A stretch of 64,000 bases of DNA from Siculibacillus lacustris (lineage in GTDB: Bacteria; Pseudomonadota; Alphaproteobacteria; Rhizobiales; Ancalomicrobiaceae): NCBI RefSeq assembly GCF_004328075.1, contig NZ_SJFN01000011.1, positions 1 through 64,000 on the forward strand. The letters are read 5' to 3'. Position numbers and translations under genes: made by a program. The notes beneath the pieces were generated by a model, which saw nothing but the letters and a program-made list of their open reading frames with translations, did no database searches and had not been told where the DNA came from. Below, in pieces: positions 1-64,000 of this stretch (position 1 is the stretch's first letter; every line of letters starts with the position of its first letter).

Positions 1-86
1 ACTGATAGGCCCTGCTCATGGGTCAGGCGCAGGATCGTCCGGATATCTCTCACGGTCGTTCGTCTCGCTTGCTTCCGTCTGGGCAT
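1..86 (-). CDS. istA: IS21-family transposase IstA, N-terminal 28 residues (runs off left edge)
   Basis: Reading leftward from the ATG at 86 gives MPRRKQARRTTVRDIRTILR and then LTHEQGLS, which fits the beginning of IS21-type IstA transposases; the rest lies outside the window. IstA is the DDE transposase that works with the IstB ATPase. The repeated motifs just upstream (153-238) fit an IS21 terminus, so the element should extend to the left. Whether the gene is intact cannot be seen. Confidence 0.7.
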   Translation of the reverse strand, partial: MPRRKQARRTTVRDIRTILRLTHEQGLS

Positions 87-152
87 GTCGGCCTCTCTTC
101 TTCGTGAGAGCCCAACCTGCCAAACGGCGCAGCCGAGAACCGGCCATCAAAA

Positions 153-238
153 CTGTCCGGGAATTACCGGAATTGCTGTCCGGGAATTAGTGAAAGAGCT
201 GTCCGGAGATTACCGAAAACGCTGTCCGGACATTACCG
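153..238. repeat. IS21-type terminal repeats, four copies at 23-bp spacing
   Basis: A 17-bp motif, CTGTCCGGGAATTACCG and close variants, starts at 153, 176, 199 and 222, exactly 23 bp apart. Multiple repeated transposase-binding sites at the ends are known for the IS21 family, and the array lies just upstream of the istA start. The outer tip of the element is probably within a few bases beyond 238; a CA dinucleotide at 250-251 is a candidate terminus. Confidence 0.75.
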
Positions 239-285
239 AAACCCGCAGACAGTACCCATCACACTGCCGAAACTGCCCGCAGCGC

Positions 286-711
286 TCAGCGAATGATCTT
301 CGGTAGGCGCCGCTTCCACCGCTGTCCGCGCGGCAGTGCATCTGCGGATCGGTCACGAAGGCGGATCGACGAACGCGGCGCACGATTAGGCTCCGGTGGA
401 GTGACAACCACCGGCATCGCCGACGGCTTCGGAATTCGCGATTTTCTGGGCTTGGCAGGGACAGGGCCTCCCTCGGGCGCGTCGATCGACAGCGGTGAGA
501 CGGTCGCGCTGAGAATCCTAGCCGGCAGGATGACCTTCGCCACAACGAGCTCCGGAGCCGCCGCAACGAGCACTTCGTCCCGCGCTTCCGGTTGAGCTTC
601 CTTCAGTAGGAGGAGGTCGTGACCGCTCCACAGCGGATTTGGAACAGATTTTCCGGCTCCGTTCCGCCTCTGTTTAATTTCGACGATGAACGGCCGTGCT
701 TGACGCTTCAT
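286..711 (-). CDS. conserved small protein with RPFIVEIKQ N terminus, function unknown
   Basis: A 141-aa protein if it begins at MKRQARPFIVEIKQRR; an in-frame ATG at 774 would add 21 unlikely residues. The N-terminal RPFIVEIK block is one I associate with short proteins beside transposases and site-specific recombinases in rhizobial genomes, but no function is known to me. The remainder is rich in Pro, Arg and Ala and looks disordered. It sits between an IS21 end and a decayed resolvase, so it is probably mobile-element cargo. The reverse strand is also open over part of this stretch, which lowers confidence. Confidence 0.45.
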   Translation of the reverse strand: MKRQARPFIVEIKQRRNGAGKSVPNPLWSGHDLLLLKEAQPEARDEVLVAAAPELVVAKVILPARILSATVSPLSIDAPEGGPVPAKPRKSRIPKPSAMPVVVTPPEPNRAPRSSIRLRDRSADALPRGQRWKRRLPKIIR

Positions 712-834
712 TGAGTCTCTGATTCTGATCAATCTGTGGTCTCTTGCGTACTCAGAACGCCGAAGACGGCCCACGATGTCAATCCGCGCGCGCTTAACAC
801 CGCCCCATCACTGGGTCGCATGCCGATCGCTTGA

Positions 835-1137
835 GACCCCACGCCGACCGAAATTCGGTCGACACGCGTCGTCTACGGTTACGCTCGCGTCTCCACCGGG
901 GATCAGGACACGGCCATTCAGAATGCCGCGCTCCGTGCCGCCGGCTGCATCGCGAACTTGGTCGAGAAGGTCACCGGCGCCACGACCACCGCCGGCCGCG
1001 ACGAACTTTGCCGGGCGCTCTCCGTCCTGGGTGCCGGCGACATCCTGGTGGGCGGCCGGTCGCCCTCGCCGTTCTCCACATTCTGCCGGAGACACGCAGC
1101 GGCGTCCGTCACTGTGGAATTGTGCAGCTTGAGGTAG
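835..1137 (+). pseudogene. decayed serine recombinase (resolvase/invertase) N-terminal fragment
   Basis: The frame starting at 865 reads RVVYGYARVSTGDQDT, then NLVEKVTGATTTAGRDEL and LGAGDILVGGR. This matches the resolvase catalytic domain: YxRVST with the nucleophilic serine, then the region leading to the GRLDRLAR segment. There is no start codon between the upstream stop at 832 and the motif. The similarity ends after GGR, where LDRLARS is expected, and the frame stops at 1135. Missing start and lost C-terminal half make this a relic of a Tn3-type or invertase element. Confidence 0.7.
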
Positions 1138-1189
1138 ACGTACCGACACGGCTTCGTTACCTATGGTCGCCATCCGGGGGGGATGGTGG

Positions 1190-4100
1190 ATGTATGCGCA
1201 AACGATCCGACGTTTGCTGGAATTGGCGCCGAACGGACTGTCACATGATCAGTTGCTGTGGCGTCTGCGCAGCTCCGGGCTGAGACTGTCGCCGGCCGAT
1301 ATCCTCGATTCCCTGACACTGTTGTCGGAAGGTGGAGAGGCGCGACTGACGTCCGCCAGGCGATGGCAAGCGGTAGCGCTCTCCTCGCCCCCGGGCCCGC
1401 AGATGAAAGCCTCACGGAACGGACGATTCGGCCCCGCCGGGACGGAGCCCCTGCTCGCGGTGCGCTTCCGCCACGAGGACCAGCCGGCCGGCGACGATCT
1501 CGGCGACGCGAAGGACGGTCAGCGGGCAGACGCAGATTGGCGAGCCCTACTGCGTTATTTTGCCGCCACCCAGCGCTCCGACCCGCGCGGCTCGGTCACC
1601 GAATACCCCGACAATCACGGTAGGGCCTGGCAGCTCGTCTGGGGCAGCGGCGACTGGTGGGCGCCGCGCCGCCGCCTCGTCCTGCCGCTGTCGTCGTGCC
1701 CGGAGACCTTTCGCGAAGCGGTGCACCTGCGGCCGGAGAAGGTCTGCACCATCGGCTATCCTCTGGCGCGCGTCACCGACGACGATGGCCCGCGGGTGCT
1801 GCCGGCGCTTCTGCTGCCGGCGAGTTTCTCCGTCGCCGGGGATGCGCTGTTGGTCGATCTGACAGCGGAAGTCCCGGCGCTCAATCCCGCATGGCTCAAG
1901 ATCGCGGCGCGGTCTTCGGCCTCTTGGAAACAGGGATCGCTCACCGACGCGCTGATTCCGGAAGGCGAGGACGACGACCTCGGCAGTGTAGCCGGCCGGC
2001 TGCGCCATGTTCTCGCCACGCAAGGTGGCGGCGCCCTGAAGCCGGGCGATCTACTGGCCGAGGTGACGCTCGAAGGCAAAGGCCTTTGCAACGCCGCAGC
2101 GCTCTTTCTCCCCTCCGACGCGCGCTTCACCAAGGGCACAGAGCGCGACCTCGACGCCATCGCGCAGTGGTCCGACGACAAGCTCGCGGCGACGGCACTG
2201 GAGACCGTGCTTCGGGGCGACGTTGCGGCCAGCACTGCGGGCTCCGCCGCGCCGGTCGCCATGCGGGTACTGACACCGCACCAATATTCCGCCGCGCTCG
2301 ACGCCATCCGCGCACCACTGACGGTGATCCAGGGCCCCCCTGGCACCGGCAAGAGCGAGGTGATCCTGTCGCTGATGCTGTCGACGCTGATCGACGGCGG
2401 CAGCGTCCTGTTCGCGTCGCACAATCACAAGGCGTTGGACGAGGTCGAGCGCCGGCTGAAATATCTGGTGCCCAAGCATCCGCTGCTCACCCGGGCACGC
2501 GACGCCGACGGCGAGCGCGACACCAACTTCTTCGCCGAGCTGGCAGCCATCGCATCGGGTCCCGTGCGCCCAGCGGCGGCGACGGAGGCGACGGAGCGGT
2601 CACGTCTACGCCAGTCGGCCGCGGCACTGGCCGAGGCAGAAGCAAGCGCAGCGGAGGCGCAGCGGCTGCGGCTGGCGCTCGCGGAGCTGACCGACCAGCT
2701 GGAGGCGGGCGATCCGGTCGACACACCGCCACCGTCGCGTGGTTGGTGGCGCACCCTTCTCGCTCGGATGTTCGGTCGCGGCCACGGCTCGACGGGGGAA
2801 GCCCGCCTAACCGTTCTGCGCAGAGAGATCCAGGCACGGCGGCTCGATCTGGAGCGGCTCGGCGCACCATCGACCGAGTCGATGGCGGCGTTAGCGGAGA
2901 CGATCCGCGCGGCGTGCCCGGCGGCCGTCGACGAAATCGCGACGTATGAGCTGCCGCCGACCGCCGAGGAGCGGCATCGTCTCGCCGACCGTCTGGCGGA
3001 AATGAAGTTCGATGGCGATGCCGGCCCGGATGGGCTGACGCTCGAGGATGCCCGTGAGGTGCTCGCCCACCGGCCGATCTGGGCGGTCGGCACGCTGTCG
3101 GCGCCGAGCCGGATCCCACTCCGACCGGGCCTGTTCGACCTCGTCATCTTCGACGAGGCGAGCCAATGCGACGTCGCCTCCGCCCTGCCGCTGATGGCCC
3201 GGGCACGGCGGGCCGCCGTCGTCGGCGATCCGGAGCAGCTGAGTTTCATTCCGCAGCTGTCGCGCTTGAAGGAGCACGCGCTGATGGATGCGGCCGGGCT
3301 CGGCAAGGTCGGCCGGCACCATGTGGCACAGAGCATCAACTCGCTGTTCGCCTTTGCCCGCCGCCGCCCGACCTGCCGGGCACATTTCCTGGCGGACCAA
3401 TTTCGCTCGGACGAGGCAATCGTCGATTATCTCAACGCCGACTTCTACCAGGGCGCACTGACGGCGGCGGTCGACGAAAGCCGCCTCAGAGTGCCCAACG
3501 GATATCGCGCCGGTCTGCACTGGCACGATGTGCCGGGGCGGGCGACGCGGGCTGATGGTGGCAACATCAATCTCGCCGAAGCACAGGCGGTGGTCGACCT
3601 CGTCGTCGCCATGGTGACCGAACGGGCCTACACCGGCTCGATCGGCGTGCTGTCGCCGTTCAACAGCCAGGTGAACCGGATCAATGTCCTGCTGGAGCCG
3701 CATCTGAAGCGGATAGAGGCGGTCGGCGTCGATCTCCAGGTTTTGACCATCGACCGCTTCCAGGGCGGCGAGAAGGACGTGATCCTCTTCTCCACCGTAC
3801 TGGCCGCGGGAGCGCCGGCATCGGCAAAGACGTTCTATGTGCGCGAGCGACGGCGGCTGAACGTCGCCGTCAGCCGAGCGCGCGCGTTGTGCCTCGTAGT
3901 CGGCGACAAGAGTTACGTTAGGTCATCAGGCATAGCCCCCCTGGTACACCTGGCGGACTGGAGCGAGCGACCGGGGAAGCCGCGTGCCGGCTACGACAGC
4001 CTGTGGGAGCGGCGACTGGCGGCGGCAATGACGCGACGCGGCCTGACCTTTTTCCCGCAATACAGCGTCGGACGGCGCTATCTCGACTTCGCGCTCGATC

Positions 4101-4303
4101 CCGACGGCCGCAAGCTCGCTGTCGAGGTCGACGGGCAGCGCTGGCATACCGACCGCGACGGTGGCCGCAAGGTATCGGACCGCCTCCGCGATGCCGAATT
4201 GCGGGCGCGCGGCTGGACCATGCGACATTTCTGGGTTCATGAGCTTTCGGCAGACATGGAGGCGTGCGTTGACGCAATCGAGCGAGCTCTCGGACAGCGC
4301 TGA
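1190..4303 (+). CDS. UPF1-like superfamily 1 helicase with C-terminal Vsr/DUF559-like nuclease domain
   Basis: A 1037-aa protein when started at the ATG at 1190, which follows a G-rich Shine-Dalgarno stretch; an ATG at 1163 would add nine residues. Helicase motifs in order: GPPGTGKSEVI (Walker A, near residue 382), a coiled-coil-rich insertion (about 430-570), DEASQCD (UPF1/DNA2-type motif II, near 654), VGDPEQLSF, DRFQGGEKDV and NVAVSRARALCLVVGD. The last 105 residues (YDSLWERRL, YLDFALD, AVEVDGQRWH) match the Vsr/DUF559 branch of PD-(D/E)XK nucleases. It is the first gene of a co-directional cluster with McrB- and McrC-like genes. It resembles the helicase component described for CoCoNuT systems; that assignment is inference, while the helicase call is firm. 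Confidence 0.9.
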   Translation: MYAQTIRRLLELAPNGLSHDQLLWRLRSSGLRLSPADILDSLTLLSEGGEARLTSARRWQAVALSSPPGPQMKASRNGRFGPAGTEPLLAVRFRHEDQPAGDDLGDAKDGQRADADWRALLRYFAATQRSDPRGSVTEYPDNHGRAWQLVWGSGDWWAPRRRLVLPLSSCPETFREAVHLRPEKVCTIGYPLARVTDDDGPRVLPALLLPASFSVAGDALLVDLTAEVPALNPAWLKIAARSSASWKQGSLTDALIPEGEDDDLGSVAGRLRHVLATQGGGALKPGDLLAEVTLEGKGLCNAAALFLPSDARFTKGTERDLDAIAQWSDDKLAATALETVLRGDVAASTAGSAAPVAMRVLTPHQYSAALDAIRAPLTVIQGPPGTGKSEVILSLMLSTLIDGGSVLFASHNHKALDEVERRLKYLVPKHPLLTRARDADGERDTNFFAELAAIASGPVRPAAATEATERSRLRQSAAALAEAEASAAEAQRLRLALAELTDQLEAGDPVDTPPPSRGWWRTLLARMFGRGHGSTGEARLTVLRREIQARRLDLERLGAPSTESMAALAETIRAACPAAVDEIATYELPPTAEERHRLADRLAEMKFDGDAGPDGLTLEDAREVLAHRPIWAVGTLSAPSRIPLRPGLFDLVIFDEASQCDVASALPLMARARRAAVVGDPEQLSFIPQLSRLKEHALMDAAGLGKVGRHHVAQSINSLFAFARRRPTCRAHFLADQFRSDEAIVDYLNADFYQGALTAAVDESRLRVPNGYRAGLHWHDVPGRATRADGGNINLAEAQAVVDLVVAMVTERAYTGSIGVLSPFNSQVNRINVLLEPHLKRIEAVGVDLQVLTIDRFQGGEKDVILFSTVLAAGAPASAKTFYVRERRRLNVAVSRARALCLVVGDKSYVRSSGIAPLVHLADWSERPGKPRAGYDSLWERRLAAAMTRRGLTFFPQYSVGRRYLDFALDPDGRKLAVEVDGQRWHTDRDGGRKVSDRLRDAELRARGWTMRHFWVHELSADMEACVDAIERALGQR

Positions 4304-6020
4304 GCGAAGGCGCCGGTTCGGTTCGGCAACGATCACCGCGGTCGTGCTCTCGGCGTCGCTGTTGCTGGTGAACGGCGGGGTGCTGTGGTTCTTGCAGGAT
4401 CATCAGCTGATCATCGGCGCACAGCGGAGCCAGATCACTGCCGACCGCGCTCAGGTAGAGGCGGATCGCGGCGCACAAGCCAGCCTCCTCGGCCAGCGTG
4501 ACGCGCTCGTACAGCAGATCGGCGAACTCGGCCGGCAGCAGAGCACACGCAAGTCCGAGCTGGCGCAACTGAACGAGCAGGTCCGCGATCTGGAGCGGCT
4601 GGCCAAGCAACGCGAACAGGCGATCGCCGATACGGAGGCGGCGCGCAAGGGACTCGTCGAAGCGGAAGCCGCCAAGGCGGAGGCCGATGCCGCTGCCAAG
4701 CGTGCCCGCAGCGAGCTTCAGCAGGCGCAGGCGGATCTGAAGGCGGTGCAGGGCGACGTCGATCGGGCGCGAGCGGTCAAGGCGGCGCTCGACGACGAGC
4801 TGCGCAAGCTGACCGGTGCTCGCGATACGGCCGCGGCCGATACCCGCACCGCGGAGACGCGGCGGGCAGAGGTCCAGACCGATCTGGACGGGCTGACGCG
4901 GCGGCGCGACACGATGCGCAAGGACCAGGAGCAGGCGCTGCGCGATCTCGATGCCGCCAGAGCAGACGTCCAGAATGCCTTGGCCGAGGCGAGGAAGGCG
5001 CGTGACGACGCGGCCGGGTCAGTGCGCGCCAAGGCCGAAGCCGATTCGGCTGCGCAACGGGCGCAGAAGGAGGTGGACGAGGCACGCGGCAAGCTGAAGG
5101 CCGTAACCGACGATATTGGCCGCGCACGAAACGAGCTGACCACGCTCCAGACGTCGATCACAACGGCGACGAAGCAGGAACAGGACGCGCGCGTCCGCCT
5201 GACGGCGGCGCAAGGCGATTTGGCGGCGGCGGAGAAGGCCCGCGACCAGGCGCGGCAGGAACTCGTCGCGCTCAACGGTCAGATCGAGGCGGCCAAGGCG
5301 GAGGCACAGCGGCTGGCTTCGGCGAAGGCTGAGCTCGGCCAGGTCGTGCGCGACCTGACTGATGCTCGCAATGCCCTGCCGCAAGCCCGGGCCGATCTCG
5401 ATGCCGTTCGCAAGCAGGGCGACGAAGTGCGCGCGCGGCGCGATGCGTTCGCCAGCGATGTACAGAGCCTGACAGCGCTGAAGGACCGGCTGACGGCGGA
5501 CCTTGCCAAAAAAGCGGATCTCGACCGGGCGCTTCAGGACGTGCAGGAACAGACGGGCAAGGCACGCGCCGAGGCCGAACGGGCCCAGGCGGATCTGCGG
5601 CAGGCGAGTGCGGCCTTGCAGCAGGTGCGCGGAGAGGCCGGCGGCTTGCAGGCGGCGGCGGACGTGTTGCGCCGGTCGCTGGACGGTTTCCATCAGGAGG
5701 AAGTGCGGCTCGGCGCCGTCATAGCGCGGCTCACCGCCCAGCGCGACAATCTCGTGAAGAGTGGCGCCGCCGGCGACGCGGCACGGCCACCCGATACGAT
5801 CGAACACGCCGACGCTCCACCCGCGCCGCCGACCGAGGGCGCGGTGGAACCTGGTCCCGTCCCCGCCCCATCGCCGGCCCCGGCCCCGCAGCCCGCGGCG
5901 GCACCAACGAAGGCGCCGGCACGCACGCCTGAGCGGCGCGCGCCGCAGAGTACGACTGTACCGATGCCCCTCACCCCCGCGCCTCGCACCCCGGCCAAGC
6001 CGCAAGAGCCCGCTCAATGA
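4239..6020 (+). CDS. membrane-anchored long coiled-coil protein of the McrBC-like operon
   Basis: About 593 aa if started at the ATG at 4239, overlapping the helicase end by 65 nt; a TTG at 4269 is an alternative. A single hydrophobic helix (TAVVLSASLLLVNGGVLWFL) follows an arginine-rich start, giving one predicted membrane anchor with the N terminus inside. About 430 residues of Ala/Glu/Lys/Arg/Gln heptad-like sequence follow, then a Pro-rich tail of about 90 residues. No catalytic motif is visible. The architecture suggests a membrane scaffold or spacer. The stop overlaps the start of the McrB-like gene (ATGA at 6017-6020), implying translational coupling and a stoichiometric partner. Confidence 0.85.
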   Translation: MSFRQTWRRALTQSSELSDSAERRRRFGSATITAVVLSASLLLVNGGVLWFLQDHQLIIGAQRSQITADRAQVEADRGAQASLLGQRDALVQQIGELGRQQSTRKSELAQLNEQVRDLERLAKQREQAIADTEAARKGLVEAEAAKAEADAAAKRARSELQQAQADLKAVQGDVDRARAVKAALDDELRKLTGARDTAAADTRTAETRRAEVQTDLDGLTRRRDTMRKDQEQALRDLDAARADVQNALAEARKARDDAAGSVRAKAEADSAAQRAQKEVDEARGKLKAVTDDIGRARNELTTLQTSITTATKQEQDARVRLTAAQGDLAAAEKARDQARQELVALNGQIEAAKAEAQRLASAKAELGQVVRDLTDARNALPQARADLDAVRKQGDEVRARRDAFASDVQSLTALKDRLTADLAKKADLDRALQDVQEQTGKARAEAERAQADLRQASAALQQVRGEAGGLQAAADVLRRSLDGFHQEEVRLGAVIARLTAQRDNLVKSGAAGDAARPPDTIEHADAPPAPPTEGAVEPGPVPAPSPAPAPQPAAAPTKAPARTPERRAPQSTTVPMPLTPAPRTPAKPQEPAQ

Positions 6021-8092
6021 TTGCGATGTTCTCCGCCAATCCCAGCCTGATGATATTCACCGTGCTCGTGGCGATGGCGCTGGCGCTCACGACGGTCTTC
6101 CTGGCGTACCGCTGGGAGGTCCAGCGCGCGCGCCTCCCGGAGGCGACACGCTATGATGGACTCACCGAACGCAATCGTGAGTTGGCGACGCAGATCGAAC
6201 AGAAAGAGGACGAGTTGCGCATCCTGGATCAGAAGATCACGGATCGCGACCGTCTGGTCGGCGAGTTGGCAGCCCTTGAGGAGCGGTTGCATGCGGTGAA
6301 GGCCGAGTACGAAAGCCTCTCCGACGCGCGGCAGCAGATCGACGACGTCAAGCGGCAGGCGGCCGAGGCGGCGGGTGAGTTCGCGGAAGCTTCGGCCAAC
6401 CGCGACGCCATCCGCGCCGAGTGCGACGATCTGAAGGATCGGCGTACGCAGCTGACGCACGAGATCGCCGACCTCGAAGCACGGGTGGAACAGCTTCGGA
6501 AGGAAGCCGAGAAGGTGCACGGCGTCGACAAGGAGGTTCTGGACGCCCTGCGCCGGGAGATCGAGACGACGCAGGCCACCAAGGCAGCGCTCGATACCGA
6601 GGTCGCCGAGCTGCGTGCGGCACGGGGAGCGCTGGTCGCCGAGCGTGGCATGGCCGAGGAGACCTTGGCCGAGGCTGGCCGCCTGCAAAGCACCCTGGAT
6701 GACCTGCGCAAACAGGTCGAAGCGCAGCGTCGCGCGGTGGAAGAGATCGCCGCCCGACGCGCGGCCCTGTCGGCGGAGGCGGAGCGGATCGAACGCCTCG
6801 TTGCCCGCAAGGCGGCGCTCGACGCGGAGGTCGAGAGCCTCGAACGTCGGCGTGTCGAAGCCGAGACCGCCCCCGACAAGGCACCGGCGGATCTGACCGC
6901 AATGCTGGAGGAGCTGAAGCGCCGGCCATCTTTCCTGGATGTGCCGTCTGGCAGCCCGGCGCTGGTCCACAAGGAGCCGCAGACCGAGGAGAGCGCGCTC
7001 TACGACGTTTCCAGAGCACTCGAAGAACAAAAGCTTGCTTATGACGACCGCACTCTGCGGGCATTCCACACCGCACTGAAAATCAACGACAATGCACAGA
7101 TGACCGTCCTCGCCGGTGTGTCCGGTACCGGCAAAAGCCTCTTGCCACGCCGCTATTCGGAGGCGATGGGCCTGCACTTCCTCCAGCTCGCCGTCGAACC
7201 GCGGTGGGACAGCCCGCAGGATCTGCTCGGCTTCTACAACTATATCGAGAAGCGCTACCGTGCCACCGAACTGGCGCGCGCCCTCGTCCACATGGACCCG
7301 AGAAACACCTCGACTCTGTGCGACACGCCGCAGAAGGACCGGGTGCTGGTCGTGCTCCTCGACGAGATGAATCTTGCGCGTGTCGAGTACTACTTCTCCG
7401 AGTTCCTCAGCCGCCTCGAAGTACGGCCGCGACGCGGCGACACTAAGGGGGCGCACAAGGATGCCGAGTTGGTTCTGGACATCGGCAGCGTCGGTGCGAA
7501 GCCAATACGGCTCTATCCATCGCACAACGTGCTGTTCGTCGGCACGATGAACGACGACGAGAGCACACAGTCGCTGTCCGACAAGGTGCTAGACCGAAGC
7601 AACGTGATGCAGTTCAGCGCACCGGAGGCGTTCGCCAAGCCGGCCGACGACGCGAAGGCCGTTCGGATGACGGGCTATCGTGATCTTCACTCATGGCAGA
7701 GCTGGATCCGCCCGATCAGTCATCTCGACCGGGAGGGGCTGCGACCGAAGGTCGACGACGTCATCAACAAACTCGCCGTGATCATGCAGGGCTGCGGCCG
7801 CCCGTTCGGCCATCGCCTCAACGAGGCGACGCTGGCCTATGTCGCCAACTATCCACTGCGCGTCGCCGGTCAGGTCGAAGAACCGCTCGTCGACCAGATC
7901 GAGTTCCGCATTCTGCCGAAGTTGCGTGGGCTCCAGATCGACAATCACCACGAGGTTTTCGACGAGCTCCAATCGCTGATCAGGACGCAGCTCAACGATC
8001 CGGCGTTCGCCGCCAAGATCGGCGAGTACGTAGCGCGGCAGGAAGGCCAGTCCAACCAGTTCAGTTGGCGCGGCATCAGCCGCAAGGGGTGA
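6017..8092 (+). CDS. McrB-type AAA+ motor with N-terminal membrane helix and coiled coil (CnuB-like)
   Basis: 691 aa. The N terminus holds a membrane helix (LMIFTVLVAMALALTTVFLA), then a coiled coil to about residue 290. The AAA+ domain follows: Walker A GVSGTGKS at 367-374, and DEMNLARVEYYFSEFLSRLE from residue 449, the signature of McrB-family motors, with GTMNDDES near 509 as the sensor-1 region. McrB proteins are GTPases or ATPases that drive a McrC nuclease. The usual N-terminal modified-DNA reader (DUF3578 or EVE type) is replaced by the membrane helix and coiled coil, a hallmark of CoCoNuT-type McrB homologues. The next gene, three bases downstream, encodes the McrC-like partner. Confidence 0.9.
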   Translation: MIAMFSANPSLMIFTVLVAMALALTTVFLAYRWEVQRARLPEATRYDGLTERNRELATQIEQKEDELRILDQKITDRDRLVGELAALEERLHAVKAEYESLSDARQQIDDVKRQAAEAAGEFAEASANRDAIRAECDDLKDRRTQLTHEIADLEARVEQLRKEAEKVHGVDKEVLDALRREIETTQATKAALDTEVAELRAARGALVAERGMAEETLAEAGRLQSTLDDLRKQVEAQRRAVEEIAARRAALSAEAERIERLVARKAALDAEVESLERRRVEAETAPDKAPADLTAMLEELKRRPSFLDVPSGSPALVHKEPQTEESALYDVSRALEEQKLAYDDRTLRAFHTALKINDNAQMTVLAGVSGTGKSLLPRRYSEAMGLHFLQLAVEPRWDSPQDLLGFYNYIEKRYRATELARALVHMDPRNTSTLCDTPQKDRVLVVLLDEMNLARVEYYFSEFLSRLEVRPRRGDTKGAHKDAELVLDIGSVGAKPIRLYPSHNVLFVGTMNDDESTQSLSDKVLDRSNVMQFSAPEAFAKPADDAKAVRMTGYRDLHSWQSWIRPISHLDREGLRPKVDDVINKLAVIMQGCGRPFGHRLNEATLAYVANYPLRVAGQVEEPLVDQIEFRILPKLRGLQIDNHHEVFDELQSLIRTQLNDPAFAAKIGEYVARQEGQSNQFSWRGISRKG

Positions 8093-8095
8093 GGC

Positions 8096-9661
8096 GTGAT
8101 CGAACTCTGGCACCGCCCATGGGCGAAGCTCGATCGTAGCGGGCGGCGCTACACACTGATCGACGGCGACGCATTCGTGCGTGACGCCCGCGAGACCGGG
8201 CCACTCTGGTTGTGCTTGCAGGAGCGCGACGAGCCGGTGGTCGACGGCAAGCGGAAGCTGGCGGAGGTCATCACCGATCTCGGCGACGGACGGCGTGTCT
8301 ATTCCCTACCACTGCCTCTGCGGCCGACCGTCGGTCTCAAGCTCGATCGCCCCGGTCGTAGCCGTGGCCACGTCAGCATCGTGCCGCGCGGCCTCCTGAT
8401 GCGGCCGCCGAAGGAGGGGCAGGCCGACCTGGGGGCGGTCGAGCTGTTCACGCGGGTCAAGGCGGTGTGGACACGGCTCAGCGACGTCGAGGACGTGCTC
8501 GGCGACCCCGCTACGATCTGGCAGCGTCTGGCGGCGCTGTGGATGAGCGGCGCGGCGGAGGATGATCCGAAGCGCGACGTCATCGTGCGGCACGCCCGCA
8601 AGCTCGGGCAGACGCTCGACATCATCGACAAGCGGCCGCGCCGCATCCTGCGCCGCACGCAGCAACTCGTGCCGCTGTCGCGCGTCCAGGAGCTGGACCG
8701 CAAGGCGATCACCTGGCTGATCCGCCAGCCGGGTGAGACGGTGGTGGAGCGAGCAGGGTCACGGCAGCGCATCCGGGCGGTGACGCGTGAGGAGAATTTC
8801 AACACGCTCGAAAACCGCGTCGTGCTGAGCTACGCGCGGCTCGCCGACCACCTCGCGCGGGATTACTGCAACCGCAACCGCTCGGCGGCGCAGTCGAGCC
8901 GTTATGCGGCGGTGCTGGCCTTCCGGCGCAAGACGCAGCGTCTGGCGCAGAATTTGGCCGACATGGGCGTGATCGCCGCCAACCCGGATGTCACGCCGAA
9001 CTTCGTGTTGCAGAACAACCCCGCCTATCATGCGGTCTGGATCGCCTGGCGCGAACTTCTGCGCCACCATCGCGTCATCGACGATCTTTGGCATTGGCAG
9101 GCGCGCTCCTGGGAGGAATTCACGGCGCTGGCGCTCGTCGTGGCGCTCCACGGCATCCCGGGCGCGCGGATACTGGCGACGTCCCCGCTCATCTTCGAGG
9201 AGGAGCAGCGGCGCGGCTGCTGGCTGACGCACGTCAACCCGCTCGCCACCGTGTTTCTGGCAGAACAGGGCGTCGTGGCCGAAGTGTCCTATCGACCGCA
9301 CTACAAAGGGAGTCTCAGGTCGTTCGCTGCGCCGATCTGGCTCAGGGTCGGCCGGCTGAACGTGCCGTTGGAGAATCAGCCATACTGGGTGGTGTGGCCG
9401 CTCTGGGATGCGGTTGGCGGCATCGATCCGGACGTGCAAGAGGCCGAGGAGATCGAGAGTGTGCTCGAGGCCGGCGGTAAGACCGTGGTGCGCGGCATCG
9501 TCGTACGCCCGACACGCGCCGCAGGGGGGATCGAACGCCAGTCGTCGAAGCGGGCGACCGTTGTCACGCTCGGCGCCAGTGGCGACGCCTTGCGGCAGGG
9601 CATCGAGGCGCTGCGCGATATCGTGGTCGCCGACATCGGTGGTGGTCGCGGTCATGGCTAA
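8096..9661 (+). CDS. McrC-related DUF2357 protein, apparently without the nuclease motif
   Basis: 521 aa with a GTG start three bases after the McrB-like stop. The central TREENFNTLENRVVLSYA segment (residues 231-247) is the DUF2357 hallmark found in McrC-type partners. In active McrC proteins a C-terminal PD-(D/E)XK fold carries an Asp and an (E/D)xK pair. Here the equivalent strands read AAPIWLRVGRL and PYWVVWPLWD, with no such pair, so the nuclease fold looks inactive or heavily diverged. The protein may therefore only bridge or stimulate the motor. It overlaps the next gene by 8 nt. Confidence 0.8.
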   Translation: MIELWHRPWAKLDRSGRRYTLIDGDAFVRDARETGPLWLCLQERDEPVVDGKRKLAEVITDLGDGRRVYSLPLPLRPTVGLKLDRPGRSRGHVSIVPRGLLMRPPKEGQADLGAVELFTRVKAVWTRLSDVEDVLGDPATIWQRLAALWMSGAAEDDPKRDVIVRHARKLGQTLDIIDKRPRRILRRTQQLVPLSRVQELDRKAITWLIRQPGETVVERAGSRQRIRAVTREENFNTLENRVVLSYARLADHLARDYCNRNRSAAQSSRYAAVLAFRRKTQRLAQNLADMGVIAANPDVTPNFVLQNNPAYHAVWIAWRELLRHHRVIDDLWHWQARSWEEFTALALVVALHGIPGARILATSPLIFEEEQRRGCWLTHVNPLATVFLAEQGVVAEVSYRPHYKGSLRSFAAPIWLRVGRLNVPLENQPYWVVWPLWDAVGGIDPDVQEAEEIESVLEAGGKTVVRGIVVRPTRAAGGIERQSSKRATVVTLGASGDALRQGIEALRDIVVADIGGGRGHG

Positions 9662-12119
9662 ACTCGCCGGGCTCGACCTCGCCGGATGGCACGACGCCGC
9701 CTGCTGCAACTACGACCTCGCCAGCGGCGAGGCGACGGCGGAGGGCGTGGTCGTCGACGGCGGTATCGGAGCCGTGGTGGTCGACATGACGGTCGGCGGT
9801 ACCAAGTGCGCCGTTGCCGGTCCGCAGGCGATCCTCTCGCCGATCGGCCGAGGCTACGGTTGGAGTAAGATCGGCGACCCGAAAGCCCGGCGTTCGTTGC
9901 GGGCTCGGTGGAAAGACCTCTTCGGCTGCGCGGCGGCGGAGCCGCACATGACGGACTTCGCCGCCGGCGTCACGGCACTGGCCGCCGGCGCCGAGCGCGT
10001 GTTGTTCTGCGTTCCCGACCGGCCGGAGATGAGCGAACGGCCGCAGCAGATGTTGCTGCGCGGCCTGACCGGCCGAGGCCGATCGCGGCCGACGCTGTTG
10101 TGGCGTTCAGTCGCCGTGTTGCTCGACGCACTCGACGGCGGCCGCTTGTCGAATGTGGCGGCAGGCATGATGATCGTCGTGCTGACGCACGAGGGTGACG
10201 GCATCGCGATGCAGCGCTTCGTGCTGCGCGGCCTCGACGCCCACGATGGCGTCCTGGCCCCCGAACGCGCCGCCGTCGGGCGCGTTTTCTGGCCCACCTG
10301 GGGGCTGGAATGCCTCCTGGAGACGCTGACGCGCGAGCTACACGCGGCCAATCCGGCGCTTGAGGAGTTCGGAGCCGAGACGCCGCGGCTGCCGCTCACC
10401 TTGCTGCTGATCGAGCCGCCCTTCGAGTTGCCGGAGATCATTCGACGCGACAACGGCGACTGGTTGCAGATCGACGCCCCGGTCGAACGGCCGATCACCC
10501 CCGACTTCGACGTCGCCGATCCCGACCTTCCTCCGGCCGATCTGGTGCTGGTGACCAGCCCTCTGGCGGCGCGCCATCGTGACCGGCTCGAAGCAGATGT
10601 CCGGCGTGCCTGGCCCGGCGTCGAGGTGATGGCGCTCAATCCCGCCTCGGCGGCGCGCGGCGCACTCTATGCCGCCGAGCGCATCGCCCGCGACATCCCA
10701 CACTACCTTGACCGGCTCGACCCAATCGCGCTGGCGGTGCTGCGCGACGACGAGCCGGTGTTCCAGGACCTCATCCCGCGCGACGCGACCGTGCCGGGCA
10801 ATCGGGAATATGTCTCCGAGCCGATCACGACCCTGATGTGGGCGACGGGTATGACGCAGGCGAACTTCTACATCCAGAAGGGCGAGCGCGAGATTCGGCA
10901 TTGGAAGACGGCGGAGATGGAAGCGCCGAGCACGGCGCAGCCGCTCATCCTACATCTGCGGCAGACGCCGGCGCAGGGCTGGGCAACATTGACGGTGACG
11001 TCGCCAACTTGGGAGCTGTTGCGCGCGCGACCCATCGTGCTCGACTGGAACAGCGACGAGCTCAAGGTCGATGAGCGTAGCCCCGAGGAGATACTTAACA
11101 GCCTGGAACGGCCGCCGCCCGTCGTACCGAACCGCATCCGACACGAGGCGCATATCGGGCTTTGGAATGGTGAGTTTCGCCGCCCCGGCCTACTCAGCGT
11201 ACTTCGCTCGCTCGACGCTGCGTCACCAGACGATCTGTCGGGTCTCGTCGCCATGCTACGGTCCTCCTACACCTTGCGGGAGAAGACCAAGGATGGCCTG
11301 CCATTGGCGCGACAGGTCTACGCCATCGGCAGTGACGGCGAGGTGCCGTCGATTGTCGCACCGGCTGACGTGGCGCGTCTCGACCGAATCCTGGCCGCAG
11401 TCGCCCAGCGCATGGCAACGGTGGTGGCCAAGCGACGCCCGCCGACCAACAATGAGTTGCTCCTGACGGCAACCTGGGCCTTTGGCCGGTGTCCTGCGGC
11501 AGTTCAGACCTTGCTCGTCGACGCGTATCTCCAGGACCGGAATGCTCAACCGCATCCGCTGGTCATCACGCACCACTCTCGTCGCGCACTGATCCACGGC
11601 CTGGGGCGATGCATCAGCGATGGGGCGCTCGCCGTTCGCCTCATCCGCAGCTTGCTCGACGGTGAACCGTCGAGCGATGCATTGGGGGCTGCCGGCGCGC
11701 TGTTGTCGCGGCCGGTGGCGACGCCGCTACACCTCAGCGATGAGGATATGGGCGATATCGTCGGGCTGTTGATCAAGCAGTTCCGGCGCATTCGAAGGGG
11801 CATGAGCTTCGGTGTCACACTGAAATACGCGCTTCTGTGCGCCGCCGGCTTGCTCCGGATCCGAGAACGGCTACCGCGGGCACTAATCGTGCGATCATCG
11901 GTCGAGGCTCAGCAATTGCTCACCGAGATCGAGGTGATCGCCGATCAGATCGAGCTTCGCCCCGGTCGCCCCGTGCCGGGCCGGGCGGCGAAACTCGCGA
12001 TCATGGGCGACCTGATCGAGTACCTGAACGGTACCGGGGGCAATCCCGATATCCTGACCAACGTCGCGACACTGTCCGATGACAAGGATGGAGGAGACCG
12101 CGATGACGGCGACGCTTGA
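9654..12119 (+). CDS. Hsp70/actin-fold-like protein of the McrBC-like operon
   Basis: 821 aa; the ATG overlaps the previous stop by 8 nt. The N terminus (AGLDLAGWHDAACCNYDL) resembles a phosphate-1 loop of the actin/Hsp70 ATPase fold, and later segments (PASAARGALYAAERIARDI) look like an Hsp70-type motif, though the similarity is remote. The last 300 residues are a helical, repeat-like region without a motif I recognise. Hsp70 homologues, proposed to bind RNA, are reported companions of CoCoNuT McrBC systems, and the position here fits. The fold call is inference; that it belongs to this operon is clear from strand and overlap. Confidence 0.6.
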   Translation: MAKLAGLDLAGWHDAACCNYDLASGEATAEGVVVDGGIGAVVVDMTVGGTKCAVAGPQAILSPIGRGYGWSKIGDPKARRSLRARWKDLFGCAAAEPHMTDFAAGVTALAAGAERVLFCVPDRPEMSERPQQMLLRGLTGRGRSRPTLLWRSVAVLLDALDGGRLSNVAAGMMIVVLTHEGDGIAMQRFVLRGLDAHDGVLAPERAAVGRVFWPTWGLECLLETLTRELHAANPALEEFGAETPRLPLTLLLIEPPFELPEIIRRDNGDWLQIDAPVERPITPDFDVADPDLPPADLVLVTSPLAARHRDRLEADVRRAWPGVEVMALNPASAARGALYAAERIARDIPHYLDRLDPIALAVLRDDEPVFQDLIPRDATVPGNREYVSEPITTLMWATGMTQANFYIQKGEREIRHWKTAEMEAPSTAQPLILHLRQTPAQGWATLTVTSPTWELLRARPIVLDWNSDELKVDERSPEEILNSLERPPPVVPNRIRHEAHIGLWNGEFRRPGLLSVLRSLDAASPDDLSGLVAMLRSSYTLREKTKDGLPLARQVYAIGSDGEVPSIVAPADVARLDRILAAVAQRMATVVAKRRPPTNNELLLTATWAFGRCPAAVQTLLVDAYLQDRNAQPHPLVITHHSRRALIHGLGRCISDGALAVRLIRSLLDGEPSSDALGAAGALLSRPVATPLHLSDEDMGDIVGLLIKQFRRIRRGMSFGVTLKYALLCAAGLLRIRERLPRALIVRSSVEAQQLLTEIEVIADQIELRPGRPVPGRAAKLAIMGDLIEYLNGTGGNPDILTNVATLSDDKDGGDRDDGDA

Positions 12120-12237
12120 TGAGTACCCAGCTCTGGAACAGGTGGTCGCGATCCCGTGGAACAGGTGGTCGGATTGCCGTGGATTACGCAGGATCGCTCC
12201 AATTGCCTGCCGAGCGTTTCGATCCGCGCCCCGGTGA
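12103..12237 (+). pseudogene. probable 5' remnant of a sixth operon gene, cut off by IS21-like repeats and the CRISPR array
   Basis: A strong Shine-Dalgarno sequence (GGAGGAG, 12090-12096) lies six bases upstream of an ATG that overlaps the end of the Hsp70-like gene by 17 nt, just as expected for a further coupled gene. The frame (MTATLDEYPALEQ...) soon runs into IS21-like 23-bp repeats and stops inside the first CRISPR repeat after 44 codons. I read this as the start of a lost downstream gene rather than a functional peptide. Confidence 0.5.
12134..12190. repeat. second IS21-like repeat cluster (23-bp period), remnant of an IS end
   Basis: The 15-mer TGGAACAGGTGGTCG occurs at 12134-12148 and 12157-12171, exactly 23 bp apart, and a third partial copy (TGGATTACG) starts on phase at 12180. 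Repeats of this type and spacing occur at the ends of IS21-family elements. No transposase gene is left. The sequence differs from the cluster at 153-238, so a different IS21 relative was involved. Confidence 0.5.
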
Positions 12238-14675
12238 AGGGGCGACCCATGGTGTAGGGGCGTCCAAACTTGGTGACGAGGTTTCGATCCACCCCCCGGT
12301 GAAGGGGCGACTTGATTTTCGCGAGCGCGTCGCGATCGGCTTGACTGTTTCGATCCACGCCCCGGTGAAGGGGCGACCTGGCCGGTCCCGTCGTTCCACA
12401 CGCCGCCACGGTTGTTTCGATCCACGCCCAGGTGAAGGGGCGACGAGCGCGATCTTCTCGCCCCAATGGAGGTCGGAGAGTTTCGATTCACGCCCCGGTG
12501 AAGGGGCGACCGGAAGCCGCGGCGAGCATCGCGCTCGCGGTGATGTTTCGATCCACGCCCCGGTGAAGGGGCGACGACGCCACTCGCCCAACCGGCGGAT
12601 GGCGTGAAGTTTCGATCCACGCCCCGGTGAAGGGGCGACTCCATCGAGAGGTGATGCCGCGGCGCGGGTGGACGTTTCGATCCACGCCCCGGTGAAGGGG
12701 CGACGGGTCTTTTCATGCTACGCGCCCCGCGCCTGTTCCGTTTCGATCCACGCCCCGGTGAAGGGGCGACGATTGTCGGGCGTGTGCCACGCCGTGCCGG
12801 CGGCGTTTCGATCCACGCCCCGGTGAAGGGGCGACTCGGCGGCGTCGCGCGCCGGGGACCGACTCTCGAGGTTTCGATCCACGCCCCGGTGAAGGGGCGA
12901 CCGCAGCACGACGCCCGGTATCTGATCTGGCGACCGTTTCGATCCACGCCCCGGTGAAGGGGCGACTTCGCGCGTTCCGCCCCGCCGAGACGGCTTGGAT
13001 AGTTTCGATCCACGCCCCGGTGAAGGGGCGACCGCGCGATCTATGCGGGACGATCCAAACGCGGGCGTTTCGATCCACGCCCCGGTGAAGGGGCGACCTG
13101 CCGCACATGGTTGTACCCCGGAGCATTATAGACGTTTCGATCCACGCCCCGGTGAAGGGGCGACCCGCGCTGGCGCGTGCCGGCGGTCTCCGCGCCGAGG
13201 TTTCGATCCACGCCCCGGTGAAGGGGCGACCGTAGAGGGCGGAATGGGCCGTGGTCATCATGACGTTTCGATCCACGCCCCGGTGAAGGGGCGACTTCCA
13301 ACTCGGCGCGACCTTCTTCCCAATTCTCGTTTCGATCCACGCCCCGGTGAAGGGGCGACCTTCTTGACGGTCTCGAAGGTGGCGCTGTCGAAGTTTCGAT
13401 CCACGCCCCGGTGAAGGGGCGACACCGTCGAGCGCTACCTCGATGGTTGGACCACCAAGGTTTCGATCCACGCCCCGGTGAAGGGGCGACGTGGTGACCC
13501 TCGGTGTGGTCACCACCAATGAGGAGTTTCGATCCACGCCCCGGTGAAGGGGCGACATCGTTCGAAAATCCACCCTCCTCTTTCACGGTGTTTCGATCCA
13601 CGCCCCGGTGAAGGGGCGACGTGAGGAGTGTGGAGCCATGAGATATGACTATGTAGTTTCGATCCACGCCCCGGTGAAGGGGCGACCTAGTACTCTGGAT
13701 TTGGAATTAGTATGCAAGAATGTTTCGATCCACGCCCCGGTGAAGGGGCGACAGAGGGGGGAGCAAACGGTCCCCCGGCTAACCGGAGTTTCGATCCACG
13801 CCCCGGTGAAGGGGCGACCCCGTATCCGTCCGCTTGAAACACCCACCCCTGGTGTTTCGATCCACGCCCCGGTGAAGGGGCGACGCACAATTGCCGCCGA
13901 CGCTCCGACCACTTTAAAGTTTCGATCCACGCCCCGGTGAAGGGGCGACAGCGGCGAGACGATCACGCCGACGATTTTGGAGAGTTTCGATCCACGCCCC
14001 GGTGAAGGGGCGACAGAGCCGAGGGGGTCGGGTCGGTGGCGGCCATGGGTTTCGATCCACGCCCCGGTGAAGGGGCGACGGGTCACCGCCTGGCTGTCCG
14101 GCGACATAGCCGCGATGTTTCGATCCACGCCCCGGTGAAGGGGCGACCCGCTAGGCTCACTCCCCATCCCTCCGCAGCCAGCGTTTCGATCCACGCCCCG
14201 GTGAAGGGGCGACCGTCAAGTAACCGCGCATGCCTCCCGCGGTCAAACTGTTTCGATCCACGCCCCGGTGAAGGGGCGACGTGTCGCGGCCGTGCTCTTG
14301 TATTTTCAGCTTCGCGGTTTCGATCCACGCCCCGGTGAAGGGGCGACACGGCGCCGGCTCGCGTACGATCACGACGACCGGGTTTCGATCCACGCCCCGG
14401 TGAAGGGGCGACCTCGGCCCTCCGATGAGTCCGATCGCGAGGGCGCCGTTTCGATCCACGCCCCGGTGAAGGGGCGACAGCGGGTTATGCTCAAAATGAG
14501 CATAGCAGGAAGTTTCGATCCACGCCCCGGTGAAGGGGCGACCGCCGGTCAGCGCGGCCGGCAGGACGTCGAAGAAGTTTCGATCCACGCCCCGGTGAAG
14601 GGGCGACCTTCCGCGACCGTAAGACCGCGGAGCGCCGCTATAGCGTTTCGATCCACGCCCCGGTGAAGGGGCGAC

Positions 14676-14710
14676 ACGTGGGATCCTTAAGGTCACCGAG
14701 ACTCTCAACT
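14676..14710 (-). repeat. duplicated CRISPR spacer, leader-distal copy
   Basis: This 35-nt spacer begins ACGTGGGATCCTTAAGGTCA and is identical in all positions to the spacer at 15071-15105. The spacers on both sides of the two copies are different, so a block duplication of several units is not seen. Confidence 0.97.
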
Positions 14711-15070
14711 GTTTCGATCCACGCCCCGGTGAAGGGGCGACCCTCCGGCGCCTGATGCCGGCTCCACCACTGGGGAGTTTCGATCCACGCCCCGGTGAAG
14801 GGGCGACAGCTGTCGCCGTTCTCGGATACCCTCGAGGTCGTGTTTCGATCCACGCCCCGGTGAAGGGGCGACAGCTCGTGGGCGTCTTCGGTGTCGATGT
14901 GCAGAGAGTTTCGATCCACGCCCCGGTGAAGGGGCGACACTGGCATCTGGTCCAACGTGACCGATGAGGACATCGTTTCGATCCACGCCCCGGTGAAGGG
15001 GCGACCAATGGCTCCGGTTGCGACGCTCACCACCCCCAAGTTTCGATCCACGCCCCGGTGAAGGGGCGAC

Positions 15071-15105
15071 ACGTGGGATCCTTAAGGTCACCGAGACTCT
15101 CAACT
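15071..15105 (-). repeat. duplicated CRISPR spacer, leader-proximal copy
   Basis: Second, identical copy of the spacer at 14676-14710, six repeat units closer to the leader. It lies between repeats at 15040 and 15106. Confidence 0.97.
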
Positions 15106-15464
15106 GTTTCGATCCACGCCCCGGTGAAGGGGCGACGCCATCAAGCGCGGATGGCTGTTGACGAGCATGTCGTTTCGATCCACGCCCCGGTGAAGGGGCG
15201 ACGCGTCGGCAATGACGGTCTGTTGCACGGCGTTTAGTTTCGATCCACGCCCCGGTGAAGGGGCGACCGGATGAATTCAACGGACTTGATACGACCCGCG
15301 TAGTTTCGATCCACGCCCCGGTGAAGGGGCGACCAGCGAGCCAATGGTCACGATGCCTTCCGTGAGAGTTTCGATCCACGCCCCGGTGAAGGGGCGACCC
15401 GTCGTGCACCTGCGTTGCCGCCGCGCCATTGACGTTTCGATCCACGCCCCGGTGAAGGGGCGAC

Positions 15465-15672
15465 CGGCTCATCGTAACTCGTTCGGCTCAAGGGAGAAAC
15501 CACCGCTGCCGCGCGGAGGTCAGAGCCGAGATGCTCCAAAGCATGGTGGATTCCGGCCGTGCACCGGTAAGCTCTGGAAAATCAGGAGCTTGGCGCAAGT
15601 GCGAACCCACCGGGATTTCCGCGTCCGCTTCCAGTTCGCGCGCCGCCGCAGAGGAGACGGCGGCGGGTCACG
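15465..15672 (-). promoter_or_regulatory. CRISPR leader between cas2 and the first repeat
   Basis: The 208 bp between the cas2 stop and the right-most, perfect repeat hold no convincing gene. In type I-C loci this is where the leader with the array promoter and the spacer-integration site lies. Repeat quality decays away from this side, which supports the assignment. I could not identify promoter boxes with confidence. Confidence 0.8.
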
Positions 15673-15963
15673 TCAGACGATCAGCGGACCATGGAAGTCG
15701 CTCGCCGGCTTGGCGCCGACGTGGTCGACACGACGTTCCCAGTTCGAGCCGAGGAAGTAGAAACGGAGCGAGTCGTGCTCCCGGTCGATGATCGCTTCGA
15801 GCCGCGCCCGAAGCGCCGTCCATTGTGCCGGATCGACCTCGATCTCGAAAACCGAATACTGCACGCGTTGCCCCCAGTCGAGACAGGCCTTGGCGACACG
15901 GCGCAGCCGACGGGCACCGCCCGCCTCGGAGGTCGCGACGTCGTAGGTCACCAGAACCATCAT
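15673..15963 (-). CDS. cas2: CRISPR-associated endonuclease Cas2 (type I-C)
   Basis: 96 aa beginning [20 protein letters not shown], the ferredoxin-like first strand with the conserved metal-site Asp of Cas2, followed by the typical QYSVFEIEV strand and a C-terminal FHGPLIV. Cas2 bridges two Cas1 dimers in the spacer integration complex. It is the last gene of the cas operon, 22 bp after cas1 and next to the leader. Length is normal for type I-C Cas2. Confidence 0.98.
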
Positions 15964-15985
15964 GGCTTCGCCCGCGCCTCCCGGT

Positions 15986-17020
15986 TCACTTCCACAGCCA
16001 CGGCGGATAGGCGTCGAGATCGCCGCGCAGGTGACGGGCGAGCAGTTGCGCCTGGAGATGCGGCACCAACCCGAGCGGTGCGACCTCGTCGAGGAACGGA
16101 TGCCGCCGCTCCTCCTTCTTGCGTTCGGTCCAAGCCGTCAGCACGGTCTTGCGGCCCTCGTCGCCGAGCCAGACGGCGCCGCCGTCCCGCAGGTCGAAAT
16201 CGCGGATGCGCAACTGCCGCCGATTGACCAGTGACAACGCCAGTCGATCGGCGAGAACCGGGCGCAGTTCCTCCATCAGGTCGAGCGCCAGGCTCGGGCG
16301 GCCGGGCCGGTCGCGGTGGAGGAAGCCGACGGCGGGATCGAGGCCGACGCCCTCCAGCGCGCTGCGGCAGTCATGGACCAGCAGCGTGTAGAGGAACGAG
16401 AGCAGCGCGTTGACCGGATCGAGCGGCGGTCGGCGCGAGCGGCCGGCGAAGCCGATCTCCGGGTCCGGTGACCGGATCAGGCCGCCGAACACCGCGAAAT
16501 AGAGCCGCGCCGCGTCGCCCTCCAGGCCGCGCAACTCGTCGGTTTCGATCGGCGCCAGGGCGGCCCGGCGCAGCGCCCGGGCGAGCCGATCGACGGTGTC
16601 CTCGGTGGCAGCCCGGGCGGTCGTCTCCATGTCGGCGCCGTGATCGCGCAAGGCGCGTTGCAGCACGGCGCGCTGATTGGCGATCTTGCCGCAGACGAAG
16701 CCGCGCACGATCTCGTGCGCGTCGTCGGCGCGTGCGTATTGCGCCCGGCGCAGCAACACGTTGCCGCTGACGGGACCCTCGATGCGCGCCTGGAACCGGC
16801 CGGCACGATCGAGCAGGACGATGGTGATGCCGGCCGTCGCGCAGGCCTGGATCAGCGGTGGCGTGAGCAGGATCGCTCCGAATGTCACGATCGACTGCAG
16901 CCGATGCAGCGGTACCCGCATCCGCTCGGCACCGTCGATCTCGACGACCAAATTCTCGCCGTCCTTCTTCACCGCCGCACCCTCGGTGGTGACATAGACG
17001 GTGTTGAGCAGTTTCTTCAT
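15986..17020 (-). CDS. cas1: CRISPR-associated integrase Cas1 (type I-C)
   Basis: 344 aa starting [20 protein letters not shown], typical of type I-C Cas1. The N-terminal beta domain is followed by the helical catalytic domain with the expected Glu ([13 protein letters not shown]), His ([18 protein letters not shown]) and acidic (MEELRP) metal ligands. It forms the Cas1-Cas2 spacer integrase. The start overlaps the cas4 stop by four bases (ATGA), and upstream in-frame codons belong to antisense or overlapping sequence, so this ATG is preferred. Confidence 0.98.
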
Positions 17021-17709
17021 GGCCGGCCCTCGTCGTCGACCGGTGCAGGGTCGGCGAGATCGGCGGCGATGCGTCGCTCCATCCAGGTCCGCGCCGAACG
17101 TCCGCCGGCCCTCGGGGCGCAGAGATCGATCAGCGAACAGGCGCGACAGCGATCGGCGCGATAGACCGCCGGTGGCGTCCGCCCCTCGGTCACCATCGAT
17201 CGGAGCGCCGCCGCCGTCGCTTCCGTCTCCGTGCGGAGTTCCGCGTCGAACGGCACCCGCAGGCGCCGTCGTGTCTCGCCGTAGAACAGCGCCCCTTCCG
17301 GAACGGGCCGGCCGATCATTTCCTCGAGAGCGAGGCCCTGGGCGCAGAGTTGGACTTCGTCGGCGCGGTGGAGCTTCGGGCTGCCGCGCTTGAACTCGAC
17401 CGGCAGGGCGGTCTCGCCACCGTCGTCGGCGGGCAGGAACTCGACCAGATCGGCGACGCCGGCAACCCCGAGGCGGCGCGAGCGCAGGGCCAGAGCGGTG
17501 ACGCGGCGCAAGCCCCGTCGGCGCTTGGCGCCGGGTTCGTCGGCACTCTGATGCAGAATGCGGCCTTCGGCGGTGTAGACGTTCTCCGCCCACAGCCGCT
17601 CGACATGGATCAACGCCGCCTGACGCGGGCAGAAGACCATGTGTTGCAGCGCCGAGAGGGGAAGCAGGTCGTCGTCGCCGTCGTCCATCGCTCCCCCTCC
17701 ACCGCTCAC
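17017..17709 (-). CDS. cas4: CRISPR-associated exonuclease Cas4 (type I-C)
   Basis: 230 aa. RecB-like nuclease with an N-terminal Cys (HMVFCPRQAALIH), the metal-binding His in GRILHQSAD, Asp in VADLVEFLP, the ExK pair in PVEFKRG, and a C-terminal CRACSLIDLC that completes the four-Cys iron-sulfur site. Cas4 trims prespacers and fixes their PAM and orientation for Cas1-Cas2. ATGA overlaps link it to cas7 upstream and cas1 downstream. Confidence 0.97.
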   Translation of the reverse strand: MSGGGGAMDDGDDDLLPLSALQHMVFCPRQAALIHVERLWAENVYTAEGRILHQSADEPGAKRRRGLRRVTALALRSRRLGVAGVADLVEFLPADDGGETALPVEFKRGSPKLHRADEVQLCAQGLALEEMIGRPVPEGALFYGETRRRLRVPFDAELRTETEATAAALRSMVTEGRTPPAVYRADRCRACSLIDLCAPRAGGRSARTWMERRIAADLADPAPVDDEGRP

Positions 17710-18659
17710 AGCAGGTCGAGAACCTCGACGCCCTCGGGCAGGGCCGTAGTATCGACCGAGATGCGGTAGTCGGCGAAGGCGCGGGCCGGCGGCAGGTTGT
17801 CGAGGCGCGGATCGCCGATCGCCACCGTGTCGTCACCGGAGGCGCGGCCGACCGTCACCCGTTCGAACAGCTTGTGCGCGGGCGCGTTGCCGAGCGCCGA
17901 GGCGTGACGGAAGACCACCAGCCGCCGCGCCGCCATCTCGCCGCGTGCGGCGGAGCGGTCGTGCTCGAACAGGTTCTGCAGGGCCTCCAACAACAGCGCG
18001 AGATCGCCCTCGGAAAAGCCGGTGCGCTCGGCGAGCTTGGCAGAGACGAAGCCGTGCACCCGGTAGAGTCCGTAGGGCACGATGTATTTGCGGCCCATGG
18101 TGCGGTTGTCGGTGCGTTCGTCGCCGTCGGAGCCGTCCGCGAGCTTCGACTTTTCCTCGGCCGAAGTCGCGGCCATGCGGGTGATCGAGATTTCCAGCGG
18201 GATGATCGGCTCGATCGAGCGGGCGAAGGCGATCTGCACGGGGCCTCGCACCTGACCGCAGTTGATGCCGGTCGACATCACCGCGCCGAAGGTGCGCACA
18301 TCGAAGAAATTGTCGCACATGAAGGCGTTGAGTTTCGCCGCCTCGTCGTCGGATTTGGGGTTGAGCTTCTTGTCGGTCGCCGCCTTGGCGTCACCGTCGC
18401 GCACCGCCTTGTAGGCCTCGCGATGCTTCTCGTTGAGGATCGCCCCTTCCGAGACGTAGATGCGGAAGCCGGCCGCGTCTCCCTTGGCCAGTTCGACGTA
18501 GTTGCGGACCTTGCGCTTCAGGCTGACGTCGGAGACGAGGCCCTGGTTGGTCTCCGGATCGAGGCGCGGCAGATTGCCGGCATCGGGGTCACCATTGGGA
18601 TTGCCGTTGGAGACGTCGAAGAAGAAGACGAAGTCGTGGCGTCGGCCGAGCGTGGTCAT
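17706..18659 (-). CDS. cas7: Cascade backbone protein Cas7 (Csd2, type I-C)
   Basis: 317 aa. The N terminus (RHDFVFFFDVSNGNPNGDPD) followed by PRLDPETNQGLVSDVSLKRK is the signature of Csd2-family Cas7, which coats the crRNA in type I-C Cascade. TFGAVMSTG and GQVRGPVQIAFARSIEPI are further family motifs. Four-base overlaps with cas8c and cas4 indicate coupled translation. Length is normal. Confidence 0.98.
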   Translation of the reverse strand: MTTLGRRHDFVFFFDVSNGNPNGDPDAGNLPRLDPETNQGLVSDVSLKRKVRNYVELAKGDAAGFRIYVSEGAILNEKHREAYKAVRDGDAKAATDKKLNPKSDDEAAKLNAFMCDNFFDVRTFGAVMSTGINCGQVRGPVQIAFARSIEPIIPLEISITRMAATSAEEKSKLADGSDGDERTDNRTMGRKYIVPYGLYRVHGFVSAKLAERTGFSEGDLALLLEALQNLFEHDRSAARGEMAARRLVVFRHASALGNAPAHKLFERVTVGRASGDDTVAIGDPRLDNLPPARAFADYRISVDTTALPEGVEVLDLL

Positions 18660-20440
18660 TGTTGCGTCTCCTCAGGCACGGAAAGGGTTTCCTCCGGCTT
18701 CGGCCGGGGGCGGAAGAAATCGTTCTTCTGGTGGTAGTAGCCGATGGCGAACAGCGCCTGATGCGCCGCCGGCAGCGTCGGAACGAACAGTTTGGTCGCA
18801 TCCGCCAGTTCGAAGATCTCGCCGATGCGGCGATCGAGCGAAGTGGCCAGTCCCGGCTTTTCCTTGCGCAGCTTGGCGAGGTGGTGGGTCGCGGTACGCT
18901 GCAAGAGGGGGAAGACGGCCCGCGGGCTGGCCGAGGCGGTACCGTAATACTTGTCGCGGATGGTGGCGTTGAGCCCGGGCAGGGCCTGGGTCTGGGCATA
19001 TTCGTAGGCCGCGAACAGCCGGCCGAGCAGATAGCCCGGGTCGCGGTTGGTGGGGTCGAGCGACACGGGAACCTCCCATTCGAGATTGCGGACGAGCACG
19101 GATTTCAGGATGGCGACGCGGTGCGCGTTGACGTCGTGATCGGCACGCAACCGCGTGATCACCGACGACATCAGGGTCAGCGGATAGGGCGTGCCGGAGA
19201 GGATCGCGCGCAGCCATTCGCCGGCAAGGTTGGGGGCGATGTTCTCCGACTTGCGCAATGTCGCGGTTTCGATCAGCAGCCGCCACATCGACGGCAGCGG
19301 CTCCCTCGGCGGCGGGTCGATGCGCAACCGTTCGAGATGTTCGAGATAGCGCTGGCCGATCGCGCCGAAGTCGTCGGCGATGAAGAACCGCACCGACACC
19401 CGCGCCGCGTTGGGAGCGAGGCCGAGGACGAAGAAACGCACGCCCTCGGGCAGGTCGGGCGTCAGGTCGGTGATCGGTAGGCCCTGGCGGATCTTCTCCA
19501 GCACCGCACCGACCTTGGTCGCCTCGGCGCTTTCGTCGACCTCGGCGCTCGCTCCCATGATCTCGGCGAACCAGTCCTCGGCGAAGACCGCCGCCTCGGC
19601 GTTCGACGCATCGGCCCAGAACACGGTCGAGGCATCGCCGATCTGGATGCGGTGGCCGCTGCCCTTCTCCAGGTAGCGGTTGAGGGCGCTGACATAGGCG
19701 AAGGCGGCGGCTTCCGAGACGGGCGCGTTTTCGCCCTGTTCGTGGCCGTAGGAGGTGAAGGCGTCGAGATTGAAGGAGACGAGCGAGGCGCCCGACGACT
19801 GCGCCCCCCACACGCCCTTGATCGCCGGATGCAACCGAGCGATCGGACCGGGCTCGCCCGTCACCAGACAGGCGACTTCCTTGCTCTCACCCGCGGCTGC
19901 CAACCGCGCCCACAATGCCTTCGCCGCGGGCCGATCGTGGATGCAGGCGATCGTGCCGCCGGGGCCGCGCCGTTCGCTCTCCAGGGCGAAGACGGTGTTC
20001 TGGTCCTTCATCTCCTCCGGCCAGCCGCGCTCGGCGAAGGCTTCCGGCGTCCAGGCTTCGACGAAGCGGCGCAGCGCCACGAGGCCGGGGTCGGTTTCCG
20101 CCGCCAGGAGATCGAGATGGCGGGCGCGAAAGACGGCATGTTCCTTCGCCGTGGATCTTCCTTCAATCGCCGTCACGCCGAGGACGTAGGCGGTCTTGTC
20201 CCAAAGGGTATTTGCCGAAGGCCCCGACGTCCGCTTCACCGGCTGCGGCACCCGCATCATCCGCGGCTCGCGCTTCTTGCCTTCGCCGCCGCGCAAGTCG
20301 ATAGGCGCGCCTGCGACGGTGCCGTCGTCGTTCAACGGGATGAGAAAGCCGATCTTCTCCGACGAGAAGCCGTAGGGCGGCACCTCGCCGCGGGTTTCCA
20401 TACGCTCGTAGGCGCGCACCAGAGAGGCGAGGGGGCTCAT
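18656..20440 (-). CDS. cas8c: Cascade large subunit Cas8c (Csd1)
   Basis: 594 aa starting MSPLASLVRAYERMETRGEVP, typical of Csd1/Cas8c, the large subunit that recognises the PAM and opens the target DNA. Known features of the family include internal translation of a Cas11c small subunit from the 3' part of this gene; an internal start is plausible here but I did not locate one with certainty. Linked by ATGA overlaps to cas5 and cas7. Confidence 0.97.
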   Translation of the reverse strand: MSPLASLVRAYERMETRGEVPPYGFSSEKIGFLIPLNDDGTVAGAPIDLRGGEGKKREPRMMRVPQPVKRTSGPSANTLWDKTAYVLGVTAIEGRSTAKEHAVFRARHLDLLAAETDPGLVALRRFVEAWTPEAFAERGWPEEMKDQNTVFALESERRGPGGTIACIHDRPAAKALWARLAAAGESKEVACLVTGEPGPIARLHPAIKGVWGAQSSGASLVSFNLDAFTSYGHEQGENAPVSEAAAFAYVSALNRYLEKGSGHRIQIGDASTVFWADASNAEAAVFAEDWFAEIMGASAEVDESAEATKVGAVLEKIRQGLPITDLTPDLPEGVRFFVLGLAPNAARVSVRFFIADDFGAIGQRYLEHLERLRIDPPPREPLPSMWRLLIETATLRKSENIAPNLAGEWLRAILSGTPYPLTLMSSVITRLRADHDVNAHRVAILKSVLVRNLEWEVPVSLDPTNRDPGYLLGRLFAAYEYAQTQALPGLNATIRDKYYGTASASPRAVFPLLQRTATHHLAKLRKEKPGLATSLDRRIGEIFELADATKLFVPTLPAAHQALFAIGYYHQKNDFFRPRPKPEETLSVPEETQQ

Positions 20441-21102
20441 CGGCGGATCTCCGGCGAATCGGGACGTGGCACCCGCATCACGCCGTTCTCCAGCCGGGCG
20501 CGGAAGAACAGCGACGAGCGATCACCACCGTGGTCGATGTCCCACAGCATGAAGCCGAGGTCGCGGCTCTCGTCGATCGCCGGGGGCAGGGGGGCATCGG
20601 GGGGGAGAAGCTCGAAGGCGGCGGGGAACTCGCGCGTGCCCAGGCACGGCTGGTGGAAGCACTGACCGCGCGCGGCGCGCCGATTGAACGTGTCGAGGTG
20701 CTTGCCCTCGTTGTCCTCCGGCCCCGCCTTGGCCGTTAGTTCGAAATGCGCCTCGACGACATAGGCGACGCTGACCAGAACGGTCGAAGCGCGTTGCTGG
20801 CGATCCTCGTCGACGCGCAGGCGCAGGTCGCCGAGATCGCCCGATTTCATCGCCGCCCGCGCCTTCGACGCCGGCACCTTGTGGCCGACCTCGTTGCGGC
20901 GGATCGACTGGAAACGGATCGGCTTCAACACATGGATGGCGTCGACGACCCAGCGGATCGCCGGCTTCCAATGGATCGCCTCGAGAATTCCGCGCGCTGC
21001 GGAAGGCGTCATCACGTCATAGGAGACGCGTTCGACCTTCATCTCCGGCCGAGTGAAGCAGGCGTAGTCGCCGGATACCAGAAGTCTGATGCCGTAGGGC
21101 AT
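20437..21102 (-). CDS. cas5c: pre-crRNA processing endoribonuclease Cas5c (Cas5d)
   Basis: 221 aa starting MPYGIRLLVSGDYACFTRPE, with the family hallmarks VERVSYDVMTPSAARGILEA and IHWKPAIRW. In type I-C, which lacks Cas6, Cas5c cuts the repeat hairpin and stays on the crRNA 5' handle. The ATG at 21102 is chosen because it matches family starts; the frame stays open further upstream only over cas3 sequence. It begins 11 bp after the cas3 stop. Confidence 0.97.
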   Translation of the reverse strand: MPYGIRLLVSGDYACFTRPEMKVERVSYDVMTPSAARGILEAIHWKPAIRWVVDAIHVLKPIRFQSIRRNEVGHKVPASKARAAMKSGDLGDLRLRVDEDRQQRASTVLVSVAYVVEAHFELTAKAGPEDNEGKHLDTFNRRAARGQCFHQPCLGTREFPAAFELLPPDAPLPPAIDESRDLGFMLWDIDHGGDRSSLFFRARLENGVMRVPRPDSPEIRR

Positions 21103-21113
21103 GGCGGTCCTTC

Positions 21114-23381
21114 TCAAGCCATCAGCAGATCGAGGTCGTTGCCGTCGGCCGCCTCCCAATGGAGGCCGACGTCGGCGCGGTAGAGTTTGTCGGTGACGAG
21201 CACGGCAAACTGGTCGCCGAGGTCTCTTTCTCGGATCAGGCGGACATCGCCGCGCGCGATCAGGCCGAAGCGGATCCGCGGGGGTATCTGGACGAGGAAC
21301 CGTTGTAGCTTGCGTGCGGCGCTGCCGGGCGGCAGGAAGCTCCGCTCGAGATCGTCGATCGCCTGCTTCGCCTCGGCCTCGATCGCCACGATCACCGGCG
21401 CCATCTCGCTGTCGATCAGCCGAAACGCCTCGCCGACCTTGCGATAGTCGAACGACGGCACCCCGGCGGAGAGCCGCCAAGCCTTCATCACGCCGTGCAC
21501 GTCGAGCCGCTCCGGCCCGATCCGCCAGAACACTTCGCCGAAATAGTCGCGGATCGCCGCATTGGTCAGGAGGTCGTCGTGACGCGCGCTCACCCGCCCC
21601 ATGTCGGCGACGAGGCCGGCAATCTCGCGCGGCGGCGGATGATCAGGGGCTCGGAACACCGTGACCAGACTCTCGTCGATCGGCCGTTTGCCCTCGCGGT
21701 TGCAGCGCCCGGCGGCCTGGGCGATCTGGTCGAGCCCGGCTTCGGCCCGCCAGACGCGCGGAAAGTCGACGTCGACCCCGGCTTCGACCAAACTCGTGGC
21801 GATCACCCGGCAAGGGCGGCCGTCCTTCAGCCGTTGGCGTACGCCGGCGAGGATGCGGACGCGATCGGCGGCATATTGCCGGGTCGAGAGGTGGGTCACG
21901 CCGTCGAGCCCGGCGGCGCGCGCGCAGTCGAATAGCGCCAGAGCATGGCGCCGACTGTTGACGATGACGAGGCCCTGGCGGCTCGCCTCCAGCGCGCTCA
22001 CCAGCGCCTCGTCGTCGAGATCTCCGACCCGGGCGAGCCGTACCCTCGCCAGCGCCCTGGTCAGTCGATCCGGTTCCGGCGCCAGTTCGCGGCTCGGGTC
22101 GAGGTCGGGCCCGTCGGGAAATCCGTCGGCTTTCCCCAAAGCCGGCTGGGTCGCGGTACACAGCACCACCGATGTGCCGTAGCGCTTGGCCAATTCTCCA
22201 ATCGCCGCGACGCAGGGCCGCAGCACCGGCCGCGGGATGGTCTGCGCCTCGTCGAGGACGATCACCGCGCGGGCCAGGTTGTGCAGCCGCCGCGCCCGCG
22301 ACGGGCGATGCGAATGCAGGCTCTCGAACAGTTGGACATTGGTGGTCACCACGATCGGTGCCGCCCAGTCCTCCATGGCGAGGCGCAACTTGTCGCGCGC
22401 CGTACGCCCGCCGAGCTTCTCTTCGTCGATCGAGGAATGATGTTCCAGCACTACGTCGTCGCCGAGTACGTCGCGGAAGATCTCCGCCGTCTGGTCGATC
22501 ACCGAAGTAAAGGGGATGGCATAGACGATGCGATCGAGGCCGTGGCGCTTGGCGTGATCGAGCGCGAAGGCGAGCGACGCCAGAGTCTTGCCGCCGCCGG
22601 TCGGCACCGTCAGGGTGAACAGGCCGGTCGACTTCGCCGCGCCGGCCCGGACGTTGCCGAGAATCTCCCCGCGCAGCCGGTTGACCGGGGTATCGGCAGC
22701 CCCCGCGGCGAGGGCCGCCATGTGGGCGTCGAGCCGGACAATGAGCCGATCGACGACGTCGGGCAGTCGCGGCCAATCGCGATCGACCGGTTTGCCCTCC
22801 GCGGCCGCATAGAAGGCCTCAGTGTCGCGAAAGTCGGCGTCGACCAGGGTGGAAAAGACCATACGGCCGAAGAATGCCAGGGCGCGGGGTAGACGCTCCG
22901 GGCCACTCTTCACGTCCGAGAGATCGAATGGTGGCATCAGTCCGGTCGCGTCTGGCGCAATCTCATTCCGCCACTGATCGACCAATGGCTCCAACTCGCG
23001 CGAGAACCGATCATCGAGCGCACCGACGGTGCCGATGCTGTCGGGCAGGCCGGCGTGGTGCCCGGCGATCGCATGGGCGAGGATGCGGGCGATCAAGAGA
23101 TCCGGGGTCTGGAGCCTCGGGTTCGACGGCGTGGCGAGCGTCACAGCCATCTTGGCGCCGGCCGTGGCATGATCGACCTTGCCCCAGTCGTCACGGATGC
23201 GCCTCTGGAAGGCGAGAGTGTATTTACCGAGATCGTGCAACAGACCGGCGTACCGAGCCGCCGTCGTCGCGCCGAACTTGCCACCTCGCGCCCCCGCCAG
23301 GGCGCCGACGGCAACGAGGTGATCCGCGAGGGGCTGCCAACCGGACTCAGGACGTTCTGTCAGAGAATGGGCGTGAAACAT
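21114..23381 (-). CDS. cas3: CRISPR helicase-nuclease Cas3 with N-terminal HD domain
   Basis: 755 aa. An HD nuclease domain comes first (LLHDLGK near residue 47, then HATAGAKMA and HAIAGHHAGLPD). The superfamily 2 helicase follows: TVPTGGGKT near residue 256, VIVLDEAQTI near 373, CTATQP, and the C-terminal QAAGRCNREG motif VI. Cas3 degrades DNA targets marked by Cascade. It is the first gene of the seven-gene cas operon. The DEAQ rather than DEAH box is seen in other I-C Cas3 proteins. Confidence 0.98.
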   Translation of the reverse strand: MFHAHSLTERPESGWQPLADHLVAVGALAGARGGKFGATTAARYAGLLHDLGKYTLAFQRRIRDDWGKVDHATAGAKMAVTLATPSNPRLQTPDLLIARILAHAIAGHHAGLPDSIGTVGALDDRFSRELEPLVDQWRNEIAPDATGLMPPFDLSDVKSGPERLPRALAFFGRMVFSTLVDADFRDTEAFYAAAEGKPVDRDWPRLPDVVDRLIVRLDAHMAALAAGAADTPVNRLRGEILGNVRAGAAKSTGLFTLTVPTGGGKTLASLAFALDHAKRHGLDRIVYAIPFTSVIDQTAEIFRDVLGDDVVLEHHSSIDEEKLGGRTARDKLRLAMEDWAAPIVVTTNVQLFESLHSHRPSRARRLHNLARAVIVLDEAQTIPRPVLRPCVAAIGELAKRYGTSVVLCTATQPALGKADGFPDGPDLDPSRELAPEPDRLTRALARVRLARVGDLDDEALVSALEASRQGLVIVNSRRHALALFDCARAAGLDGVTHLSTRQYAADRVRILAGVRQRLKDGRPCRVIATSLVEAGVDVDFPRVWRAEAGLDQIAQAAGRCNREGKRPIDESLVTVFRAPDHPPPREIAGLVADMGRVSARHDDLLTNAAIRDYFGEVFWRIGPERLDVHGVMKAWRLSAGVPSFDYRKVGEAFRLIDSEMAPVIVAIEAEAKQAIDDLERSFLPPGSAARKLQRFLVQIPPRIRFGLIARGDVRLIRERDLGDQFAVLVTDKLYRADVGLHWEAADGNDLDLLMA

Positions 23382-23408
23382 GGGGGCACCGACTCAGGAC
23401 AATAACAA

Positions 23409-23735
23409 TCAAACGCTGTTTTTCGTATTTTCGCAACGAATGAGGAGCAAGAAAATCTCCGATTCTTCAATGCTCTGCCGAGGAAAATTCGGAAGGGTCG
23501 GAGATGGGACCTCAAGCTGAGCAGAACATATTTGCAGCAAATCCGGCGTAGCCCTCGACCTGGGTCTGAAGCTTTCCTCGCTGATGAATGTATCAAGTCG
23601 GCTGGCTTTCGATTTGCTCCGCTTCGGCATGGTGCCGAGCGATAGCCCAGCGCCGCACCACCGGTGGCAGGGAGCCGTATGGCTACCGTGCGAAATGACA
23701 ATTGATCCAGTCGGCTCGGCGGCGGAGCGTTTCAT
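23409..23735 (-). CDS. possible small protein coupled to the primase/helicase gene, unknown
   Basis: A 108-aa frame whose ATG overlaps the stop of the preceding gene as ATGA (23732-23735) and which ends 27 bp before cas3. The overlap is the main argument. The sequence (MKRSAAEPTGSIVISHGSHT...) has no motif, its composition is not clearly protein-like, and the stretch is less GC-rich than the surroundings. If it is not a gene, this 350-bp gap (23382-23731) is simply the region that must hold the cas3 promoter. Confidence 0.3.
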   Translation of the reverse strand: MKRSAAEPTGSIVISHGSHTAPCHRWCGAGLSLGTMPKRSKSKASRLDTFISEESFRPRSRATPDLLQICSAQLEVPSPTLPNFPRQSIEESEIFLLLIRCENTKNSV

Positions 23736-26008
23736 GAGGAGCGCTTCTCGCGCGGGACGATCGAGATGAGGCGCTCACCTGAGTGGCGCTTGATGACGCT
23801 CAGGCCGACGTGGTCGAGGAGTGGGATCGCGCGCTCGAGATGGTTTCCGAGGGACGCGACGCCCTTCGGCCACGCCGCCGATTTCTGCGTCGAGAACGGG
23901 GTGAATTCTTCCCGTTCGATCTCGCGGAGGAGTGCCGTGGCGGTGTTGTGCCAGCCGGTCGGGTATTCCTTCGTCACGAAGGCGAAGATCGCGGTGGCGA
24001 CGGGATTTGCTTCGAAGGCGGCCTCTGAGATTTCCCTGCGGTTTTGTGCGTAGGCCTTGAGGAACTCCTCGGGGTCGACGCCGGCGCCGGGGAGGGCGGC
24101 ACAGGCGAATTTCATGAAGCCGGCGAGGCGGCTCATCTTGTCGAACTCGCGCTTGTCAATATCGGCGAGGCCGCGCGACATGGCGTCGAGCAGCACGCCG
24201 AGCACCTTGGGGCGCGCCTCGGCCCATAGGCGATCGAAGTCCTCACTCGATATGCGGTGTGCATCGGAGATCGGTCGGAGGCGGACGACCATGGCGCGGT
24301 CGGCCAAGTCCGGTTGGGTGACGATGTTGGGAATTCCGTTCAACAGGATTGGTTTGCAGACCCGAATGATGACCTCTTCTGTGTCGGAGCCGAGCTTTCT
24401 CGTGGCGTAGCCGGCTCCGGTCGAGATGCGGCAGAGGGCGTCACCGAGCCATGCGGCCAAGGCCGAGATGTTGTCGAACGACTGGACTTGGCTTTTCATC
24501 GACGCAATGAAGAGGTCGCGTTCGTCGCGCGGCGGCGTCCGGGCGTCGGCTTCGTTCGGGTCGATCAAGGACCGCAGCAGGTTCGACAGTGTCGACTTGC
24601 CGGAGCCCTGCCGTGAGTTCAAGACCATGATCGGGAACGGTCCGATCGACCGGAGTGCGCCCAGCATCCAGGCGACGACGATGGGGAAATCGTCGGGTTC
24701 GACATTGGAGGTGAACGGGGCGAGCAGCGTCTTGATGTCGTGTTCGACACATTCGACCGGCTCGGGCAGCGCGCGCATACCGGGATTGCGGATGAACGGA
24801 AGGTCGTGATTGCTGAGAATTGACCAGCCGTCCGGTCGGATCTCGATCGCTCGCCATTCCTTGTCGCATAGATCGATGTAGTAGTTTCCGCCCCGCGCGC
24901 CGACCCGGACCCACACTCCGGTCGGCTTGTTCTTGTAGGATAGCGCATCGGCACCACGCAAGGCGCTGTCGATGGCGACGGAGGACGGGACGCGTCCGTA
25001 TTCGTCGAGATACCTGGCGGTGAGCCACCTTCGGAAGGGCGTCGAATCGACGGGCCAACTCTCGTAGTGCTCCGCGATCGGAAACGTAGCGTAGGAGACT
25101 TCGCGGAGATCTCGCCATAGGCAGGCGTCGGCGAGATAGGCGAGCAAGACGTCACTGTCGCGGACACGGGCGGCGATTTCGTTCTCGATGCTGTCGGCCG
25201 ACGCTTCTGCCGGGCGGATCTTGCGCGGCCGACCCCGGCCCCGTTTGACGGCGGCGAGCGAAATCACGTTCGAGGCGGTGGTGCCCGTCCCCTCGGCTTC
25301 GGCGATGTCGCCGCCGATTGGGCGAGCAGAGATGATCAAGGCGAGCGCACGCGCGGCAGCACCCTCGCCCTCGGCTTCGAGGTCGGCGAGATCCCATCCC
25401 TTCGCCACGCCCTCCGGGGGTGAGCAGACGGTGACCGATATGGCGCCAGCCTCCGCCACCAGACGGGCTACGTCGGCCGCGTAGCGCGTGCCCGGCTCGT
25501 CCGCATCGGGGACGATGACGACAGGGCGACGCTTCAACGGCGACCAATCCGCCCTACTGGCCGACTTCGAACCATTCGGGGAGGTGACGACGACGTGGTC
25601 GGGCAACAGGCGGCGGCCGGCCTCCGCGGCCTTCTCGCCCTCGACGACCACCACGGTGGCATCGGGGTGAGCGGCGAGGAGGTCGAGGCCGAAGAGCGGG
25701 CGCGGCGCGGGGAACGCTTCGTAGCGCCAGATCAGGCGCCTGGAGCCCTCGGGGCTGAACACGGCGAGCGGGCGGAATTGCTTTCCGTCGGGACCATCGA
25801 ATCGGAGCGCATAGCCGAGGATGGCACCCTCGGCGTTGCGATAGGTCCACACGCCAGAGGGCTCGCCGAGTTTGGGATGGTTGAACACCGGCTTCGGAGC
25901 GTCCACCGGCACGGGCATCACACACGTGTAGACCGGCGGCGGCGGGAGGCCGTCGCCGGTATTCTCGGGGGGTTCGGAGCCCAGTGGCGCGAAGGGGTTT
26001 TCACTCAA
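23732..26008 (-). CDS. mobile-element primase/D5-like helicase (Toprim-like domain plus ATPase)
   Basis: 758 aa from a TTG start that overlaps the previous gene by 8 nt; the first in-frame ATG would be residue 30. The N-terminal part has a Toprim-like module (VVVVEGEKAAEAG and VVIVPDADEPG). The C-terminal part is an ATPase with a P loop in VLNSRQGSGKSTLSNLLRSL, followed by DADALC-like and ILLNGIPNIV segments as in D5-type helicases of phages and satellites. It probably opens and primes the element's replication origin. It ends a chain of four coupled genes that starts with the AlpA-like gene. Confidence 0.85.
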   Translation of the reverse strand: MSENPFAPLGSEPPENTGDGLPPPPVYTCVMPVPVDAPKPVFNHPKLGEPSGVWTYRNAEGAILGYALRFDGPDGKQFRPLAVFSPEGSRRLIWRYEAFPAPRPLFGLDLLAAHPDATVVVVEGEKAAEAGRRLLPDHVVVTSPNGSKSASRADWSPLKRRPVVIVPDADEPGTRYAADVARLVAEAGAISVTVCSPPEGVAKGWDLADLEAEGEGAAARALALIISARPIGGDIAEAEGTGTTASNVISLAAVKRGRGRPRKIRPAEASADSIENEIAARVRDSDVLLAYLADACLWRDLREVSYATFPIAEHYESWPVDSTPFRRWLTARYLDEYGRVPSSVAIDSALRGADALSYKNKPTGVWVRVGARGGNYYIDLCDKEWRAIEIRPDGWSILSNHDLPFIRNPGMRALPEPVECVEHDIKTLLAPFTSNVEPDDFPIVVAWMLGALRSIGPFPIMVLNSRQGSGKSTLSNLLRSLIDPNEADARTPPRDERDLFIASMKSQVQSFDNISALAAWLGDALCRISTGAGYATRKLGSDTEEVIIRVCKPILLNGIPNIVTQPDLADRAMVVRLRPISDAHRISSEDFDRLWAEARPKVLGVLLDAMSRGLADIDKREFDKMSRLAGFMKFACAALPGAGVDPEEFLKAYAQNRREISEAAFEANPVATAIFAFVTKEYPTGWHNTATALLREIEREEFTPFSTQKSAAWPKGVASLGNHLERAIPLLDHVGLSVIKRHSGERLISIVPREKRSS

Positions 26009-26318
26009 AGGGGTCGACCCCCATCATTTCGGCGACCTTGATCGCAGCTTCGCGCTGGTCGATCGAGAACAGGTAGGCGGCGAGCGAGATCAGATCGCCG
26101 CCCGAAGCGCCGTCGGCGGCGTCTAGCCATCGGCCGTTGCTCAGGTTGACCTTGAACGAGCCGAGGTGCTTGTCGCCTCGGCGCGGGTTGAGGCCGACCC
26201 ACTCGCGGCCCTCACGGCGGCCGTTGGGAACCCAGCGCGGCACGATCGCCGCCGCCCGACCGAGGGCGGCGGAAGCGATCCGGGCGAAGTCTACGGAACG
26301 ACCCAGGCGACGGTTCAT
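26001..26318 (-). CDS. small primase-associated protein of the satellite module
   Basis: 105 aa, ATGA-coupled to the gene before and overlapping the primase/helicase gene after it. WVGLNPRRGDKHLGSFKVNL, GRWLDAADGASGGDLISLAA and AIKVAEMMGV resemble the N-terminal region of DnaG/Toprim-type primases (zinc-ribbon-like domain) but without cysteines. It may be the split-off first domain of the downstream primase. The function is inferred from similarity and position. Confidence 0.75.
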   Translation of the reverse strand: MNRRLGRSVDFARIASAALGRAAAIVPRWVPNGRREGREWVGLNPRRGDKHLGSFKVNLSNGRWLDAADGASGGDLISLAAYLFSIDQREAAIKVAEMMGVDPFE

Positions 26319-26977
26319 GGGCGCACCTCCTTCGGGATCGGCGCGCATTCGTCGATCGCGTCGGCGATCTTGAGGGCGGCATCGGGCGGGATCTTCCACT
26401 TGAAGATGGTTTCGAGCAGGCGCACCGCCGCGACACCGTCGGGCACGGCACCGAGCGCGAGGACGAAGCGCCGCAGGTTGCGACCGGCGCGGCGGTGGCC
26501 GTCGGCGTGGGTGATTGACCACGCACCCGTGGTCGGGTTCACCACGATCTCCGATGCGCCGATCTTCGCGCGAACCTCGCCATCATTTCCCGGCACGCCG
26601 CCGACGAGAGCCTTGATCACGGCGCCGCGGATCTCCGGGCCGGCGGCCGTGAGGCTGTCTGCGACGTTGGCGCGGCGGTTGAAGACGCCGAATTCGCAAA
26701 GTGGTGCATGAGCGATGTGCGGTAGATCGCGCAGGCTCCTACCCGCACCTGTGATGACGAACTCGATGGGCCGCCCGATGAGCGGATTGCGGTTGTAGTG
26801 ATGCTGCTTGGAGTAACCGGCACAGGTGGTCAAGGTGCCCCGAAACGCGCAGGCGGGATCGTAATCCCAGGTGCGGGCCTCCTCGCCCCACGGGTCGAAG
26901 ATGACGATCTGGCCGTGGGTCGTCCATGCGCGCGGCACGATGGTGGCGAGGAAGCGGCGAGGGACGTGGTAGCTCAT
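26315..26977 (-). CDS. conserved hypothetical protein of the satellite replication operon
   Basis: 220 aa starting MSYHVPRRFLATIVPRAWTT. The ATG overlaps the stop of the AlpA-like gene (ATGA) and its own stop overlaps the next start in the same way. I recognise no catalytic motif; the start (WTTHGQIVIFDPWGEEARTW) and the end (KWKIPPDAALKIADAIDE) look like folded segments. The frame remains open 124 codons further upstream but would run through the AlpA-like gene, so the coupled start is preferred. Confidence 0.75.
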   Translation of the reverse strand: MSYHVPRRFLATIVPRAWTTHGQIVIFDPWGEEARTWDYDPACAFRGTLTTCAGYSKQHHYNRNPLIGRPIEFVITGAGRSLRDLPHIAHAPLCEFGVFNRRANVADSLTAAGPEIRGAVIKALVGGVPGNDGEVRAKIGASEIVVNPTTGAWSITHADGHRRAGRNLRRFVLALGAVPDGVAAVRLLETIFKWKIPPDAALKIADAIDECAPIPKEVRP

Positions 26978-27186
26978 CGCGCCACCTCGCTGGTATGAGC
27001 GCGGGCGCCCTTTTCCACGAAGGCGACGAGGTCCGACTCGGCATAGGCGACGCGTCGGACGCCGACGAGGTGATAGCGGGGGCCGCCGCCAACGGTGCGC
27101 CACTTTTCGAGGGTGCGGGGGCTGACGTTCAGACGGGCAGCGGCCTCCGTCGTGCTCAGCATGGCCGGCAAGGTCGATGCGTTCAT
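26974..27186 (-). CDS. AlpA/MerR-type helix-turn-helix excisionase or regulator
   Basis: 70 aa. LSTTEAAARLNVSPRTLEKW is a winged helix-turn-helix as in AlpA/Xis proteins, followed by the wing (GGGPRYHLVGVRRVAYAESD). Small proteins of this kind control the integrase and excision of phage satellites and often head the primase operon, as here. A Shine-Dalgarno sequence (GGAGG) lies five bases upstream of the ATG at 27186, which decides against the longer frame beginning at 27267. Confidence 0.9.
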   Translation of the reverse strand: MNASTLPAMLSTTEAAARLNVSPRTLEKWRTVGGGPRYHLVGVRRVAYAESDLVAFVEKGARAHTSEVAR

Positions 27187-27345
27187 TGAAACCTCCTTGG
27201 TACGCGTCGGCCCCATCGCCAACGCCCGACCAAGAAAGACGCGCCGCCGATCGGAGCCTAGGAACAACCGGATAAACCGTGTTGTTCCGTCCCAGACATC
27301 GTGTTGAGATCATGAGAATTTTCAGCTTTCGGCGTTTTTCGGCGT

Positions 27346-27498
27346 TCATGCCTCTCTGCCCGATTTGGCCCGTTCGGCGGCGGCGGTGAGGCAGATCGCC
27401 AACGCCGCCGACGCGTGATCCGCCGCCGCGTCGGCGACGGCCAAAAGGGCGGCATGGTCGCGCCGGTCGGTGAATTGAAAGCCCTCACTCAAGAACAA
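27346..27498 (-). CDS. possible 50-aa Ala-rich protein from a TTG start
   Basis: The frame reads LSEGFQFTDRRDHAALLAVADAAADHAS..., with an amphipathic, alanine-rich helix that looks like real coding sequence. It has only TTG starts (27498 or 27492) and no clear Shine-Dalgarno sequence. The remaining DNA between 27187 and 27650 holds nothing else I can support, apart from the control region that must precede the AlpA-like gene. Confidence 0.3.
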   Translation of the reverse strand: MFLSEGFQFTDRRDHAALLAVADAAADHASAALAICLTAAAERAKSGREA

Positions 27499-27650
27499 TC
27501 ACGTCATCCGCGTGAAGTCTGCGACGGCAGGGAGATGGGTTTCGAGGGGAAGGAGGACGTTGCGGCGAGCTGGGTCGTGCAGATCCGAGTAGAAGTCGAC
27601 AGCATTGGGCGCGGGTTGATCTCCTCGAGATCTGGAGGTGTCGCGACGGA

Positions 27651-27989
27651 TCAGCGCCCTGTGGGGGCAGGGCGACGGGTTGAGATCTGAATATTCGAGG
27701 CGAACTTGGGTGGGATGCCCTCCCTCAACCCGACGATGGCGTGAGCCTCGGCGGCGACCAGCGAACAAAGCTCCACCAGCCCATCGCATTCCGAGCCCGT
27801 CACGGTTCTGTCCTCAACCATCCGTGCCAGCCCTTGGGCGGCGAGGCATGCCCCCTCGGAGGGGTGCCAGAGGGTTTCGGGATGGTCGTCGGCATCCGGC
27901 GAAAGGCCGGTGCGGGCGTCGGTAGATGGCGTCGAGGCGGGTACATCGGGCGAGCCGGCGGCGGCTGCCGAGACAGTGGGTCTCGCCAT
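27651..27989 (-). CDS. hypothetical protein, early gene of the satellite module
   Basis: 112 aa with a good Shine-Dalgarno sequence (AGGAG seven bases before the ATG). The first 40 residues are Pro/Ser/Asp-rich and probably disordered; the rest (GACLAAQGLARMVEDRTVTG and VELCSLVAAEAHAIVGLREGI) forms amphipathic helices. It is divergent from the XRE regulator and shares a 74-bp control region with it. No function is recognisable. Confidence 0.6.
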   Translation of the reverse strand: MARPTVSAAAAGSPDVPASTPSTDARTGLSPDADDHPETLWHPSEGACLAAQGLARMVEDRTVTGSECDGLVELCSLVAAEAHAIVGLREGIPPKFASNIQISTRRPAPTGR

Positions 27990-28023
27990 TTGGGTTGCTC
28001 CTGGTGAGCGGTTCGTGTTACTT

Positions 28024-28048
28024 TTAGAACATACCTCTAGTGTTCTAA
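28024..28048. promoter_or_regulatory. candidate XRE repressor operator
   Basis: A perfect inverted repeat, TTAGAACA at 28024-28031 and TGTTCTAA at 28041-28048 with nine bases between, lies between two divergent genes and 15 bp upstream of the XRE start codon. Its AT content stands out locally. Binding by the neighbouring regulator is inference. Confidence 0.6.
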
Positions 28049-28063
28049 TTAGGTCAATACGAC

Positions 28064-28327
28064 ATGACTAAGCCGGAGCAGCTAAGGGCGGCCCGAGCGC
28101 TTCTCGGGCTTTCACAGCCCGACATTGCCGCCGCCGCCGGTGTGTCTTCAATGACGGTAAAACGTGCCGAAGGGTCGGGAAAGCCAGCCGCTTCCGCCGA
28201 TGCAGTCGAAGCAATTCGGAGAGCACTCGAAGCCGCTGGAGCGCAATTCATCGCCGAAAACGGCGCGGGACCGGGTGTCCGGCTGGCCAAGCGCACCACC
28301 GACGGCACGGCCGGTGACGTGTCGTGA
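28064..28327 (+). CDS. XRE-family helix-turn-helix regulator
   Basis: 87 aa. LRAARALLGLSQPDIAAAAG and VSSMTVKRAEG form a Cro/C1-type helix-turn-helix that fills most of the protein; the tail (RALEAAGAQFIAENGAGPGV) is common in small XRE proteins of proteobacterial elements. It probably represses the divergent satellite genes through the inverted repeat at 28024-28048. The next gene follows after 40 bp on the same strand. Confidence 0.9.
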   Translation: MTKPEQLRAARALLGLSQPDIAAAAGVSSMTVKRAEGSGKPAASADAVEAIRRALEAAGAQFIAENGAGPGVRLAKRTTDGTAGDVS

Positions 28328-28367
28328 CCACCGCCGGGCGGTGGTGAAGCGCAGATCGAGACCCGAC

Positions 28368-29948
28368 ATGGACCCGAAGCCGGCAATCCTCGAAATCCGC
28401 GACCAACTGGACCCGTTGGCGACCGAGCAGAACAGCGGCCTCACCATCGCCGAGGCGATCTCGGCGTTTCTCGACGGTGCGGCCCTCGGTTCGGCGAGCC
28501 TCCTCATCATGGCGGCGCGGAGGGTGCGGCGGACCATCGATCAGGAAGTCGTAGCAAATCGGATGGCCCTGGGGCCGGCTGTGATGGATCTGCGCAACCT
28601 GCTTTCCATCGGCCGGCTCGTTGCGTTCGGGCGACGCGAGACGAACGGCGACCACGAAGCGATACCGCGGCCTCTTTGGAGCCGCCTCCTTCCCGACGAA
28701 GAAGCGAACACCGCGACCCTGCCAGGCGGCCGGCACGACCCCCGCCGGACCTATGAAGACATTCGCATCTTCCGCCCCCTGATCGCGCCCGATACCGCCG
28801 AGCGTTTGAACGCGGTTTTGCTCGGCGACCTGTGGCCGCATTTCGTCATGATGGACCCCGTCGTGTGCCGAGACCTTCCCCACGTGAAGCGGGAGTTGGG
28901 CGCTGGCCTCGGCTCCTTCGAAGAGGGTGAGATGGGCGCCGGTGCGGCGTTTTGGCCGCTCGCGCTCGGCGCTTCGAGTTTGCTCGACGTGTGGACGGGG
29001 CGATATGTGTCGCGCCTTCGGGGAAATCCTGAAACCGGGCGCCTCGTCGGAACACCCTTTCCCGGCACCGTCGATCAGGCAGCTCTGAATGATCGCGCCA
29101 TGATGGGGGCAGAGGGACCACGCCACGGCGAGCCTTTCGCCGCTGATGTGGCGCGACTGCACGGGCGGGTGGTGGATCTGCTTCGGGCGGGCGAACTGGT
29201 GCTCGCCGGCCCCCCCTCCGAGGGGGCTCCGGCGGCGGCGATCGCCTTCGCCACCATGGCCGCGGGAGACATGCGGCTCGACTACCGGCGCGGCCGGGTG
29301 GTGCAGCAAGCGGCCGATGGCGAATGGAGCGCGGTGCGATCGGCGGTGGTGTTTGCGTTACCGATGGCAGAGACCGACGGCGGGTGCGAACCGGATGACA
29401 CCCCCGAGCTGTCCGCACCCGAGTGGAAGGTGAAGATGGCCGCGGCGATAAGGTCGCCTGTAACGATTCGCGCACCGGTCGACCCGATGAAGAATCCATG
29501 GGAACAAGCACTTGATGCGCTTCTGAGGTCGAGGTTCGAACCCTCGGCGCCCGCCACAAAGAATGAACTGGTCGAAGCGGTTGAAGCCAAGCTCGAAACC
29601 CTCGGATCATCAAATGTTGCAGACCGGGCGGTATGGGATCGCGTCGAAAAATACTGGCCGATGCTCTTCCGGAAACTTACCGGCGAGAGCTCTGACGGCT
29701 TGCCGCCGGAGGTCAAAGAGAAGGGTAGGGGCGGGCGGAAGGCTACTCACCAGTGGGAGCGCGCTTTCGACGAAGTGCTATCGCCACATGTCGCCGCAAC
29801 CGCCTTCGACACGCTCGGCGGGTTGGCCGAAGCCATTGAGGCCGCGTTCGACGAGATCGGTGCAGCTGCCCCGCCGCGCGACGAGATCAACCGGCACATG
29901 CGCGAGTTCTGGCCGATTCTCGCCCGCCGGGCGCGCCCGCTGGTGTAA
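28368..29948 (+). CDS. unknown protein with two C-terminal tandem repeats, satellite cargo
   Basis: 526 aa if started at MDPKPAILEIRDQLDP; the frame is open 68 codons further, over the XRE gene. Residues 50-330 have no motif I know. The C-terminal part holds two related units: WEQALDALLRSRF ... ELVEAVEAKLETLG ... VEKYWPMLFRKL (29499-29685) and WERAFDEVLSPHV ... GLAEAIEAAFDEIG ... MREFWPILARRA (29755-29940). They look like helical repeats. The gene is convergent with the integrase, 21 bp apart. Position in the element suggests cargo, possibly defence or host take-over, but there is no direct evidence. Confidence 0.7.
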   Translation: MDPKPAILEIRDQLDPLATEQNSGLTIAEAISAFLDGAALGSASLLIMAARRVRRTIDQEVVANRMALGPAVMDLRNLLSIGRLVAFGRRETNGDHEAIPRPLWSRLLPDEEANTATLPGGRHDPRRTYEDIRIFRPLIAPDTAERLNAVLLGDLWPHFVMMDPVVCRDLPHVKRELGAGLGSFEEGEMGAGAAFWPLALGASSLLDVWTGRYVSRLRGNPETGRLVGTPFPGTVDQAALNDRAMMGAEGPRHGEPFAADVARLHGRVVDLLRAGELVLAGPPSEGAPAAAIAFATMAAGDMRLDYRRGRVVQQAADGEWSAVRSAVVFALPMAETDGGCEPDDTPELSAPEWKVKMAAAIRSPVTIRAPVDPMKNPWEQALDALLRSRFEPSAPATKNELVEAVEAKLETLGSSNVADRAVWDRVEKYWPMLFRKLTGESSDGLPPEVKEKGRGGRKATHQWERAFDEVLSPHVAATAFDTLGGLAEAIEAAFDEIGAAAPPRDEINRHMREFWPILARRARPLV

Positions 29949-29969
29949 CCGCACCCGCAGCTTCGGCCG

Positions 29970-31265
29970 TCATCCTCGCCCCTTTCGCCGCCGTTCGTCG
30001 AGCGCTACCACAGCGGCCGACTTGCCGGCGAGCGCCGACGAGAGGGCATCGCCGACCGTCTCGGTGATGTCTCGCAAGGGGTCGTTGTCGCGGTTGGCAT
30101 AGCGCGCCGTCATGGCAACGCCACTGTGGCGCAGAACGTCGCGGATCTGGAAGGCGTTGGCGCCCGTCCGCGCTGCCCATGTGCCGGTGGTGTGGCGCAG
30201 ATCGTGAAGACGGCAGTCGATGAGACCGGCGGCCGTCCGCAGGCGGTCCCAGGCGTTTTCGACGACATAGATTGAGATCGACCGCGTAGCATCTCGGGCG
30301 CGAGGGAACACCCAGGGTGAGCCTTCGACCCGTGCGCGGCGCGCCAAGACGGCGAGGGCGGCCGTGGAAACCACATGGGGCCGTCGGGCCTTCCCCTTCT
30401 GGCGCGGCAAGGCGAGGGTGCCGGCGTCGAAGTCGACGTGATCCCATTCGAGTTCTGTGATCTCGGACAGGCGCGACCCGCTCAACAGCAAGAGTTGGAT
30501 CACTTCGAGCGCGTCGGGGTCGATCTTGGTGAAGCGGTTTTCGGGCTTCGCCAAGTGCTTTGCCTTCGCTGCCGCCTCGTCGACCAGCCACGGCAGACCG
30601 GAGGCGCCGGCTTCGGCGAGCGCCTTGCCCAGCCGCTGCACCTCGGCGGGCGAGAGGAACCTTTCGCGCGGCGCCTCGGCGAACTTCCGAACCTTGGAAC
30701 ACGGGTTGGTATTGAGCTTTCGCCAGCCCCATTCCTCAGCGAGGTTGAAGGCCTTCGACAGGATGATGATGCAGTGGTTCGCTGAGACCGGCGCATCCTT
30801 CTGCGCGAGGTGGAATCGCGCAATATCCTGCCGATCGAGCGCCTCGACCTTGTAGTTTCCCAGGATGGGCCGGATGCGTTTTTCGATCAGCCGACGGTTT
30901 TCGGCGACCGTCTTCGGGCTGCAGTGCATTTCGGCATGGTCGGTGAGGTAAGCGTCGAGCAGCTTGCCGACGGTCGGCGCACTACGAAGCGCGCGGCGGG
31001 TGGCGGCGGGATCGCCACCGATGGTGACTTCATGCAGCGCCGAGCGCGCCAGATCGCGGGCCTGATCGGGCGTCAAGACGGTGGCGGCGCCGAGCGTCTG
31101 GCGCCGTTGGCGGCCGTTTTCCGCGCGGTATTGCACGACGTAGGCCTTCTTTCCGCCGGGGGAGGTCCGTAACCCGAAGCCCCTCAACTCGATATCCCAC
31201 ACGAAGGCTGTGGTATCCGAAGGCCGAACCGCATCGACGGTTCTCTTTGTGAGCTTCCCCTTCAT
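29970..31265 (-). CDS. int: tyrosine-type site-specific integrase
   Basis: 431 aa. An N-terminal arm-binding domain of the P4 type (TKRTVDAVRPSDTTAFVWD and ELRGFGLRTSPGGKKAYVVQ) precedes a core-binding domain and the catalytic domain with the expected residues: Arg in LSGSRLSEI, Lys in RQKGKARR, His and Arg in HDLRHTTGT, His in LRHSG, and the Tyr nucleophile in TARYANR. It should catalyse integration at the 3' end of a tRNA gene; a lone tRNA 3' end lies about 430 bp upstream at 31692-31719. Confidence 0.97.
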   Translation of the reverse strand: MKGKLTKRTVDAVRPSDTTAFVWDIELRGFGLRTSPGGKKAYVVQYRAENGRQRRQTLGAATVLTPDQARDLARSALHEVTIGGDPAATRRALRSAPTVGKLLDAYLTDHAEMHCSPKTVAENRRLIEKRIRPILGNYKVEALDRQDIARFHLAQKDAPVSANHCIIILSKAFNLAEEWGWRKLNTNPCSKVRKFAEAPRERFLSPAEVQRLGKALAEAGASGLPWLVDEAAAKAKHLAKPENRFTKIDPDALEVIQLLLLSGSRLSEITELEWDHVDFDAGTLALPRQKGKARRPHVVSTAALAVLARRARVEGSPWVFPRARDATRSISIYVVENAWDRLRTAAGLIDCRLHDLRHTTGTWAARTGANAFQIRDVLRHSGVAMTARYANRDNDPLRDITETVGDALSSALAGKSAAVVALDERRRKGRG

Positions 31266-31691
31266 TGATGCCCCTCTACTCGACGGCAGAAGCCACTACC
31301 ATGGCGCGAGCCGTCATGGATGGTGGTGGGAAGGCGGGTGGCTCGCCGCTTGGACAGCGATTGGACGGCGAGGCGCCCGATCTGGACAGCGTCAATTCCA
31401 TTAACACATTGAGTTGAAATGTGTATCAGCGATGGACGGTGTGGACGGCGCATATTGCACGGCATATTCCGATAATTCATAATTCCCGAAAGACCCCCTG
31501 ACATTTTCGTGCACCATCCCGAGTTACTTGGAAGCGTGGAATCACATTGTAACCAAGCGGCGCAGAAATCAAGGGGGCGCAAACGGACTGTGTCGTAGTC
31601 AAAACCGGCTGAATACTGCCGTTTTTCGTACTGTGGCGTGCTCAATAGAAGCAGTTAGTACTTGCGAATACAGATTTACACGCCGTTGGTC
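31266..31691. other. intergenic region before the integrase, no supported gene
   Basis: This stretch is less GC-rich than its surroundings and probably holds the integrase promoter and arm-type att sites. A 127-aa minus-strand frame (31262-31645) overlaps the integrase start as ATGA but has no Shine-Dalgarno sequence, no motif and a non-protein-like composition, so I do not call it. The gap from 31720 to 31927 also shows no gene. Confidence 0.5.
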
Positions 31692-31719
31692 GGGGGTTCG
31701 ATCCCCTCACCGCCCACCA
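31692..31719 (+). repeat. tRNA 3'-end fragment, probable attachment-site scar of the island
   Basis: GGGGG-TTCGATC-CCCTC is a complete T arm, followed by a seven-base acceptor strand (ACCGCCC), discriminator A and encoded CCA. No matching 5' acceptor (GGGCGGT), D arm or full anticodon arm occurs upstream at the right distance, so this is only the 3' end. Such fragments are left when an element integrates into a tRNA gene. The CCA points right, which places the element, and the intact tRNA, to the left. Confidence 0.75.
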
Positions 31720-31903
31720 TCTATCGGTATGAAACTGAATAGAAATTCGTTTTGAACGGCTTGGCTTGGCGGCATCTTTCGCCGTCGGGTCACCAATAGG
31801 TCACCAAGCGGAGCAACTTCGCGGGTATGTCGGCGCGGACGTCGCGGCGCACCGCCACCCACTCGCGAGCCTGTTCGCGTCGAATCGGGCGGTCGTTTTT
31901 CCC

Positions 31904-31948
31904 CCGGTCTCACCGGTCTCACCGGTATCACCGGTCGCGCCGGTGCGC
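31904..31948. repeat. 9-bp tandem repeat (CCGGTCTCA type), five units
   Basis: The units CCGGTCTCA, CCGGTCTCA, CCGGTATCA, CCGGTCGCG and CCGGTGCGC follow each other without gaps. The array covers the end of the MFS gene and the sequence just after it. Confidence 0.8.
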
Positions 31949-33136
31949 CGTCACCGCCGCGACGGCTAGGGCGGTGATCGCCAGCGCGATCAGCGCGCCG
32001 CCATAGATGTCGGTGGTCGCGATCAGGCCGATCGAGCGGGCGAGAATTCCCGCCAGGATCGCCGGAACGCTCATCGCCAGATAGCTCTCGATGTAATAGG
32101 CGGCGAGCAGTCCGGCCCGCTCGTTCGGTGCCGCCAGCGGCAGCAGCGACCGCAGGGTGCCGAGGAAGGCGGCGATCCAGCCGAACCCGGCCACCGCCGT
32201 GCCGATGAAGATCGGCGCTACGAGATGCAGGTGGACACCGGCGAGGACGATGGCGAGGCCCGGCACCAGGATCGTGGTGCCCAACGTCAGGATCCGCGGC
32301 GCGGCGAGGCGACGCAGCAAGGGCATCGCCCCGGCGCCGCTCAGGGTCAGCGTCGCGACGATGGCGCCGCCGAGGAACGGGGAGGCCGAACCGGTGGCCT
32401 CGCGCAACAGCGACGGCGCCAGCGACATGTAGAAGCCGCCGAGCGCCCACACCGCGACGTTGATCGGGGTGATCGCCGCGAGCATCCGGCGCGCCTGCGG
32501 CGGCACGGCGATGCTCGGCCACAGCGACCGCCAGGCGCCCGGGCGCGGCGCCACGGTCTCGGCGAGGCGCCGGACCAGGACCGCCTCGATTGCCAGAACG
32601 GCGAGCAGCACCACATAGACCGTCCGCATCGGCCAGGGCGCCAGAACCACCAGGGCGCTGGTGGCGAGGGCGCCGACGGCCATGCCAATCGGATTGACCA
32701 GACTGTTGATCAGCGGCCCGTGCACCCGATCGCTGTCGAGCAGGGCGGCCGAGAGCGCGCTGGTCGCGGCGCCGGTGGCGAAGCCCTGGAGGGTCCGCGC
32801 CACGATCAGTCCGACGGTGGAATCGGCGGCGACGAACAGGCCCATCGCCACGGCCTCGAGGGCGATGGCGCCGAGGAGCACGGGGCGGCGCCCGACGTGG
32901 TCGGAGAGCGATCCGACGGTGAGGAGGGCGGCGAGCAGGCCGGCCGCATAGACGGCGAAGATCAGGGTCAGGACCGCCGGCGAGAAGGCCCAGTGCTCCT
33001 GATAGAGCCGATAGAGCGGCGTCGGGGCGCTGGCCGCGGCGATGAAGGTGACGAGGGTCGCCGAGAGGAACAGCGTCGCCGCCGGACCGCTCCACGGAGC
33101 GGAAGCTTCGCGTCGGGACGCGAGAAGGATCGACAT
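31928..33136 (-). CDS. major facilitator superfamily transporter
   Basis: 402 aa with about 12 hydrophobic helices and the MFS motif A loop between helices 2 and 3 (GSLSDHVGRRPVLLGA). The start (TLFLSATLVTFIAAASAPTP) and the motif C-like GMAVGALATS resemble drug/proton antiporters. It is divergently arranged with a TetR regulator that probably represses it. Substrate unknown. The C-terminal end lies in a 9-bp tandem repeat, so its exact length could vary. Confidence 0.9.
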   Translation of the reverse strand: MSILLASRREASAPWSGPAATLFLSATLVTFIAAASAPTPLYRLYQEHWAFSPAVLTLIFAVYAAGLLAALLTVGSLSDHVGRRPVLLGAIALEAVAMGLFVAADSTVGLIVARTLQGFATGAATSALSAALLDSDRVHGPLINSLVNPIGMAVGALATSALVVLAPWPMRTVYVVLLAVLAIEAVLVRRLAETVAPRPGAWRSLWPSIAVPPQARRMLAAITPINVAVWALGGFYMSLAPSLLREATGSASPFLGGAIVATLTLSGAGAMPLLRRLAAPRILTLGTTILVPGLAIVLAGVHLHLVAPIFIGTAVAGFGWIAAFLGTLRSLLPLAAPNERAGLLAAYYIESYLAMSVPAILAGILARSIGLIATTDIYGGALIALAITALAVAAVTAHRRDR

Positions 33137-33153
33137 GAGGCCTCACTGGAGCT

Positions 33154-33219
33154 AAAGCAAAGAAGCTGCGTTTGTCCGACATAGACCGCCGTCGACATAA
33201 AAGCAAATAATATGCGTTA
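33154..33219. promoter_or_regulatory. two candidate TetR operators
   Basis: Two 20-bp direct repeats, AAAGCAAAGAAGCTGCGTTT at 33154-33173 and AAAGCAAATAATATGCGTTA at 33200-33219, agree in 16 of 20 positions. They lie 46 bp apart (about four and a half helical turns) in the region between the divergent MFS and TetR genes. Their AT-rich character in this GC-rich DNA makes chance unlikely. Binding by the adjacent TetR protein is inference. Confidence 0.55.
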
Positions 33220-33258
33220 GACTCGGCCGGGCGCGGCGGCGAAGAGACGAGGAATGCC

Positions 33259-33828
33259 ATGGTGGCGAGAGAGAGCATCCGTCCGGGCGGCCGCAGCGCC
33301 CGCGTCCAGGCCAGCGTCCACGCGGCGGTTCGCCGGCTGCTGGAGGTCCAGGATCGCTCGGAGCTGACCATTCCGCAGATCGCGGCGGCAGCCGGCGTCA
33401 CGCCCTCGACGATCTACCGGCGCTGGGGCGATCTCGCCGATCTGCTCGCCGACGTCGCGGTCGAGCGCCTGCGCCCCGACTGCGATCCCGCCGACACCGG
33501 ATCGACGCGCGGCGATCTCGAGGCGTGGTTCGCGCAGTATGTCGACGAAATGAGCTCGGCGCCGGGCCGGGCGATGACCCGCGACGTGCTCGCCGGGACC
33601 TCCGGTCCCCGCAACGCCGGCCAGTGTGTCGCCTTCACGCGGCAGCAGCTGCAGGTGATCTGCGACCGCGCCACCGGCCGCGGCGAAGCGGCCCTCGATC
33701 TCGATGCGCTGGTCGATCACGTGGTCGCGCCGATCGTGTTCCGCATCCTCTTCGACGAGGTGCCACCGTCCGACGCCTTCTGGCGATCGCTGCTCGACCG
33801 ATGTCTGCGAGCGCCGGTCGCCGCTTAG
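33259..33828 (+). CDS. TetR-family transcriptional regulator
   Basis: 189 aa. LTIPQIAAAAGVTPSTIYRR followed by WGDLADLLADV is the typical TetR helix-turn-helix, followed by a C-terminal ligand-binding domain of the TetR_C type (ALDLDALVDHVVAPIVFRIL). A GAGGA Shine-Dalgarno sequence precedes the ATG. It probably controls the divergent MFS gene and itself. Confidence 0.93.
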   Translation: MVARESIRPGGRSARVQASVHAAVRRLLEVQDRSELTIPQIAAAAGVTPSTIYRRWGDLADLLADVAVERLRPDCDPADTGSTRGDLEAWFAQYVDEMSSAPGRAMTRDVLAGTSGPRNAGQCVAFTRQQLQVICDRATGRGEAALDLDALVDHVVAPIVFRILFDEVPPSDAFWRSLLDRCLRAPVAA

Positions 33829-33907
33829 CGGGGGGCACCCGGCTTCTGTCGGGAGATCCCGGGTCGGGCTCGGGCGGGGCGCCGAGGTGTCTCGTCGGAT
33901 CGTGGCG

Positions 33908-34912
33908 TCAGGCGGCGGGTTCCACGGCCGCCGCGGCCTCGGCGGCCGCTTCCGCCTCGGCGCGCGCGGCGTAGCGCTGGGCGATCACCGCGCAGACCAT
34001 CAACTGGATCTGGTGGAAGATCATCAGGGGCAGCACCAGGAGCCCGAGGTCGAGGCCGGCGAACAGGATGTTGGCCATCGGCACGCCGCTCGCCAGGCTC
34101 TTCTTCGAGCCGCACATGACGATCGTCACTTCGTCCTCGCGCGAGAAGCCGCAGACCCGCGAGGCCCAGGTGGTGGTGGCCAGCACGATCGCCAGGAGCC
34201 CGAACAGCACCGCCAGGAGGGCGGCGAGCATGGTCAGGGTCAGGTGGTGCCAGATGCCGCCGATCACCGCATGGCCGAAGGCGAGATAGACCACCCCGAG
34301 GATCGAGCCGCGGTCGAAATAGCCGAGCACCTTGGAATGGCGCTTCATGAAGCCGCCGATCCACGGCTGGACCGCCTGTCCGAGGATGAACGGCAACAGC
34401 AGTTGCAGCACGATCGATTCCAGCGAGTCCATCGAGATGGCGACACCGGAGGTCCGCATCACCACGCTGACCAGCACCGGCGTCAGGAAGATGCCGAGGA
34501 AATTGGACGCCGACGCCGCGCACACCGCCGCCGCGACGTTGCCACGGCCGATCGAGGTGAAGGCGATCGACGACTGCACGGTCGAGGACAGGAGCGTCAG
34601 ATAGACGATTCCGGCGATCAGTTCCGGCGGCAGCGGCAGGCCGAGCGCCCGGATGCCGATTCCGAGCAGCGGGAACAGGAGGAAGGTCGAGGCGACGATC
34701 AGCAGATGCAGCCGCCAATGGGTCAGGCCGGCGATCACCGCGGCGCGCGACAACTTGGCGCCGTGCATGAAGAACAGGATGGCGATCGCCAGATTGACCA
34801 CCTGGGTCAGCACCACTTCGGCGGTCCCGACGGCGGGCAGGATCGAGGCGACGAGCACGGCGCCGGCGATCGCCAGGGTGAAATTGTCGGGGCGCAGACG
34901 GCCGAGGGTCAT
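33908..34912 (-). CDS. bile acid:sodium symporter family transporter (YfeH-like)
   Basis: 334 aa from the ATG at 34912 (MTLGRLRPDNFTLAIAGAVL); the upstream 28 codons are Arg/Pro-rich and unlikely. About ten membrane helices are visible, with family segments ILFFMHGAKLS, LSSTVQSSIAFTSIGRGNVA and MCGSKKSLASGVPMA. The subgroup transports organic anions with sodium; the substrate is unknown. The C terminus ends in an Ala/Glu-rich tail. Confidence 0.9.
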   Translation of the reverse strand: MTLGRLRPDNFTLAIAGAVLVASILPAVGTAEVVLTQVVNLAIAILFFMHGAKLSRAAVIAGLTHWRLHLLIVASTFLLFPLLGIGIRALGLPLPPELIAGIVYLTLLSSTVQSSIAFTSIGRGNVAAAVCAASASNFLGIFLTPVLVSVVMRTSGVAISMDSLESIVLQLLLPFILGQAVQPWIGGFMKRHSKVLGYFDRGSILGVVYLAFGHAVIGGIWHHLTLTMLAALLAVLFGLLAIVLATTTWASRVCGFSREDEVTIVMCGSKKSLASGVPMANILFAGLDLGLLVLPLMIFHQIQLMVCAVIAQRYAARAEAEAAAEAAAAVEPAA

Positions 34913-35008
34913 GGACGTATCCGAAGGTGGGTGCGGGCGGGACGCCGCCGGATGGGCGGCCCCGCGACGGGCGCGGGACCGGCGCAATAGCACCATCGAG
35001 CGGTTCTG

Positions 35009-36814
35009 TCAGCGCCCGACCGCATAGGCCTGCATCAGGCGCGGCGTGGCGGCGGCGCAGAGCACGCCGTCTTCGCGCCGGCGCGCCGCGACCACCCGCC
35101 CGACCGTCCATTCCGGCACCACCTCGAGCCGGTGCCCGCGCGCCGCGAGATCGTCGAGCACCTCGCGGCCGAAGCTCGCTTCCGCCGTGAGACTGCCGGG
35201 CTGCTGCGCCCGCGGATAGAACGACGACGGGAAATGGGCGGTGTGCGACATCGGCAGGTCGATGGCTTCCTGGAGGTTCAGCCCGTGGTGGACGTGGCGC
35301 AGGAACATCAGCAACTGCCACTGTTCCTGCTGATCGCCGCCCGGCGAGCCGAACACCATGTAGGGCTTGCCGTTCTTCTCGGCGAGCGTCGGGGTCAGCG
35401 TGGTGCGCGGCCGCTTGCCCGGCGCCAGCGACGACGGCAGGCCGGGCTCCAGCCAGAACATCTGGGCGCGGCTGTTGAGCATGAAGCCGAGCTCGGGGAT
35501 CACCGGCGACGACTGCAGCCAGCCGCCCGACGGCATCGCCGCGATCATGTTGCCGTCCCGGTCGATCACGTCGATGTGGACCGTGTCGCCGCGCTTCACC
35601 GACGGATGGGCGGCGCGCATGTCGGCGGCGGTCGGCTCGTAGTTCTGGGCGCTGCCGTCGGAGACCGAGACGCGGGCGAGATTGGCGAGGCTGCGCGCCA
35701 CCTGATCCTCGAAGCCGGGGAGAATGCCGGGACGCAGTTCGAGCGAGGCGTCGCGGCCGATCAGTTCGCGGCGTCGGTCGGCGTAAGCGTCGGAGAGCAG
35801 CGCTTCGAGCGGCACGTCGACGAAGCGCGGGTCGCCGTAATAGGCCTCGCGGTCGGCGAAGGCGAGTTTCATCGCTTCGGTCACGGTGTGGATGAACGGC
35901 GAGCCGGCCGGTCCCATCTCGGCGAGATCGAAGCCCTTCAGCAGCGACAGGGTCTGGAGGAAGGCCGGACCCTGGCCCCAGGGGCCGATCTTGGCGACCC
36001 GGTAGTCGCCGTAGTCGTAGGTCGCCGGCGCCTCGTAGCTCGCCTGCCAGCCGGCCATGTCGGCGGCGGTCAGCACCCCGCGATGACGCGCCCCCGACTG
36101 GTCCATGACCGCATTGGAGGTGGCGAAGCGCTCGATCGCCTCGGCGACGAAGCCGCGATAGAAGGCGTCGCGCGCCGCTTCGATCTCCGCCTCGCGCGAT
36201 CGCCCGGGGGCCTCCGCCTCGCGCAGGATCCGCTCCCAGGTCGCCGCCAGCTTCTCGTTGCGGAACAGCGCCCCGGCCTCGGGCGCCGAGCCGCCGGGCA
36301 GGAAGGTCGCCGCCGAGGTCGGCCATTCGGTGCGGAAGAAGTCGGCGAGGCCGGCGATGGTCGCCGAGACCCGGCCGAGGATCGGATGGCCGCGGCCGGC
36401 GTAGAAGATCGCCGGTTCGAGCACGTCGCGCAGCCGCATCCGGCCGTGATCGCGCAACAGCACCATCCAGGCGTCGAAGGACCCGGGGATCACCGTGGCG
36501 AGCAGGCCGTTGCCCGGGATCAGGGTCAGGCCTTCGTTGCGATAATGCTCGATGGTCGCCCCGGCCGGGGCCGGCGCCTGGCCGCACAGCACCTCGGTGC
36601 GGCCGGTCGCGACCGAATGGAACACCATCGGCACGTCGCCGCACGGCCCGACCAGATGCGGCTCGACCACCTGCAGCACGAAGGCGGTGGCGACGCAGGC
36701 GTCGAAGGCATTGCCGCCGCGCTCCAGCATCGCCATGCCCGACTGCGAGCCGAGCCAATGGGTCGAGGTGACGACCCCGAAGGTGCCCTGGATTTCCGGA
36801 CGGGTGGTGAACAT
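35009..36814 (-). CDS. gamma-glutamyltransferase-family protein
   Basis: 601 aa of normal family length with the Ntn-hydrolase features: GMAMLERGGNAFDACVATAF near the start, and KRGDTVHIDVIDRDGNMIAA around the maturation site, where the Thr becomes the N-terminal nucleophile of the small subunit. The usual TTH is GDTVH here, so activity is probable but not certain. There is no classical signal peptide, which points to a cytoplasmic member acting on gamma-glutamyl or similar amides. It stands alone between a transporter and a small secreted protein. Confidence 0.88.
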   Translation of the reverse strand: MFTTRPEIQGTFGVVTSTHWLGSQSGMAMLERGGNAFDACVATAFVLQVVEPHLVGPCGDVPMVFHSVATGRTEVLCGQAPAPAGATIEHYRNEGLTLIPGNGLLATVIPGSFDAWMVLLRDHGRMRLRDVLEPAIFYAGRGHPILGRVSATIAGLADFFRTEWPTSAATFLPGGSAPEAGALFRNEKLAATWERILREAEAPGRSREAEIEAARDAFYRGFVAEAIERFATSNAVMDQSGARHRGVLTAADMAGWQASYEAPATYDYGDYRVAKIGPWGQGPAFLQTLSLLKGFDLAEMGPAGSPFIHTVTEAMKLAFADREAYYGDPRFVDVPLEALLSDAYADRRRELIGRDASLELRPGILPGFEDQVARSLANLARVSVSDGSAQNYEPTAADMRAAHPSVKRGDTVHIDVIDRDGNMIAAMPSGGWLQSSPVIPELGFMLNSRAQMFWLEPGLPSSLAPGKRPRTTLTPTLAEKNGKPYMVFGSPGGDQQEQWQLLMFLRHVHHGLNLQEAIDLPMSHTAHFPSSFYPRAQQPGSLTAEASFGREVLDDLAARGHRLEVVPEWTVGRVVAARRREDGVLCAAATPRLMQAYAVGR

Positions 36815-37021
36815 GGGGCATCCTCTCGAGGGGTGACGCGGGCGTCTCGCGGGAGCGTATCCCGCCGGTCGCGCTCCAACATGTCGGATCCCGCGGCGCC
36901 GGGGAAGTTCGAATGTCGGCCGCGAGGAGCGGGCCGCCCCCGGCCGTCGCGGTCGCGCCGGTGGCGCGCCGCAAGTCGGGGAGGGGCAGGGCCGGCCGAG
37001 GCCCGAGGGTCGAAACGGGGA

Positions 37022-37276
37022 TCAGCCGCCCATCATCGCCTTCTCGGCGGCTTCGCTGGCCTTGGCCTTGGGATTGGCGGTGCAATAGGCCTTCATCTTG
37101 CCGTCCATGTCGGCGGCCATCTTGTCGGTCGCGGCATCGCCGGTCTTCGGGGTCGGCCCGGCCTTGGCGACCATGTCGAGATAGGCGGCGCAGGTCATCT
37201 CGGGGTCGGTGACCTGAGCGGAGACGGGCGCGAGGCCGAGGAACGTCAGGGCGACGAAGAGGACGGGCATACGCAT
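37022..37276 (-). CDS. small secreted HdeA-like protein
   Basis: 84 aa beginning with a clear Sec signal peptide (MRMPVLFVALTFLGLAPVSA, cleavage after SA). The mature part is about 64 residues with two cysteines (EMTCAAYLDM and AYCTANPK), a spacing like the disulfide of the acid-stress periplasmic chaperone HdeA. The similarity is weak. The frame is open far upstream only because it overlaps GC-rich antisense sequence. Gaps of about 207 and 230 bp flank it without other genes. Confidence 0.7.
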   Translation of the reverse strand: MRMPVLFVALTFLGLAPVSAQVTDPEMTCAAYLDMVAKAGPTPKTGDAATDKMAADMDGKMKAYCTANPKAKASEAAEKAMMGG

Positions 37277-37506
37277 GGTGGGGCTCCTGCACGCGAGGGT
37301 GCGGTTCGAGGGACATCGTCCGGGGCCGACCCTCGTCGAGATCGCGGTCAGCGGGGCCGGCTCGACGGCGTCCCCGCGCCGAGCCCTCGGTTTGGGCTCG
37401 ACCCGCGCGCCGACGACGGCCACGAATCCCGATGCGCCGACGGTCGGCAGAGCATCTCTAAGTGCCTCTCCGGAGGGAGGCCACCGATTTCGCGCCGTTC
37501 CTTCGA

Positions 37507-39444
37507 TCACGGCGATCCTGATTCCCCTCGGGCGACCGCGAACCCCAGCGCGGCGAGCCGTTCGCGGACCGGCGCGCTCGCCAGGGCCAGGAGGAAGGCC
37601 GCGACCGCCGGCCGGTCGCGCCGCGCACGCACCACCGCGAAGTCGTAGTGCTCGTCGGCGAAGGGCAGGAAACCGAGACCATAGGCCTTCGCCACCGTGG
37701 CGATCGCCATCCCCCAGTCGGCGCGGCCATGGGCGACCGCCGCCGCCACCGCATTGTGCGACTTGGCCTGGTTGGTCCAGCCGTCGGGACGTCGCCCGCC
37801 GAGCAGGCCGTCGAGCAGCAGCCGGGTGCCGGCGCCGGTGTTGCGGTTGACCATCAGCGCGGTCGGATCCTCGGCGATCGCCGCGACCGCCTCGGCCGCC
37901 GTTCGGCCCTCGAAACGCCGGTCGCCGGGCCGGAACACCACCCCCTGCAGCCGTCGCCAGCCGGGCACCAGTTCCAGCGACTCGTCGAGGAAGGCTTGGT
38001 TGTAGATCCCGCTCGCCGCGTCGAGGAGATGGATCGGCGCGACGTCGCATTCGCCCCGCCGCGCCGCGGCGAGCCCGCCGGTACTCCCCAGCGCCAGGAT
38101 CCGCGCGTCGAACCCTTCGGCGATCACCGCGTCGACCACCGGCTCGAGCCCGACGCAGTGGCTGCCGGCGATCACCAGATCGGGCGCCCGCACCTCCGGC
38201 GAGAACAGCGTGACCTCGGCGACGCTGCCGGCGGCCAAGTGGTCGGCCAGCGCTTCGATCGCCACGAAGCCGTCGGCCTGGGCGAAGGCCGAGATCGCGC
38301 CCGAGCCCTTGAACACCGGATGGGCGACGAGGCCGTCGTCGGCGCCCGTGCCGAGCCCGACCATCACATAGTCGGTGCGGCCGATCTCCGAGGGCACCCG
38401 CACCGGCACGGTCGCCTCGACACGTCCTTCGCGCCGTGGCGCCAGCCCCGCGAGGCGGCGCAGCACCGGCACGATGAATTCGTGGAAGGTGAACATCGCC
38501 GAAGTCGGGAACCCCGGCAGCACGGCGAGCCCCTTGCCGTCGGCGACCGCCAGACACAGCGGCTTGCCGGGCTTCACCGCCACCCCGTGCACGACGATGC
38601 CCGGCGCGCCGACCCCGGCGACGAGGCGGGCGGTGAGATCGCCGGTGCCTTTCGACGTGCCGCCCGACAGGATCACGAAGTCGGCACGCGCATGGGCTTC
38701 CGTCAGCGCCGCCCTGAGCCGCGCCTCGTCGTCGGGGACGATCGGGAAGACCAGGGGCACGCAGCCGTTCTCGGCCACCGCCGCGGCGACGATCGGGCCG
38801 TTGGTGTCGTAGATCGCCGCAGGACCGAGGCGCCCGCCGGGTGGCACCAACTCGTCGCCGGTGGAGATCACCGCGACGATCGGCCGGCGAAAGACCTCGA
38901 CCGTGCCGGTGCCGCAGGCGGCCATCAGGCCGATCTCCGGCGCACCGATCACCTTGCCGCGCCGCAGCACGGTCTCGCCCTGGGCGAGATCGGAGCCGGC
39001 GAAGGCCATGTTCTGGCCGCTCGCCACCGGCCGGCGCACCAGCACGCCGCCGGCGCCGTCCGGTTCGGTCTGCTCGACCATCACCACCGCGTCGGCGCCG
39101 CGCGGCATCGGCCCGCCGGTGGCGATCGTCGTCGCCGTGCCGGGGTCGACCGCGCGGGTCGGCGCGACGCCGCAGGCGACCACGTCGCCGGTCGGGGCGA
39201 GCCGCACCGGCGCGGTCTCGCTCGCCGTCGCCACGTCGGCGGCACGCACCGCGAAACCGTCGACGGTCGAGCGGTCGAACGGCGGCACGTCGATCGGCGC
39301 GGCCAGCGCCCGGGCCAGCACCCGGCCGTGGGCCTCCCCGAGCGGTACCGTCTCGATGCCGACCGGGGCGGGCCGCAGGGCTTCGTCGAAGCGGCGGCGT
39401 GCCTCTTCGCGGCCGACGACGGTGAGGAACTGGTCCTGTCTCAT
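37507..39444 (-). CDS. MoeA-type molybdopterin metal-insertion protein fused to a periplasmic-binding-like domain
   Basis: 645 aa. Residues 1-400 are a MoeA protein: PFDRSTVDGFAVRAADV, GGPMPRGADAVVMVEQT, AVISTGDELV, SGGTSKGTGD and LPGFPTSAMFTFHEF. The last 230 residues form a type-II periplasmic-binding-like domain (PDLVIAGSHCVGLEPVVDAV, NRNTGAGTRLLLDGLLGG, NAVAAAVAHGRADWGMAI) without a signal peptide, so it acts as a cytoplasmic oxyanion or ligand sensor. This fusion is known from MoeA-like proteins of tungsten/molybdenum loci. It stands next to tupABC, so tungstate is the likely metal. Confidence 0.9.
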   Translation of the reverse strand: MRQDQFLTVVGREEARRRFDEALRPAPVGIETVPLGEAHGRVLARALAAPIDVPPFDRSTVDGFAVRAADVATASETAPVRLAPTGDVVACGVAPTRAVDPGTATTIATGGPMPRGADAVVMVEQTEPDGAGGVLVRRPVASGQNMAFAGSDLAQGETVLRRGKVIGAPEIGLMAACGTGTVEVFRRPIVAVISTGDELVPPGGRLGPAAIYDTNGPIVAAAVAENGCVPLVFPIVPDDEARLRAALTEAHARADFVILSGGTSKGTGDLTARLVAGVGAPGIVVHGVAVKPGKPLCLAVADGKGLAVLPGFPTSAMFTFHEFIVPVLRRLAGLAPRREGRVEATVPVRVPSEIGRTDYVMVGLGTGADDGLVAHPVFKGSGAISAFAQADGFVAIEALADHLAAGSVAEVTLFSPEVRAPDLVIAGSHCVGLEPVVDAVIAEGFDARILALGSTGGLAAARRGECDVAPIHLLDAASGIYNQAFLDESLELVPGWRRLQGVVFRPGDRRFEGRTAAEAVAAIAEDPTALMVNRNTGAGTRLLLDGLLGGRRPDGWTNQAKSHNAVAAAVAHGRADWGMAIATVAKAYGLGFLPFADEHYDFAVVRARRDRPAVAAFLLALASAPVRERLAALGFAVARGESGSP

Positions 39445-39457
39445 GGGGGCGTGTCCT

Positions 39458-40558
39458 TCACAGTCCGTCCGGCCAGGGATCGGCGGCATGGGGGGTGGCG
39501 GCGTCGTGGCCTTCGCTCTCGGGCGGCAGAAGGCTCCAATGGGTGGCGCGGACCAGGGTCGCGGCGGGGAGCAGACCGACGCCCAGGGGCTCCCAGGCGC
39601 CACCGTCGGGGACGGCGGCGAACAGCGCGAGCTCGGTCCAGCCGATCGCCGACACCAGCTTGCGGGCGAGCGGCCGGACGGTCGCGCGCGGGTCGGGCGC
39701 GGCCCGCGCGCGCGCGTCGAGGAGCGGCGCGATCAGCGCGAGGCCGGCGGCGAGGGCTTCGTCGACACGGGACGGCAGCACCAGCGCCGGCGCGCCGCCG
39801 ATCCGTCCGGCGATCTGGGTCTCGCCCGGCCGCAGCGCCGGCCGTCCGATCGCCCGCCAGCCGGGCGCGGCGACCGCGGCATTCAGCGCCGGATCGGTCG
39901 CGCCGATCGCTGCGCCGCCGAACAGCAGCATCAGATCGGGCTCGAGGGCGCTCGCGGTGCCGGCTTCCGCGAGCGCGACGACCGTCGTGACCACCCCACG
40001 CGCCGCGAGGAAGCCGCGCACCAGGGCGATCACCGGATCGTCGCCGCCGCCGTCGGCGGCGAGCACGACCCGGGCCTGCCGCACCGAGAGCGAGCCGAGC
40101 CCTGCCGCAGCGGCAATCGCGAGGGCGCGGGCCCCGAGCCGCGTGCCGGCGGGGATCAGCACCGTCCCGGCGCCGGCGTCGGCGCCCGACCGGCGCAGAG
40201 CGGTGCCCGGTCCGAGAGCGACGTCGGCGGTGGTCGCCGTGCCTTCGTCGGTCGCCGCCACCGCGTCGAAGGGCGGCGGCACCGCGTCGCCCGCCGCGAC
40301 GGCGAGCGAGCGGGAGAGCTCGGCCGGCGCATAGGGCGAGGCCCCGAGCGTCTCGAGCGCCATCACCGCCCGCCCGTCGATCAGCGCGATTGCGGACGCG
40401 GGCAGGGACCCGGGCGCCGTCACCGGCTCGGCGGCGACCGCCCCCGCGGCCTCGGCGAGCGGCAGGGAGCGGGCGGCGAGCGGCGCCGTCCCGGCGATCC
40501 ACGCGGCGACGACCTCGGCGACGGCGATCCTGGGTACGAAGCCGGCCGCCTCAGGCAT
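39458..40558 (-). CDS. degenerate MoeA-like protein
   Basis: 366 aa. The middle part keeps the MoeA layout (PGTALRRSGADAGAGTVLIP followed by AGTRLGARALAIAAAAGLG, then VVLAADGGGDDPV where VAxxSTGDEL is expected), but key motifs are gone: DGYAV is DGRAV, and the SGGxSxGxxD loop is absent. It is likely a non-catalytic relative or regulator, or a molybdopterin carrier. It overlaps the end of tupA by 8 nt and is followed 13 bp later by the MoeA fusion gene, so the three are co-expressed. Confidence 0.75.
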   Translation of the reverse strand: MPEAAGFVPRIAVAEVVAAWIAGTAPLAARSLPLAEAAGAVAAEPVTAPGSLPASAIALIDGRAVMALETLGASPYAPAELSRSLAVAAGDAVPPPFDAVAATDEGTATTADVALGPGTALRRSGADAGAGTVLIPAGTRLGARALAIAAAAGLGSLSVRQARVVLAADGGGDDPVIALVRGFLAARGVVTTVVALAEAGTASALEPDLMLLFGGAAIGATDPALNAAVAAPGWRAIGRPALRPGETQIAGRIGGAPALVLPSRVDEALAAGLALIAPLLDARARAAPDPRATVRPLARKLVSAIGWTELALFAAVPDGGAWEPLGVGLLPAATLVRATHWSLLPPESEGHDAATPHAADPWPDGL

Positions 40559-41378
40559 TCGGATCGCCGGCGTTGGGGAAGAACAGCTGCTTGCCCTCGA
40601 TCTGATAGGTCGAGATCACGCCCTGACCCTCCGCCGACACCAGCCAGTCGATGAAGGCCTGGCCGTCGGCCACCTTGACGGTCGGGAACTTGGCCGGATT
40701 GACCAGCATCACGCCATATTGGTTGAACAGCCGCTTGTCGCCTTCGACGGCGATCTTCAGATCGCCCTTGTTCTTGAAGGCGATCCAGGTGGCGCGGTCG
40801 GACAGCGTGTAGGCGCCCATCGCCCCGGCGGTGTTCAGCGCCGCGCCCATGCCCTGGCCGACTTCGCGATACCACTCTCCGCGGATCGCCGCGAGATCGA
40901 GCCCGGCGACCTTCCACAGCGCCACTTCGGCGAGATGGGTGCCCGACTTGTCGCCGCGCGACACGAACGGCACCTTCTTCTCGGCGATGGTCTTCAGCGC
41001 CGCCGCCACGTCCTTGGAGCCGGCGATGCCGGCCGGATCGGCGGCGGGGCCGACGATCACGAAGTCGTTGTACATCACCGGCAGGCGCTTGGTGGCGAAG
41101 CCCTCCTCGACGAACTTCAGCTCCTGGGCGCGGGCGTGGACGAACACCACGTCGGCGTCGCCGCGCCGGCCGGTGTCGAGCGCCTGGCCGGTGCCCTGCG
41201 CCACCACCCGCACCTTGATGCCGGTCTTGGCCTCGAAGATCGGCAGGATGTGGCCGAACAGGCCGGAATCGAGCGTCGAGGTGGTCGAGGCGACGGTGAT
41301 CGTCCGCTCTTCGGCCACCGCCACGGCGGGCAGCAGAGCGAGGGCGAGCGCGGCGGTCAGAACGGATCGGCGGAGCAT
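40551..41378 (-). CDS. tupA: tungstate ABC transporter, substrate-binding protein
   Basis: 275 aa with a Sec signal peptide (RRSVLTAALALALLPAVAVA). The mature start VASTTSTLDSGLFGHI contains the TTST oxyanion-binding motif of TupA, and NDFVIVGPAADPAG with FVSRGDKSGTH follow as in the family. TupA binds tungstate very tightly and selectively over molybdate. The Shine-Dalgarno sequence AAGGAG is seven bases before the ATG. It comes after tupB and tupC in the same operon. Confidence 0.95.
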   Translation of the reverse strand: MLRRSVLTAALALALLPAVAVAEERTITVASTTSTLDSGLFGHILPIFEAKTGIKVRVVAQGTGQALDTGRRGDADVVFVHARAQELKFVEEGFATKRLPVMYNDFVIVGPAADPAGIAGSKDVAAALKTIAEKKVPFVSRGDKSGTHLAEVALWKVAGLDLAAIRGEWYREVGQGMGAALNTAGAMGAYTLSDRATWIAFKNKGDLKIAVEGDKRLFNQYGVMLVNPAKFPTVKVADGQAFIDWLVSAEGQGVISTYQIEGKQLFFPNAGDPNA

Positions 41379-41401
41379 GTCGGTCTCCTTGCGGGTTGAG
41401 G

Positions 41402-42139
41402 TCACCAGAACAGGCGGCTTTCCAGGAACGCCCGGGCCTCTTCGGTCCGCGGCGCGGTGAAGAAGGTGGCGGCGGGGGCCGCCTCGAGCAGGCGTCCTCC
41501 GTGGAAGAACAGGACGTCGTCGGCGAGCCGGCGGGCTTGGGCGAGGTCGTGGGTGGTCATCACCCAGGTCAGCCCCTCGCCGTGGAGGCGCAGCAGCAAC
41601 TCCTCGATCTGGCGCGTCGCGGTCGGGTCGAGGGCCGAGGCCGGTTCGTCGAGGAACAGGAGCTCGGGCCGGACCGCCGCGGCCCGGGCGATCGCCAATC
41701 GCTGCTGCTCGCCGCCCGACAGCACCCGCGCCGGCCGTCCGGCGAGTTCGGCGAGGCCGAATTCGGCGAGGATCGCCGGCACCTGCCGGCGCCGGTCGAA
41801 GAAGCCGACGCCGGCGAGGCCGAGCGCATGGCGCAGGTTGCCCTGGACCGACCGGCGCAGCATCACCGGCTTCTGGAACACCATGGCGTGGCGCTTGGGC
41901 GCGCGGGCGTCGCCGCCGCTGCCCGAGAAGGCGACGCGCCCGGCGGTCGGCCGGATCAGCCCGTGACAGAGCTTGAGGAACAGCGTCTTGCCGGCGCCGT
42001 TCGGGCCGAGCACCACGGTGCGGCGCCCCTTGTGGATCTCGGCGGCGGCGACGGTCAGCAACGTCCGGCCGTCGACCGCCCAGGTCACGTCGGCGAGGGT
42101 CAGCGGCAGAATCGACGTGGTTTCGCGCATCGCCGTCAT
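41402..42139 (-). CDS. tupC: tungstate ABC transporter, ATP-binding protein
   Basis: 245 aa with Walker A GPNGAGKT, the Q loop (MVFQKPVML), the signature LSGGEQQRLAIARA and Walker B LLFLDEPASALDP with a switch His in MTTHDLAQ. The start overlaps the tupB stop by four bases (ATGA). It drives tungstate import with TupB and TupA. No C-terminal molybdate-binding TOBE domain is present, as usual for TupC. Confidence 0.95.
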   Translation of the reverse strand: MTAMRETTSILPLTLADVTWAVDGRTLLTVAAAEIHKGRRTVVLGPNGAGKTLFLKLCHGLIRPTAGRVAFSGSGGDARAPKRHAMVFQKPVMLRRSVQGNLRHALGLAGVGFFDRRRQVPAILAEFGLAELAGRPARVLSGGEQQRLAIARAAAVRPELLFLDEPASALDPTATRQIEELLLRLHGEGLTWVMTTHDLAQARRLADDVLFFHGGRLLEAAPAATFFTAPRTEEARAFLESRLFW

Positions 42140-42840
42140 CCCGCATACCGCGCGCCGAGGCGCGACACCGCATAGGCCAGACCGTTGATCGCGAAGGTCA
42201 GGGACATCAGCACCGCGCCGAGACCGAGCGCCAGGGGCAGATCGCCCTTGGAGGTCTCGAGCGCGATCGCGGTGGTCATCGTCCGGGTGAAGCCGGCGAT
42301 GTTGCCGCCGACGATCAGAATCGCCCCGACCTCGGCGCTGGCTCGGCCGAGCCCGGCGAGCAGCGTGGTGACCAGCGAGAAGCGCGCATCCCACAGCAGC
42401 GTCGGGATCGCCCGCAGCCGATCGGCGCCCATCGAGGTCAATTGATCCCGATACTCGAGCCACAGATCCTCGATGGTCTGGCGGGTCAGCGCGACGATGA
42501 TCGGCAGCACCAGCACGAACTGGGCGACCATCATCGCCCCCGGCGTGAACAGGAGCCCGAGCCCGCCGAACGGCCCGGAGCGCGACAGCAGCAGGAACAC
42601 CGCCAGCCCCGCCACCACCGGCGGCAGGCCCATGAAGGCATTGGTGACGACGATCAGCAGCGAGCGCCCGGGGAAGCGGCCGAGCGCCAGAGCGGCACCG
42701 AGCGGAAAGCCGACCAGCCCGGCACAGCCGACCGCGGTCAAAGTGACCTTGAGCGAGATCAGGACGATGCCGAGAAAGGCCGGATCCACGGCGCGGATCA
42801 GGCTCGCGGTCATCGTCGTCAGGGTGGCGCCACCGTCCAT
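42136..42840 (-). CDS. tupB: tungstate ABC transporter, permease
   Basis: 234 aa with about five to six membrane helices and the EAA-loop region (LWLEYRDQLTSMGADRLRAI). NAFMGLPPVVAGLAVFLLLS and GRASAEVGAILIVGGNI are conserved TupB segments. An internal ATG at 42813 is a possible alternative start. It is the first gene of the tupB-tupC-tupA operon, 110 bp after the moeA gene on the same strand. Confidence 0.94.
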   Translation of the reverse strand: MDGGATLTTMTASLIRAVDPAFLGIVLISLKVTLTAVGCAGLVGFPLGAALALGRFPGRSLLIVVTNAFMGLPPVVAGLAVFLLLSRSGPFGGLGLLFTPGAMMVAQFVLVLPIIVALTRQTIEDLWLEYRDQLTSMGADRLRAIPTLLWDARFSLVTTLLAGLGRASAEVGAILIVGGNIAGFTRTMTTAIALETSKGDLPLALGLGAVLMSLTFAINGLAYAVSRLGARYAG

Positions 42841-42950
42841 GGTCTCGGTCTCGTGGTTCCGGGCAGTCCCCGCGGCCCGGACGGGCAGGGGGCACCGCGA
42901 CGATCGTCTCCGGCGCAGGGCTCTGCGTCGGGGTAGCCTCGCCCGCGCCC

Positions 42951-44201
42951 TCAGGCGAGATGGCGATAGTCGTAGAAGGCGACCGTGTCGCCGGGCTCGA
43001 CACGGGTCAGCGCCTCGGGCAGTTCGACCAGACCATCGGTACGGGTCAGCGAAGTGAGCACGCCGGCCCCGTCCACCGGGTACTTGACCGCGATCACCCC
43101 GGCGCCGCGCCGTTCGAGGGTGACCCGGACATATTCCCGCCGCCCCGCCTTCTTGGCGTGGGCGAAGTCGGCGGTGACCAGCGCCGGCATCGGTGGGCTC
43201 GGCGTCGCTCCCGCGAGCGCCAGGATCAGCGGCCGCAGCACATGGGCGAAGGTGATGAACACCGCGACCGGATTGCCCGGCAGGCCGACCAGCGGCGTCC
43301 CGCCGATCAGCCCCATCGCCACCGGCCGGCCCGGCTTGATCGCCAATCGCCAGAACACCAGCGAGCCGGCCGCCGAGATCGCCGCCTTGACGTGGTCCTC
43401 GTCGCCGGTCGACACCCCGCCCGAGGTCACCACCAGATCGGAGGAGTGCGCCGCCTCGCCGATCGCCGCCTCGATCGCCCGGCGATCGTCGCGCAGGATG
43501 CCGAGGTCGCGCACCTCGCAGCCGAGCCGGCGGATCAGCGCCATCAGCGCGAAGCGGTTGGAATCGTAGATCGCCGCTTCGCCGAGGGCACTGCCCGGCT
43601 CGCGCAACTCGTTGCCGGTCGAGAACACCGACACCCGGAGACGCCGCCGCACCGACACCCGATCGAGCCCGAGGGCGGCCAGCAGCGCCACGTCACGCGG
43701 CTCGAGCCGGCGCCCGGCGGCGATCGCCAGGGTGCCGCGGGCGATGTCCTCGCCGGCCGGCCGGGCGTTGGCGCCTTTCGCGAGGCCGCGCGGCAACACC
43801 ACCTCGCCGGCCTCGGTGAGCCGCACGTCTTCCTGCATGAACACCGTGTCGGTGCCGGCCGGCATCGGCGCGCCGGTGAAGATCCGCGTCGCCCAGCCGC
43901 GCGAGGCGGTACCGGCGGCTTCGCCCGCGGCGACCCGGCCGGCGATCGGCAGCACCGTCTCGTTGCCCTCGAGGAGGTCGGCGAAGGCCACCGCGTAGCC
44001 GTCGACGGCGGAATTGTCGAACACCGGCAGGTCGATCGGCGCGACCACCGCGGCGCCGAGGATACGGCCCTCGGCCTCCGCCAGCGCCACCGATTCGACC
44101 TCGGCGACCGGCGGGATGCGCGCCACCATCAGGCCGATCGCCGTGTCGATCGACATCAACTCACCGCCGAAGGCGAAGGTATCGCTGCTGAGTTGGACCA
44201 T
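42951..44201 (-). CDS. moeA: molybdopterin molybdotransferase MoeA
   Basis: 416 aa. The start (MVQLSSDTFAFGGELMSIDT) matches that of alphaproteobacterial MoeA. All key motifs are there: FDNSAVDGYAVAF, GAPMPAGTDTVFMQED, SVFSTGNELRE, TSGGVSTGDEDHVK and LVGLPGNPVAVF. MoeA inserts the metal oxyanion into adenylated molybdopterin. Of the three MoeA-type genes here this is the canonical one. It is divergent from a ModE-like regulator. Confidence 0.95.
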   Translation of the reverse strand: MVQLSSDTFAFGGELMSIDTAIGLMVARIPPVAEVESVALAEAEGRILGAAVVAPIDLPVFDNSAVDGYAVAFADLLEGNETVLPIAGRVAAGEAAGTASRGWATRIFTGAPMPAGTDTVFMQEDVRLTEAGEVVLPRGLAKGANARPAGEDIARGTLAIAAGRRLEPRDVALLAALGLDRVSVRRRLRVSVFSTGNELREPGSALGEAAIYDSNRFALMALIRRLGCEVRDLGILRDDRRAIEAAIGEAAHSSDLVVTSGGVSTGDEDHVKAAISAAGSLVFWRLAIKPGRPVAMGLIGGTPLVGLPGNPVAVFITFAHVLRPLILALAGATPSPPMPALVTADFAHAKKAGRREYVRVTLERRGAGVIAVKYPVDGAGVLTSLTRTDGLVELPEALTRVEPGDTVAFYDYRHLA

Positions 44202-44298
44202 GCATCGGCTCCGGTGGGTCGGTGGGCGCGAGCGCGACCCTTGTCGACTACGGGGAAGATAAACAAGCTCAGGGTTTCACGGACGTTCTCGCGGTCCC

Positions 44299-44324
44299 TT
44301 CGATCGGCTAAGGTCTCCATCGAA
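44299..44324. promoter_or_regulatory. inverted repeat upstream of the ModE-like gene
   Basis: TTCGAT at 44299-44304 and ATCGAA at 44319-44324 form a perfect six-base dyad with 14 bases between, located 17 bp before the ModE-like start codon and in the control region shared with moeA. It could be the regulator's own site. It does not match the classical Escherichia coli ModE box (TATAT-type arms). Confidence 0.35.
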
Positions 44325-44340
44325 TCCGACGGAGGACGGC

Positions 44341-44730
44341 ATGGTCTCGCTCAGGCTCCAACTCAAGATCAGTACCGACACGCGCATAGGACACGGCAAG
44401 GTCAGACTGCTCGAGGAAATCGAGGTGAGCGGATCGATTTCTGCCGCCGCGCGCGTCCTGGGCATGAACTACCGTCGCGCCTGGGGTCTGATCGACCACA
44501 TGAACAAGGCTTTCGGCCGCCCGGTGGTCAACGGAACCACCGGCAGCCTGGGCGGCGCGGAACTGACCGATCTGGGGCGCGACATCATAGCTCGGTACCG
44601 GGCGATGGAGACCGAAGTGTTGCGAATTGCGACACCTCACGTGGAAGCGATGAATGCTTGGACGAATCCCGGCGAAAACGACGCGGATCTGGCCTCTTCC
44701 GCAAGGTCGTTGCCGCCTCCGAAGGACTGA
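44341..44730 (+). CDS. ModE-type winged-helix regulator without the oxyanion-binding domains
   Basis: 129 aa. VRLLEEIEVSGSISAAARVL followed by GMNYRRAWGLIDHMNKAFGR is the ModE N-terminal DNA-binding domain. The molybdate-binding MOP domains are missing, so it must sense the metal in another way or respond to a partner. A GGAGG Shine-Dalgarno sequence precedes the ATG. Position between moeA and the tungsten oxidoreductase gene suggests that it controls these genes. Confidence 0.9.
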   Translation: MVSLRLQLKISTDTRIGHGKVRLLEEIEVSGSISAAARVLGMNYRRAWGLIDHMNKAFGRPVVNGTTGSLGGAELTDLGRDIIARYRAMETEVLRIATPHVEAMNAWTNPGENDADLASSARSLPPPKD

Positions 44731-44897
44731 CCGGGCGAAACTTATCCGACGCCGGTTGTGATTCCTACGGCATAATAATGTCTCGTGCGAAGTGGTTTTC
44801 CGGATCGCCGAAGCATTCAATGCGTCTCGACAAGGGTGCCGCGTCGCCTTCGTCGCCGAGGGCGACCGCGAGCGAGGACCCGAGACGGGAGTTCGAA

Positions 44898-46628
44898 ATG
44901 CACAAGATCTATCGCGTCAACATGACCGACCTGTCGGTCAAGATCGAGCCCGTTCCGGAAGCGTGGGCCGGCCTCGGTGGCCGTGCGCTCACCTCGACCA
45001 TCGTCGCGGCGGAAGTCCCGCCGACCGCCCACGCGCTCGGCCCCAACAACAAGCTGGTCTTCGCCCCGGGTCTGCTGTCCGGGACCGCCGCCTCCAACGC
45101 CGGCCGCTTCTCGTGCGGCGCCAAGAGCCCGCTGACCGGCGGCATCAAGGAGAGCTCCGCCGGCGGCACCGCCTCGCGGATCATCGCCCGCCTCGGCATC
45201 AAGGCGATCGTCATCGAAGGCCAACCGGCCGGCGACACCTGGTATTCCCTGGTGGTCTCCAAGGACGGCGTCGAGATCCGCCCGGAGACCGAGACCCTCG
45301 GGATGGGCACCTTCGCGGTGGTCGAGAAGGTCAACGAGCGGCTCGGCGAAGACTTCGCGGTCATCACCCTCGGCCCGGCCGGCGAGCACCTGATGGCGAT
45401 CTCGAACATTTCGGTGAAGGACCCCGAGAGCAAGATCCGCAGCTTCGGCCGTGGCGGCCTCGGCGGGGTCATGGGCTCCAAGAAGATCAAGTTCATCGCC
45501 GTCGATCCGACCGGCGGCGCGGCGCTGAAGCTCGCCGATCCGGCGAAGTTCAAGGCGGCCAACCTCACCTTCACCAAGACGCTCAACGATCATCCGGTGT
45601 CGGGCCAGGGCCTGAAGAAGTACGGCACCGCGGTGCTGGTCAACGTCATCAACGAAGCCGGCGGCCTGCCGACCAAGAACTTCACCAGCGGTCAGTGCGA
45701 GAACCACGACGCCTTCTCCGGCGAGACGATGTACGACAACATCGTCGCCCGCGGCGGCGAGCCGAGCCACGGCTGTTCGATCGGCTGCCAGATCCAGTGC
45801 AGCCAAGTCTACAACGACAAGGACGGCAAGTACCTCACGTCCGGTTTCGAATACGAGACCATCTGGGCGCTCGGCGCCGACGGCCTGATCACCGACCTCG
45901 ACGTCATCGCCGAAATCGACAACGTCTTCGACGACCTCGGGGTCGACTCGATCGAGACCCCGGTGATGTTCGCGGTCGCCATGGAAGCCGGGCTCCTGCC
46001 CTGGGGCGACGGCAAGCGCATGCTCCAGATTCTGCGCGAAGACATCGCCAAGGCGACGCCGCTCGGCCGTCTGCTCGGCGGCGGCACCGGTCACGTCGGC
46101 CGCGCCTTCGGTCTGACCCGCATCCCGGTGGTCAAGAACCAGGCGATCCCCGCCTATGACCCGCGCCCGATCAAGGGCATCGGCGTCACCTACGCCACCA
46201 CCACCCAGGGTGCCGACCACACCGCCGGCTACGCCATCGCCACCAACATCCTGAACGTCGGCGGCAAGGTCGATCCGCTCAAGAACGAAGGTCAGGTGGA
46301 ACTGTCGCGCAACCTGCAGATCGCCACCGCGGCGGTCGATTCGACCGGCCTCTGCCTGTTCATCGCCTTCCCGGCGCTGGACATCCCGGAGTGCCTCGGC
46401 TCGGTGGTCGACATGCTCAACGCCCGTTACGGCCTGTCGCTCACCGGCGACGACGTGGTGGCGCTCGGCAAGCACGTCCTCAAGGTCGAGCATGCCTTCA
46501 ATCTCGCCGCCGGCCTCGGGCCGGAGACCGATCGCCTGCCCGAGTTCTTCGAGCTCGAGCCCCTGGCGCCCCATGACGTCACCTGGGACATGGACCAGAA
46601 GGAACTGGCGACCTTCTGGAACTTCTGA
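44898..46628 (+). CDS. aor: tungsten-dependent aldehyde ferredoxin oxidoreductase
   Basis: 576 aa. The N-terminal beta domain (AWAGLGGRALTSTIVAAEVP), then GPLSGT-type and GRGGLGGVMGSKKIK segments that bind the bis-pterin tungsten cofactor, identify the AOR family. The 4Fe-4S ligands are Cys293, Cys297 and Cys301 (GCSIGCQIQC) with Cys486 (STGLC); the first spacing is CX3C rather than the CX2C of the Pyrococcus enzyme. It oxidises aldehydes to acids, or the reverse with a strong reductant. There is no signal peptide, so it is cytoplasmic. The tungstate and cofactor genes around it support the metal assignment. The start at MHKIYRVNMTD follows GGGAG; the upstream open frame is an artefact. Confidence 0.95.
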   Translation: MHKIYRVNMTDLSVKIEPVPEAWAGLGGRALTSTIVAAEVPPTAHALGPNNKLVFAPGLLSGTAASNAGRFSCGAKSPLTGGIKESSAGGTASRIIARLGIKAIVIEGQPAGDTWYSLVVSKDGVEIRPETETLGMGTFAVVEKVNERLGEDFAVITLGPAGEHLMAISNISVKDPESKIRSFGRGGLGGVMGSKKIKFIAVDPTGGAALKLADPAKFKAANLTFTKTLNDHPVSGQGLKKYGTAVLVNVINEAGGLPTKNFTSGQCENHDAFSGETMYDNIVARGGEPSHGCSIGCQIQCSQVYNDKDGKYLTSGFEYETIWALGADGLITDLDVIAEIDNVFDDLGVDSIETPVMFAVAMEAGLLPWGDGKRMLQILREDIAKATPLGRLLGGGTGHVGRAFGLTRIPVVKNQAIPAYDPRPIKGIGVTYATTTQGADHTAGYAIATNILNVGGKVDPLKNEGQVELSRNLQIATAAVDSTGLCLFIAFPALDIPECLGSVVDMLNARYGLSLTGDDVVALGKHVLKVEHAFNLAAGLGPETDRLPEFFELEPLAPHDVTWDMDQKELATFWNF

Positions 46629-46662
46629 TCGCCTCGCTGCGAACCGACCGGATCGAGGGAAC

Positions 46663-46887
46663 ATGCTGATCACCATCAAATTGTTCGCCTCGTTCCGGGA
46701 CGGCCGCTTCAAGGTCGCGACCCGCGAGGTCGCCGACGGTGCCACCGTCGCCGACGTCCTGCGCTCGCTGGAGATCGACGAGCCGGAGGTCGGGATGATG
46801 TTCGTCCGGGCCCGTCACGTGGACGTCGACCGTGTCCTCGCGGCCGGTGAAACCCTGTCGGTCTTCCCGCTCGTCGGCGGGGGATGA
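46663..46887 (+). CDS. MoaD/ThiS-type sulfur carrier protein
   Basis: 74 aa with the ubiquitin-like beta-grasp pattern (MLITIKLFASFRDGRF, VADVLRSLEI, DRVLAAGETLSVFPLVGGG) and the C-terminal Gly-Gly tail that is adenylated and thiocarboxylated. In this context it most likely delivers sulfur for the pterin dithiolene of the tungsten cofactor. It lies 34 bp after aor and 7 bp before the activating-enzyme gene. Confidence 0.93.
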   Translation: MLITIKLFASFRDGRFKVATREVADGATVADVLRSLEIDEPEVGMMFVRARHVDVDRVLAAGETLSVFPLVGGG

Positions 46888-46894
46888 ACCCGCG

Positions 46895-47656
46895 ATGTTC
46901 ACGCCCGAGGAAGTCGAACGCTATGCCCGCCACATCGTCCTGCGCGACGTCGGCGGTCCGGGCCAACAGAAACTGAAGGCCGCTCGGGTCCTGGTGGTGG
47001 GCGCGGGCGGCCTCGGCTCGCCGATCCTCCAATATCTCGCCGCCGCCGGCATCGGCACCCTGGGAATCGTCGACGACGACGCCGTCTCGCTGTCGAACCT
47101 CCAGCGCCAGGTGATCCACGCCACCGCCGACGTCGGCCGCCCCAAGGTCGACAGCGCCGCCGAGGCCATCGCGCGACTGAACCCGACCGTCACCGTCGAG
47201 CGCCATTCGCTGCGCCTCGCGCCCGACAACGCCGCGGGACTCGTCGCCGCCTATGACGTGGTGGTCGACGGGGTCGACAATTATCCCACCCGCTTCCTCC
47301 TCGCCGACACCTGCGAGCGCCTCGCCAAGCCACTGGTTACTGCCGGCGTGCAGGAGTTCTACGGCTGGCTGACCGTGCTGAAGCCCTGGGAGATCGGCCC
47401 CGACAGGCTCCGCAATCCCGGACTGCGGTCGCTGATGAACGAGCCCGCGGAGGGCCGCATGCGCACCTGCGCCCAGGTCGGCATCCTCGGCGTGGTGCCC
47501 GGCGTGCTGGGCACCCTCGCTGCGGCGGAAGTGCTGAAACTGGTGATCGGCATCGGCGAACCGCTGGTGCGCCGGATGCTGACCGTCGATCTCCTCGACA
47601 TGAGCTTCGACCTCGTCGACACCGAGGCCGATCCGGCCGCGGGGGCGACGCCATGA
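46895..47656 (+). CDS. MoeB/ThiF-family adenylyltransferase (sulfur-carrier activating enzyme)
   Basis: 253 aa with the E1-like nucleotide-binding loop VVGAGGLGSPILQYLAAAG, the aspartates in GIVDDDAVSLSNLQRQVIH, and a GVDNYPTRFL loop. The zinc-binding CxxC pairs typical of MoeB are not obvious, which suggests a ThiF/HesA-type subgroup. It should activate the C-terminal Gly of the MoaD-like protein encoded just before it. ATGA overlap with the next gene. Confidence 0.93.
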   Translation: MFTPEEVERYARHIVLRDVGGPGQQKLKAARVLVVGAGGLGSPILQYLAAAGIGTLGIVDDDAVSLSNLQRQVIHATADVGRPKVDSAAEAIARLNPTVTVERHSLRLAPDNAAGLVAAYDVVVDGVDNYPTRFLLADTCERLAKPLVTAGVQEFYGWLTVLKPWEIGPDRLRNPGLRSLMNEPAEGRMRTCAQVGILGVVPGVLGTLAAAEVLKLVIGIGEPLVRRMLTVDLLDMSFDLVDTEADPAAGATP

Positions 47657-47952
47657 CCAATCCCGCGAGCGCGATCGAGGTCGTCGGCTTCATGGATCTC
47701 GCCGGAGAATTCCGCGCCCGCGGCTGGGCCTCGCCCCATCTCGTGGCGCTCGCCGTGCCGGTCGGCGGCGCCGAACTGCTGGACCTGCTGGAGGTTCCCC
47801 AGGCCGCGGTCGAATCGCTGTTCGTCAATCACAAGGCGATCGGCGTCGACGACGCGGTGATCCGCCCGGGCGACCGCGTCGCGCTGGTGCCGCCCGGTGT
47901 GCCCGGACCGCACCGCTTCTGCCTCGGGATCTACCAGCGCCACCGCGACTGA
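47653..47952 (+). CDS. second small beta-grasp-like protein lacking a Gly-Gly tail
   Basis: 99 aa, ATGA-coupled to the MoeB-like gene. LLEVPQAAVESLFVNHKAIG followed by VDDAVIRPGDRVALVPPGVP matches the second half of MoaD/ThiS folds, but the end is HRFCLGIYQRHRD instead of Gly-Gly. It cannot be a normal sulfur carrier unless trimmed. It may be a structural partner of the tungsten enzyme or of its sulfuration apparatus. The function is unknown. Confidence 0.8.
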   Translation: MTNPASAIEVVGFMDLAGEFRARGWASPHLVALAVPVGGAELLDLLEVPQAAVESLFVNHKAIGVDDAVIRPGDRVALVPPGVPGPHRFCLGIYQRHRD

Positions 47953-48039
47953 GGCCGCCGGCTGCCGCTCTCGGCCTCGACAGGGGCCTCCGGGCGGTGA
48001 AGTCGACGCCGTCGATTCCTCTTCTCCAGGGCCGATGCC

Positions 48040-49536
48040 ATGTCGCCAGAGACCCCCCAGTCGATCGCCCGCAGCGTCGTGATGCTGTGCGCCAACTGCG
48101 ACCAGTGCCGCGAGTTGCTCGACGACGCGCCCTGCCAGTTCTTCCCGCGCCTCTACATGCTGGCCGACCGCAGCCGCGCCCACGGCACCGAGCCCGGCGA
48201 CCGCGAGCTCGCCGAACTGATCGACATGTGCAACGCCTGCGGCCAGTGCCCCTGCGCCTCGGTCCAGCTGAAGATCCGCGAAGCCAAGGACGCCTTCGTC
48301 GCCCGCGACGGTCTGCCGCTCGGCGTGCGGCTGGTCGAGGACGTCCGTCTGGTCGGCCGCCTGTGCGGCACGCTGCCGAGCGTGACCAATGCCCTGATGG
48401 CGGTGAAGCCGCTCGCCGGCCTGCTCAAGCGCCTGCTCGGCATCCACCCCGATCGGCAGCTGCCGGTGTTCCCGCCCGAAAACTTCGACGCCTGGGCCGA
48501 GCGCCGAGGCCTCACCGAGAAGCGGCCGGCGACCGGCCGCAAGGTCGCCTATTTCGTCGGCTGCACCGCTCGCCACATGTTCCCGGAGGTCGCCAAGGCC
48601 ACGGTCGAGGTGCTCGAGGCCAACGGCATCACCGTGTGGATGCCGCCCCAGACCTGTTGCGGCATGCCGACCTACCTCGAGGGCGACCGCGACTTCACCC
48701 ACCGCTTGGCCGAAACCAATCTGCCGGTGCTCGAAGCGGCGATCGCCGACGGCTGGGACGTGGTGACCGCCTGTCCGACCTGCAGCTACGCCTTCAAGAG
48801 CGTGCTCGCCCACAACGCCCGCTTCTCGGCCGAGCGTCGCGCCGCGGTCACAGAGATGCTCGCGGAGGAGGGGGGCGACGTCGCCCGGGTCAAGGCGCGG
48901 CTCGAAGCCGAGGCTCTGGCGCCGACCGGGCGGGTGAGCTCGGCCGCCGCCGGCTTCCACGCCACCTGGATCCTCAACCAGATCGCGATGCGCCCCTATG
49001 CCGGCGAAGGCCTCGACGACGGCTATTTCGCCGACCTCGACGCGAAACGCCGCATCGCGGTGGCGTCGCACACCTGGGAGCTCGGCGAATTCTTGCGCGA
49101 TCTCGCCCGCACCGGCGAACTGCGCCCGGTCGAGGCGATCTCGACGGAGAAACTCGCCTATTTCCCGCCCTGTCACCTGCGCGAACAGGGCATCGGCCAC
49201 CCCTGGTCCGAGCTCCTGGCGGCGGTACCGGCGACCCGCGTCGAGACGGTCGGCCGCTCCGACGACTGCTGCGGCCTCGGCGGGGTGATGGGCTACAAGA
49301 CCACCTTCCACTTCGCCTCGCTCGCCATGGGCCGCGGGTTGATGGCCCGCACCGAGGCGGCCGCCCCCGACCGCGTCGTCACCGAATGCCTCGGCTGCCG
49401 CGTCCAGTTCCAGCAGATGACCGCCCATCCGGTCAGCCACCCGGTCGAACTGCTGGCGGCGGCCTATCGCGCCGCCGATGCCGCGCCCGGGACGCCGCCG
49501 CCCACGGACGGAGAGGGCGGTCGCCCGACCCCGTGA
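48040..49536 (+). CDS. CCG-domain iron-sulfur protein (HdrB/GlpC-like), possible redox partner of the tungsten enzyme
   Basis: 498 aa. N-terminal cysteine motifs MLCANCDQCRELLDDAPC and MCNACGQCPC can bind two Fe-S clusters. Two CCG (DUF3400-type) modules follow: FVGCTARHMF with TCCGMPTYLEGD and ACPTCSYAF, then FPPCHLREQG with DDCCGLGGVMG and ECLGCRVQFQ. Such proteins pass electrons between flavoproteins, quinones and heterodisulfide-type clusters. No ferredoxin or flavoprotein partner gene of the known bacterial AOR complexes is visible here, so this protein is the best candidate. It is 87 bp after the tungsten operon on the same strand. Confidence 0.9.
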   Translation: MSPETPQSIARSVVMLCANCDQCRELLDDAPCQFFPRLYMLADRSRAHGTEPGDRELAELIDMCNACGQCPCASVQLKIREAKDAFVARDGLPLGVRLVEDVRLVGRLCGTLPSVTNALMAVKPLAGLLKRLLGIHPDRQLPVFPPENFDAWAERRGLTEKRPATGRKVAYFVGCTARHMFPEVAKATVEVLEANGITVWMPPQTCCGMPTYLEGDRDFTHRLAETNLPVLEAAIADGWDVVTACPTCSYAFKSVLAHNARFSAERRAAVTEMLAEEGGDVARVKARLEAEALAPTGRVSSAAAGFHATWILNQIAMRPYAGEGLDDGYFADLDAKRRIAVASHTWELGEFLRDLARTGELRPVEAISTEKLAYFPPCHLREQGIGHPWSELLAAVPATRVETVGRSDDCCGLGGVMGYKTTFHFASLAMGRGLMARTEAAAPDRVVTECLGCRVQFQQMTAHPVSHPVELLAAAYRAADAAPGTPPPTDGEGGRPTP

Positions 49537-49673
49537 GCCCCCCCGCGACCCGCCTCGTAGGCCCCGCGCCGGCACCGTCGCCGCGCGGCCGAACCCGGCT
49601 GCGCCATGGCCCGCCGACCGCCGGCAACGCCCGCCGCGAGGCAAGTCGCGGGTCGAGGGTTGCATTTTTCGTA

Positions 49674-49703
49674 TTGATCTGACCGACCGATGGTCCTTAT
49701 GCT
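49674..49703 (+). promoter_or_regulatory. candidate sigma-70-type promoter for the phosphofructokinase gene
   Basis: TTGATC at 49674-49679 and TATGCT at 49698-49703 are spaced by 18 bases in a locally AT-rich gap (49537-49823) that otherwise shows no gene. It lies about 120 bp upstream of the start codon. Prediction only. Confidence 0.35.
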
Positions 49704-49823
49704 GAATTCCCGTGAAAACCCGAATGAAATTTGAGTACACGATGGAATTACCTGCGCGAAAAGCGATCGATACGCGCAATTTGTTCCATTCCTGCAAATA
49801 TGACACCCGAGAAGAATACCGAC

Positions 49824-51074
49824 ATGTCCTACAACAAAATTCTGGTCTCTCTCGGTGGTGGCCCGACGGCCGTCATCAACCAATCCATCGTCGGCGTGGT
49901 TCTGGAGGCTCGGAAGTGTCATCAGATCGATCAGATCTACGGATCGATGCGCGGTGCCCGCGGGATCATCGACGAAGACTTCTCGGATCTGACCAGCGAG
50001 ACCCGGCAGAACCTGGAATTGGTCGCCAATACGCCGTCGTCGGCCCTCGGTGCGACCCGTGATCGTCCCGATCACAAGTATTGCATGGAGATGCTGCGGG
50101 TGATCAAGGCGCACGAGATCGGCGGATTCTATTATATCGGCGGCAACGAATCGACCGAGACCGTCGAGATCATCGCTCGCGAAGCCCGCCGCACCAATTA
50201 CGATCTGTGCTGCATCCACATCCCCAAGACCATCGACAACGACATCGCCTGCAACGATCACACCCCCGGCTTCCCCTCGGCGGCGCGCTTCGTCGCCCAG
50301 GCCTTCATGAGCGTCAATCTCGAGAGCCGGGCGCTGCCGGGCGTCCGACTGGTGGTGGTGATGGGGCGCAACGCCGGCTTCCTGACCGCGGCTTCCGCGC
50401 TCGGCAAGAAATATCCCGACGACGGCCCCCATCTGATCTATCTACCGGAACGGCCCTTCGTCCTCGACGACTTCCTCGCCGAGGTGCGGTCGATCCACGC
50501 CGAGAAGGGGCGTTGCGTGGTCGCGATCTCCGAAGGCATCCGCGACGCCGCCGGCCGGTCGATCGTCGAGGATCTGGCGGCGCGCGCGGTGGCAGCGGGC
50601 GGTCACCCGGCGGCGCCCGGCACGCTCGCCGATCTGCTCGCCCACGAGGTCCGCTCGCAGCTCGGCATCGCCGAGGTCAGCGGCCTGACCCTCGGCTATG
50701 CCCAGCGCTCCTTCGTCGGCTGCGTCTCCGACGTCGATCAGCACGAGGCGCGCGAGGTCGGCGAAAAAGCGGTGCAATACGGGGTGCGCGGTAGGCTTGA
50801 CGGCTCGGTGACCATCCGGCGCCGCGGCTTCTATTCCGTCGACTACGGGCTGGTGCCGCTCGCCGACGTCGGCGGCCGCACGCGCACCATGGACGACGCC
50901 TTCATCGCCCCGTCGAACACCGGCGTCACCGACGCCTTCCGCTTCTACCTGCGGCCGCTGCTCGGCTCGGGCATGCCCGACATGTATCTCCTGCGCCCCA
51001 ATCGGGTGCCGAAGCGCGAAGCCGCCGCCGCCCCGACCCAGGACACGGCACCCGCCCCGCGCCTCTGTTCCTGA
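49824..51074 (+). CDS. pfp: pyrophosphate-dependent 6-phosphofructokinase
   Basis: 416 aa from MSYNKILVSLGGGPTAVINQ; an ATG at 49800 would add eight residues. The phosphofructokinase fold motifs are present: YIGGNESTET at the phosphate loop and IPKTIDNDI at the active site. The Lys in PKTIDND, in place of the Gly of ATP-dependent enzymes (PGTIDND), marks use of pyrophosphate. It interconverts fructose 6-phosphate and fructose 1,6-bisphosphate in the cytoplasm, reversibly. The C-terminal 20 residues are a disordered tail. Confidence 0.93.
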   Translation: MSYNKILVSLGGGPTAVINQSIVGVVLEARKCHQIDQIYGSMRGARGIIDEDFSDLTSETRQNLELVANTPSSALGATRDRPDHKYCMEMLRVIKAHEIGGFYYIGGNESTETVEIIAREARRTNYDLCCIHIPKTIDNDIACNDHTPGFPSAARFVAQAFMSVNLESRALPGVRLVVVMGRNAGFLTAASALGKKYPDDGPHLIYLPERPFVLDDFLAEVRSIHAEKGRCVVAISEGIRDAAGRSIVEDLAARAVAAGGHPAAPGTLADLLAHEVRSQLGIAEVSGLTLGYAQRSFVGCVSDVDQHEAREVGEKAVQYGVRGRLDGSVTIRRRGFYSVDYGLVPLADVGGRTRTMDDAFIAPSNTGVTDAFRFYLRPLLGSGMPDMYLLRPNRVPKREAAAAPTQDTAPAPRLCS

Positions 51075-51190
51075 ACCGGCGCGACGGCGGCACTTGCCGA
51101 ACATCCGGGCAGGCGCGGCGCGCGCCGGCGATGCTAGGCTGCGCCTCCGACCCGCCGCCGCGGGTTCTAGCCCGCGCCCGAGGATCGCCG

Positions 51191-52036
51191 ATGCCGCCGC
51201 TCGCAATCGCCCCCGCCACCCCCGCCGAGGTCGACCTGCTGGTCGAATGGGCGGCCCTCGAGGGGTGGAACCCCGGCCTCGGCGACGCGGGTCCGTTCCG
51301 GGCGAGCGATCCCGACGGCTTTCACCTCGCCCGCCTCGACGGCGAGCCGGTCGCCGGGATCTCGGTGGTGACCTACGACGAGGCCTTCGCCTTCCTCGGC
51401 TTCTACATCTGCGCGCCCGCCCATCGCGGCCGCGGTTTCGGCTGGGCGACCTGGCAGGCCGGGCTCGCCCATGCCGGCGCCCGCACCGTCGGTCTCGACG
51501 GCGTCGTCGCGCAGCTCGACAACTACCGCCGCTCCGGCTTCGCGCTCGCCCATCGCAACATCCGCTACGCCGGCCGCGTCGACCTGCCGCCGGTCACCCC
51601 GCCCGGGGTGACCGCGGTCACGGCCGCGCACCTGCCGGCATTGATCACCTGGGATGCGCCGCGCTTCGGCGCCGAACGGGCGGGTTTCGTCACCGCCTGG
51701 TGCGACGGCGGCGGCGGACGCATCGCCCGGATCTTCGTCGAGGACGGCCGCATCCGCGGCTGGGGCGTGGTGCGTCCCGCCCGCGTCGGCCACAAGATCG
51801 GCCCGCTCTACGCCGAGACGCCGGTCGTCGCCGAGGCCCTGTTCGTGGCGCTCGCCGGTGCGGTCGGCGACACCACCCTGGTGATCGATCCGCCCGAGCC
51901 CAATGCCGCGGCGCGGGCGCTCGCCGAACGCCATGGCCTCGCGCCGGTGTTCGAGACGGCGCGGATGTATCGCGGCCCCGCGCCCGCGCTGCCGCTCGCC
52001 GAGATCTGGGGCATTTCCAGCTTCGAACTCGGCTGA
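51191..52036 (+). CDS. GNAT-family N-acetyltransferase
   Basis: 281 aa with an N-terminal GNAT domain: FLGFYICAPAHRGRGFGWAT contains the acetyl-CoA loop (R/Q-x-x-G-x-G/A) and VGLDGVVAQLDNYRRSGFAL the following helix. The second half (residues 140-281) is an additional GNAT-like domain of the DUF1248 type, ending WGISSFELG. Substrate unknown. The start ATG at 51191 follows GAGGATCGCC. The gene stands alone between pfp and the convergent cbpM. Confidence 0.88.
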   Translation: MPPLAIAPATPAEVDLLVEWAALEGWNPGLGDAGPFRASDPDGFHLARLDGEPVAGISVVTYDEAFAFLGFYICAPAHRGRGFGWATWQAGLAHAGARTVGLDGVVAQLDNYRRSGFALAHRNIRYAGRVDLPPVTPPGVTAVTAAHLPALITWDAPRFGAERAGFVTAWCDGGGGRIARIFVEDGRIRGWGVVRPARVGHKIGPLYAETPVVAEALFVALAGAVGDTTLVIDPPEPNAAARALAERHGLAPVFETARMYRGPAPALPLAEIWGISSFELG

Positions 52037-52058
52037 AGGTCCGGACGAACGCCCGCCG

Positions 52059-52337
52059 TCAGGCGCCGACGCCGGTGAAGCCGCCGACCATCCGCAGATG
52101 CCGGCGCAGGTCGTAGATCTGGTCGAGCAGCGACAGCACCAGCGGCAGCGCCTCCTCGTCGATCGCCAGATCGTCGCGCAATTCGCGGATCAGTCGCACT
52201 CGCGCGACGTCGATGTCGTGGAACACCACATGGCCTTCGGAACGGTCGGGCCGGACCCATTCGTTGGAGATCCAGCGCTCGAGGTCCTGGCGCAGCAGAC
52301 CGGGTTCGCGGATGACGAGAATGTCGATATCGATCAT
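52059..52337 (-). CDS. cbpM: chaperone modulator CbpM
   Basis: 92 aa of normal CbpM length starting MIDIDILVIREPGLLRQDLE, with a MerR-like helical domain (WVRPDRSEGHVVFHDIDVAR and IRELRDDLAIDEEALPLVLS). CbpM binds the J domain of CbpA and inhibits it. The start overlaps the cbpA stop as ATGA, so the two are made together. Confidence 0.9.
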   Translation of the reverse strand: MIDIDILVIREPGLLRQDLERWISNEWVRPDRSEGHVVFHDIDVARVRLIRELRDDLAIDEEALPLVLSLLDQIYDLRRHLRMVGGFTGVGA

Positions 52338-53230
52338 GGCGTCGTCTCCATCGCCTGCCGCGGGTCGACCGCATGCTCCGGCGTCCAATCTTTCAGGAAC
52401 GCGTCGAGCGCCGCGTCGGCGCCCCCGATCTGGACCCGCAAGGTGGCGTGCAGGTCGCCGGCGGGTTGTCCGCCATGGGCCGGTACGCCGCGGCCGCGCA
52501 GCCGCAGCTTGGTGCCGTTGTCGGAATGCGGCGGGATGCGCATGCGCACCGGCCCGCCCGGCGTCGGCACCTCGATCGGTCCGCCTAGCACCACTTCGGC
52601 CAACGTCACCGGCAGATCGAGCCGGATGTCGGCGCCGTCACGCACGAACCACGGATGCGGCGTCACGTGGACCTCGATCAGCGCGTCGCCCCGCCCGGCG
52701 CCGCCGTGCCCCTCGGCGCCCTGACCGCGCAGCCGCAGCACTTGCCCGCCCTCGGTGCCCGCCGGAATCGCCACGTCGAGCGTTCGTTCGTCGGGCAAGG
52801 TCAGCCGCCGGGTGGCGCCGTTGACGGCCTCGAGAAAGTCGACCGTGAGGGCGAAGAGTTCGTCGCGTCCCGGCCGGCGCCCGCCGCCCTTGCGTCGGGC
52901 TTCGTCGAACATCGATCCGAACATGTCGGCGAAATCGTCGGTGCCGCCGTAGCGCGCGCCCGCGTCGCCCTCGGCGTAGTCGCGATAGGACGGCCGCGGC
53001 GGCGGCTCGTGACCCTCGGCGTCGATCTCGCCGCGATCGAAACGCCCGCGCATCACCGGATCGGACAGCAATTCGTTGGCCGCGGTGATCTTCTTGAACC
53101 GCGCCTCGGCCTCCGGCTTGCCCGGATTGAGGTCGGGATGGTGCTGCTTGGCGAGCTTGCGGTAGGCGCGGCGAATGGCGTCCTGGCTCGCGTCGCGGGC
53201 CACGCCGAGCGTGCCATAGGGATCGTCCAA
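52334..53230 (-). CDS. cbpA: DnaJ-type co-chaperone CbpA
   Basis: 298 aa from a TTG start behind AGAGAGG; no ATG fits. The J domain (DPYGTLGVARDASQDAIRRA, with HPD in KQHHPDLNPGK) is followed by a Gly-rich linker and two C-terminal substrate-binding domains (AIPAGTEGGQVLRLRGQG and PPHSDNGTKLRLRGRGVPAH) without a zinc finger, as in CbpA. It stimulates DnaK. About 258 bp upstream, to the divergent ppk2, holds no gene. Confidence 0.93.
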   Translation of the reverse strand: MDDPYGTLGVARDASQDAIRRAYRKLAKQHHPDLNPGKPEAEARFKKITAANELLSDPVMRGRFDRGEIDAEGHEPPPRPSYRDYAEGDAGARYGGTDDFADMFGSMFDEARRKGGGRRPGRDELFALTVDFLEAVNGATRRLTLPDERTLDVAIPAGTEGGQVLRLRGQGAEGHGGAGRGDALIEVHVTPHPWFVRDGADIRLDLPVTLAEVVLGGPIEVPTPGGPVRMRIPPHSDNGTKLRLRGRGVPAHGGQPAGDLHATLRVQIGGADAALDAFLKDWTPEHAVDPRQAMETTP

Positions 53231-53488
53231 GGGAACACCTCTCTGCGCGCGAGCGGGCCGCGAGCCGTCGCGCCACGACCCGGGCAGGCCCGATCGGCCG
53301 ACCGAATCCGGCCGGATCCGCTCGTCCCGCCGGAGAGAGGCTAAGCCGCGGCGTCGGGCGGCGACAGGATCGGAATCTACGCGCCGGTGACGGAGATCGG
53401 TGCCCTTGCGCGTAGAATGCGCGACTCGGCGCGGCCGATCGGCGGAAACGCCGGACCCTCGACCGTGATCGGCCTGGAAAGGACCACC

Positions 53489-54358
53489 ATGAAGATCAAG
53501 TCCAAGAACTTCCGTGTGCGCCAAGGGGATCGCGTCGACCTCGAAAAATGGCCGACGCGGATCGATCCGGTCCATCGCTCGAAAGCCGATTACGAGGCGG
53601 CCCTCGCCGACCACGTCGCGCGGCTGAGCGCGCAACAGCAGTTGCTCTATGCCTCCAACCGCCATGCGGTGCTGCTGATCTTTCAGGCGATGGACGCGGC
53701 GGGCAAGGACGGCGCCATCGCCCACGTGATGTCGGGGGTCAATCCCCAGGGCTGCCAGGTCTTCAGCTTCAAGCATCCGAGCCCGGCCGAGCTGCAGCAC
53801 GACTTCCTGTGGCGCACCACCCGCGATCTCCCGGAACGGGGGCGGATCGGCATCTTCAACCGCTCCTATTACGAGGAGGTGCTGATCGCTCGCGTCCACC
53901 CGGAGATCCTGCAGAGCGAAGGTCTCCCCGACGCGCCGCGCAAGGGCGGCGACCTGTGGGCCGATCGCTACCGTTCGATCGTCGATCTGGAGAGCCATCT
54001 CCACCGCAACGGCACCCACATCATCAAATTCTACCTGCACCTGTCGAAGGACGAGCAGCGCAAGCGCTTCCTCGAGCGCATCGACGACCCGCACAAGAAC
54101 TGGAAGTTCAGCGACGCCGACGTCGCCGAGCGGGCCTTCTGGGACGACTACATGAAGGCCTACGAGCGCTGTCTGTCGGCGACCAGCACCCGCGAAGCAC
54201 CGTGGTACGTGGTGCCGGCCGACGACAAGCCGACCGCGCGGCTGATCGTGTCGCAGATCGTGCTGGACGCCATGGTCGGGCTGAAGATGAGCTATCCGAG
54301 CGTCGACGCCGAACGCCGGGCGGCCCTTCAGGCGATCCGCGCCCGCCTCGTGTCGTGA
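53489..54358 (+). CDS. ppk2: polyphosphate kinase 2 family protein
   Basis: 289 aa from [20 protein letters not shown] behind AGGA; the open frame extends upstream to 53387. Walker A-like [40 protein letters not shown] (Walker B and lid region) and [20 protein letters not shown] identify PPK2, and the length and start point to the class that phosphorylates nucleoside mono- and diphosphates with polyphosphate. It is cytoplasmic. Confidence 0.94.
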
Positions 54359-54428
54359 CGGTGCGCGCGGACGGCGCCGTCGATCGAGCGGCGGCGCTCG
54401 CGGTGCGATGGCACGGAGGGAGGTCGAG

Positions 54429-55889
54429 ATGACCAATGCCGCGACGCTCGAATATGCCTTCCTCGGCCTGCACACCGTGCTGTTCCTCACGGTGTCGCTG
54501 CGGGTGGTCGGCCACAACCTCGCCCCGAGCACCGGCCTCGCCTGGATCCTCCTGGTCGCGCTGTTCCCGGTCGGCGGCTTCCTGCTCTACGTGTTGGTCG
54601 GCGAGCGCCCGCTCGGGCGGCTGCGCCTGCGCCGCATGGTCGAAGGCCATCGGCCGTTCCTGGCGCGCTTCGCCGCCCTGCCGGCCGGAGCCTTCGGCGA
54701 CCTCGCCGCTCTGACCGTCGAACAGGGCCAGCTCGCCCGGCTCGGCACCGCCACCTCGGGCATTCCGCTGTTGCGCTGCGACCGCGTCGACGTCATCGCC
54801 GGCGCCGACACCATCCTGAAGGCGATCGTCGCCGATCTCAACGGCGCGCGGCGGGCCTGCGACCTGATCTTCTACATCTGGCAGGACGGCGGCCTTGCCG
54901 ACGGCGTCGCCGACGCCCTGGAGCGCGCCGCCCGCCGCGGCGTGCGCTGTCGCGTGTTGCTCGACGCCGTCGGCAGCCGCCCGTTCTTCCGCGGCGAGCG
55001 CATCGCCCGCCTGCGCGCCGCGGGGGTCCGCATCGAGGCGGCGCTGCCGGTCGGGCCGATCCGCGCCCTGTTCGTGCGCGCCGACCTGCGCCTTCACCGC
55101 AAACTGCTGATCGTCGACGGCCGCATCGCCTATACCGGCAGCATGAACCTCGTCGATCCGCACGTCTTTCGCCGCGAAGCCGGCGTCGGCGAATGGGTCG
55201 ATGCCATGATCCGCATCGAAGGCCCGCCGGTGGTGGCGCTGGAGACGGTGTTCCTCGAGGACTGGCTGGCCGAGACCGGCGAATTGCCGACCCCGCCGGT
55301 CCATCCGCTCGCCGCCTGGGCCGAGGTGCCGGCGGTCACCGTCGGTGCCGCGGCGGTGGTGCCCTCCGGTCCCGATCTGGTCGGCGACGACATCCGCCGT
55401 CTGGTGCTCGCCGCCGCCTATGGCGCGACCCGCGAGTTGGTGGTCACCACGCCCTATTTCGTCCCCGACGAAGCGGTGACCACCGCGCTCGAATCGGCGG
55501 CGATGCGCGGCGTGACCGTCACCCTGATCGTGCCCGAACAGGTCGATTCGCGCCTCGTGCGCTATGCCAGCCGGTCGTTCTTCGACGGTCTGCTCGCCAG
55601 CGGCGTGCGCATCCACCAGTTCCAGGGCGGCCTGCTGCACACCAAGAGCCTGACCGTCGACGGCGAGACCACCCTGTTCGGGACCTTCAACCTCGACATC
55701 CGCAGCCTGCGGCTCAATTTCGAGATCACCCTGGTGGTGTTCGATCCGGCCGTGACCGCCGCGGTGCGAGCGCTCCAGGCCGACTACGAGCGGCGGTCGG
55801 TCGCCGTCGATCTCATCGCCTGGCGGGCGCGCTCGCCGGTCCGCCGCTTCGTCGAGAACCTCGTGCGCCTGGCGAGCCCGCTGCTCTGA
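54429..55889 (+). CDS. cls: cardiolipin synthase-like phospholipase D family protein
   Basis: 486 aa with two N-terminal membrane helices (YAFLGLHTVLFLTVSLRVVG and WILLVALFPVGGFLLYVLVG) and two phospholipase D motifs: LHRKLLIVDGRIAYTGSMN and LHTKSLTVDGETTLFGTFN. The first has HxK(x)4D; both fit the cardiolipin synthase A group, which condenses two phosphatidylglycerols at the inner membrane. A GGAGG Shine-Dalgarno sequence lies before the ATG at 54429. Confidence 0.93.
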   Translation: MTNAATLEYAFLGLHTVLFLTVSLRVVGHNLAPSTGLAWILLVALFPVGGFLLYVLVGERPLGRLRLRRMVEGHRPFLARFAALPAGAFGDLAALTVEQGQLARLGTATSGIPLLRCDRVDVIAGADTILKAIVADLNGARRACDLIFYIWQDGGLADGVADALERAARRGVRCRVLLDAVGSRPFFRGERIARLRAAGVRIEAALPVGPIRALFVRADLRLHRKLLIVDGRIAYTGSMNLVDPHVFRREAGVGEWVDAMIRIEGPPVVALETVFLEDWLAETGELPTPPVHPLAAWAEVPAVTVGAAAVVPSGPDLVGDDIRRLVLAAAYGATRELVVTTPYFVPDEAVTTALESAAMRGVTVTLIVPEQVDSRLVRYASRSFFDGLLASGVRIHQFQGGLLHTKSLTVDGETTLFGTFNLDIRSLRLNFEITLVVFDPAVTAAVRALQADYERRSVAVDLIAWRARSPVRRFVENLVRLASPLL

Positions 55890-55935
55890 AGGGCGGTACG
55901 CGCCGCCCGCCGGAGGCGCCGGAGTGCTGGCCGGA

Positions 55936-56403
55936 TCAAGGGACGGACGAGCCGTCCGCGTGAAGGTCGTGGCCCGGCTCGCCGCGCAGCCGCTCCGGAT
56001 CGACGTCGCCGGCGAGCCGCCGGACGACGCGCTCCGCCAGCCCGTCGATCTCCGCCGCGTCGCCGTCGGCGAGCCCGGCCGCCAGCGTCGCGAGGAGCGG
56101 GCGGCCGCCGTCCGCTTCGGGATGCGCCAGAAGCGCCTCGGCGGACGGCGAGAGGCGGGCGTCCATCACCCACTCGATGCCGTGCGGCCCGCTCAGCGTG
56201 CCGGTGATCAGATCTCGGGCCAGCAAACGCTTGAGCGTCTCGGAGGATTCGCGGACGGCGCGCCGGTAGTCGTCGTAGTTCGCGGTCGAGATCCTCGGGT
56301 GGGTGGTCGCCGCCGACAGTTTGGCGTCGTGCGGGGCGGCCCGGGCGAGGGCGACGAAGACGTGGAGGACCTGACGTCTGTAAGGAACCAAGGCGTCGGA
56401 CAT
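55936..56403 (-). CDS. hypothetical protein
   Basis: 155 aa starting MSDALVPYRRQVLHVFVALA. The segment YDDYRRAVRESSETLKRLLA with RDLITGTLSGPHGIEWVMD looks like a winged helix, but I recognise no family. No signal peptide or membrane segment. It is convergent with cls and separated by 171 bp from the permease gene downstream of it on the map. Confidence 0.65.
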   Translation of the reverse strand: MSDALVPYRRQVLHVFVALARAAPHDAKLSAATTHPRISTANYDDYRRAVRESSETLKRLLARDLITGTLSGPHGIEWVMDARLSPSAEALLAHPEADGGRPLLATLAAGLADGDAAEIDGLAERVVRRLAGDVDPERLRGEPGHDLHADGSSVP

Positions 56404-56574
56404 GAAAAATCTCTCTGGCTTGGAATCACTTGCGTGCCATACCAAAGGCTAGCAGATTTCCGTTGGGGAAGCTCTCGTTTCAACGCGCCCGCGCTGAGCC
56501 GTTTCCGGCCGCGGCGATCGTCGGGGCGGGCGTGCTTCGGCGTCGTACGCGGATCGGCGGGCGCCGGCGGTCGC

Positions 56575-57366
56575 TCAGCGGCGGGCGCGCAGGCGGATGA
56601 TTTCGCCGATCGCCACCAGCGCCAGATTGGCGGTGACCATCAGCACCGCCAGGGCGTCGAGGGTCGGCGACAGGTTGAAGCGGAAATCCGAGGCGACCAG
56701 GATCGACAGCGGCTGCGAGCGGCCGCTGAGGAACGACGTCACGACATATTCCGACGACGACAGCACGAAGGCGACGAAGAAGGCGGCGAGCAGGCCGTTC
56801 TTCATCAAGGGAAACAGCACCCGCCGGAAGATCTGGGCGCGGCTCGCCCCGAGATCGGCGGCGGCCTCCTCGAGCCGCCGGTCGAGGCGGATCAGCACCG
56901 AGGCGATCACCAGCGTGGTGAAGGGCAGGATGATCAGCGTCTGGCCGAGCACCATGGTGGTGACGCCCTTGGTGATCCCGAGCTCCGACAGCACGATCAG
57001 CTGCGCCACGGCGAGAATCACCTTGGGCACCAGGAACGGCAGGAACAGCAGGCAGGCGAAGGTCTTGCGCCAGCGCAGGGCGTGCCGGGTCAGGGCCAGC
57101 GCCGCCATCGCCCCGAGGACGGTCGAAAGAACCGCCGTCGGGATCGCCACCGCGAAGGTGACGCCGAGCCCGCCGAGGATGCGGGCGTCGACCAGGATCC
57201 GCGCGTACCAGTCGAGGGTGAAGCCCTGGAGCGGGAAGGCGATGATCGCCGAGGCGTTGAACGAGAACAGCGCGATCACCGCCACCGGCAGATACATGAA
57301 GGCATAGACGAGGCCGACATGGGTCCAGGCGAAGCGGGTGCCGAGGGGCGAGCGGGCCATGGTCAT
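56575..57366 (-). CDS. spermidine/putrescine-type ABC transporter permease (PotC-like)
   Basis: 263 aa with six membrane helices and the EAA loop (EEAAADLGASRAQIFRRVLF). The order ATPase, PotB-like, PotC-like on one strand is that of polyamine and related importers. The start overlaps the previous permease stop (ATGA at 57363-57366). The substrate may be a nitrogen compound other than a polyamine, given the hydantoinase neighbours. Confidence 0.93.
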   Translation of the reverse strand: MTMARSPLGTRFAWTHVGLVYAFMYLPVAVIALFSFNASAIIAFPLQGFTLDWYARILVDARILGGLGVTFAVAIPTAVLSTVLGAMAALALTRHALRWRKTFACLLFLPFLVPKVILAVAQLIVLSELGITKGVTTMVLGQTLIILPFTTLVIASVLIRLDRRLEEAAADLGASRAQIFRRVLFPLMKNGLLAAFFVAFVLSSSEYVVTSFLSGRSQPLSILVASDFRFNLSPTLDALAVLMVTANLALVAIGEIIRLRARR

Positions 57367-58232
57367 TCGCCTCCCACCACGGCGCGACCCCAGGTCGAGC
57401 GCCCGACCACCAGCGCTGCGGCGGCGATCAACACGCCGAGGATCAGCAGCAGCGACGAGGCGATCGCCGAGCCGAGCGGCCAGTCGAAGGCGGTGCCGAA
57501 CAGATCGTTGATGGCGCTGATCACCGTCACCCCGGACGAACCTCCGATCAGCTGCGGCGTCAGGTAGTCGCCGACCACCAGCACGAACACCATCATGCCC
57601 CCGGCGATCAGCCCGGGGGAGGTCAGCGGCAGGACGATGCGGCGGAAGATCGTCGCCTCGCTCGCGCCGAGATCGCGCGCCGCCTCGAGCAGGTGATCGT
57701 CGAGGCTCTCGAAGGCCAGCCACAGGCCGAGCACCATGAACGGCAGATAGTCGTAGGTCAGCACCACATGGGTGGCGAAGGGCGAGAACAGCAGCGCCCG
57801 GATCGGCTCGCGCACCAGCCCGGCCCACATCAGGAAGGCGTTGATCACCCCCTCGGCGCCGAGCACCACCCGCCAGGCGAAGATGCGCACCAGATCGCCG
57901 GTGTAGAGCGGGATCAGCAGCAGGGTCAGGCAGGCCGACTTCATGAAGTGGACGCGCTTGGCGATCACCCAGGCGAGCGGATAGCCGATCACCGCCGAGA
58001 TTGCCGCCACCGTCAGCCCCGAGGCGATCGCCTGACCGATCAGACTGCGATAAGTCGGGCTCGACGCCACCTTGATGTAGTTCTTCAGCGTCGGCACCTT
58101 GAGGATGGCGACGAAATCGACCTGGAAGAACGAGAAGACGAACAGCACCGCGAGCGGCAGGGCGCAGCCGGCGACCAGCACCAGCACCACCGGCAGGGCG
58201 AGCCGGCCGCCGCGATCGCTGTCAGTGGCCAT
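57363..58232 (-). CDS. spermidine/putrescine-type ABC transporter permease (PotB-like)
   Basis: 289 aa with six membrane helices and the EAA loop (LEAARDLGASEATIFRRIVL). GDYLTPQLIGG and DWPLGSAIASSLLLIL are typical PotB/PotH segments. It overlaps the ATPase gene by 11 nt and the PotC-like gene by four. Confidence 0.93.
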   Translation of the reverse strand: MATDSDRGGRLALPVVLVLVAGCALPLAVLFVFSFFQVDFVAILKVPTLKNYIKVASSPTYRSLIGQAIASGLTVAAISAVIGYPLAWVIAKRVHFMKSACLTLLLIPLYTGDLVRIFAWRVVLGAEGVINAFLMWAGLVREPIRALLFSPFATHVVLTYDYLPFMVLGLWLAFESLDDHLLEAARDLGASEATIFRRIVLPLTSPGLIAGGMMVFVLVVGDYLTPQLIGGSSGVTVISAINDLFGTAFDWPLGSAIASSLLLILGVLIAAAALVVGRSTWGRAVVGGE

Positions 58233-59340
58233 CGCGGGCGTCCCCGGCGACCGGCGCGCCCGCGGTGATCCAGGCGCCGGCCGCGTCGAAACCGAGGTCG
58301 ACGCGGTCGCCGACCGTCGGGCCGCGCTCGCTCTCCAGCCGCAGTGCCACCGAACGACCGGCCGCCTCGAGTTCGACCAGCCAGTCGGCGCCCTGGAACA
58401 CCACGTGGCGCACCGTCGCGGCGAGCGGTCCACCCGCCGCCGGCGCCAGCATCTCCGGGCGCAGACAGAGCGCGGCGTCGGCGCCGACCGCGAGCCCCGC
58501 GACCGCCGGTGCGGTGACCGGACCGAAGGCGGTGGCGATGGTCGCGACCCCCTCGCCGAGCCCGACGATCGGCCCCGCGAACAGATTGGCGCCGCCGATG
58601 AAGTCGGCGACGAAGGCGGTGGCCGGGCGGCGGTAGATCTCTTCCGGTGTGCCCTGCTGCTCGATCCGGCCGGCGTTCATCACGATGATGTGGTCGGAGA
58701 GCGCGAAGGCCTCCTCCTGATCATGGGTGACGTGGACGAAGGTCAGGCCGAGGCGGCGTTGCAGATCCTTGAGTTCGATCTGCATGTCCTTGCGCATCCG
58801 CCGATCCAGCGCCGACAGCGGTTCGTCGAGGAGCAACAGCCGCGGTTCGTTGACGATCGCGCGGGCGAGCGCCACCCGTTGCTGCTGCCCGCCGGAGAGC
58901 TGATTGGGCCGCCGCGACGCCATCTCCGACATGCGCACCAGGGCGAGCGCGTTGGCGGTGCGTTCGGCCACTTCGGCGCGCCCGCGGCCCTTGACCTCGA
59001 GCCCGAAGGCGACGTTGTCGGCGACCGTCAGGTGGGGAAACAGCGCGTAGCTCTGGAACACCGTGTTGACGGGCCGCGCCGCCGAGGGAACGCCGTCGAG
59101 ATCGGCGCCGTCGAGGAGCAGGCGCCCCGACGACGGCGTCTCGAAGCCGCCGATCATCCGCAGGATCGAGGTCTTGCCGCAGCCCGAGGGGCCGAGCAGG
59201 GTCACGTAGGCGTCGACCGGCAGGGCGAAGTCGATGCCGCGCACGGCCGCGACCGGGCCGTAGCTCTTGTGCAGAGCCATGGCCTCGAGCAGCGGACGGG
59301 CCGCCGCGCGAGTTTCCGGATCGGGCCGTGTGCGGGTCAT
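58222..59340 (-). CDS. spermidine/putrescine-type ABC transporter ATP-binding protein (PotA-like)
   Basis: 372 aa. Walker A GPSGCGKT, Q loop FQSYALFPHLTV, signature QLSGGQQQRVALARA, Walker B LLLLDEPLSALD and switch HVTHDQEEAF, followed by a C-terminal TOBE domain (about residues 270-372). It powers import through the two permeases. Its start lies two bases after the binding-protein stop. Confidence 0.95.
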   Translation of the reverse strand: MTRTRPDPETRAAARPLLEAMALHKSYGPVAAVRGIDFALPVDAYVTLLGPSGCGKTSILRMIGGFETPSSGRLLLDGADLDGVPSAARPVNTVFQSYALFPHLTVADNVAFGLEVKGRGRAEVAERTANALALVRMSEMASRRPNQLSGGQQQRVALARAIVNEPRLLLLDEPLSALDRRMRKDMQIELKDLQRRLGLTFVHVTHDQEEAFALSDHIIVMNAGRIEQQGTPEEIYRRPATAFVADFIGGANLFAGPIVGLGEGVATIATAFGPVTAPAVAGLAVGADAALCLRPEMLAPAAGGPLAATVRHVVFQGADWLVELEAAGRSVALRLESERGPTVGDRVDLGFDAAGAWITAGAPVAGDARDGH

Positions 59341-59342
59341 CG

Positions 59343-60428
59343 TCAGCTCGCCTTCACTTCGTTCCACAGCGCCACCCACTCGGTGTAGCGCGGCGGATTG
59401 GCCTTCCACACGAAGCTGTCCATCACCGACAGATCCTTGATGAAGATCTTCTCCTGCTGGTCCACCGGCAGCGCGTCGCGGGTGGCCGAGGTCGACTGGG
59501 CATAGGGTCCGCCGAAGGCGAGCTTCTTGCCGTAGTCCGGGCCGAGCAGATAGTCGACCACCTTCAGGGTCGCATCGAGCTTGGCGCCGGTGACGCCGGC
59601 CGGAATGGCGATGGTGTCGCACCAGCCGATGACGCCGGCCTTGGGCTTGGCCATGCCCATCTTCAGGCCGCGCGCCGTCAGATCGTAATAGGGCGGGACC
59701 CACGAGAAGGCGCAGACTACTTCGCCCGAAGCGTAGAGATTGGTCAGATCGCCGATCGACGTCCAATAGGTGCGCAGCAGCTTCTTCTGGGCAATCAGCG
59801 CCTTCTTGACTTCGGCCAGTTCCTTGTCGCCGAGATCGAACATCTTGTCCTTGGGGATGCCGAGATACATCGCGGCGATCATGATTCCTTCGAGGGCGTA
59901 GTCGCGCATCGCGAGCTTGCCCTTGTACTTCTCGCCTTCGAAGAACACCGACCAGTCGGGCTCGGCGTCCATCAGATCGGCGCGATAGACGATCGGGTTG
60001 ATGCCCCAATAGAACGGAATGCCGTAGGTCTTGCCGTCCTTCTTGCCGAGCTTGGTCGTCTTGAAGGTGTCGTAGAGCTTGGCGGCGTTGGGGATCTTGG
60101 CGAGGTCGAGCGGCTGCAGCAGGTTGGAGGCGACGTAGAACTCGACCTTGTCGAGGCCGGGGGTGATCAGATCGACCGACGAGGCGCCACCGGCGCGCAG
60201 CTTGGCGAACTGTTCGTCGTCCGAGCCGATGAAGCTCTTCTCGATCTTGATGCCGGTCTTTTCCACCAGGGCGGCGAGATAGTCGTCCTTGGCGAGATTC
60301 TCCCAGGTCAGCCAGGCCACCGTTTCGCCGGCCGCCTGCGCGACGCCGCGCAGCGGGCCGACCGCGGAGAGGGCGGCTCCGGCCAGGACGGATTTCAACA
60401 ATTCCCTGCGGCGCATCTCGAAGGTCAT
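59343..60428 (-). CDS. spermidine/putrescine-type ABC transporter substrate-binding protein (PotD-like)
   Basis: 361 aa from MTFEMRRRELLKSVLAGAAL. The RRRELLK stretch with a following hydrophobic segment looks like a twin-arginine signal, with AQA before the mature part (VAWLTWENLAKDDYLAALVE). PotD/PotF-type segments follow (GIPFYWGINPIVYRADL, SGEVVCAFSW). The substrate is unknown. It is the first gene of the four-gene importer operon and follows the RpiR regulator after a 126-bp gap. Confidence 0.9.
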   Translation of the reverse strand: MTFEMRRRELLKSVLAGAALSAVGPLRGVAQAAGETVAWLTWENLAKDDYLAALVEKTGIKIEKSFIGSDDEQFAKLRAGGASSVDLITPGLDKVEFYVASNLLQPLDLAKIPNAAKLYDTFKTTKLGKKDGKTYGIPFYWGINPIVYRADLMDAEPDWSVFFEGEKYKGKLAMRDYALEGIMIAAMYLGIPKDKMFDLGDKELAEVKKALIAQKKLLRTYWTSIGDLTNLYASGEVVCAFSWVPPYYDLTARGLKMGMAKPKAGVIGWCDTIAIPAGVTGAKLDATLKVVDYLLGPDYGKKLAFGGPYAQSTSATRDALPVDQQEKIFIKDLSVMDSFVWKANPPRYTEWVALWNEVKAS

Positions 60429-60554
60429 CGGCTCTGGTCCTCGTCGTTCGCGGTGGGGCTGGCGACCTCGTCGCTCCCATCCCGTCGCGTCCATGAAAAG
60501 TTAATTTCGGAGGACAGGCAATATGAAATCGATGTTCCGTTTTCGGGCAATTGC

Positions 60555-61496
60555 CTATTTATTCGACCTGCCTCGCACAGAGCTCTGCTTGACCAGCGGA
60601 TCGAGCCGCTCGTGCAACCGCTCGATGTCGGCGAGCCGCGCCACCGCGTCTTCGCCGAGCGCCAGGCCGACCGTCGAGCACAGGTAGTTCAGCACGCTCA
60701 TCGGCGCGGCGTAGCTGTCGAACAGCGAATGCCCGCGGTTGTGGCAGCGCAGCGTCACGGTGGCGAGCTGGGCGGTGCGTCCGGCGGTGAGGTCGGCGAT
60801 CAGCACCGTCGGCGTGCCCGCCTCCCGGGCCACCGCCATCACCTCGCGCAGAATCACCGGCCGCCGCCGGAAGCCCAGCACCAGCAGGGCGTCGTCGGGG
60901 CCGAGCCCGACCAGATCTTCGGCCAGCGTCTGCCCGGCGATCGGCAGCAGGCGCACGTCCGGCTTGACGTGGACGAGCAGCCCGCGGGCATAGCCGGCGA
61001 GCGCCATCGAGTTGCGAAAGCCGAGGATCCACAGCCGCTTGGCGCCGACGATCACGTCGACCGCGGAGGCCAGCATGGCCGGCGTCAACATCTCGGCGGT
61101 GCGGGCGAGATTCTGCAGGTCCTGGGCGATGTGCAGGCCGAAATCGCCGGCGGCGAGGCGGCGTTCGCCGATGCCGGTCAGCTCGTAGAGCGGCGACCCC
61201 CAATCGTGCGCGACTCGCGCGGCGCGGCGGGCGTCGTTGTAGCTGTCGTAACCGAGGCGCTGGAAGAACCGCGCGGCGGTGGCATTGGACACGCCGGCCC
61301 GATCGGCGAGCTCGCGCGCCGCGAAGGCCGAGAGATTGCCCTGCGCCTCCATCACCACCTCGGCGAGGCGCTTCTCGCTGCCCGTCAGACTGTCGAAAAC
61401 CGCATGGATTCGGGCGTCGATCGGCCGTTCGTCGGCCGCCGTGTCGGGGGTCCGATCGGTGTCGTCGACAAGAGGGGGTGATTTCGAAGGCGCCAT
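60555..61496 (-). CDS. MurR/RpiR-family transcriptional regulator
   Basis: 313 aa. The N-terminal RpiR helix-turn-helix (VVMEAQGNLSAFAARELADR followed by AGVSNATAARFFQRLGYDSY) is followed by an SIS sugar-isomerase-like domain (SAVDVIVGAKRLWILGFRNS, GLGPDDALLVLGFRRR). Start at MAPSKSPPLV behind AAGGA, 11 bases away; an ATG at 61517 is an alternative. It lies between the importer and the divergent carbamoylase-hydantoinase genes and probably controls both. Confidence 0.9.
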   Translation of the reverse strand: MAPSKSPPLVDDTDRTPDTAADERPIDARIHAVFDSLTGSEKRLAEVVMEAQGNLSAFAARELADRAGVSNATAARFFQRLGYDSYNDARRAARVAHDWGSPLYELTGIGERRLAAGDFGLHIAQDLQNLARTAEMLTPAMLASAVDVIVGAKRLWILGFRNSMALAGYARGLLVHVKPDVRLLPIAGQTLAEDLVGLGPDDALLVLGFRRRPVILREVMAVAREAGTPTVLIADLTAGRTAQLATVTLRCHNRGHSLFDSYAAPMSVLNYLCSTVGLALGEDAVARLADIERLHERLDPLVKQSSVRGRSNK

Positions 61497-61812
61497 TCTG
61501 TGAAAATGTCCTTTCATTTGTGCTTGACGGCCACGCCGAGGACGGTACCCCTGAAAGGAAATGGGTGCCATCCGAAAACGAGCCACGGCGAGACCATGAC
61601 CACGAGCTCCGCGGAGGCCGGATCGCTTCCCGCGATCGTCCCGCCTCGACCTCGCCCGATCGCCGGCCGGCGCTTGCGTCCGGCTCGGCGGCGTGCTCGG
61701 CTTCGCCGCCCCTTCGCCCACGGCCGCGCCGGGGCTGCTGCAGTTCTGCCCGAACGGGCCGGTCGGGGAGATGCCGAGGCATCCGCCGCCGCTTCATGAG
61801 GAGACTTCCGAG
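61497..61812. other. intergenic control region between regulator and carbamoylase genes
   Basis: These 316 bp separate divergent genes. Frames over 61500-61799 on the plus strand are Arg/Ala/Pro-rich without a motif and I see no gene. The region must hold both promoters; no convincing boxes or dyads were found. Confidence 0.5.
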
Positions 61813-62742
61813 ATGCCCAGAAATCTGGTGGTGGGCGCTGCCCAACTCGGCCCGATCGCCCGCGCCGAGCCCCGCGAGGCGGTGGTGGTGCGGATGATCG
61901 CGCTGCTCGACAAGGCGGCGGCGCGCGGCTGCGGCCTGGTGGTCTTTCCCGAACTGGCGCTGACCACGTTCTTTCCGCGCTGGTACATGCCCGATCAGGC
62001 CGAGGTCGACACCTTCTTCGAGACCGAGATGCCCAACGCCGCGACGCTGCCGCTGTTCGAGCGCGCTCGCGCGCTCGGCATCGGCTTCTCCTTCGGCTTC
62101 GCCGAGAAGCTGGAGATCGGCGGTCGCATCCGCCGCTTCAACACCGCGATCCTGGTCGACGGCGAAGGGCAGATCGTCCACCGCTACCGCAAGATCCACT
62201 TGCCCGGCCACACCGAGAACGAACCCTGGCGCGCTTTCCAGCATCTCGAAAAGCGTTATTTCGAGCCCGGCGAAGAGGTCTTTTCGCCGGTGACGGCGCT
62301 CGGCGGCGAGATCGGGCTGGCCATCTGCAACGACCGCCGCTGGCCCGAGACCTACCGCGAACATGCGCTGCGCGGCACCGAGATGGTGCTGATCGGTTAC
62401 AACACGCCGGTCCACTATCCGCTCGCCCCCGAGCACGATCATCTCCAGTGCTTCCACAATCACCTGAGCCTCCAGGCCGGGGCCTATCAGAACGGCCTAT
62501 GGGTGGTCGGCGTCGCCAAGGCCGGCAAGGAAGAGAACTGCGACCTGATCGGCCAGAGCTGCATCGTCGCCCCGACCGGCGAGATCGTCGCTCAGGCCTC
62601 GACGCTCCACGACGAACTGGTGATCCACGACTGCGACTTCGACCGCTGCACCGAGATCCGCGCCAACATCTTCGACTTCGCCAAGCATCGGCGCCCGGAG
62701 ATGTACCCGCTCCTGTCGGCGCCGATCGCCACCCGTCGCTGA
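61813..62742 (+). CDS. N-carbamoyl-D-amino acid amidohydrolase (D-carbamoylase)
   Basis: 309 aa of the nitrilase superfamily. The catalytic triad falls at the same numbers as in the Agrobacterium D-carbamoylase: Glu47 (VVFPELALTTFFPRW), Lys127 (HRYRKIHLPGH) and Cys172 (LAICNDRRWPETYR). It hydrolyses N-carbamoyl-D-amino acids to amino acid, CO2 and ammonia. A GAGGAGA sequence lies upstream of the ATG at 61813. The hydantoinase gene follows after 31 bp and should supply its substrate. A beta-ureidopropionase role is the alternative. Confidence 0.93.
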   Translation: MPRNLVVGAAQLGPIARAEPREAVVVRMIALLDKAAARGCGLVVFPELALTTFFPRWYMPDQAEVDTFFETEMPNAATLPLFERARALGIGFSFGFAEKLEIGGRIRRFNTAILVDGEGQIVHRYRKIHLPGHTENEPWRAFQHLEKRYFEPGEEVFSPVTALGGEIGLAICNDRRWPETYREHALRGTEMVLIGYNTPVHYPLAPEHDHLQCFHNHLSLQAGAYQNGLWVVGVAKAGKEENCDLIGQSCIVAPTGEIVAQASTLHDELVIHDCDFDRCTEIRANIFDFAKHRRPEMYPLLSAPIATRR

Positions 62743-62773
62743 CGCTGCGATCTCGGATGAAGGAGAAGACCCC

Positions 62774-64000
62774 ATGGCGGAATTCGATCTGACCATTCGC
62801 GGCGGCACCATCGCCACCGCCGCCGACGTCACGCGCTGCGACATCGGCATCCGCGACGGACGCATCGTCGCCCTCGCCGAGGCGCTGCCGCCGGGGATGC
62901 GCGACATCGACGCCACCGGCCGGCTGGTGCTGCCGGGCGGCGTCGACGGCCATTGCCACTTCGCCCAGCCGGCCGGCGACGGCAGCCGCATGGCCGACGA
63001 CTTCCTGACCGGCACCCGCTCGGCGGCCTTCGGCGGCAACACCACGGTCATCCCCTTCGCCGCCCAGGCCAAGGGCCAGAGCCTGCGCGACGCCGTCGCC
63101 GCCTATCACGCGGAAGCCGACGGCCGGGCGCACATCGACTACGCCTTCCATCTGATCATCGCCGATCCGACCCCGGACGTGCTCGAGCGCGAGCTGCCGG
63201 AGCTGATCGCCGAAGGCTACACGTCGTTCAAGATCTACATGACCTACGAGGGCATGAAGCTTAACGATCGCCAGATCCTCGACGTCTTCACCGCCGCCCG
63301 CGCCCATGGCGCCATGGTCATGGTCCACGCCGAGAATTCCGACTGCATCGCTTGGCTGACCGAGCGGCTGGAGGCCGAGGGCAAGACCGCGCCGTTCTTC
63401 CACGGCGTGTCGCGGCCGCAAGTTGTCGAGCGCGAGGCGACCCACCGGGTGATCTCGCTCGCCGAACTCGCCGATCTGCCGATCCTGATCGTCCACGTCT
63501 CCGGACGCGAGGCGACCGAACAGATCCGCTGGGCCCAGGGCAAGGGCCTGCGGCTCTACGCCGAGACCTGCCCGCAATATCTGTTCCTCAGCGCCGACGA
63601 TCTCGCCGCCCCCGGATTCGAAGGGGCGAAATGCGTCTGCTCGCCGCCGCCGCGCGACAAGGCGAACCAGCAGTACATCTGGGACGGGCTGGCAAACGGC
63701 GCCTTCCAGGTGTTCTCGTCCGACCACGCGCCGTTCCGCTACGAGGATCCGCAAGGCAAGAAGCTCGGCGGCGAGAGCGCCCCCTTCCGCACCGTGCCGA
63801 ACGGCGTGCCGGGGGTCGAGACGCGGCTGCCGCTGTTGTTCTCCGGCGGCGTCGGCGAGGGGCGGATCGAGCTCACCCGCTTCGTCGAACTGACCTCGAC
63901 CAATCCCGCCCGGATGTACGGCCTCTATCCGCGCAAGGGCACCATCGCCGTCGGGTCGGATGCCGATCTGGCGATCTGGGACACCGAGCGCGAGGTGACG
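62774..64000 (+). CDS. hydA: dihydropyrimidinase / D-hydantoinase (3' end outside window)
   Basis: 409 codons are visible and the frame is open at the right edge; the family usually has about 460-490 residues. The metal ligands of the cyclic amidohydrolase fold are present: GVDGHCHF (His60, His62), the carboxylated Lys153 in TSFKIYMTYEG, His in VHAEN and VHVSG, and Asp in SSDHAPF. It opens cyclic ureides such as dihydrouracil or 5-substituted hydantoins to carbamoyl acids, the substrates of the preceding gene product. Shine-Dalgarno AAGGAG. Confidence 0.94.
   Translation, partial: MAEFDLTIRGGTIATAADVTRCDIGIRDGRIVALAEALPPGMRDIDATGRLVLPGGVDGHCHFAQPAGDGSRMADDFLTGTRSAAFGGNTTVIPFAAQAKGQSLRDAVAAYHAEADGRAHIDYAFHLIIADPTPDVLERELPELIAEGYTSFKIYMTYEGMKLNDRQILDVFTAARAHGAMVMVHAENSDCIAWLTERLEAEGKTAPFFHGVSRPQVVEREATHRVISLAELADLPILIVHVSGREATEQIRWAQGKGLRLYAETCPQYLFLSADDLAAPGFEGAKCVCSPPPRDKANQQYIWDGLANGAFQVFSSDHAPFRYEDPQGKKLGGESAPFRTVPNGVPGVETRLPLLFSGGVGEGRIELTRFVELTSTNPARMYGLYPRKGTIAVGSDADLAIWDTEREVT

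Follow-up and report, generated by a model that had tools for sequence, protein, structure and literature searches.

Results

Five consecutive genes precede a type I-C CRISPR array

The window, by which we mean the whole stretch of 64,000 nucleotides of Siculibacillus lacustris DNA analysed here (NZ_SJFN01000011.1), contains near its beginning five open reading frames, all on the + strand, that extend from about 1190 to 12119 in the order CnuH-CnuA-CnuB-CnuC-CnuD (Table 1). For the starts used here, the junctions measure -65 nt (H/A), -4 nt (A/B), +3 nt (B/C) and -8 nt (C/D). A preliminary description of this DNA, made from its letters alone, had reported such a run of same-strand genes with tight junctions, and the ORF list of the window confirmed it.

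Table 1. Features of the five-gene operon and their positions in the window.
Feature	Position	Strand	Basis or remark
CnuH: UPF1-like SF1 helicase and Vsr-like (MTES_1575/DUF559) nuclease fusion	1190..4303	+	Pfam
CnuH helicase core	2282..3910	+	Pfam AAA_11/AAA_12, residues 374-916
CnuH Vsr-like nuclease domain, REase_MTES_1575	4007..4291	+	Pfam; EVDG..WH signature
CnuA: single N-terminal hydrophobic helix, long coiled coil, Pro-rich tail	4239..6020	+	start uncertain
CnuA hydrophobic segment	4317..4397	+	residues 27-53, no K/R/D/E
CnuB: N-terminal hydrophobic helix, coiled coil, McrB-type NxD GTPase	6017..8092	+	AAA_5
CnuB hydrophobic segment	6047..6109	+	residues 11-31
CnuB GTPase (AAA_5) domain	7106..7597	+	residues 364-527, Pfam
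CnuC: McrC-like protein	8096..9661	+	DUF2357, fold match to McrC
CnuC degenerate PD-(D/E)xK-like domain	9092..9643	+	VIA-align McrC Z 9.7, about residues 326-521
CnuD: Hsp70-like NBD/SBD, helical C-terminal part	~9654..12119	+	AlphaFold2 fold

A type I-C CRISPR array starts about 100 nt downstream of CnuD (window 12216-15464), and within it the repeat-spacer unit at 14645-14741 is repeated identically at 15040-15136. The type I-C cas genes (Cas1, Cas7, Cas8c, Cas5 and Cas3) lie on the - strand at 15986-23381. A gene resembling those of tyrosine recombinases/integrases is found at 29970-31265 and is possibly the edge of a mobile island carrying the CoCoNuT together with the CRISPR-Cas locus; ARAGORN identified no tRNA within the 64-kb window.

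A helicase-nuclease fusion, a coiled-coil protein and an McrB-type motor with its own coiled coil

The first gene had been read as a UPF1-like helicase with a Vsr-like end, in agreement with the Pfam matches of CnuH to AAA_11/AAA_12 and REase_MTES_1575 (PF13087, 4.1e-32; PF13086, 1.4e-14; PF18741, 4.8e-12), while residues 1-370 matched no Pfam family. An alternative start at 1163 (1163-4303) exists, but the ATG at 1190, the earlier choice, is more likely, because in 7 of the 11 III-B loci with a CnuH match the top alignment leaves out the first nine residues of the 1163 reading; the other four comprise three split alignments and one protein cut by the contig end. The EVDG..WH signature was retained in all 16 III-B loci having the Vsr-like end. 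CnuH also matched the defence proteins Hhe (PADLOC, 3.2e-22) and ProA (NCBIfam, 2.9e-42, at 144 bits against a cut-off of 1500), which share with it the UPF1-like helicase and the Vsr-like end but are much larger proteins, with profiles of about 1800-1900 residues. To our knowledge, Hhe and ProA work without McrBC or Hsp70 partners.

CnuB was anticipated to be an McrB-type motor with its own hydrophobic segment and coiled coil, a reading upheld by the AAA_5 match (Pfam, E 2.2e-6), the presence of DEMNLARVEYYFS and the motif GTMNDDE, that is, NxD followed by E; the NxD form is found in all 17 III-B loci. Residues ~45-300 match many coiled-coil and SMC profiles, as judged by profile searches rather than by a dedicated coiled-coil predictor. 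CnuB also matches the PADLOC candidate PDC-M26A (E 1.3e-37), which has no name; our literature search found no paper naming PDC-M26. The second gene agrees with its earlier reading as a coiled coil preceded by one hydrophobic segment, as seen in hydropathy and coiled-coil profiles, although all the profile matches of CnuA are weak and of the coiled-coil type.

A WRxAL(T/S) pattern at the CnuA start, seen in 11 of 17 CnuA readings when checked on the DNA, was considered as a docking peptide and dropped: it overlaps the end of cnuH, and an in-frame start before the motif is often absent. The pattern is probably a by-product of CnuH coding.

CnuC resembles McrC and CnuD resembles Hsp70

The fourth gene had been listed as a DUF2357 protein, and Pfam recovered this match (E 1.6e-7). 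Its AlphaFold2 model, built from 13 sequences (pLDDT 84.2), had McrC as best Foldseek match (E 2e-4), and VIA-align ranks 1-5 were all McrBC entries; the best Z was 9.7 over 279 residues, with an rmsd of 12.0 that spans two loosely placed domains. Although a Z of ~9.7 may be unspecific for helical proteins, the sequence match to DUF2357 agrees with it. For the C-terminal part of CnuC, BsaWI and PaqCI, two restriction nucleases, were further matches (Z ~6). Nonetheless, the presumed (D/E)xK lysine, whose position was deduced from alignment and topology, is absent in all 13 rows of A3 and also in L016, L020 and L026, with L015 outside the pattern. The first part of the model, residues 2-97, consists largely of strands, and its matches to Ig-type and other beta folds were weak (Z ~4).

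For CnuD, sequence-profile searches (Pfam, PADLOC, NCBIfam and PDB sequences) returned nothing useful, and it was the predicted fold that bore out the Hsp70-like reading of the fifth gene. The AlphaFold2 model (12 sequences, pLDDT 86.9) matches DnaK by Foldseek (E 7.8e-13), and a second fold comparison gave Z 25.4 and rmsd 6.2 over 427 aligned residues. Among the best 50 Foldseek matches listed, 48 were Hsp70-family proteins or their complexes and two were ciliary central-pair entries. The helical part comprises residues 570-792. The two proteins are thus McrC-like and Hsp70-like in fold; their being unrelated to McrC and Hsp70 was what the preliminary description had named as speaking against its reading.

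Relatives of the operon are rare and mostly alphaproteobacterial

Searching the genome collection with CnuB yielded 13 loci, of which 12 were III-B-like. The III-B set (n=17) consists of the window, these 12 loci (L002-L013), three plasmid copies (from R. tropici, S. meliloti and R. leguminosarum) and one locus from a phylum sample (L026); best-segment identity to the window was 31-60% in 12 III-B loci. All 16 loci carrying the region keep the order H-A-B-C-D on one strand, which argues that the five-gene set is not due to chance; the separation of the five genes in homologous loci, the other outcome named beforehand as contrary, was not seen within III-B. Other gene sets do occur in more distant cousins (L014, L017 and the III-A loci). 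The contig of the 17th locus (L008) starts within CnuB, with C and D following, and this locus was left out of the CnuH, CnuA and CnuB-segment counts. Rows with shortened or cut proteins were retained, namely L015 (CnuC of 404 aa and CnuH of 732 aa), L003 (CnuD of 647 aa, near a contig end) and L002 (CnuH and CnuD cut by the contig), while L014 was not counted as III-B and the Jannaschia locus L019, which has hypothetical genes of 513 nt and 2.3 kb at the CnuC match, was not used.

Alphaproteobacteria account for 11 of the 12 genome-collection III-B loci and for all three plasmids. The exception, L002, is a III-B operon on a 7-kb contig from a Bordetella MAG; in the tree it falls with the window and with copies from Acetobacteraceae, pointing to transfer or misbinning. 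In the R. tropici copy (L015:717-12632) the shortened cnuH lies directly downstream of IS21 genes, and this is probably a decaying system. In overlapping genome draws, a sample of 385 genomes from the class and one of 199 from the order each had a single genome with CnuC, both times the window's own, and a sample of 398 from the phylum had two. In viral contigs four stretches fitted the search pattern and none was confirmed as a CnuC relative.

The GTPase domains of 23 CnuB proteins, all from loci gathered here (the window, 16 loci of the same architecture, and cousins including III-A and III-C-like rows), were placed in a maximum-likelihood tree. It joined the 17 III-B rows (support 82/80), next to them L014 (96/93) and then L017 of pSYSX (94/89), while III-A formed a clade of its own (100/98); 8 of its 20 inner branches are starred, it is midpoint-rooted, and the long branches of L023, L014 and L017 are possibly misplaced. 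The CnuBs with a hydrophobic N-terminus fall on one side of this tree.

Two of these cousins have gene sets of their own. L014 (Kiritimatiellae; L014:7568-18097) encodes a 1015-residue CnuC, part of which matches the profile of CnuD (E 4e-7, probability 93%), together with a 294-residue protein, a RhuM-family gene and, downstream, a UPF1-like helicase reading frame. It is a III-A-like fusion on a III-B-like pair, an arrangement for which we found no counterpart among the published subtypes. In the CnuB of Synechocystis pSYSX (L017:6368-8527), the hydrophobic N-terminus comprises two uncharged runs and may form a hairpin. As the 800-residue protein of the pSYSX operon does not match the CnuD profile (probability 0.2%), L017 owes its III-C label to its PLD-family gene, its helicase-like gene and its cyanobacterial host.

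CnuA and CnuB share hydrophobic N-termini across the III-B loci

In the window, the CnuA segment has a KD19 of 2.06 and an uncharged run of 27 residues, matched by 0 of 200 shuffles; that of CnuB has a KD19 of 2.57 and a 31-residue uncharged run starting at residue 1, matched by 2 of 200. Similar segments were found in all 16 assessable III-B loci, in CnuA (uncharged runs of 23-31 residues, KD19 1.78-3.04) as well as in CnuB (24-33 residues, KD19 2.02-3.25). At most 3 of 200 shuffles matched the KD value, except for two weak cases, the CnuA of L026 (15/200) and the CnuB of L010 (13/200). Among the cousins, L014 has hydrophobic N-termini on both its CnuA-like protein and its CnuB, and L017, a single III-C-like case, has one on CnuB (KD19 2.39). 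No such N-terminus was present in the Type III-A CnuBs (3/3: L018, L021 and L022), in the TerY-P-associated Pseudanabaena homologue L023 or in six other McrB-like proteins. Hydropathy by itself is no proof of membrane insertion: CnuH also reaches KD19 values of up to 2.3 and uncharged runs of 30 residues, and the runs of CnuC and CnuD reach 26.

We examined charge on both sides of the segments in 16 rows (15 III-B and L014; L026 joined after this test and is not in its counts). In all 16 rows, the flank of CnuB that precedes the segment is free of K/R, and the flank that follows it contains at least one. Fewer K/R before than after the segment were likewise counted for all five E. coli N-out controls and for one of the six N-in controls. 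Net charge had the expected sense in 12 of 16 rows and was zero in four, a measure that gave the expected sense in 4 of 5 N-out and 4 of 6 N-in controls, the N-out protein RmuC having the wrong sign. The charge bias would place CnuB N-out/C-in, with its motor in the cytoplasm. For CnuA the two counts disagree: the K/R difference was positive in 4 rows, negative in 7 and zero in 5, with no N-in lean, whereas the net-charge difference was positive in 11, negative in 2 and zero in 3, and leans N-in.

Discussion

The operon of the window matches the Type III-B CoCoNuT, a kind already described (Bell et al. 2024, PMC11090510). In the main text of that paper, III-B systems are primarily found in Alphaproteobacteria and have a Vsr-like nuclease fused to the UPF1-like CnuH, a separate coiled-coil CnuA, an NxD McrB-type CnuB with a coiled coil, a CnuC that retains an inactivated PD-(D/E)xK domain and a separate Hsp70-like CnuD, and lack TerY-P. 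The window has the CnuH-Vsr fusion, the separate CnuA, the NxD CnuB, the inactivated CnuC and the separate CnuD. Among the 13 window proteins scanned no TerY-P gene was seen, a count that takes in nothing beyond window base 1, where the contig begins. The published definition also includes an N-terminal wHTH and OB fold and a helical insertion after Walker A in CnuH, an Ig-like N-terminal beta-sandwich on CnuC and HEAT-like helices on CnuD (PMC11090510). Comparison of domain content with this description supports the CoCoNuT assignment made in the preliminary description, which erred in finding the gene set impossible to place in a described subtype.

Type III-A systems (L018, L021 and L022) resemble III-B in having CnuH, CnuB and McrC-like modules in one operon, and differ in the adjoining TerY-P-type genes, a CnuE-like gene between CnuH and CnuB, a longer CnuC (1104-1348 aa) and a CnuB without the hydrophobic N-terminus; unlike III-A, for which a CnuC-CnuD fusion is described (PMC11090510), the window has CnuC and CnuD as separate genes. 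With E. coli McrBC the operon shares the McrB-type GTPase (CnuB) and the McrC fold (CnuC). E. coli McrB, however, has NxxD and a DNA-binding N-domain where CnuB has NxD, a coiled coil and a hydrophobic segment, and the presumed catalytic lysine of the McrC nuclease is lost in CnuC. In a later preprint, Druantia I and II were named Type IV CoCoNuTs (PMC12458937).

What distinguishes the window from III-B as published are the hydrophobic N-termini of CnuA and CnuB, on which the main text of the defining paper is silent: it gives the coiled coil as the sole recognisable domain of III-B CnuA, none of its six uses of "transmembrane" concerns III-B, and "membrane" at the start of a word, "anchor", "periplasm" and "signal peptide" do not occur in it (PMC11090510). 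In the main text of the preprint version, none of the four uses of "transmembrane" concerns III-B either. The segments are thus new with respect to the defining paper's main text. They might be taken, as was suggested earlier, for the mark of a distinct, undescribed subtype. We regard this as quite improbable, since the other defining features tested fit III-B and the segments, being found in all assessable loci of this architecture, are probably carried by the published III-B set too. Of the membrane-tethered variant proposed in the preliminary description, the tethering is supported by sequence; the segments are shared by every assessable III-B locus rather than peculiar to this one. A hydrophobic helix and a coiled coil on an NxD GTPase also recall CoCoPALM, in which an McrB-type GTPase is fused to an FtsB-like transmembrane/coiled-coil segment. 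This identification is very hard to sustain: the pilus partners described for CoCoPALM, a clade apart, belong to the signal-peptidase family (PMC11090510), and the helicase-Vsr fusion and separate Hsp70-like gene of the window are the III-B set. In Pfam, the five operon proteins gave no match to such a family; of the neighbouring genes a part was scanned, and 1.16 kb of upstream sequence is visible.

The locus probably encodes an inner-membrane-anchored Type III-B CoCoNuT, a predicted Type IV-like anti-phage system; its defence role is suggested by its family and by its neighbourhood, that is, type I-C CRISPR-cas here and Shedu, which adjoins the R. leguminosarum III-B copy. The hydrophobic N-termini could instead be buried oligomerisation helices of a soluble complex. 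In favour of this are the comparable hydropathy values of globular CnuH, the III-A CnuBs that do without such a segment, and the fact that hydropathy and charge are the sole evidence for insertion. We nevertheless consider it unlikely, as uncharged runs of 23-33 residues stand at the N-termini of two proteins in every assessable III-B locus, highly charged coils follow them, and the K/R pattern is one-sided in CnuB. A weightier alternative, in line with the prediction of an RNA target by the describers of CoCoNuTs (PMC11090510), accepts the same III-B system and gives it phage transcripts or stalled ribosomes as target, with the Vsr-like domain acting as an RNase. The UPF1-like helicase, the Hsp70-like CnuD and the kinship with the HEPN-bearing Types II and III-A (PMC11090510) agree with this possibility, which we hold to be real and yet short of probable. 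The Pfam matches listed for the operon's proteins (25 of 30 for CnuB) include no HEPN family. The nuclease whose signature is intact is of the Vsr/DUF559 type, and Hhe and ProA are matched by the helicase-nuclease half; on these two grounds DNA would be the preferred target.

In the membrane-anchored III-B system that we favour, the N-terminal helix of CnuB would be oriented N-out and C-in and keep the coiled coil and the NxD GTPase on the cytoplasmic side of the membrane, with CnuA as a second membrane-anchored coiled coil co-expressed with it. CnuC may dock in the CnuB ring and trigger GTP hydrolysis as McrC does in E. coli McrBC; it would be unable to cut, so that CnuB-CnuC might act as a GTP-driven switch. 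The Hsp70-like CnuD would recognise the target, a nucleic acid or nucleoprotein. Cutting, most simply of invading DNA near its entry site, would fall to the Vsr-like domain of CnuH because, as judged by its residues, this helicase-fused domain is the only nuclease with an intact signature. An extension of this model, which we offer as a speculation with rather little likelihood, is that III-B and its cousins form a membrane-anchored branch of McrBC-type systems in which a long periplasmic CnuA coil senses phage attachment or genome entry and signals through the membrane to the CnuB GTPase in the cytoplasm and to the helicase-nuclease.

No NxD-type McrB GTPase had been characterised, according to the main text of PMC11090510; among the matches listed, the later literature held no experimental test of a III-B system, and our search found no paper on a membrane-anchored McrBC. 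Should CnuA turn out to lie in the periplasm, it would couple a machine of the McrBC type to a sensor in the envelope, a connection for which we know of no precedent. The conserved pair of hydrophobic N-termini gives rise to a concrete hypothesis, namely that III-B acts at the membrane, perhaps where DNA enters. Such a pair may explain the extra coiled-coil gene and would set III-B mechanistically apart from III-A.
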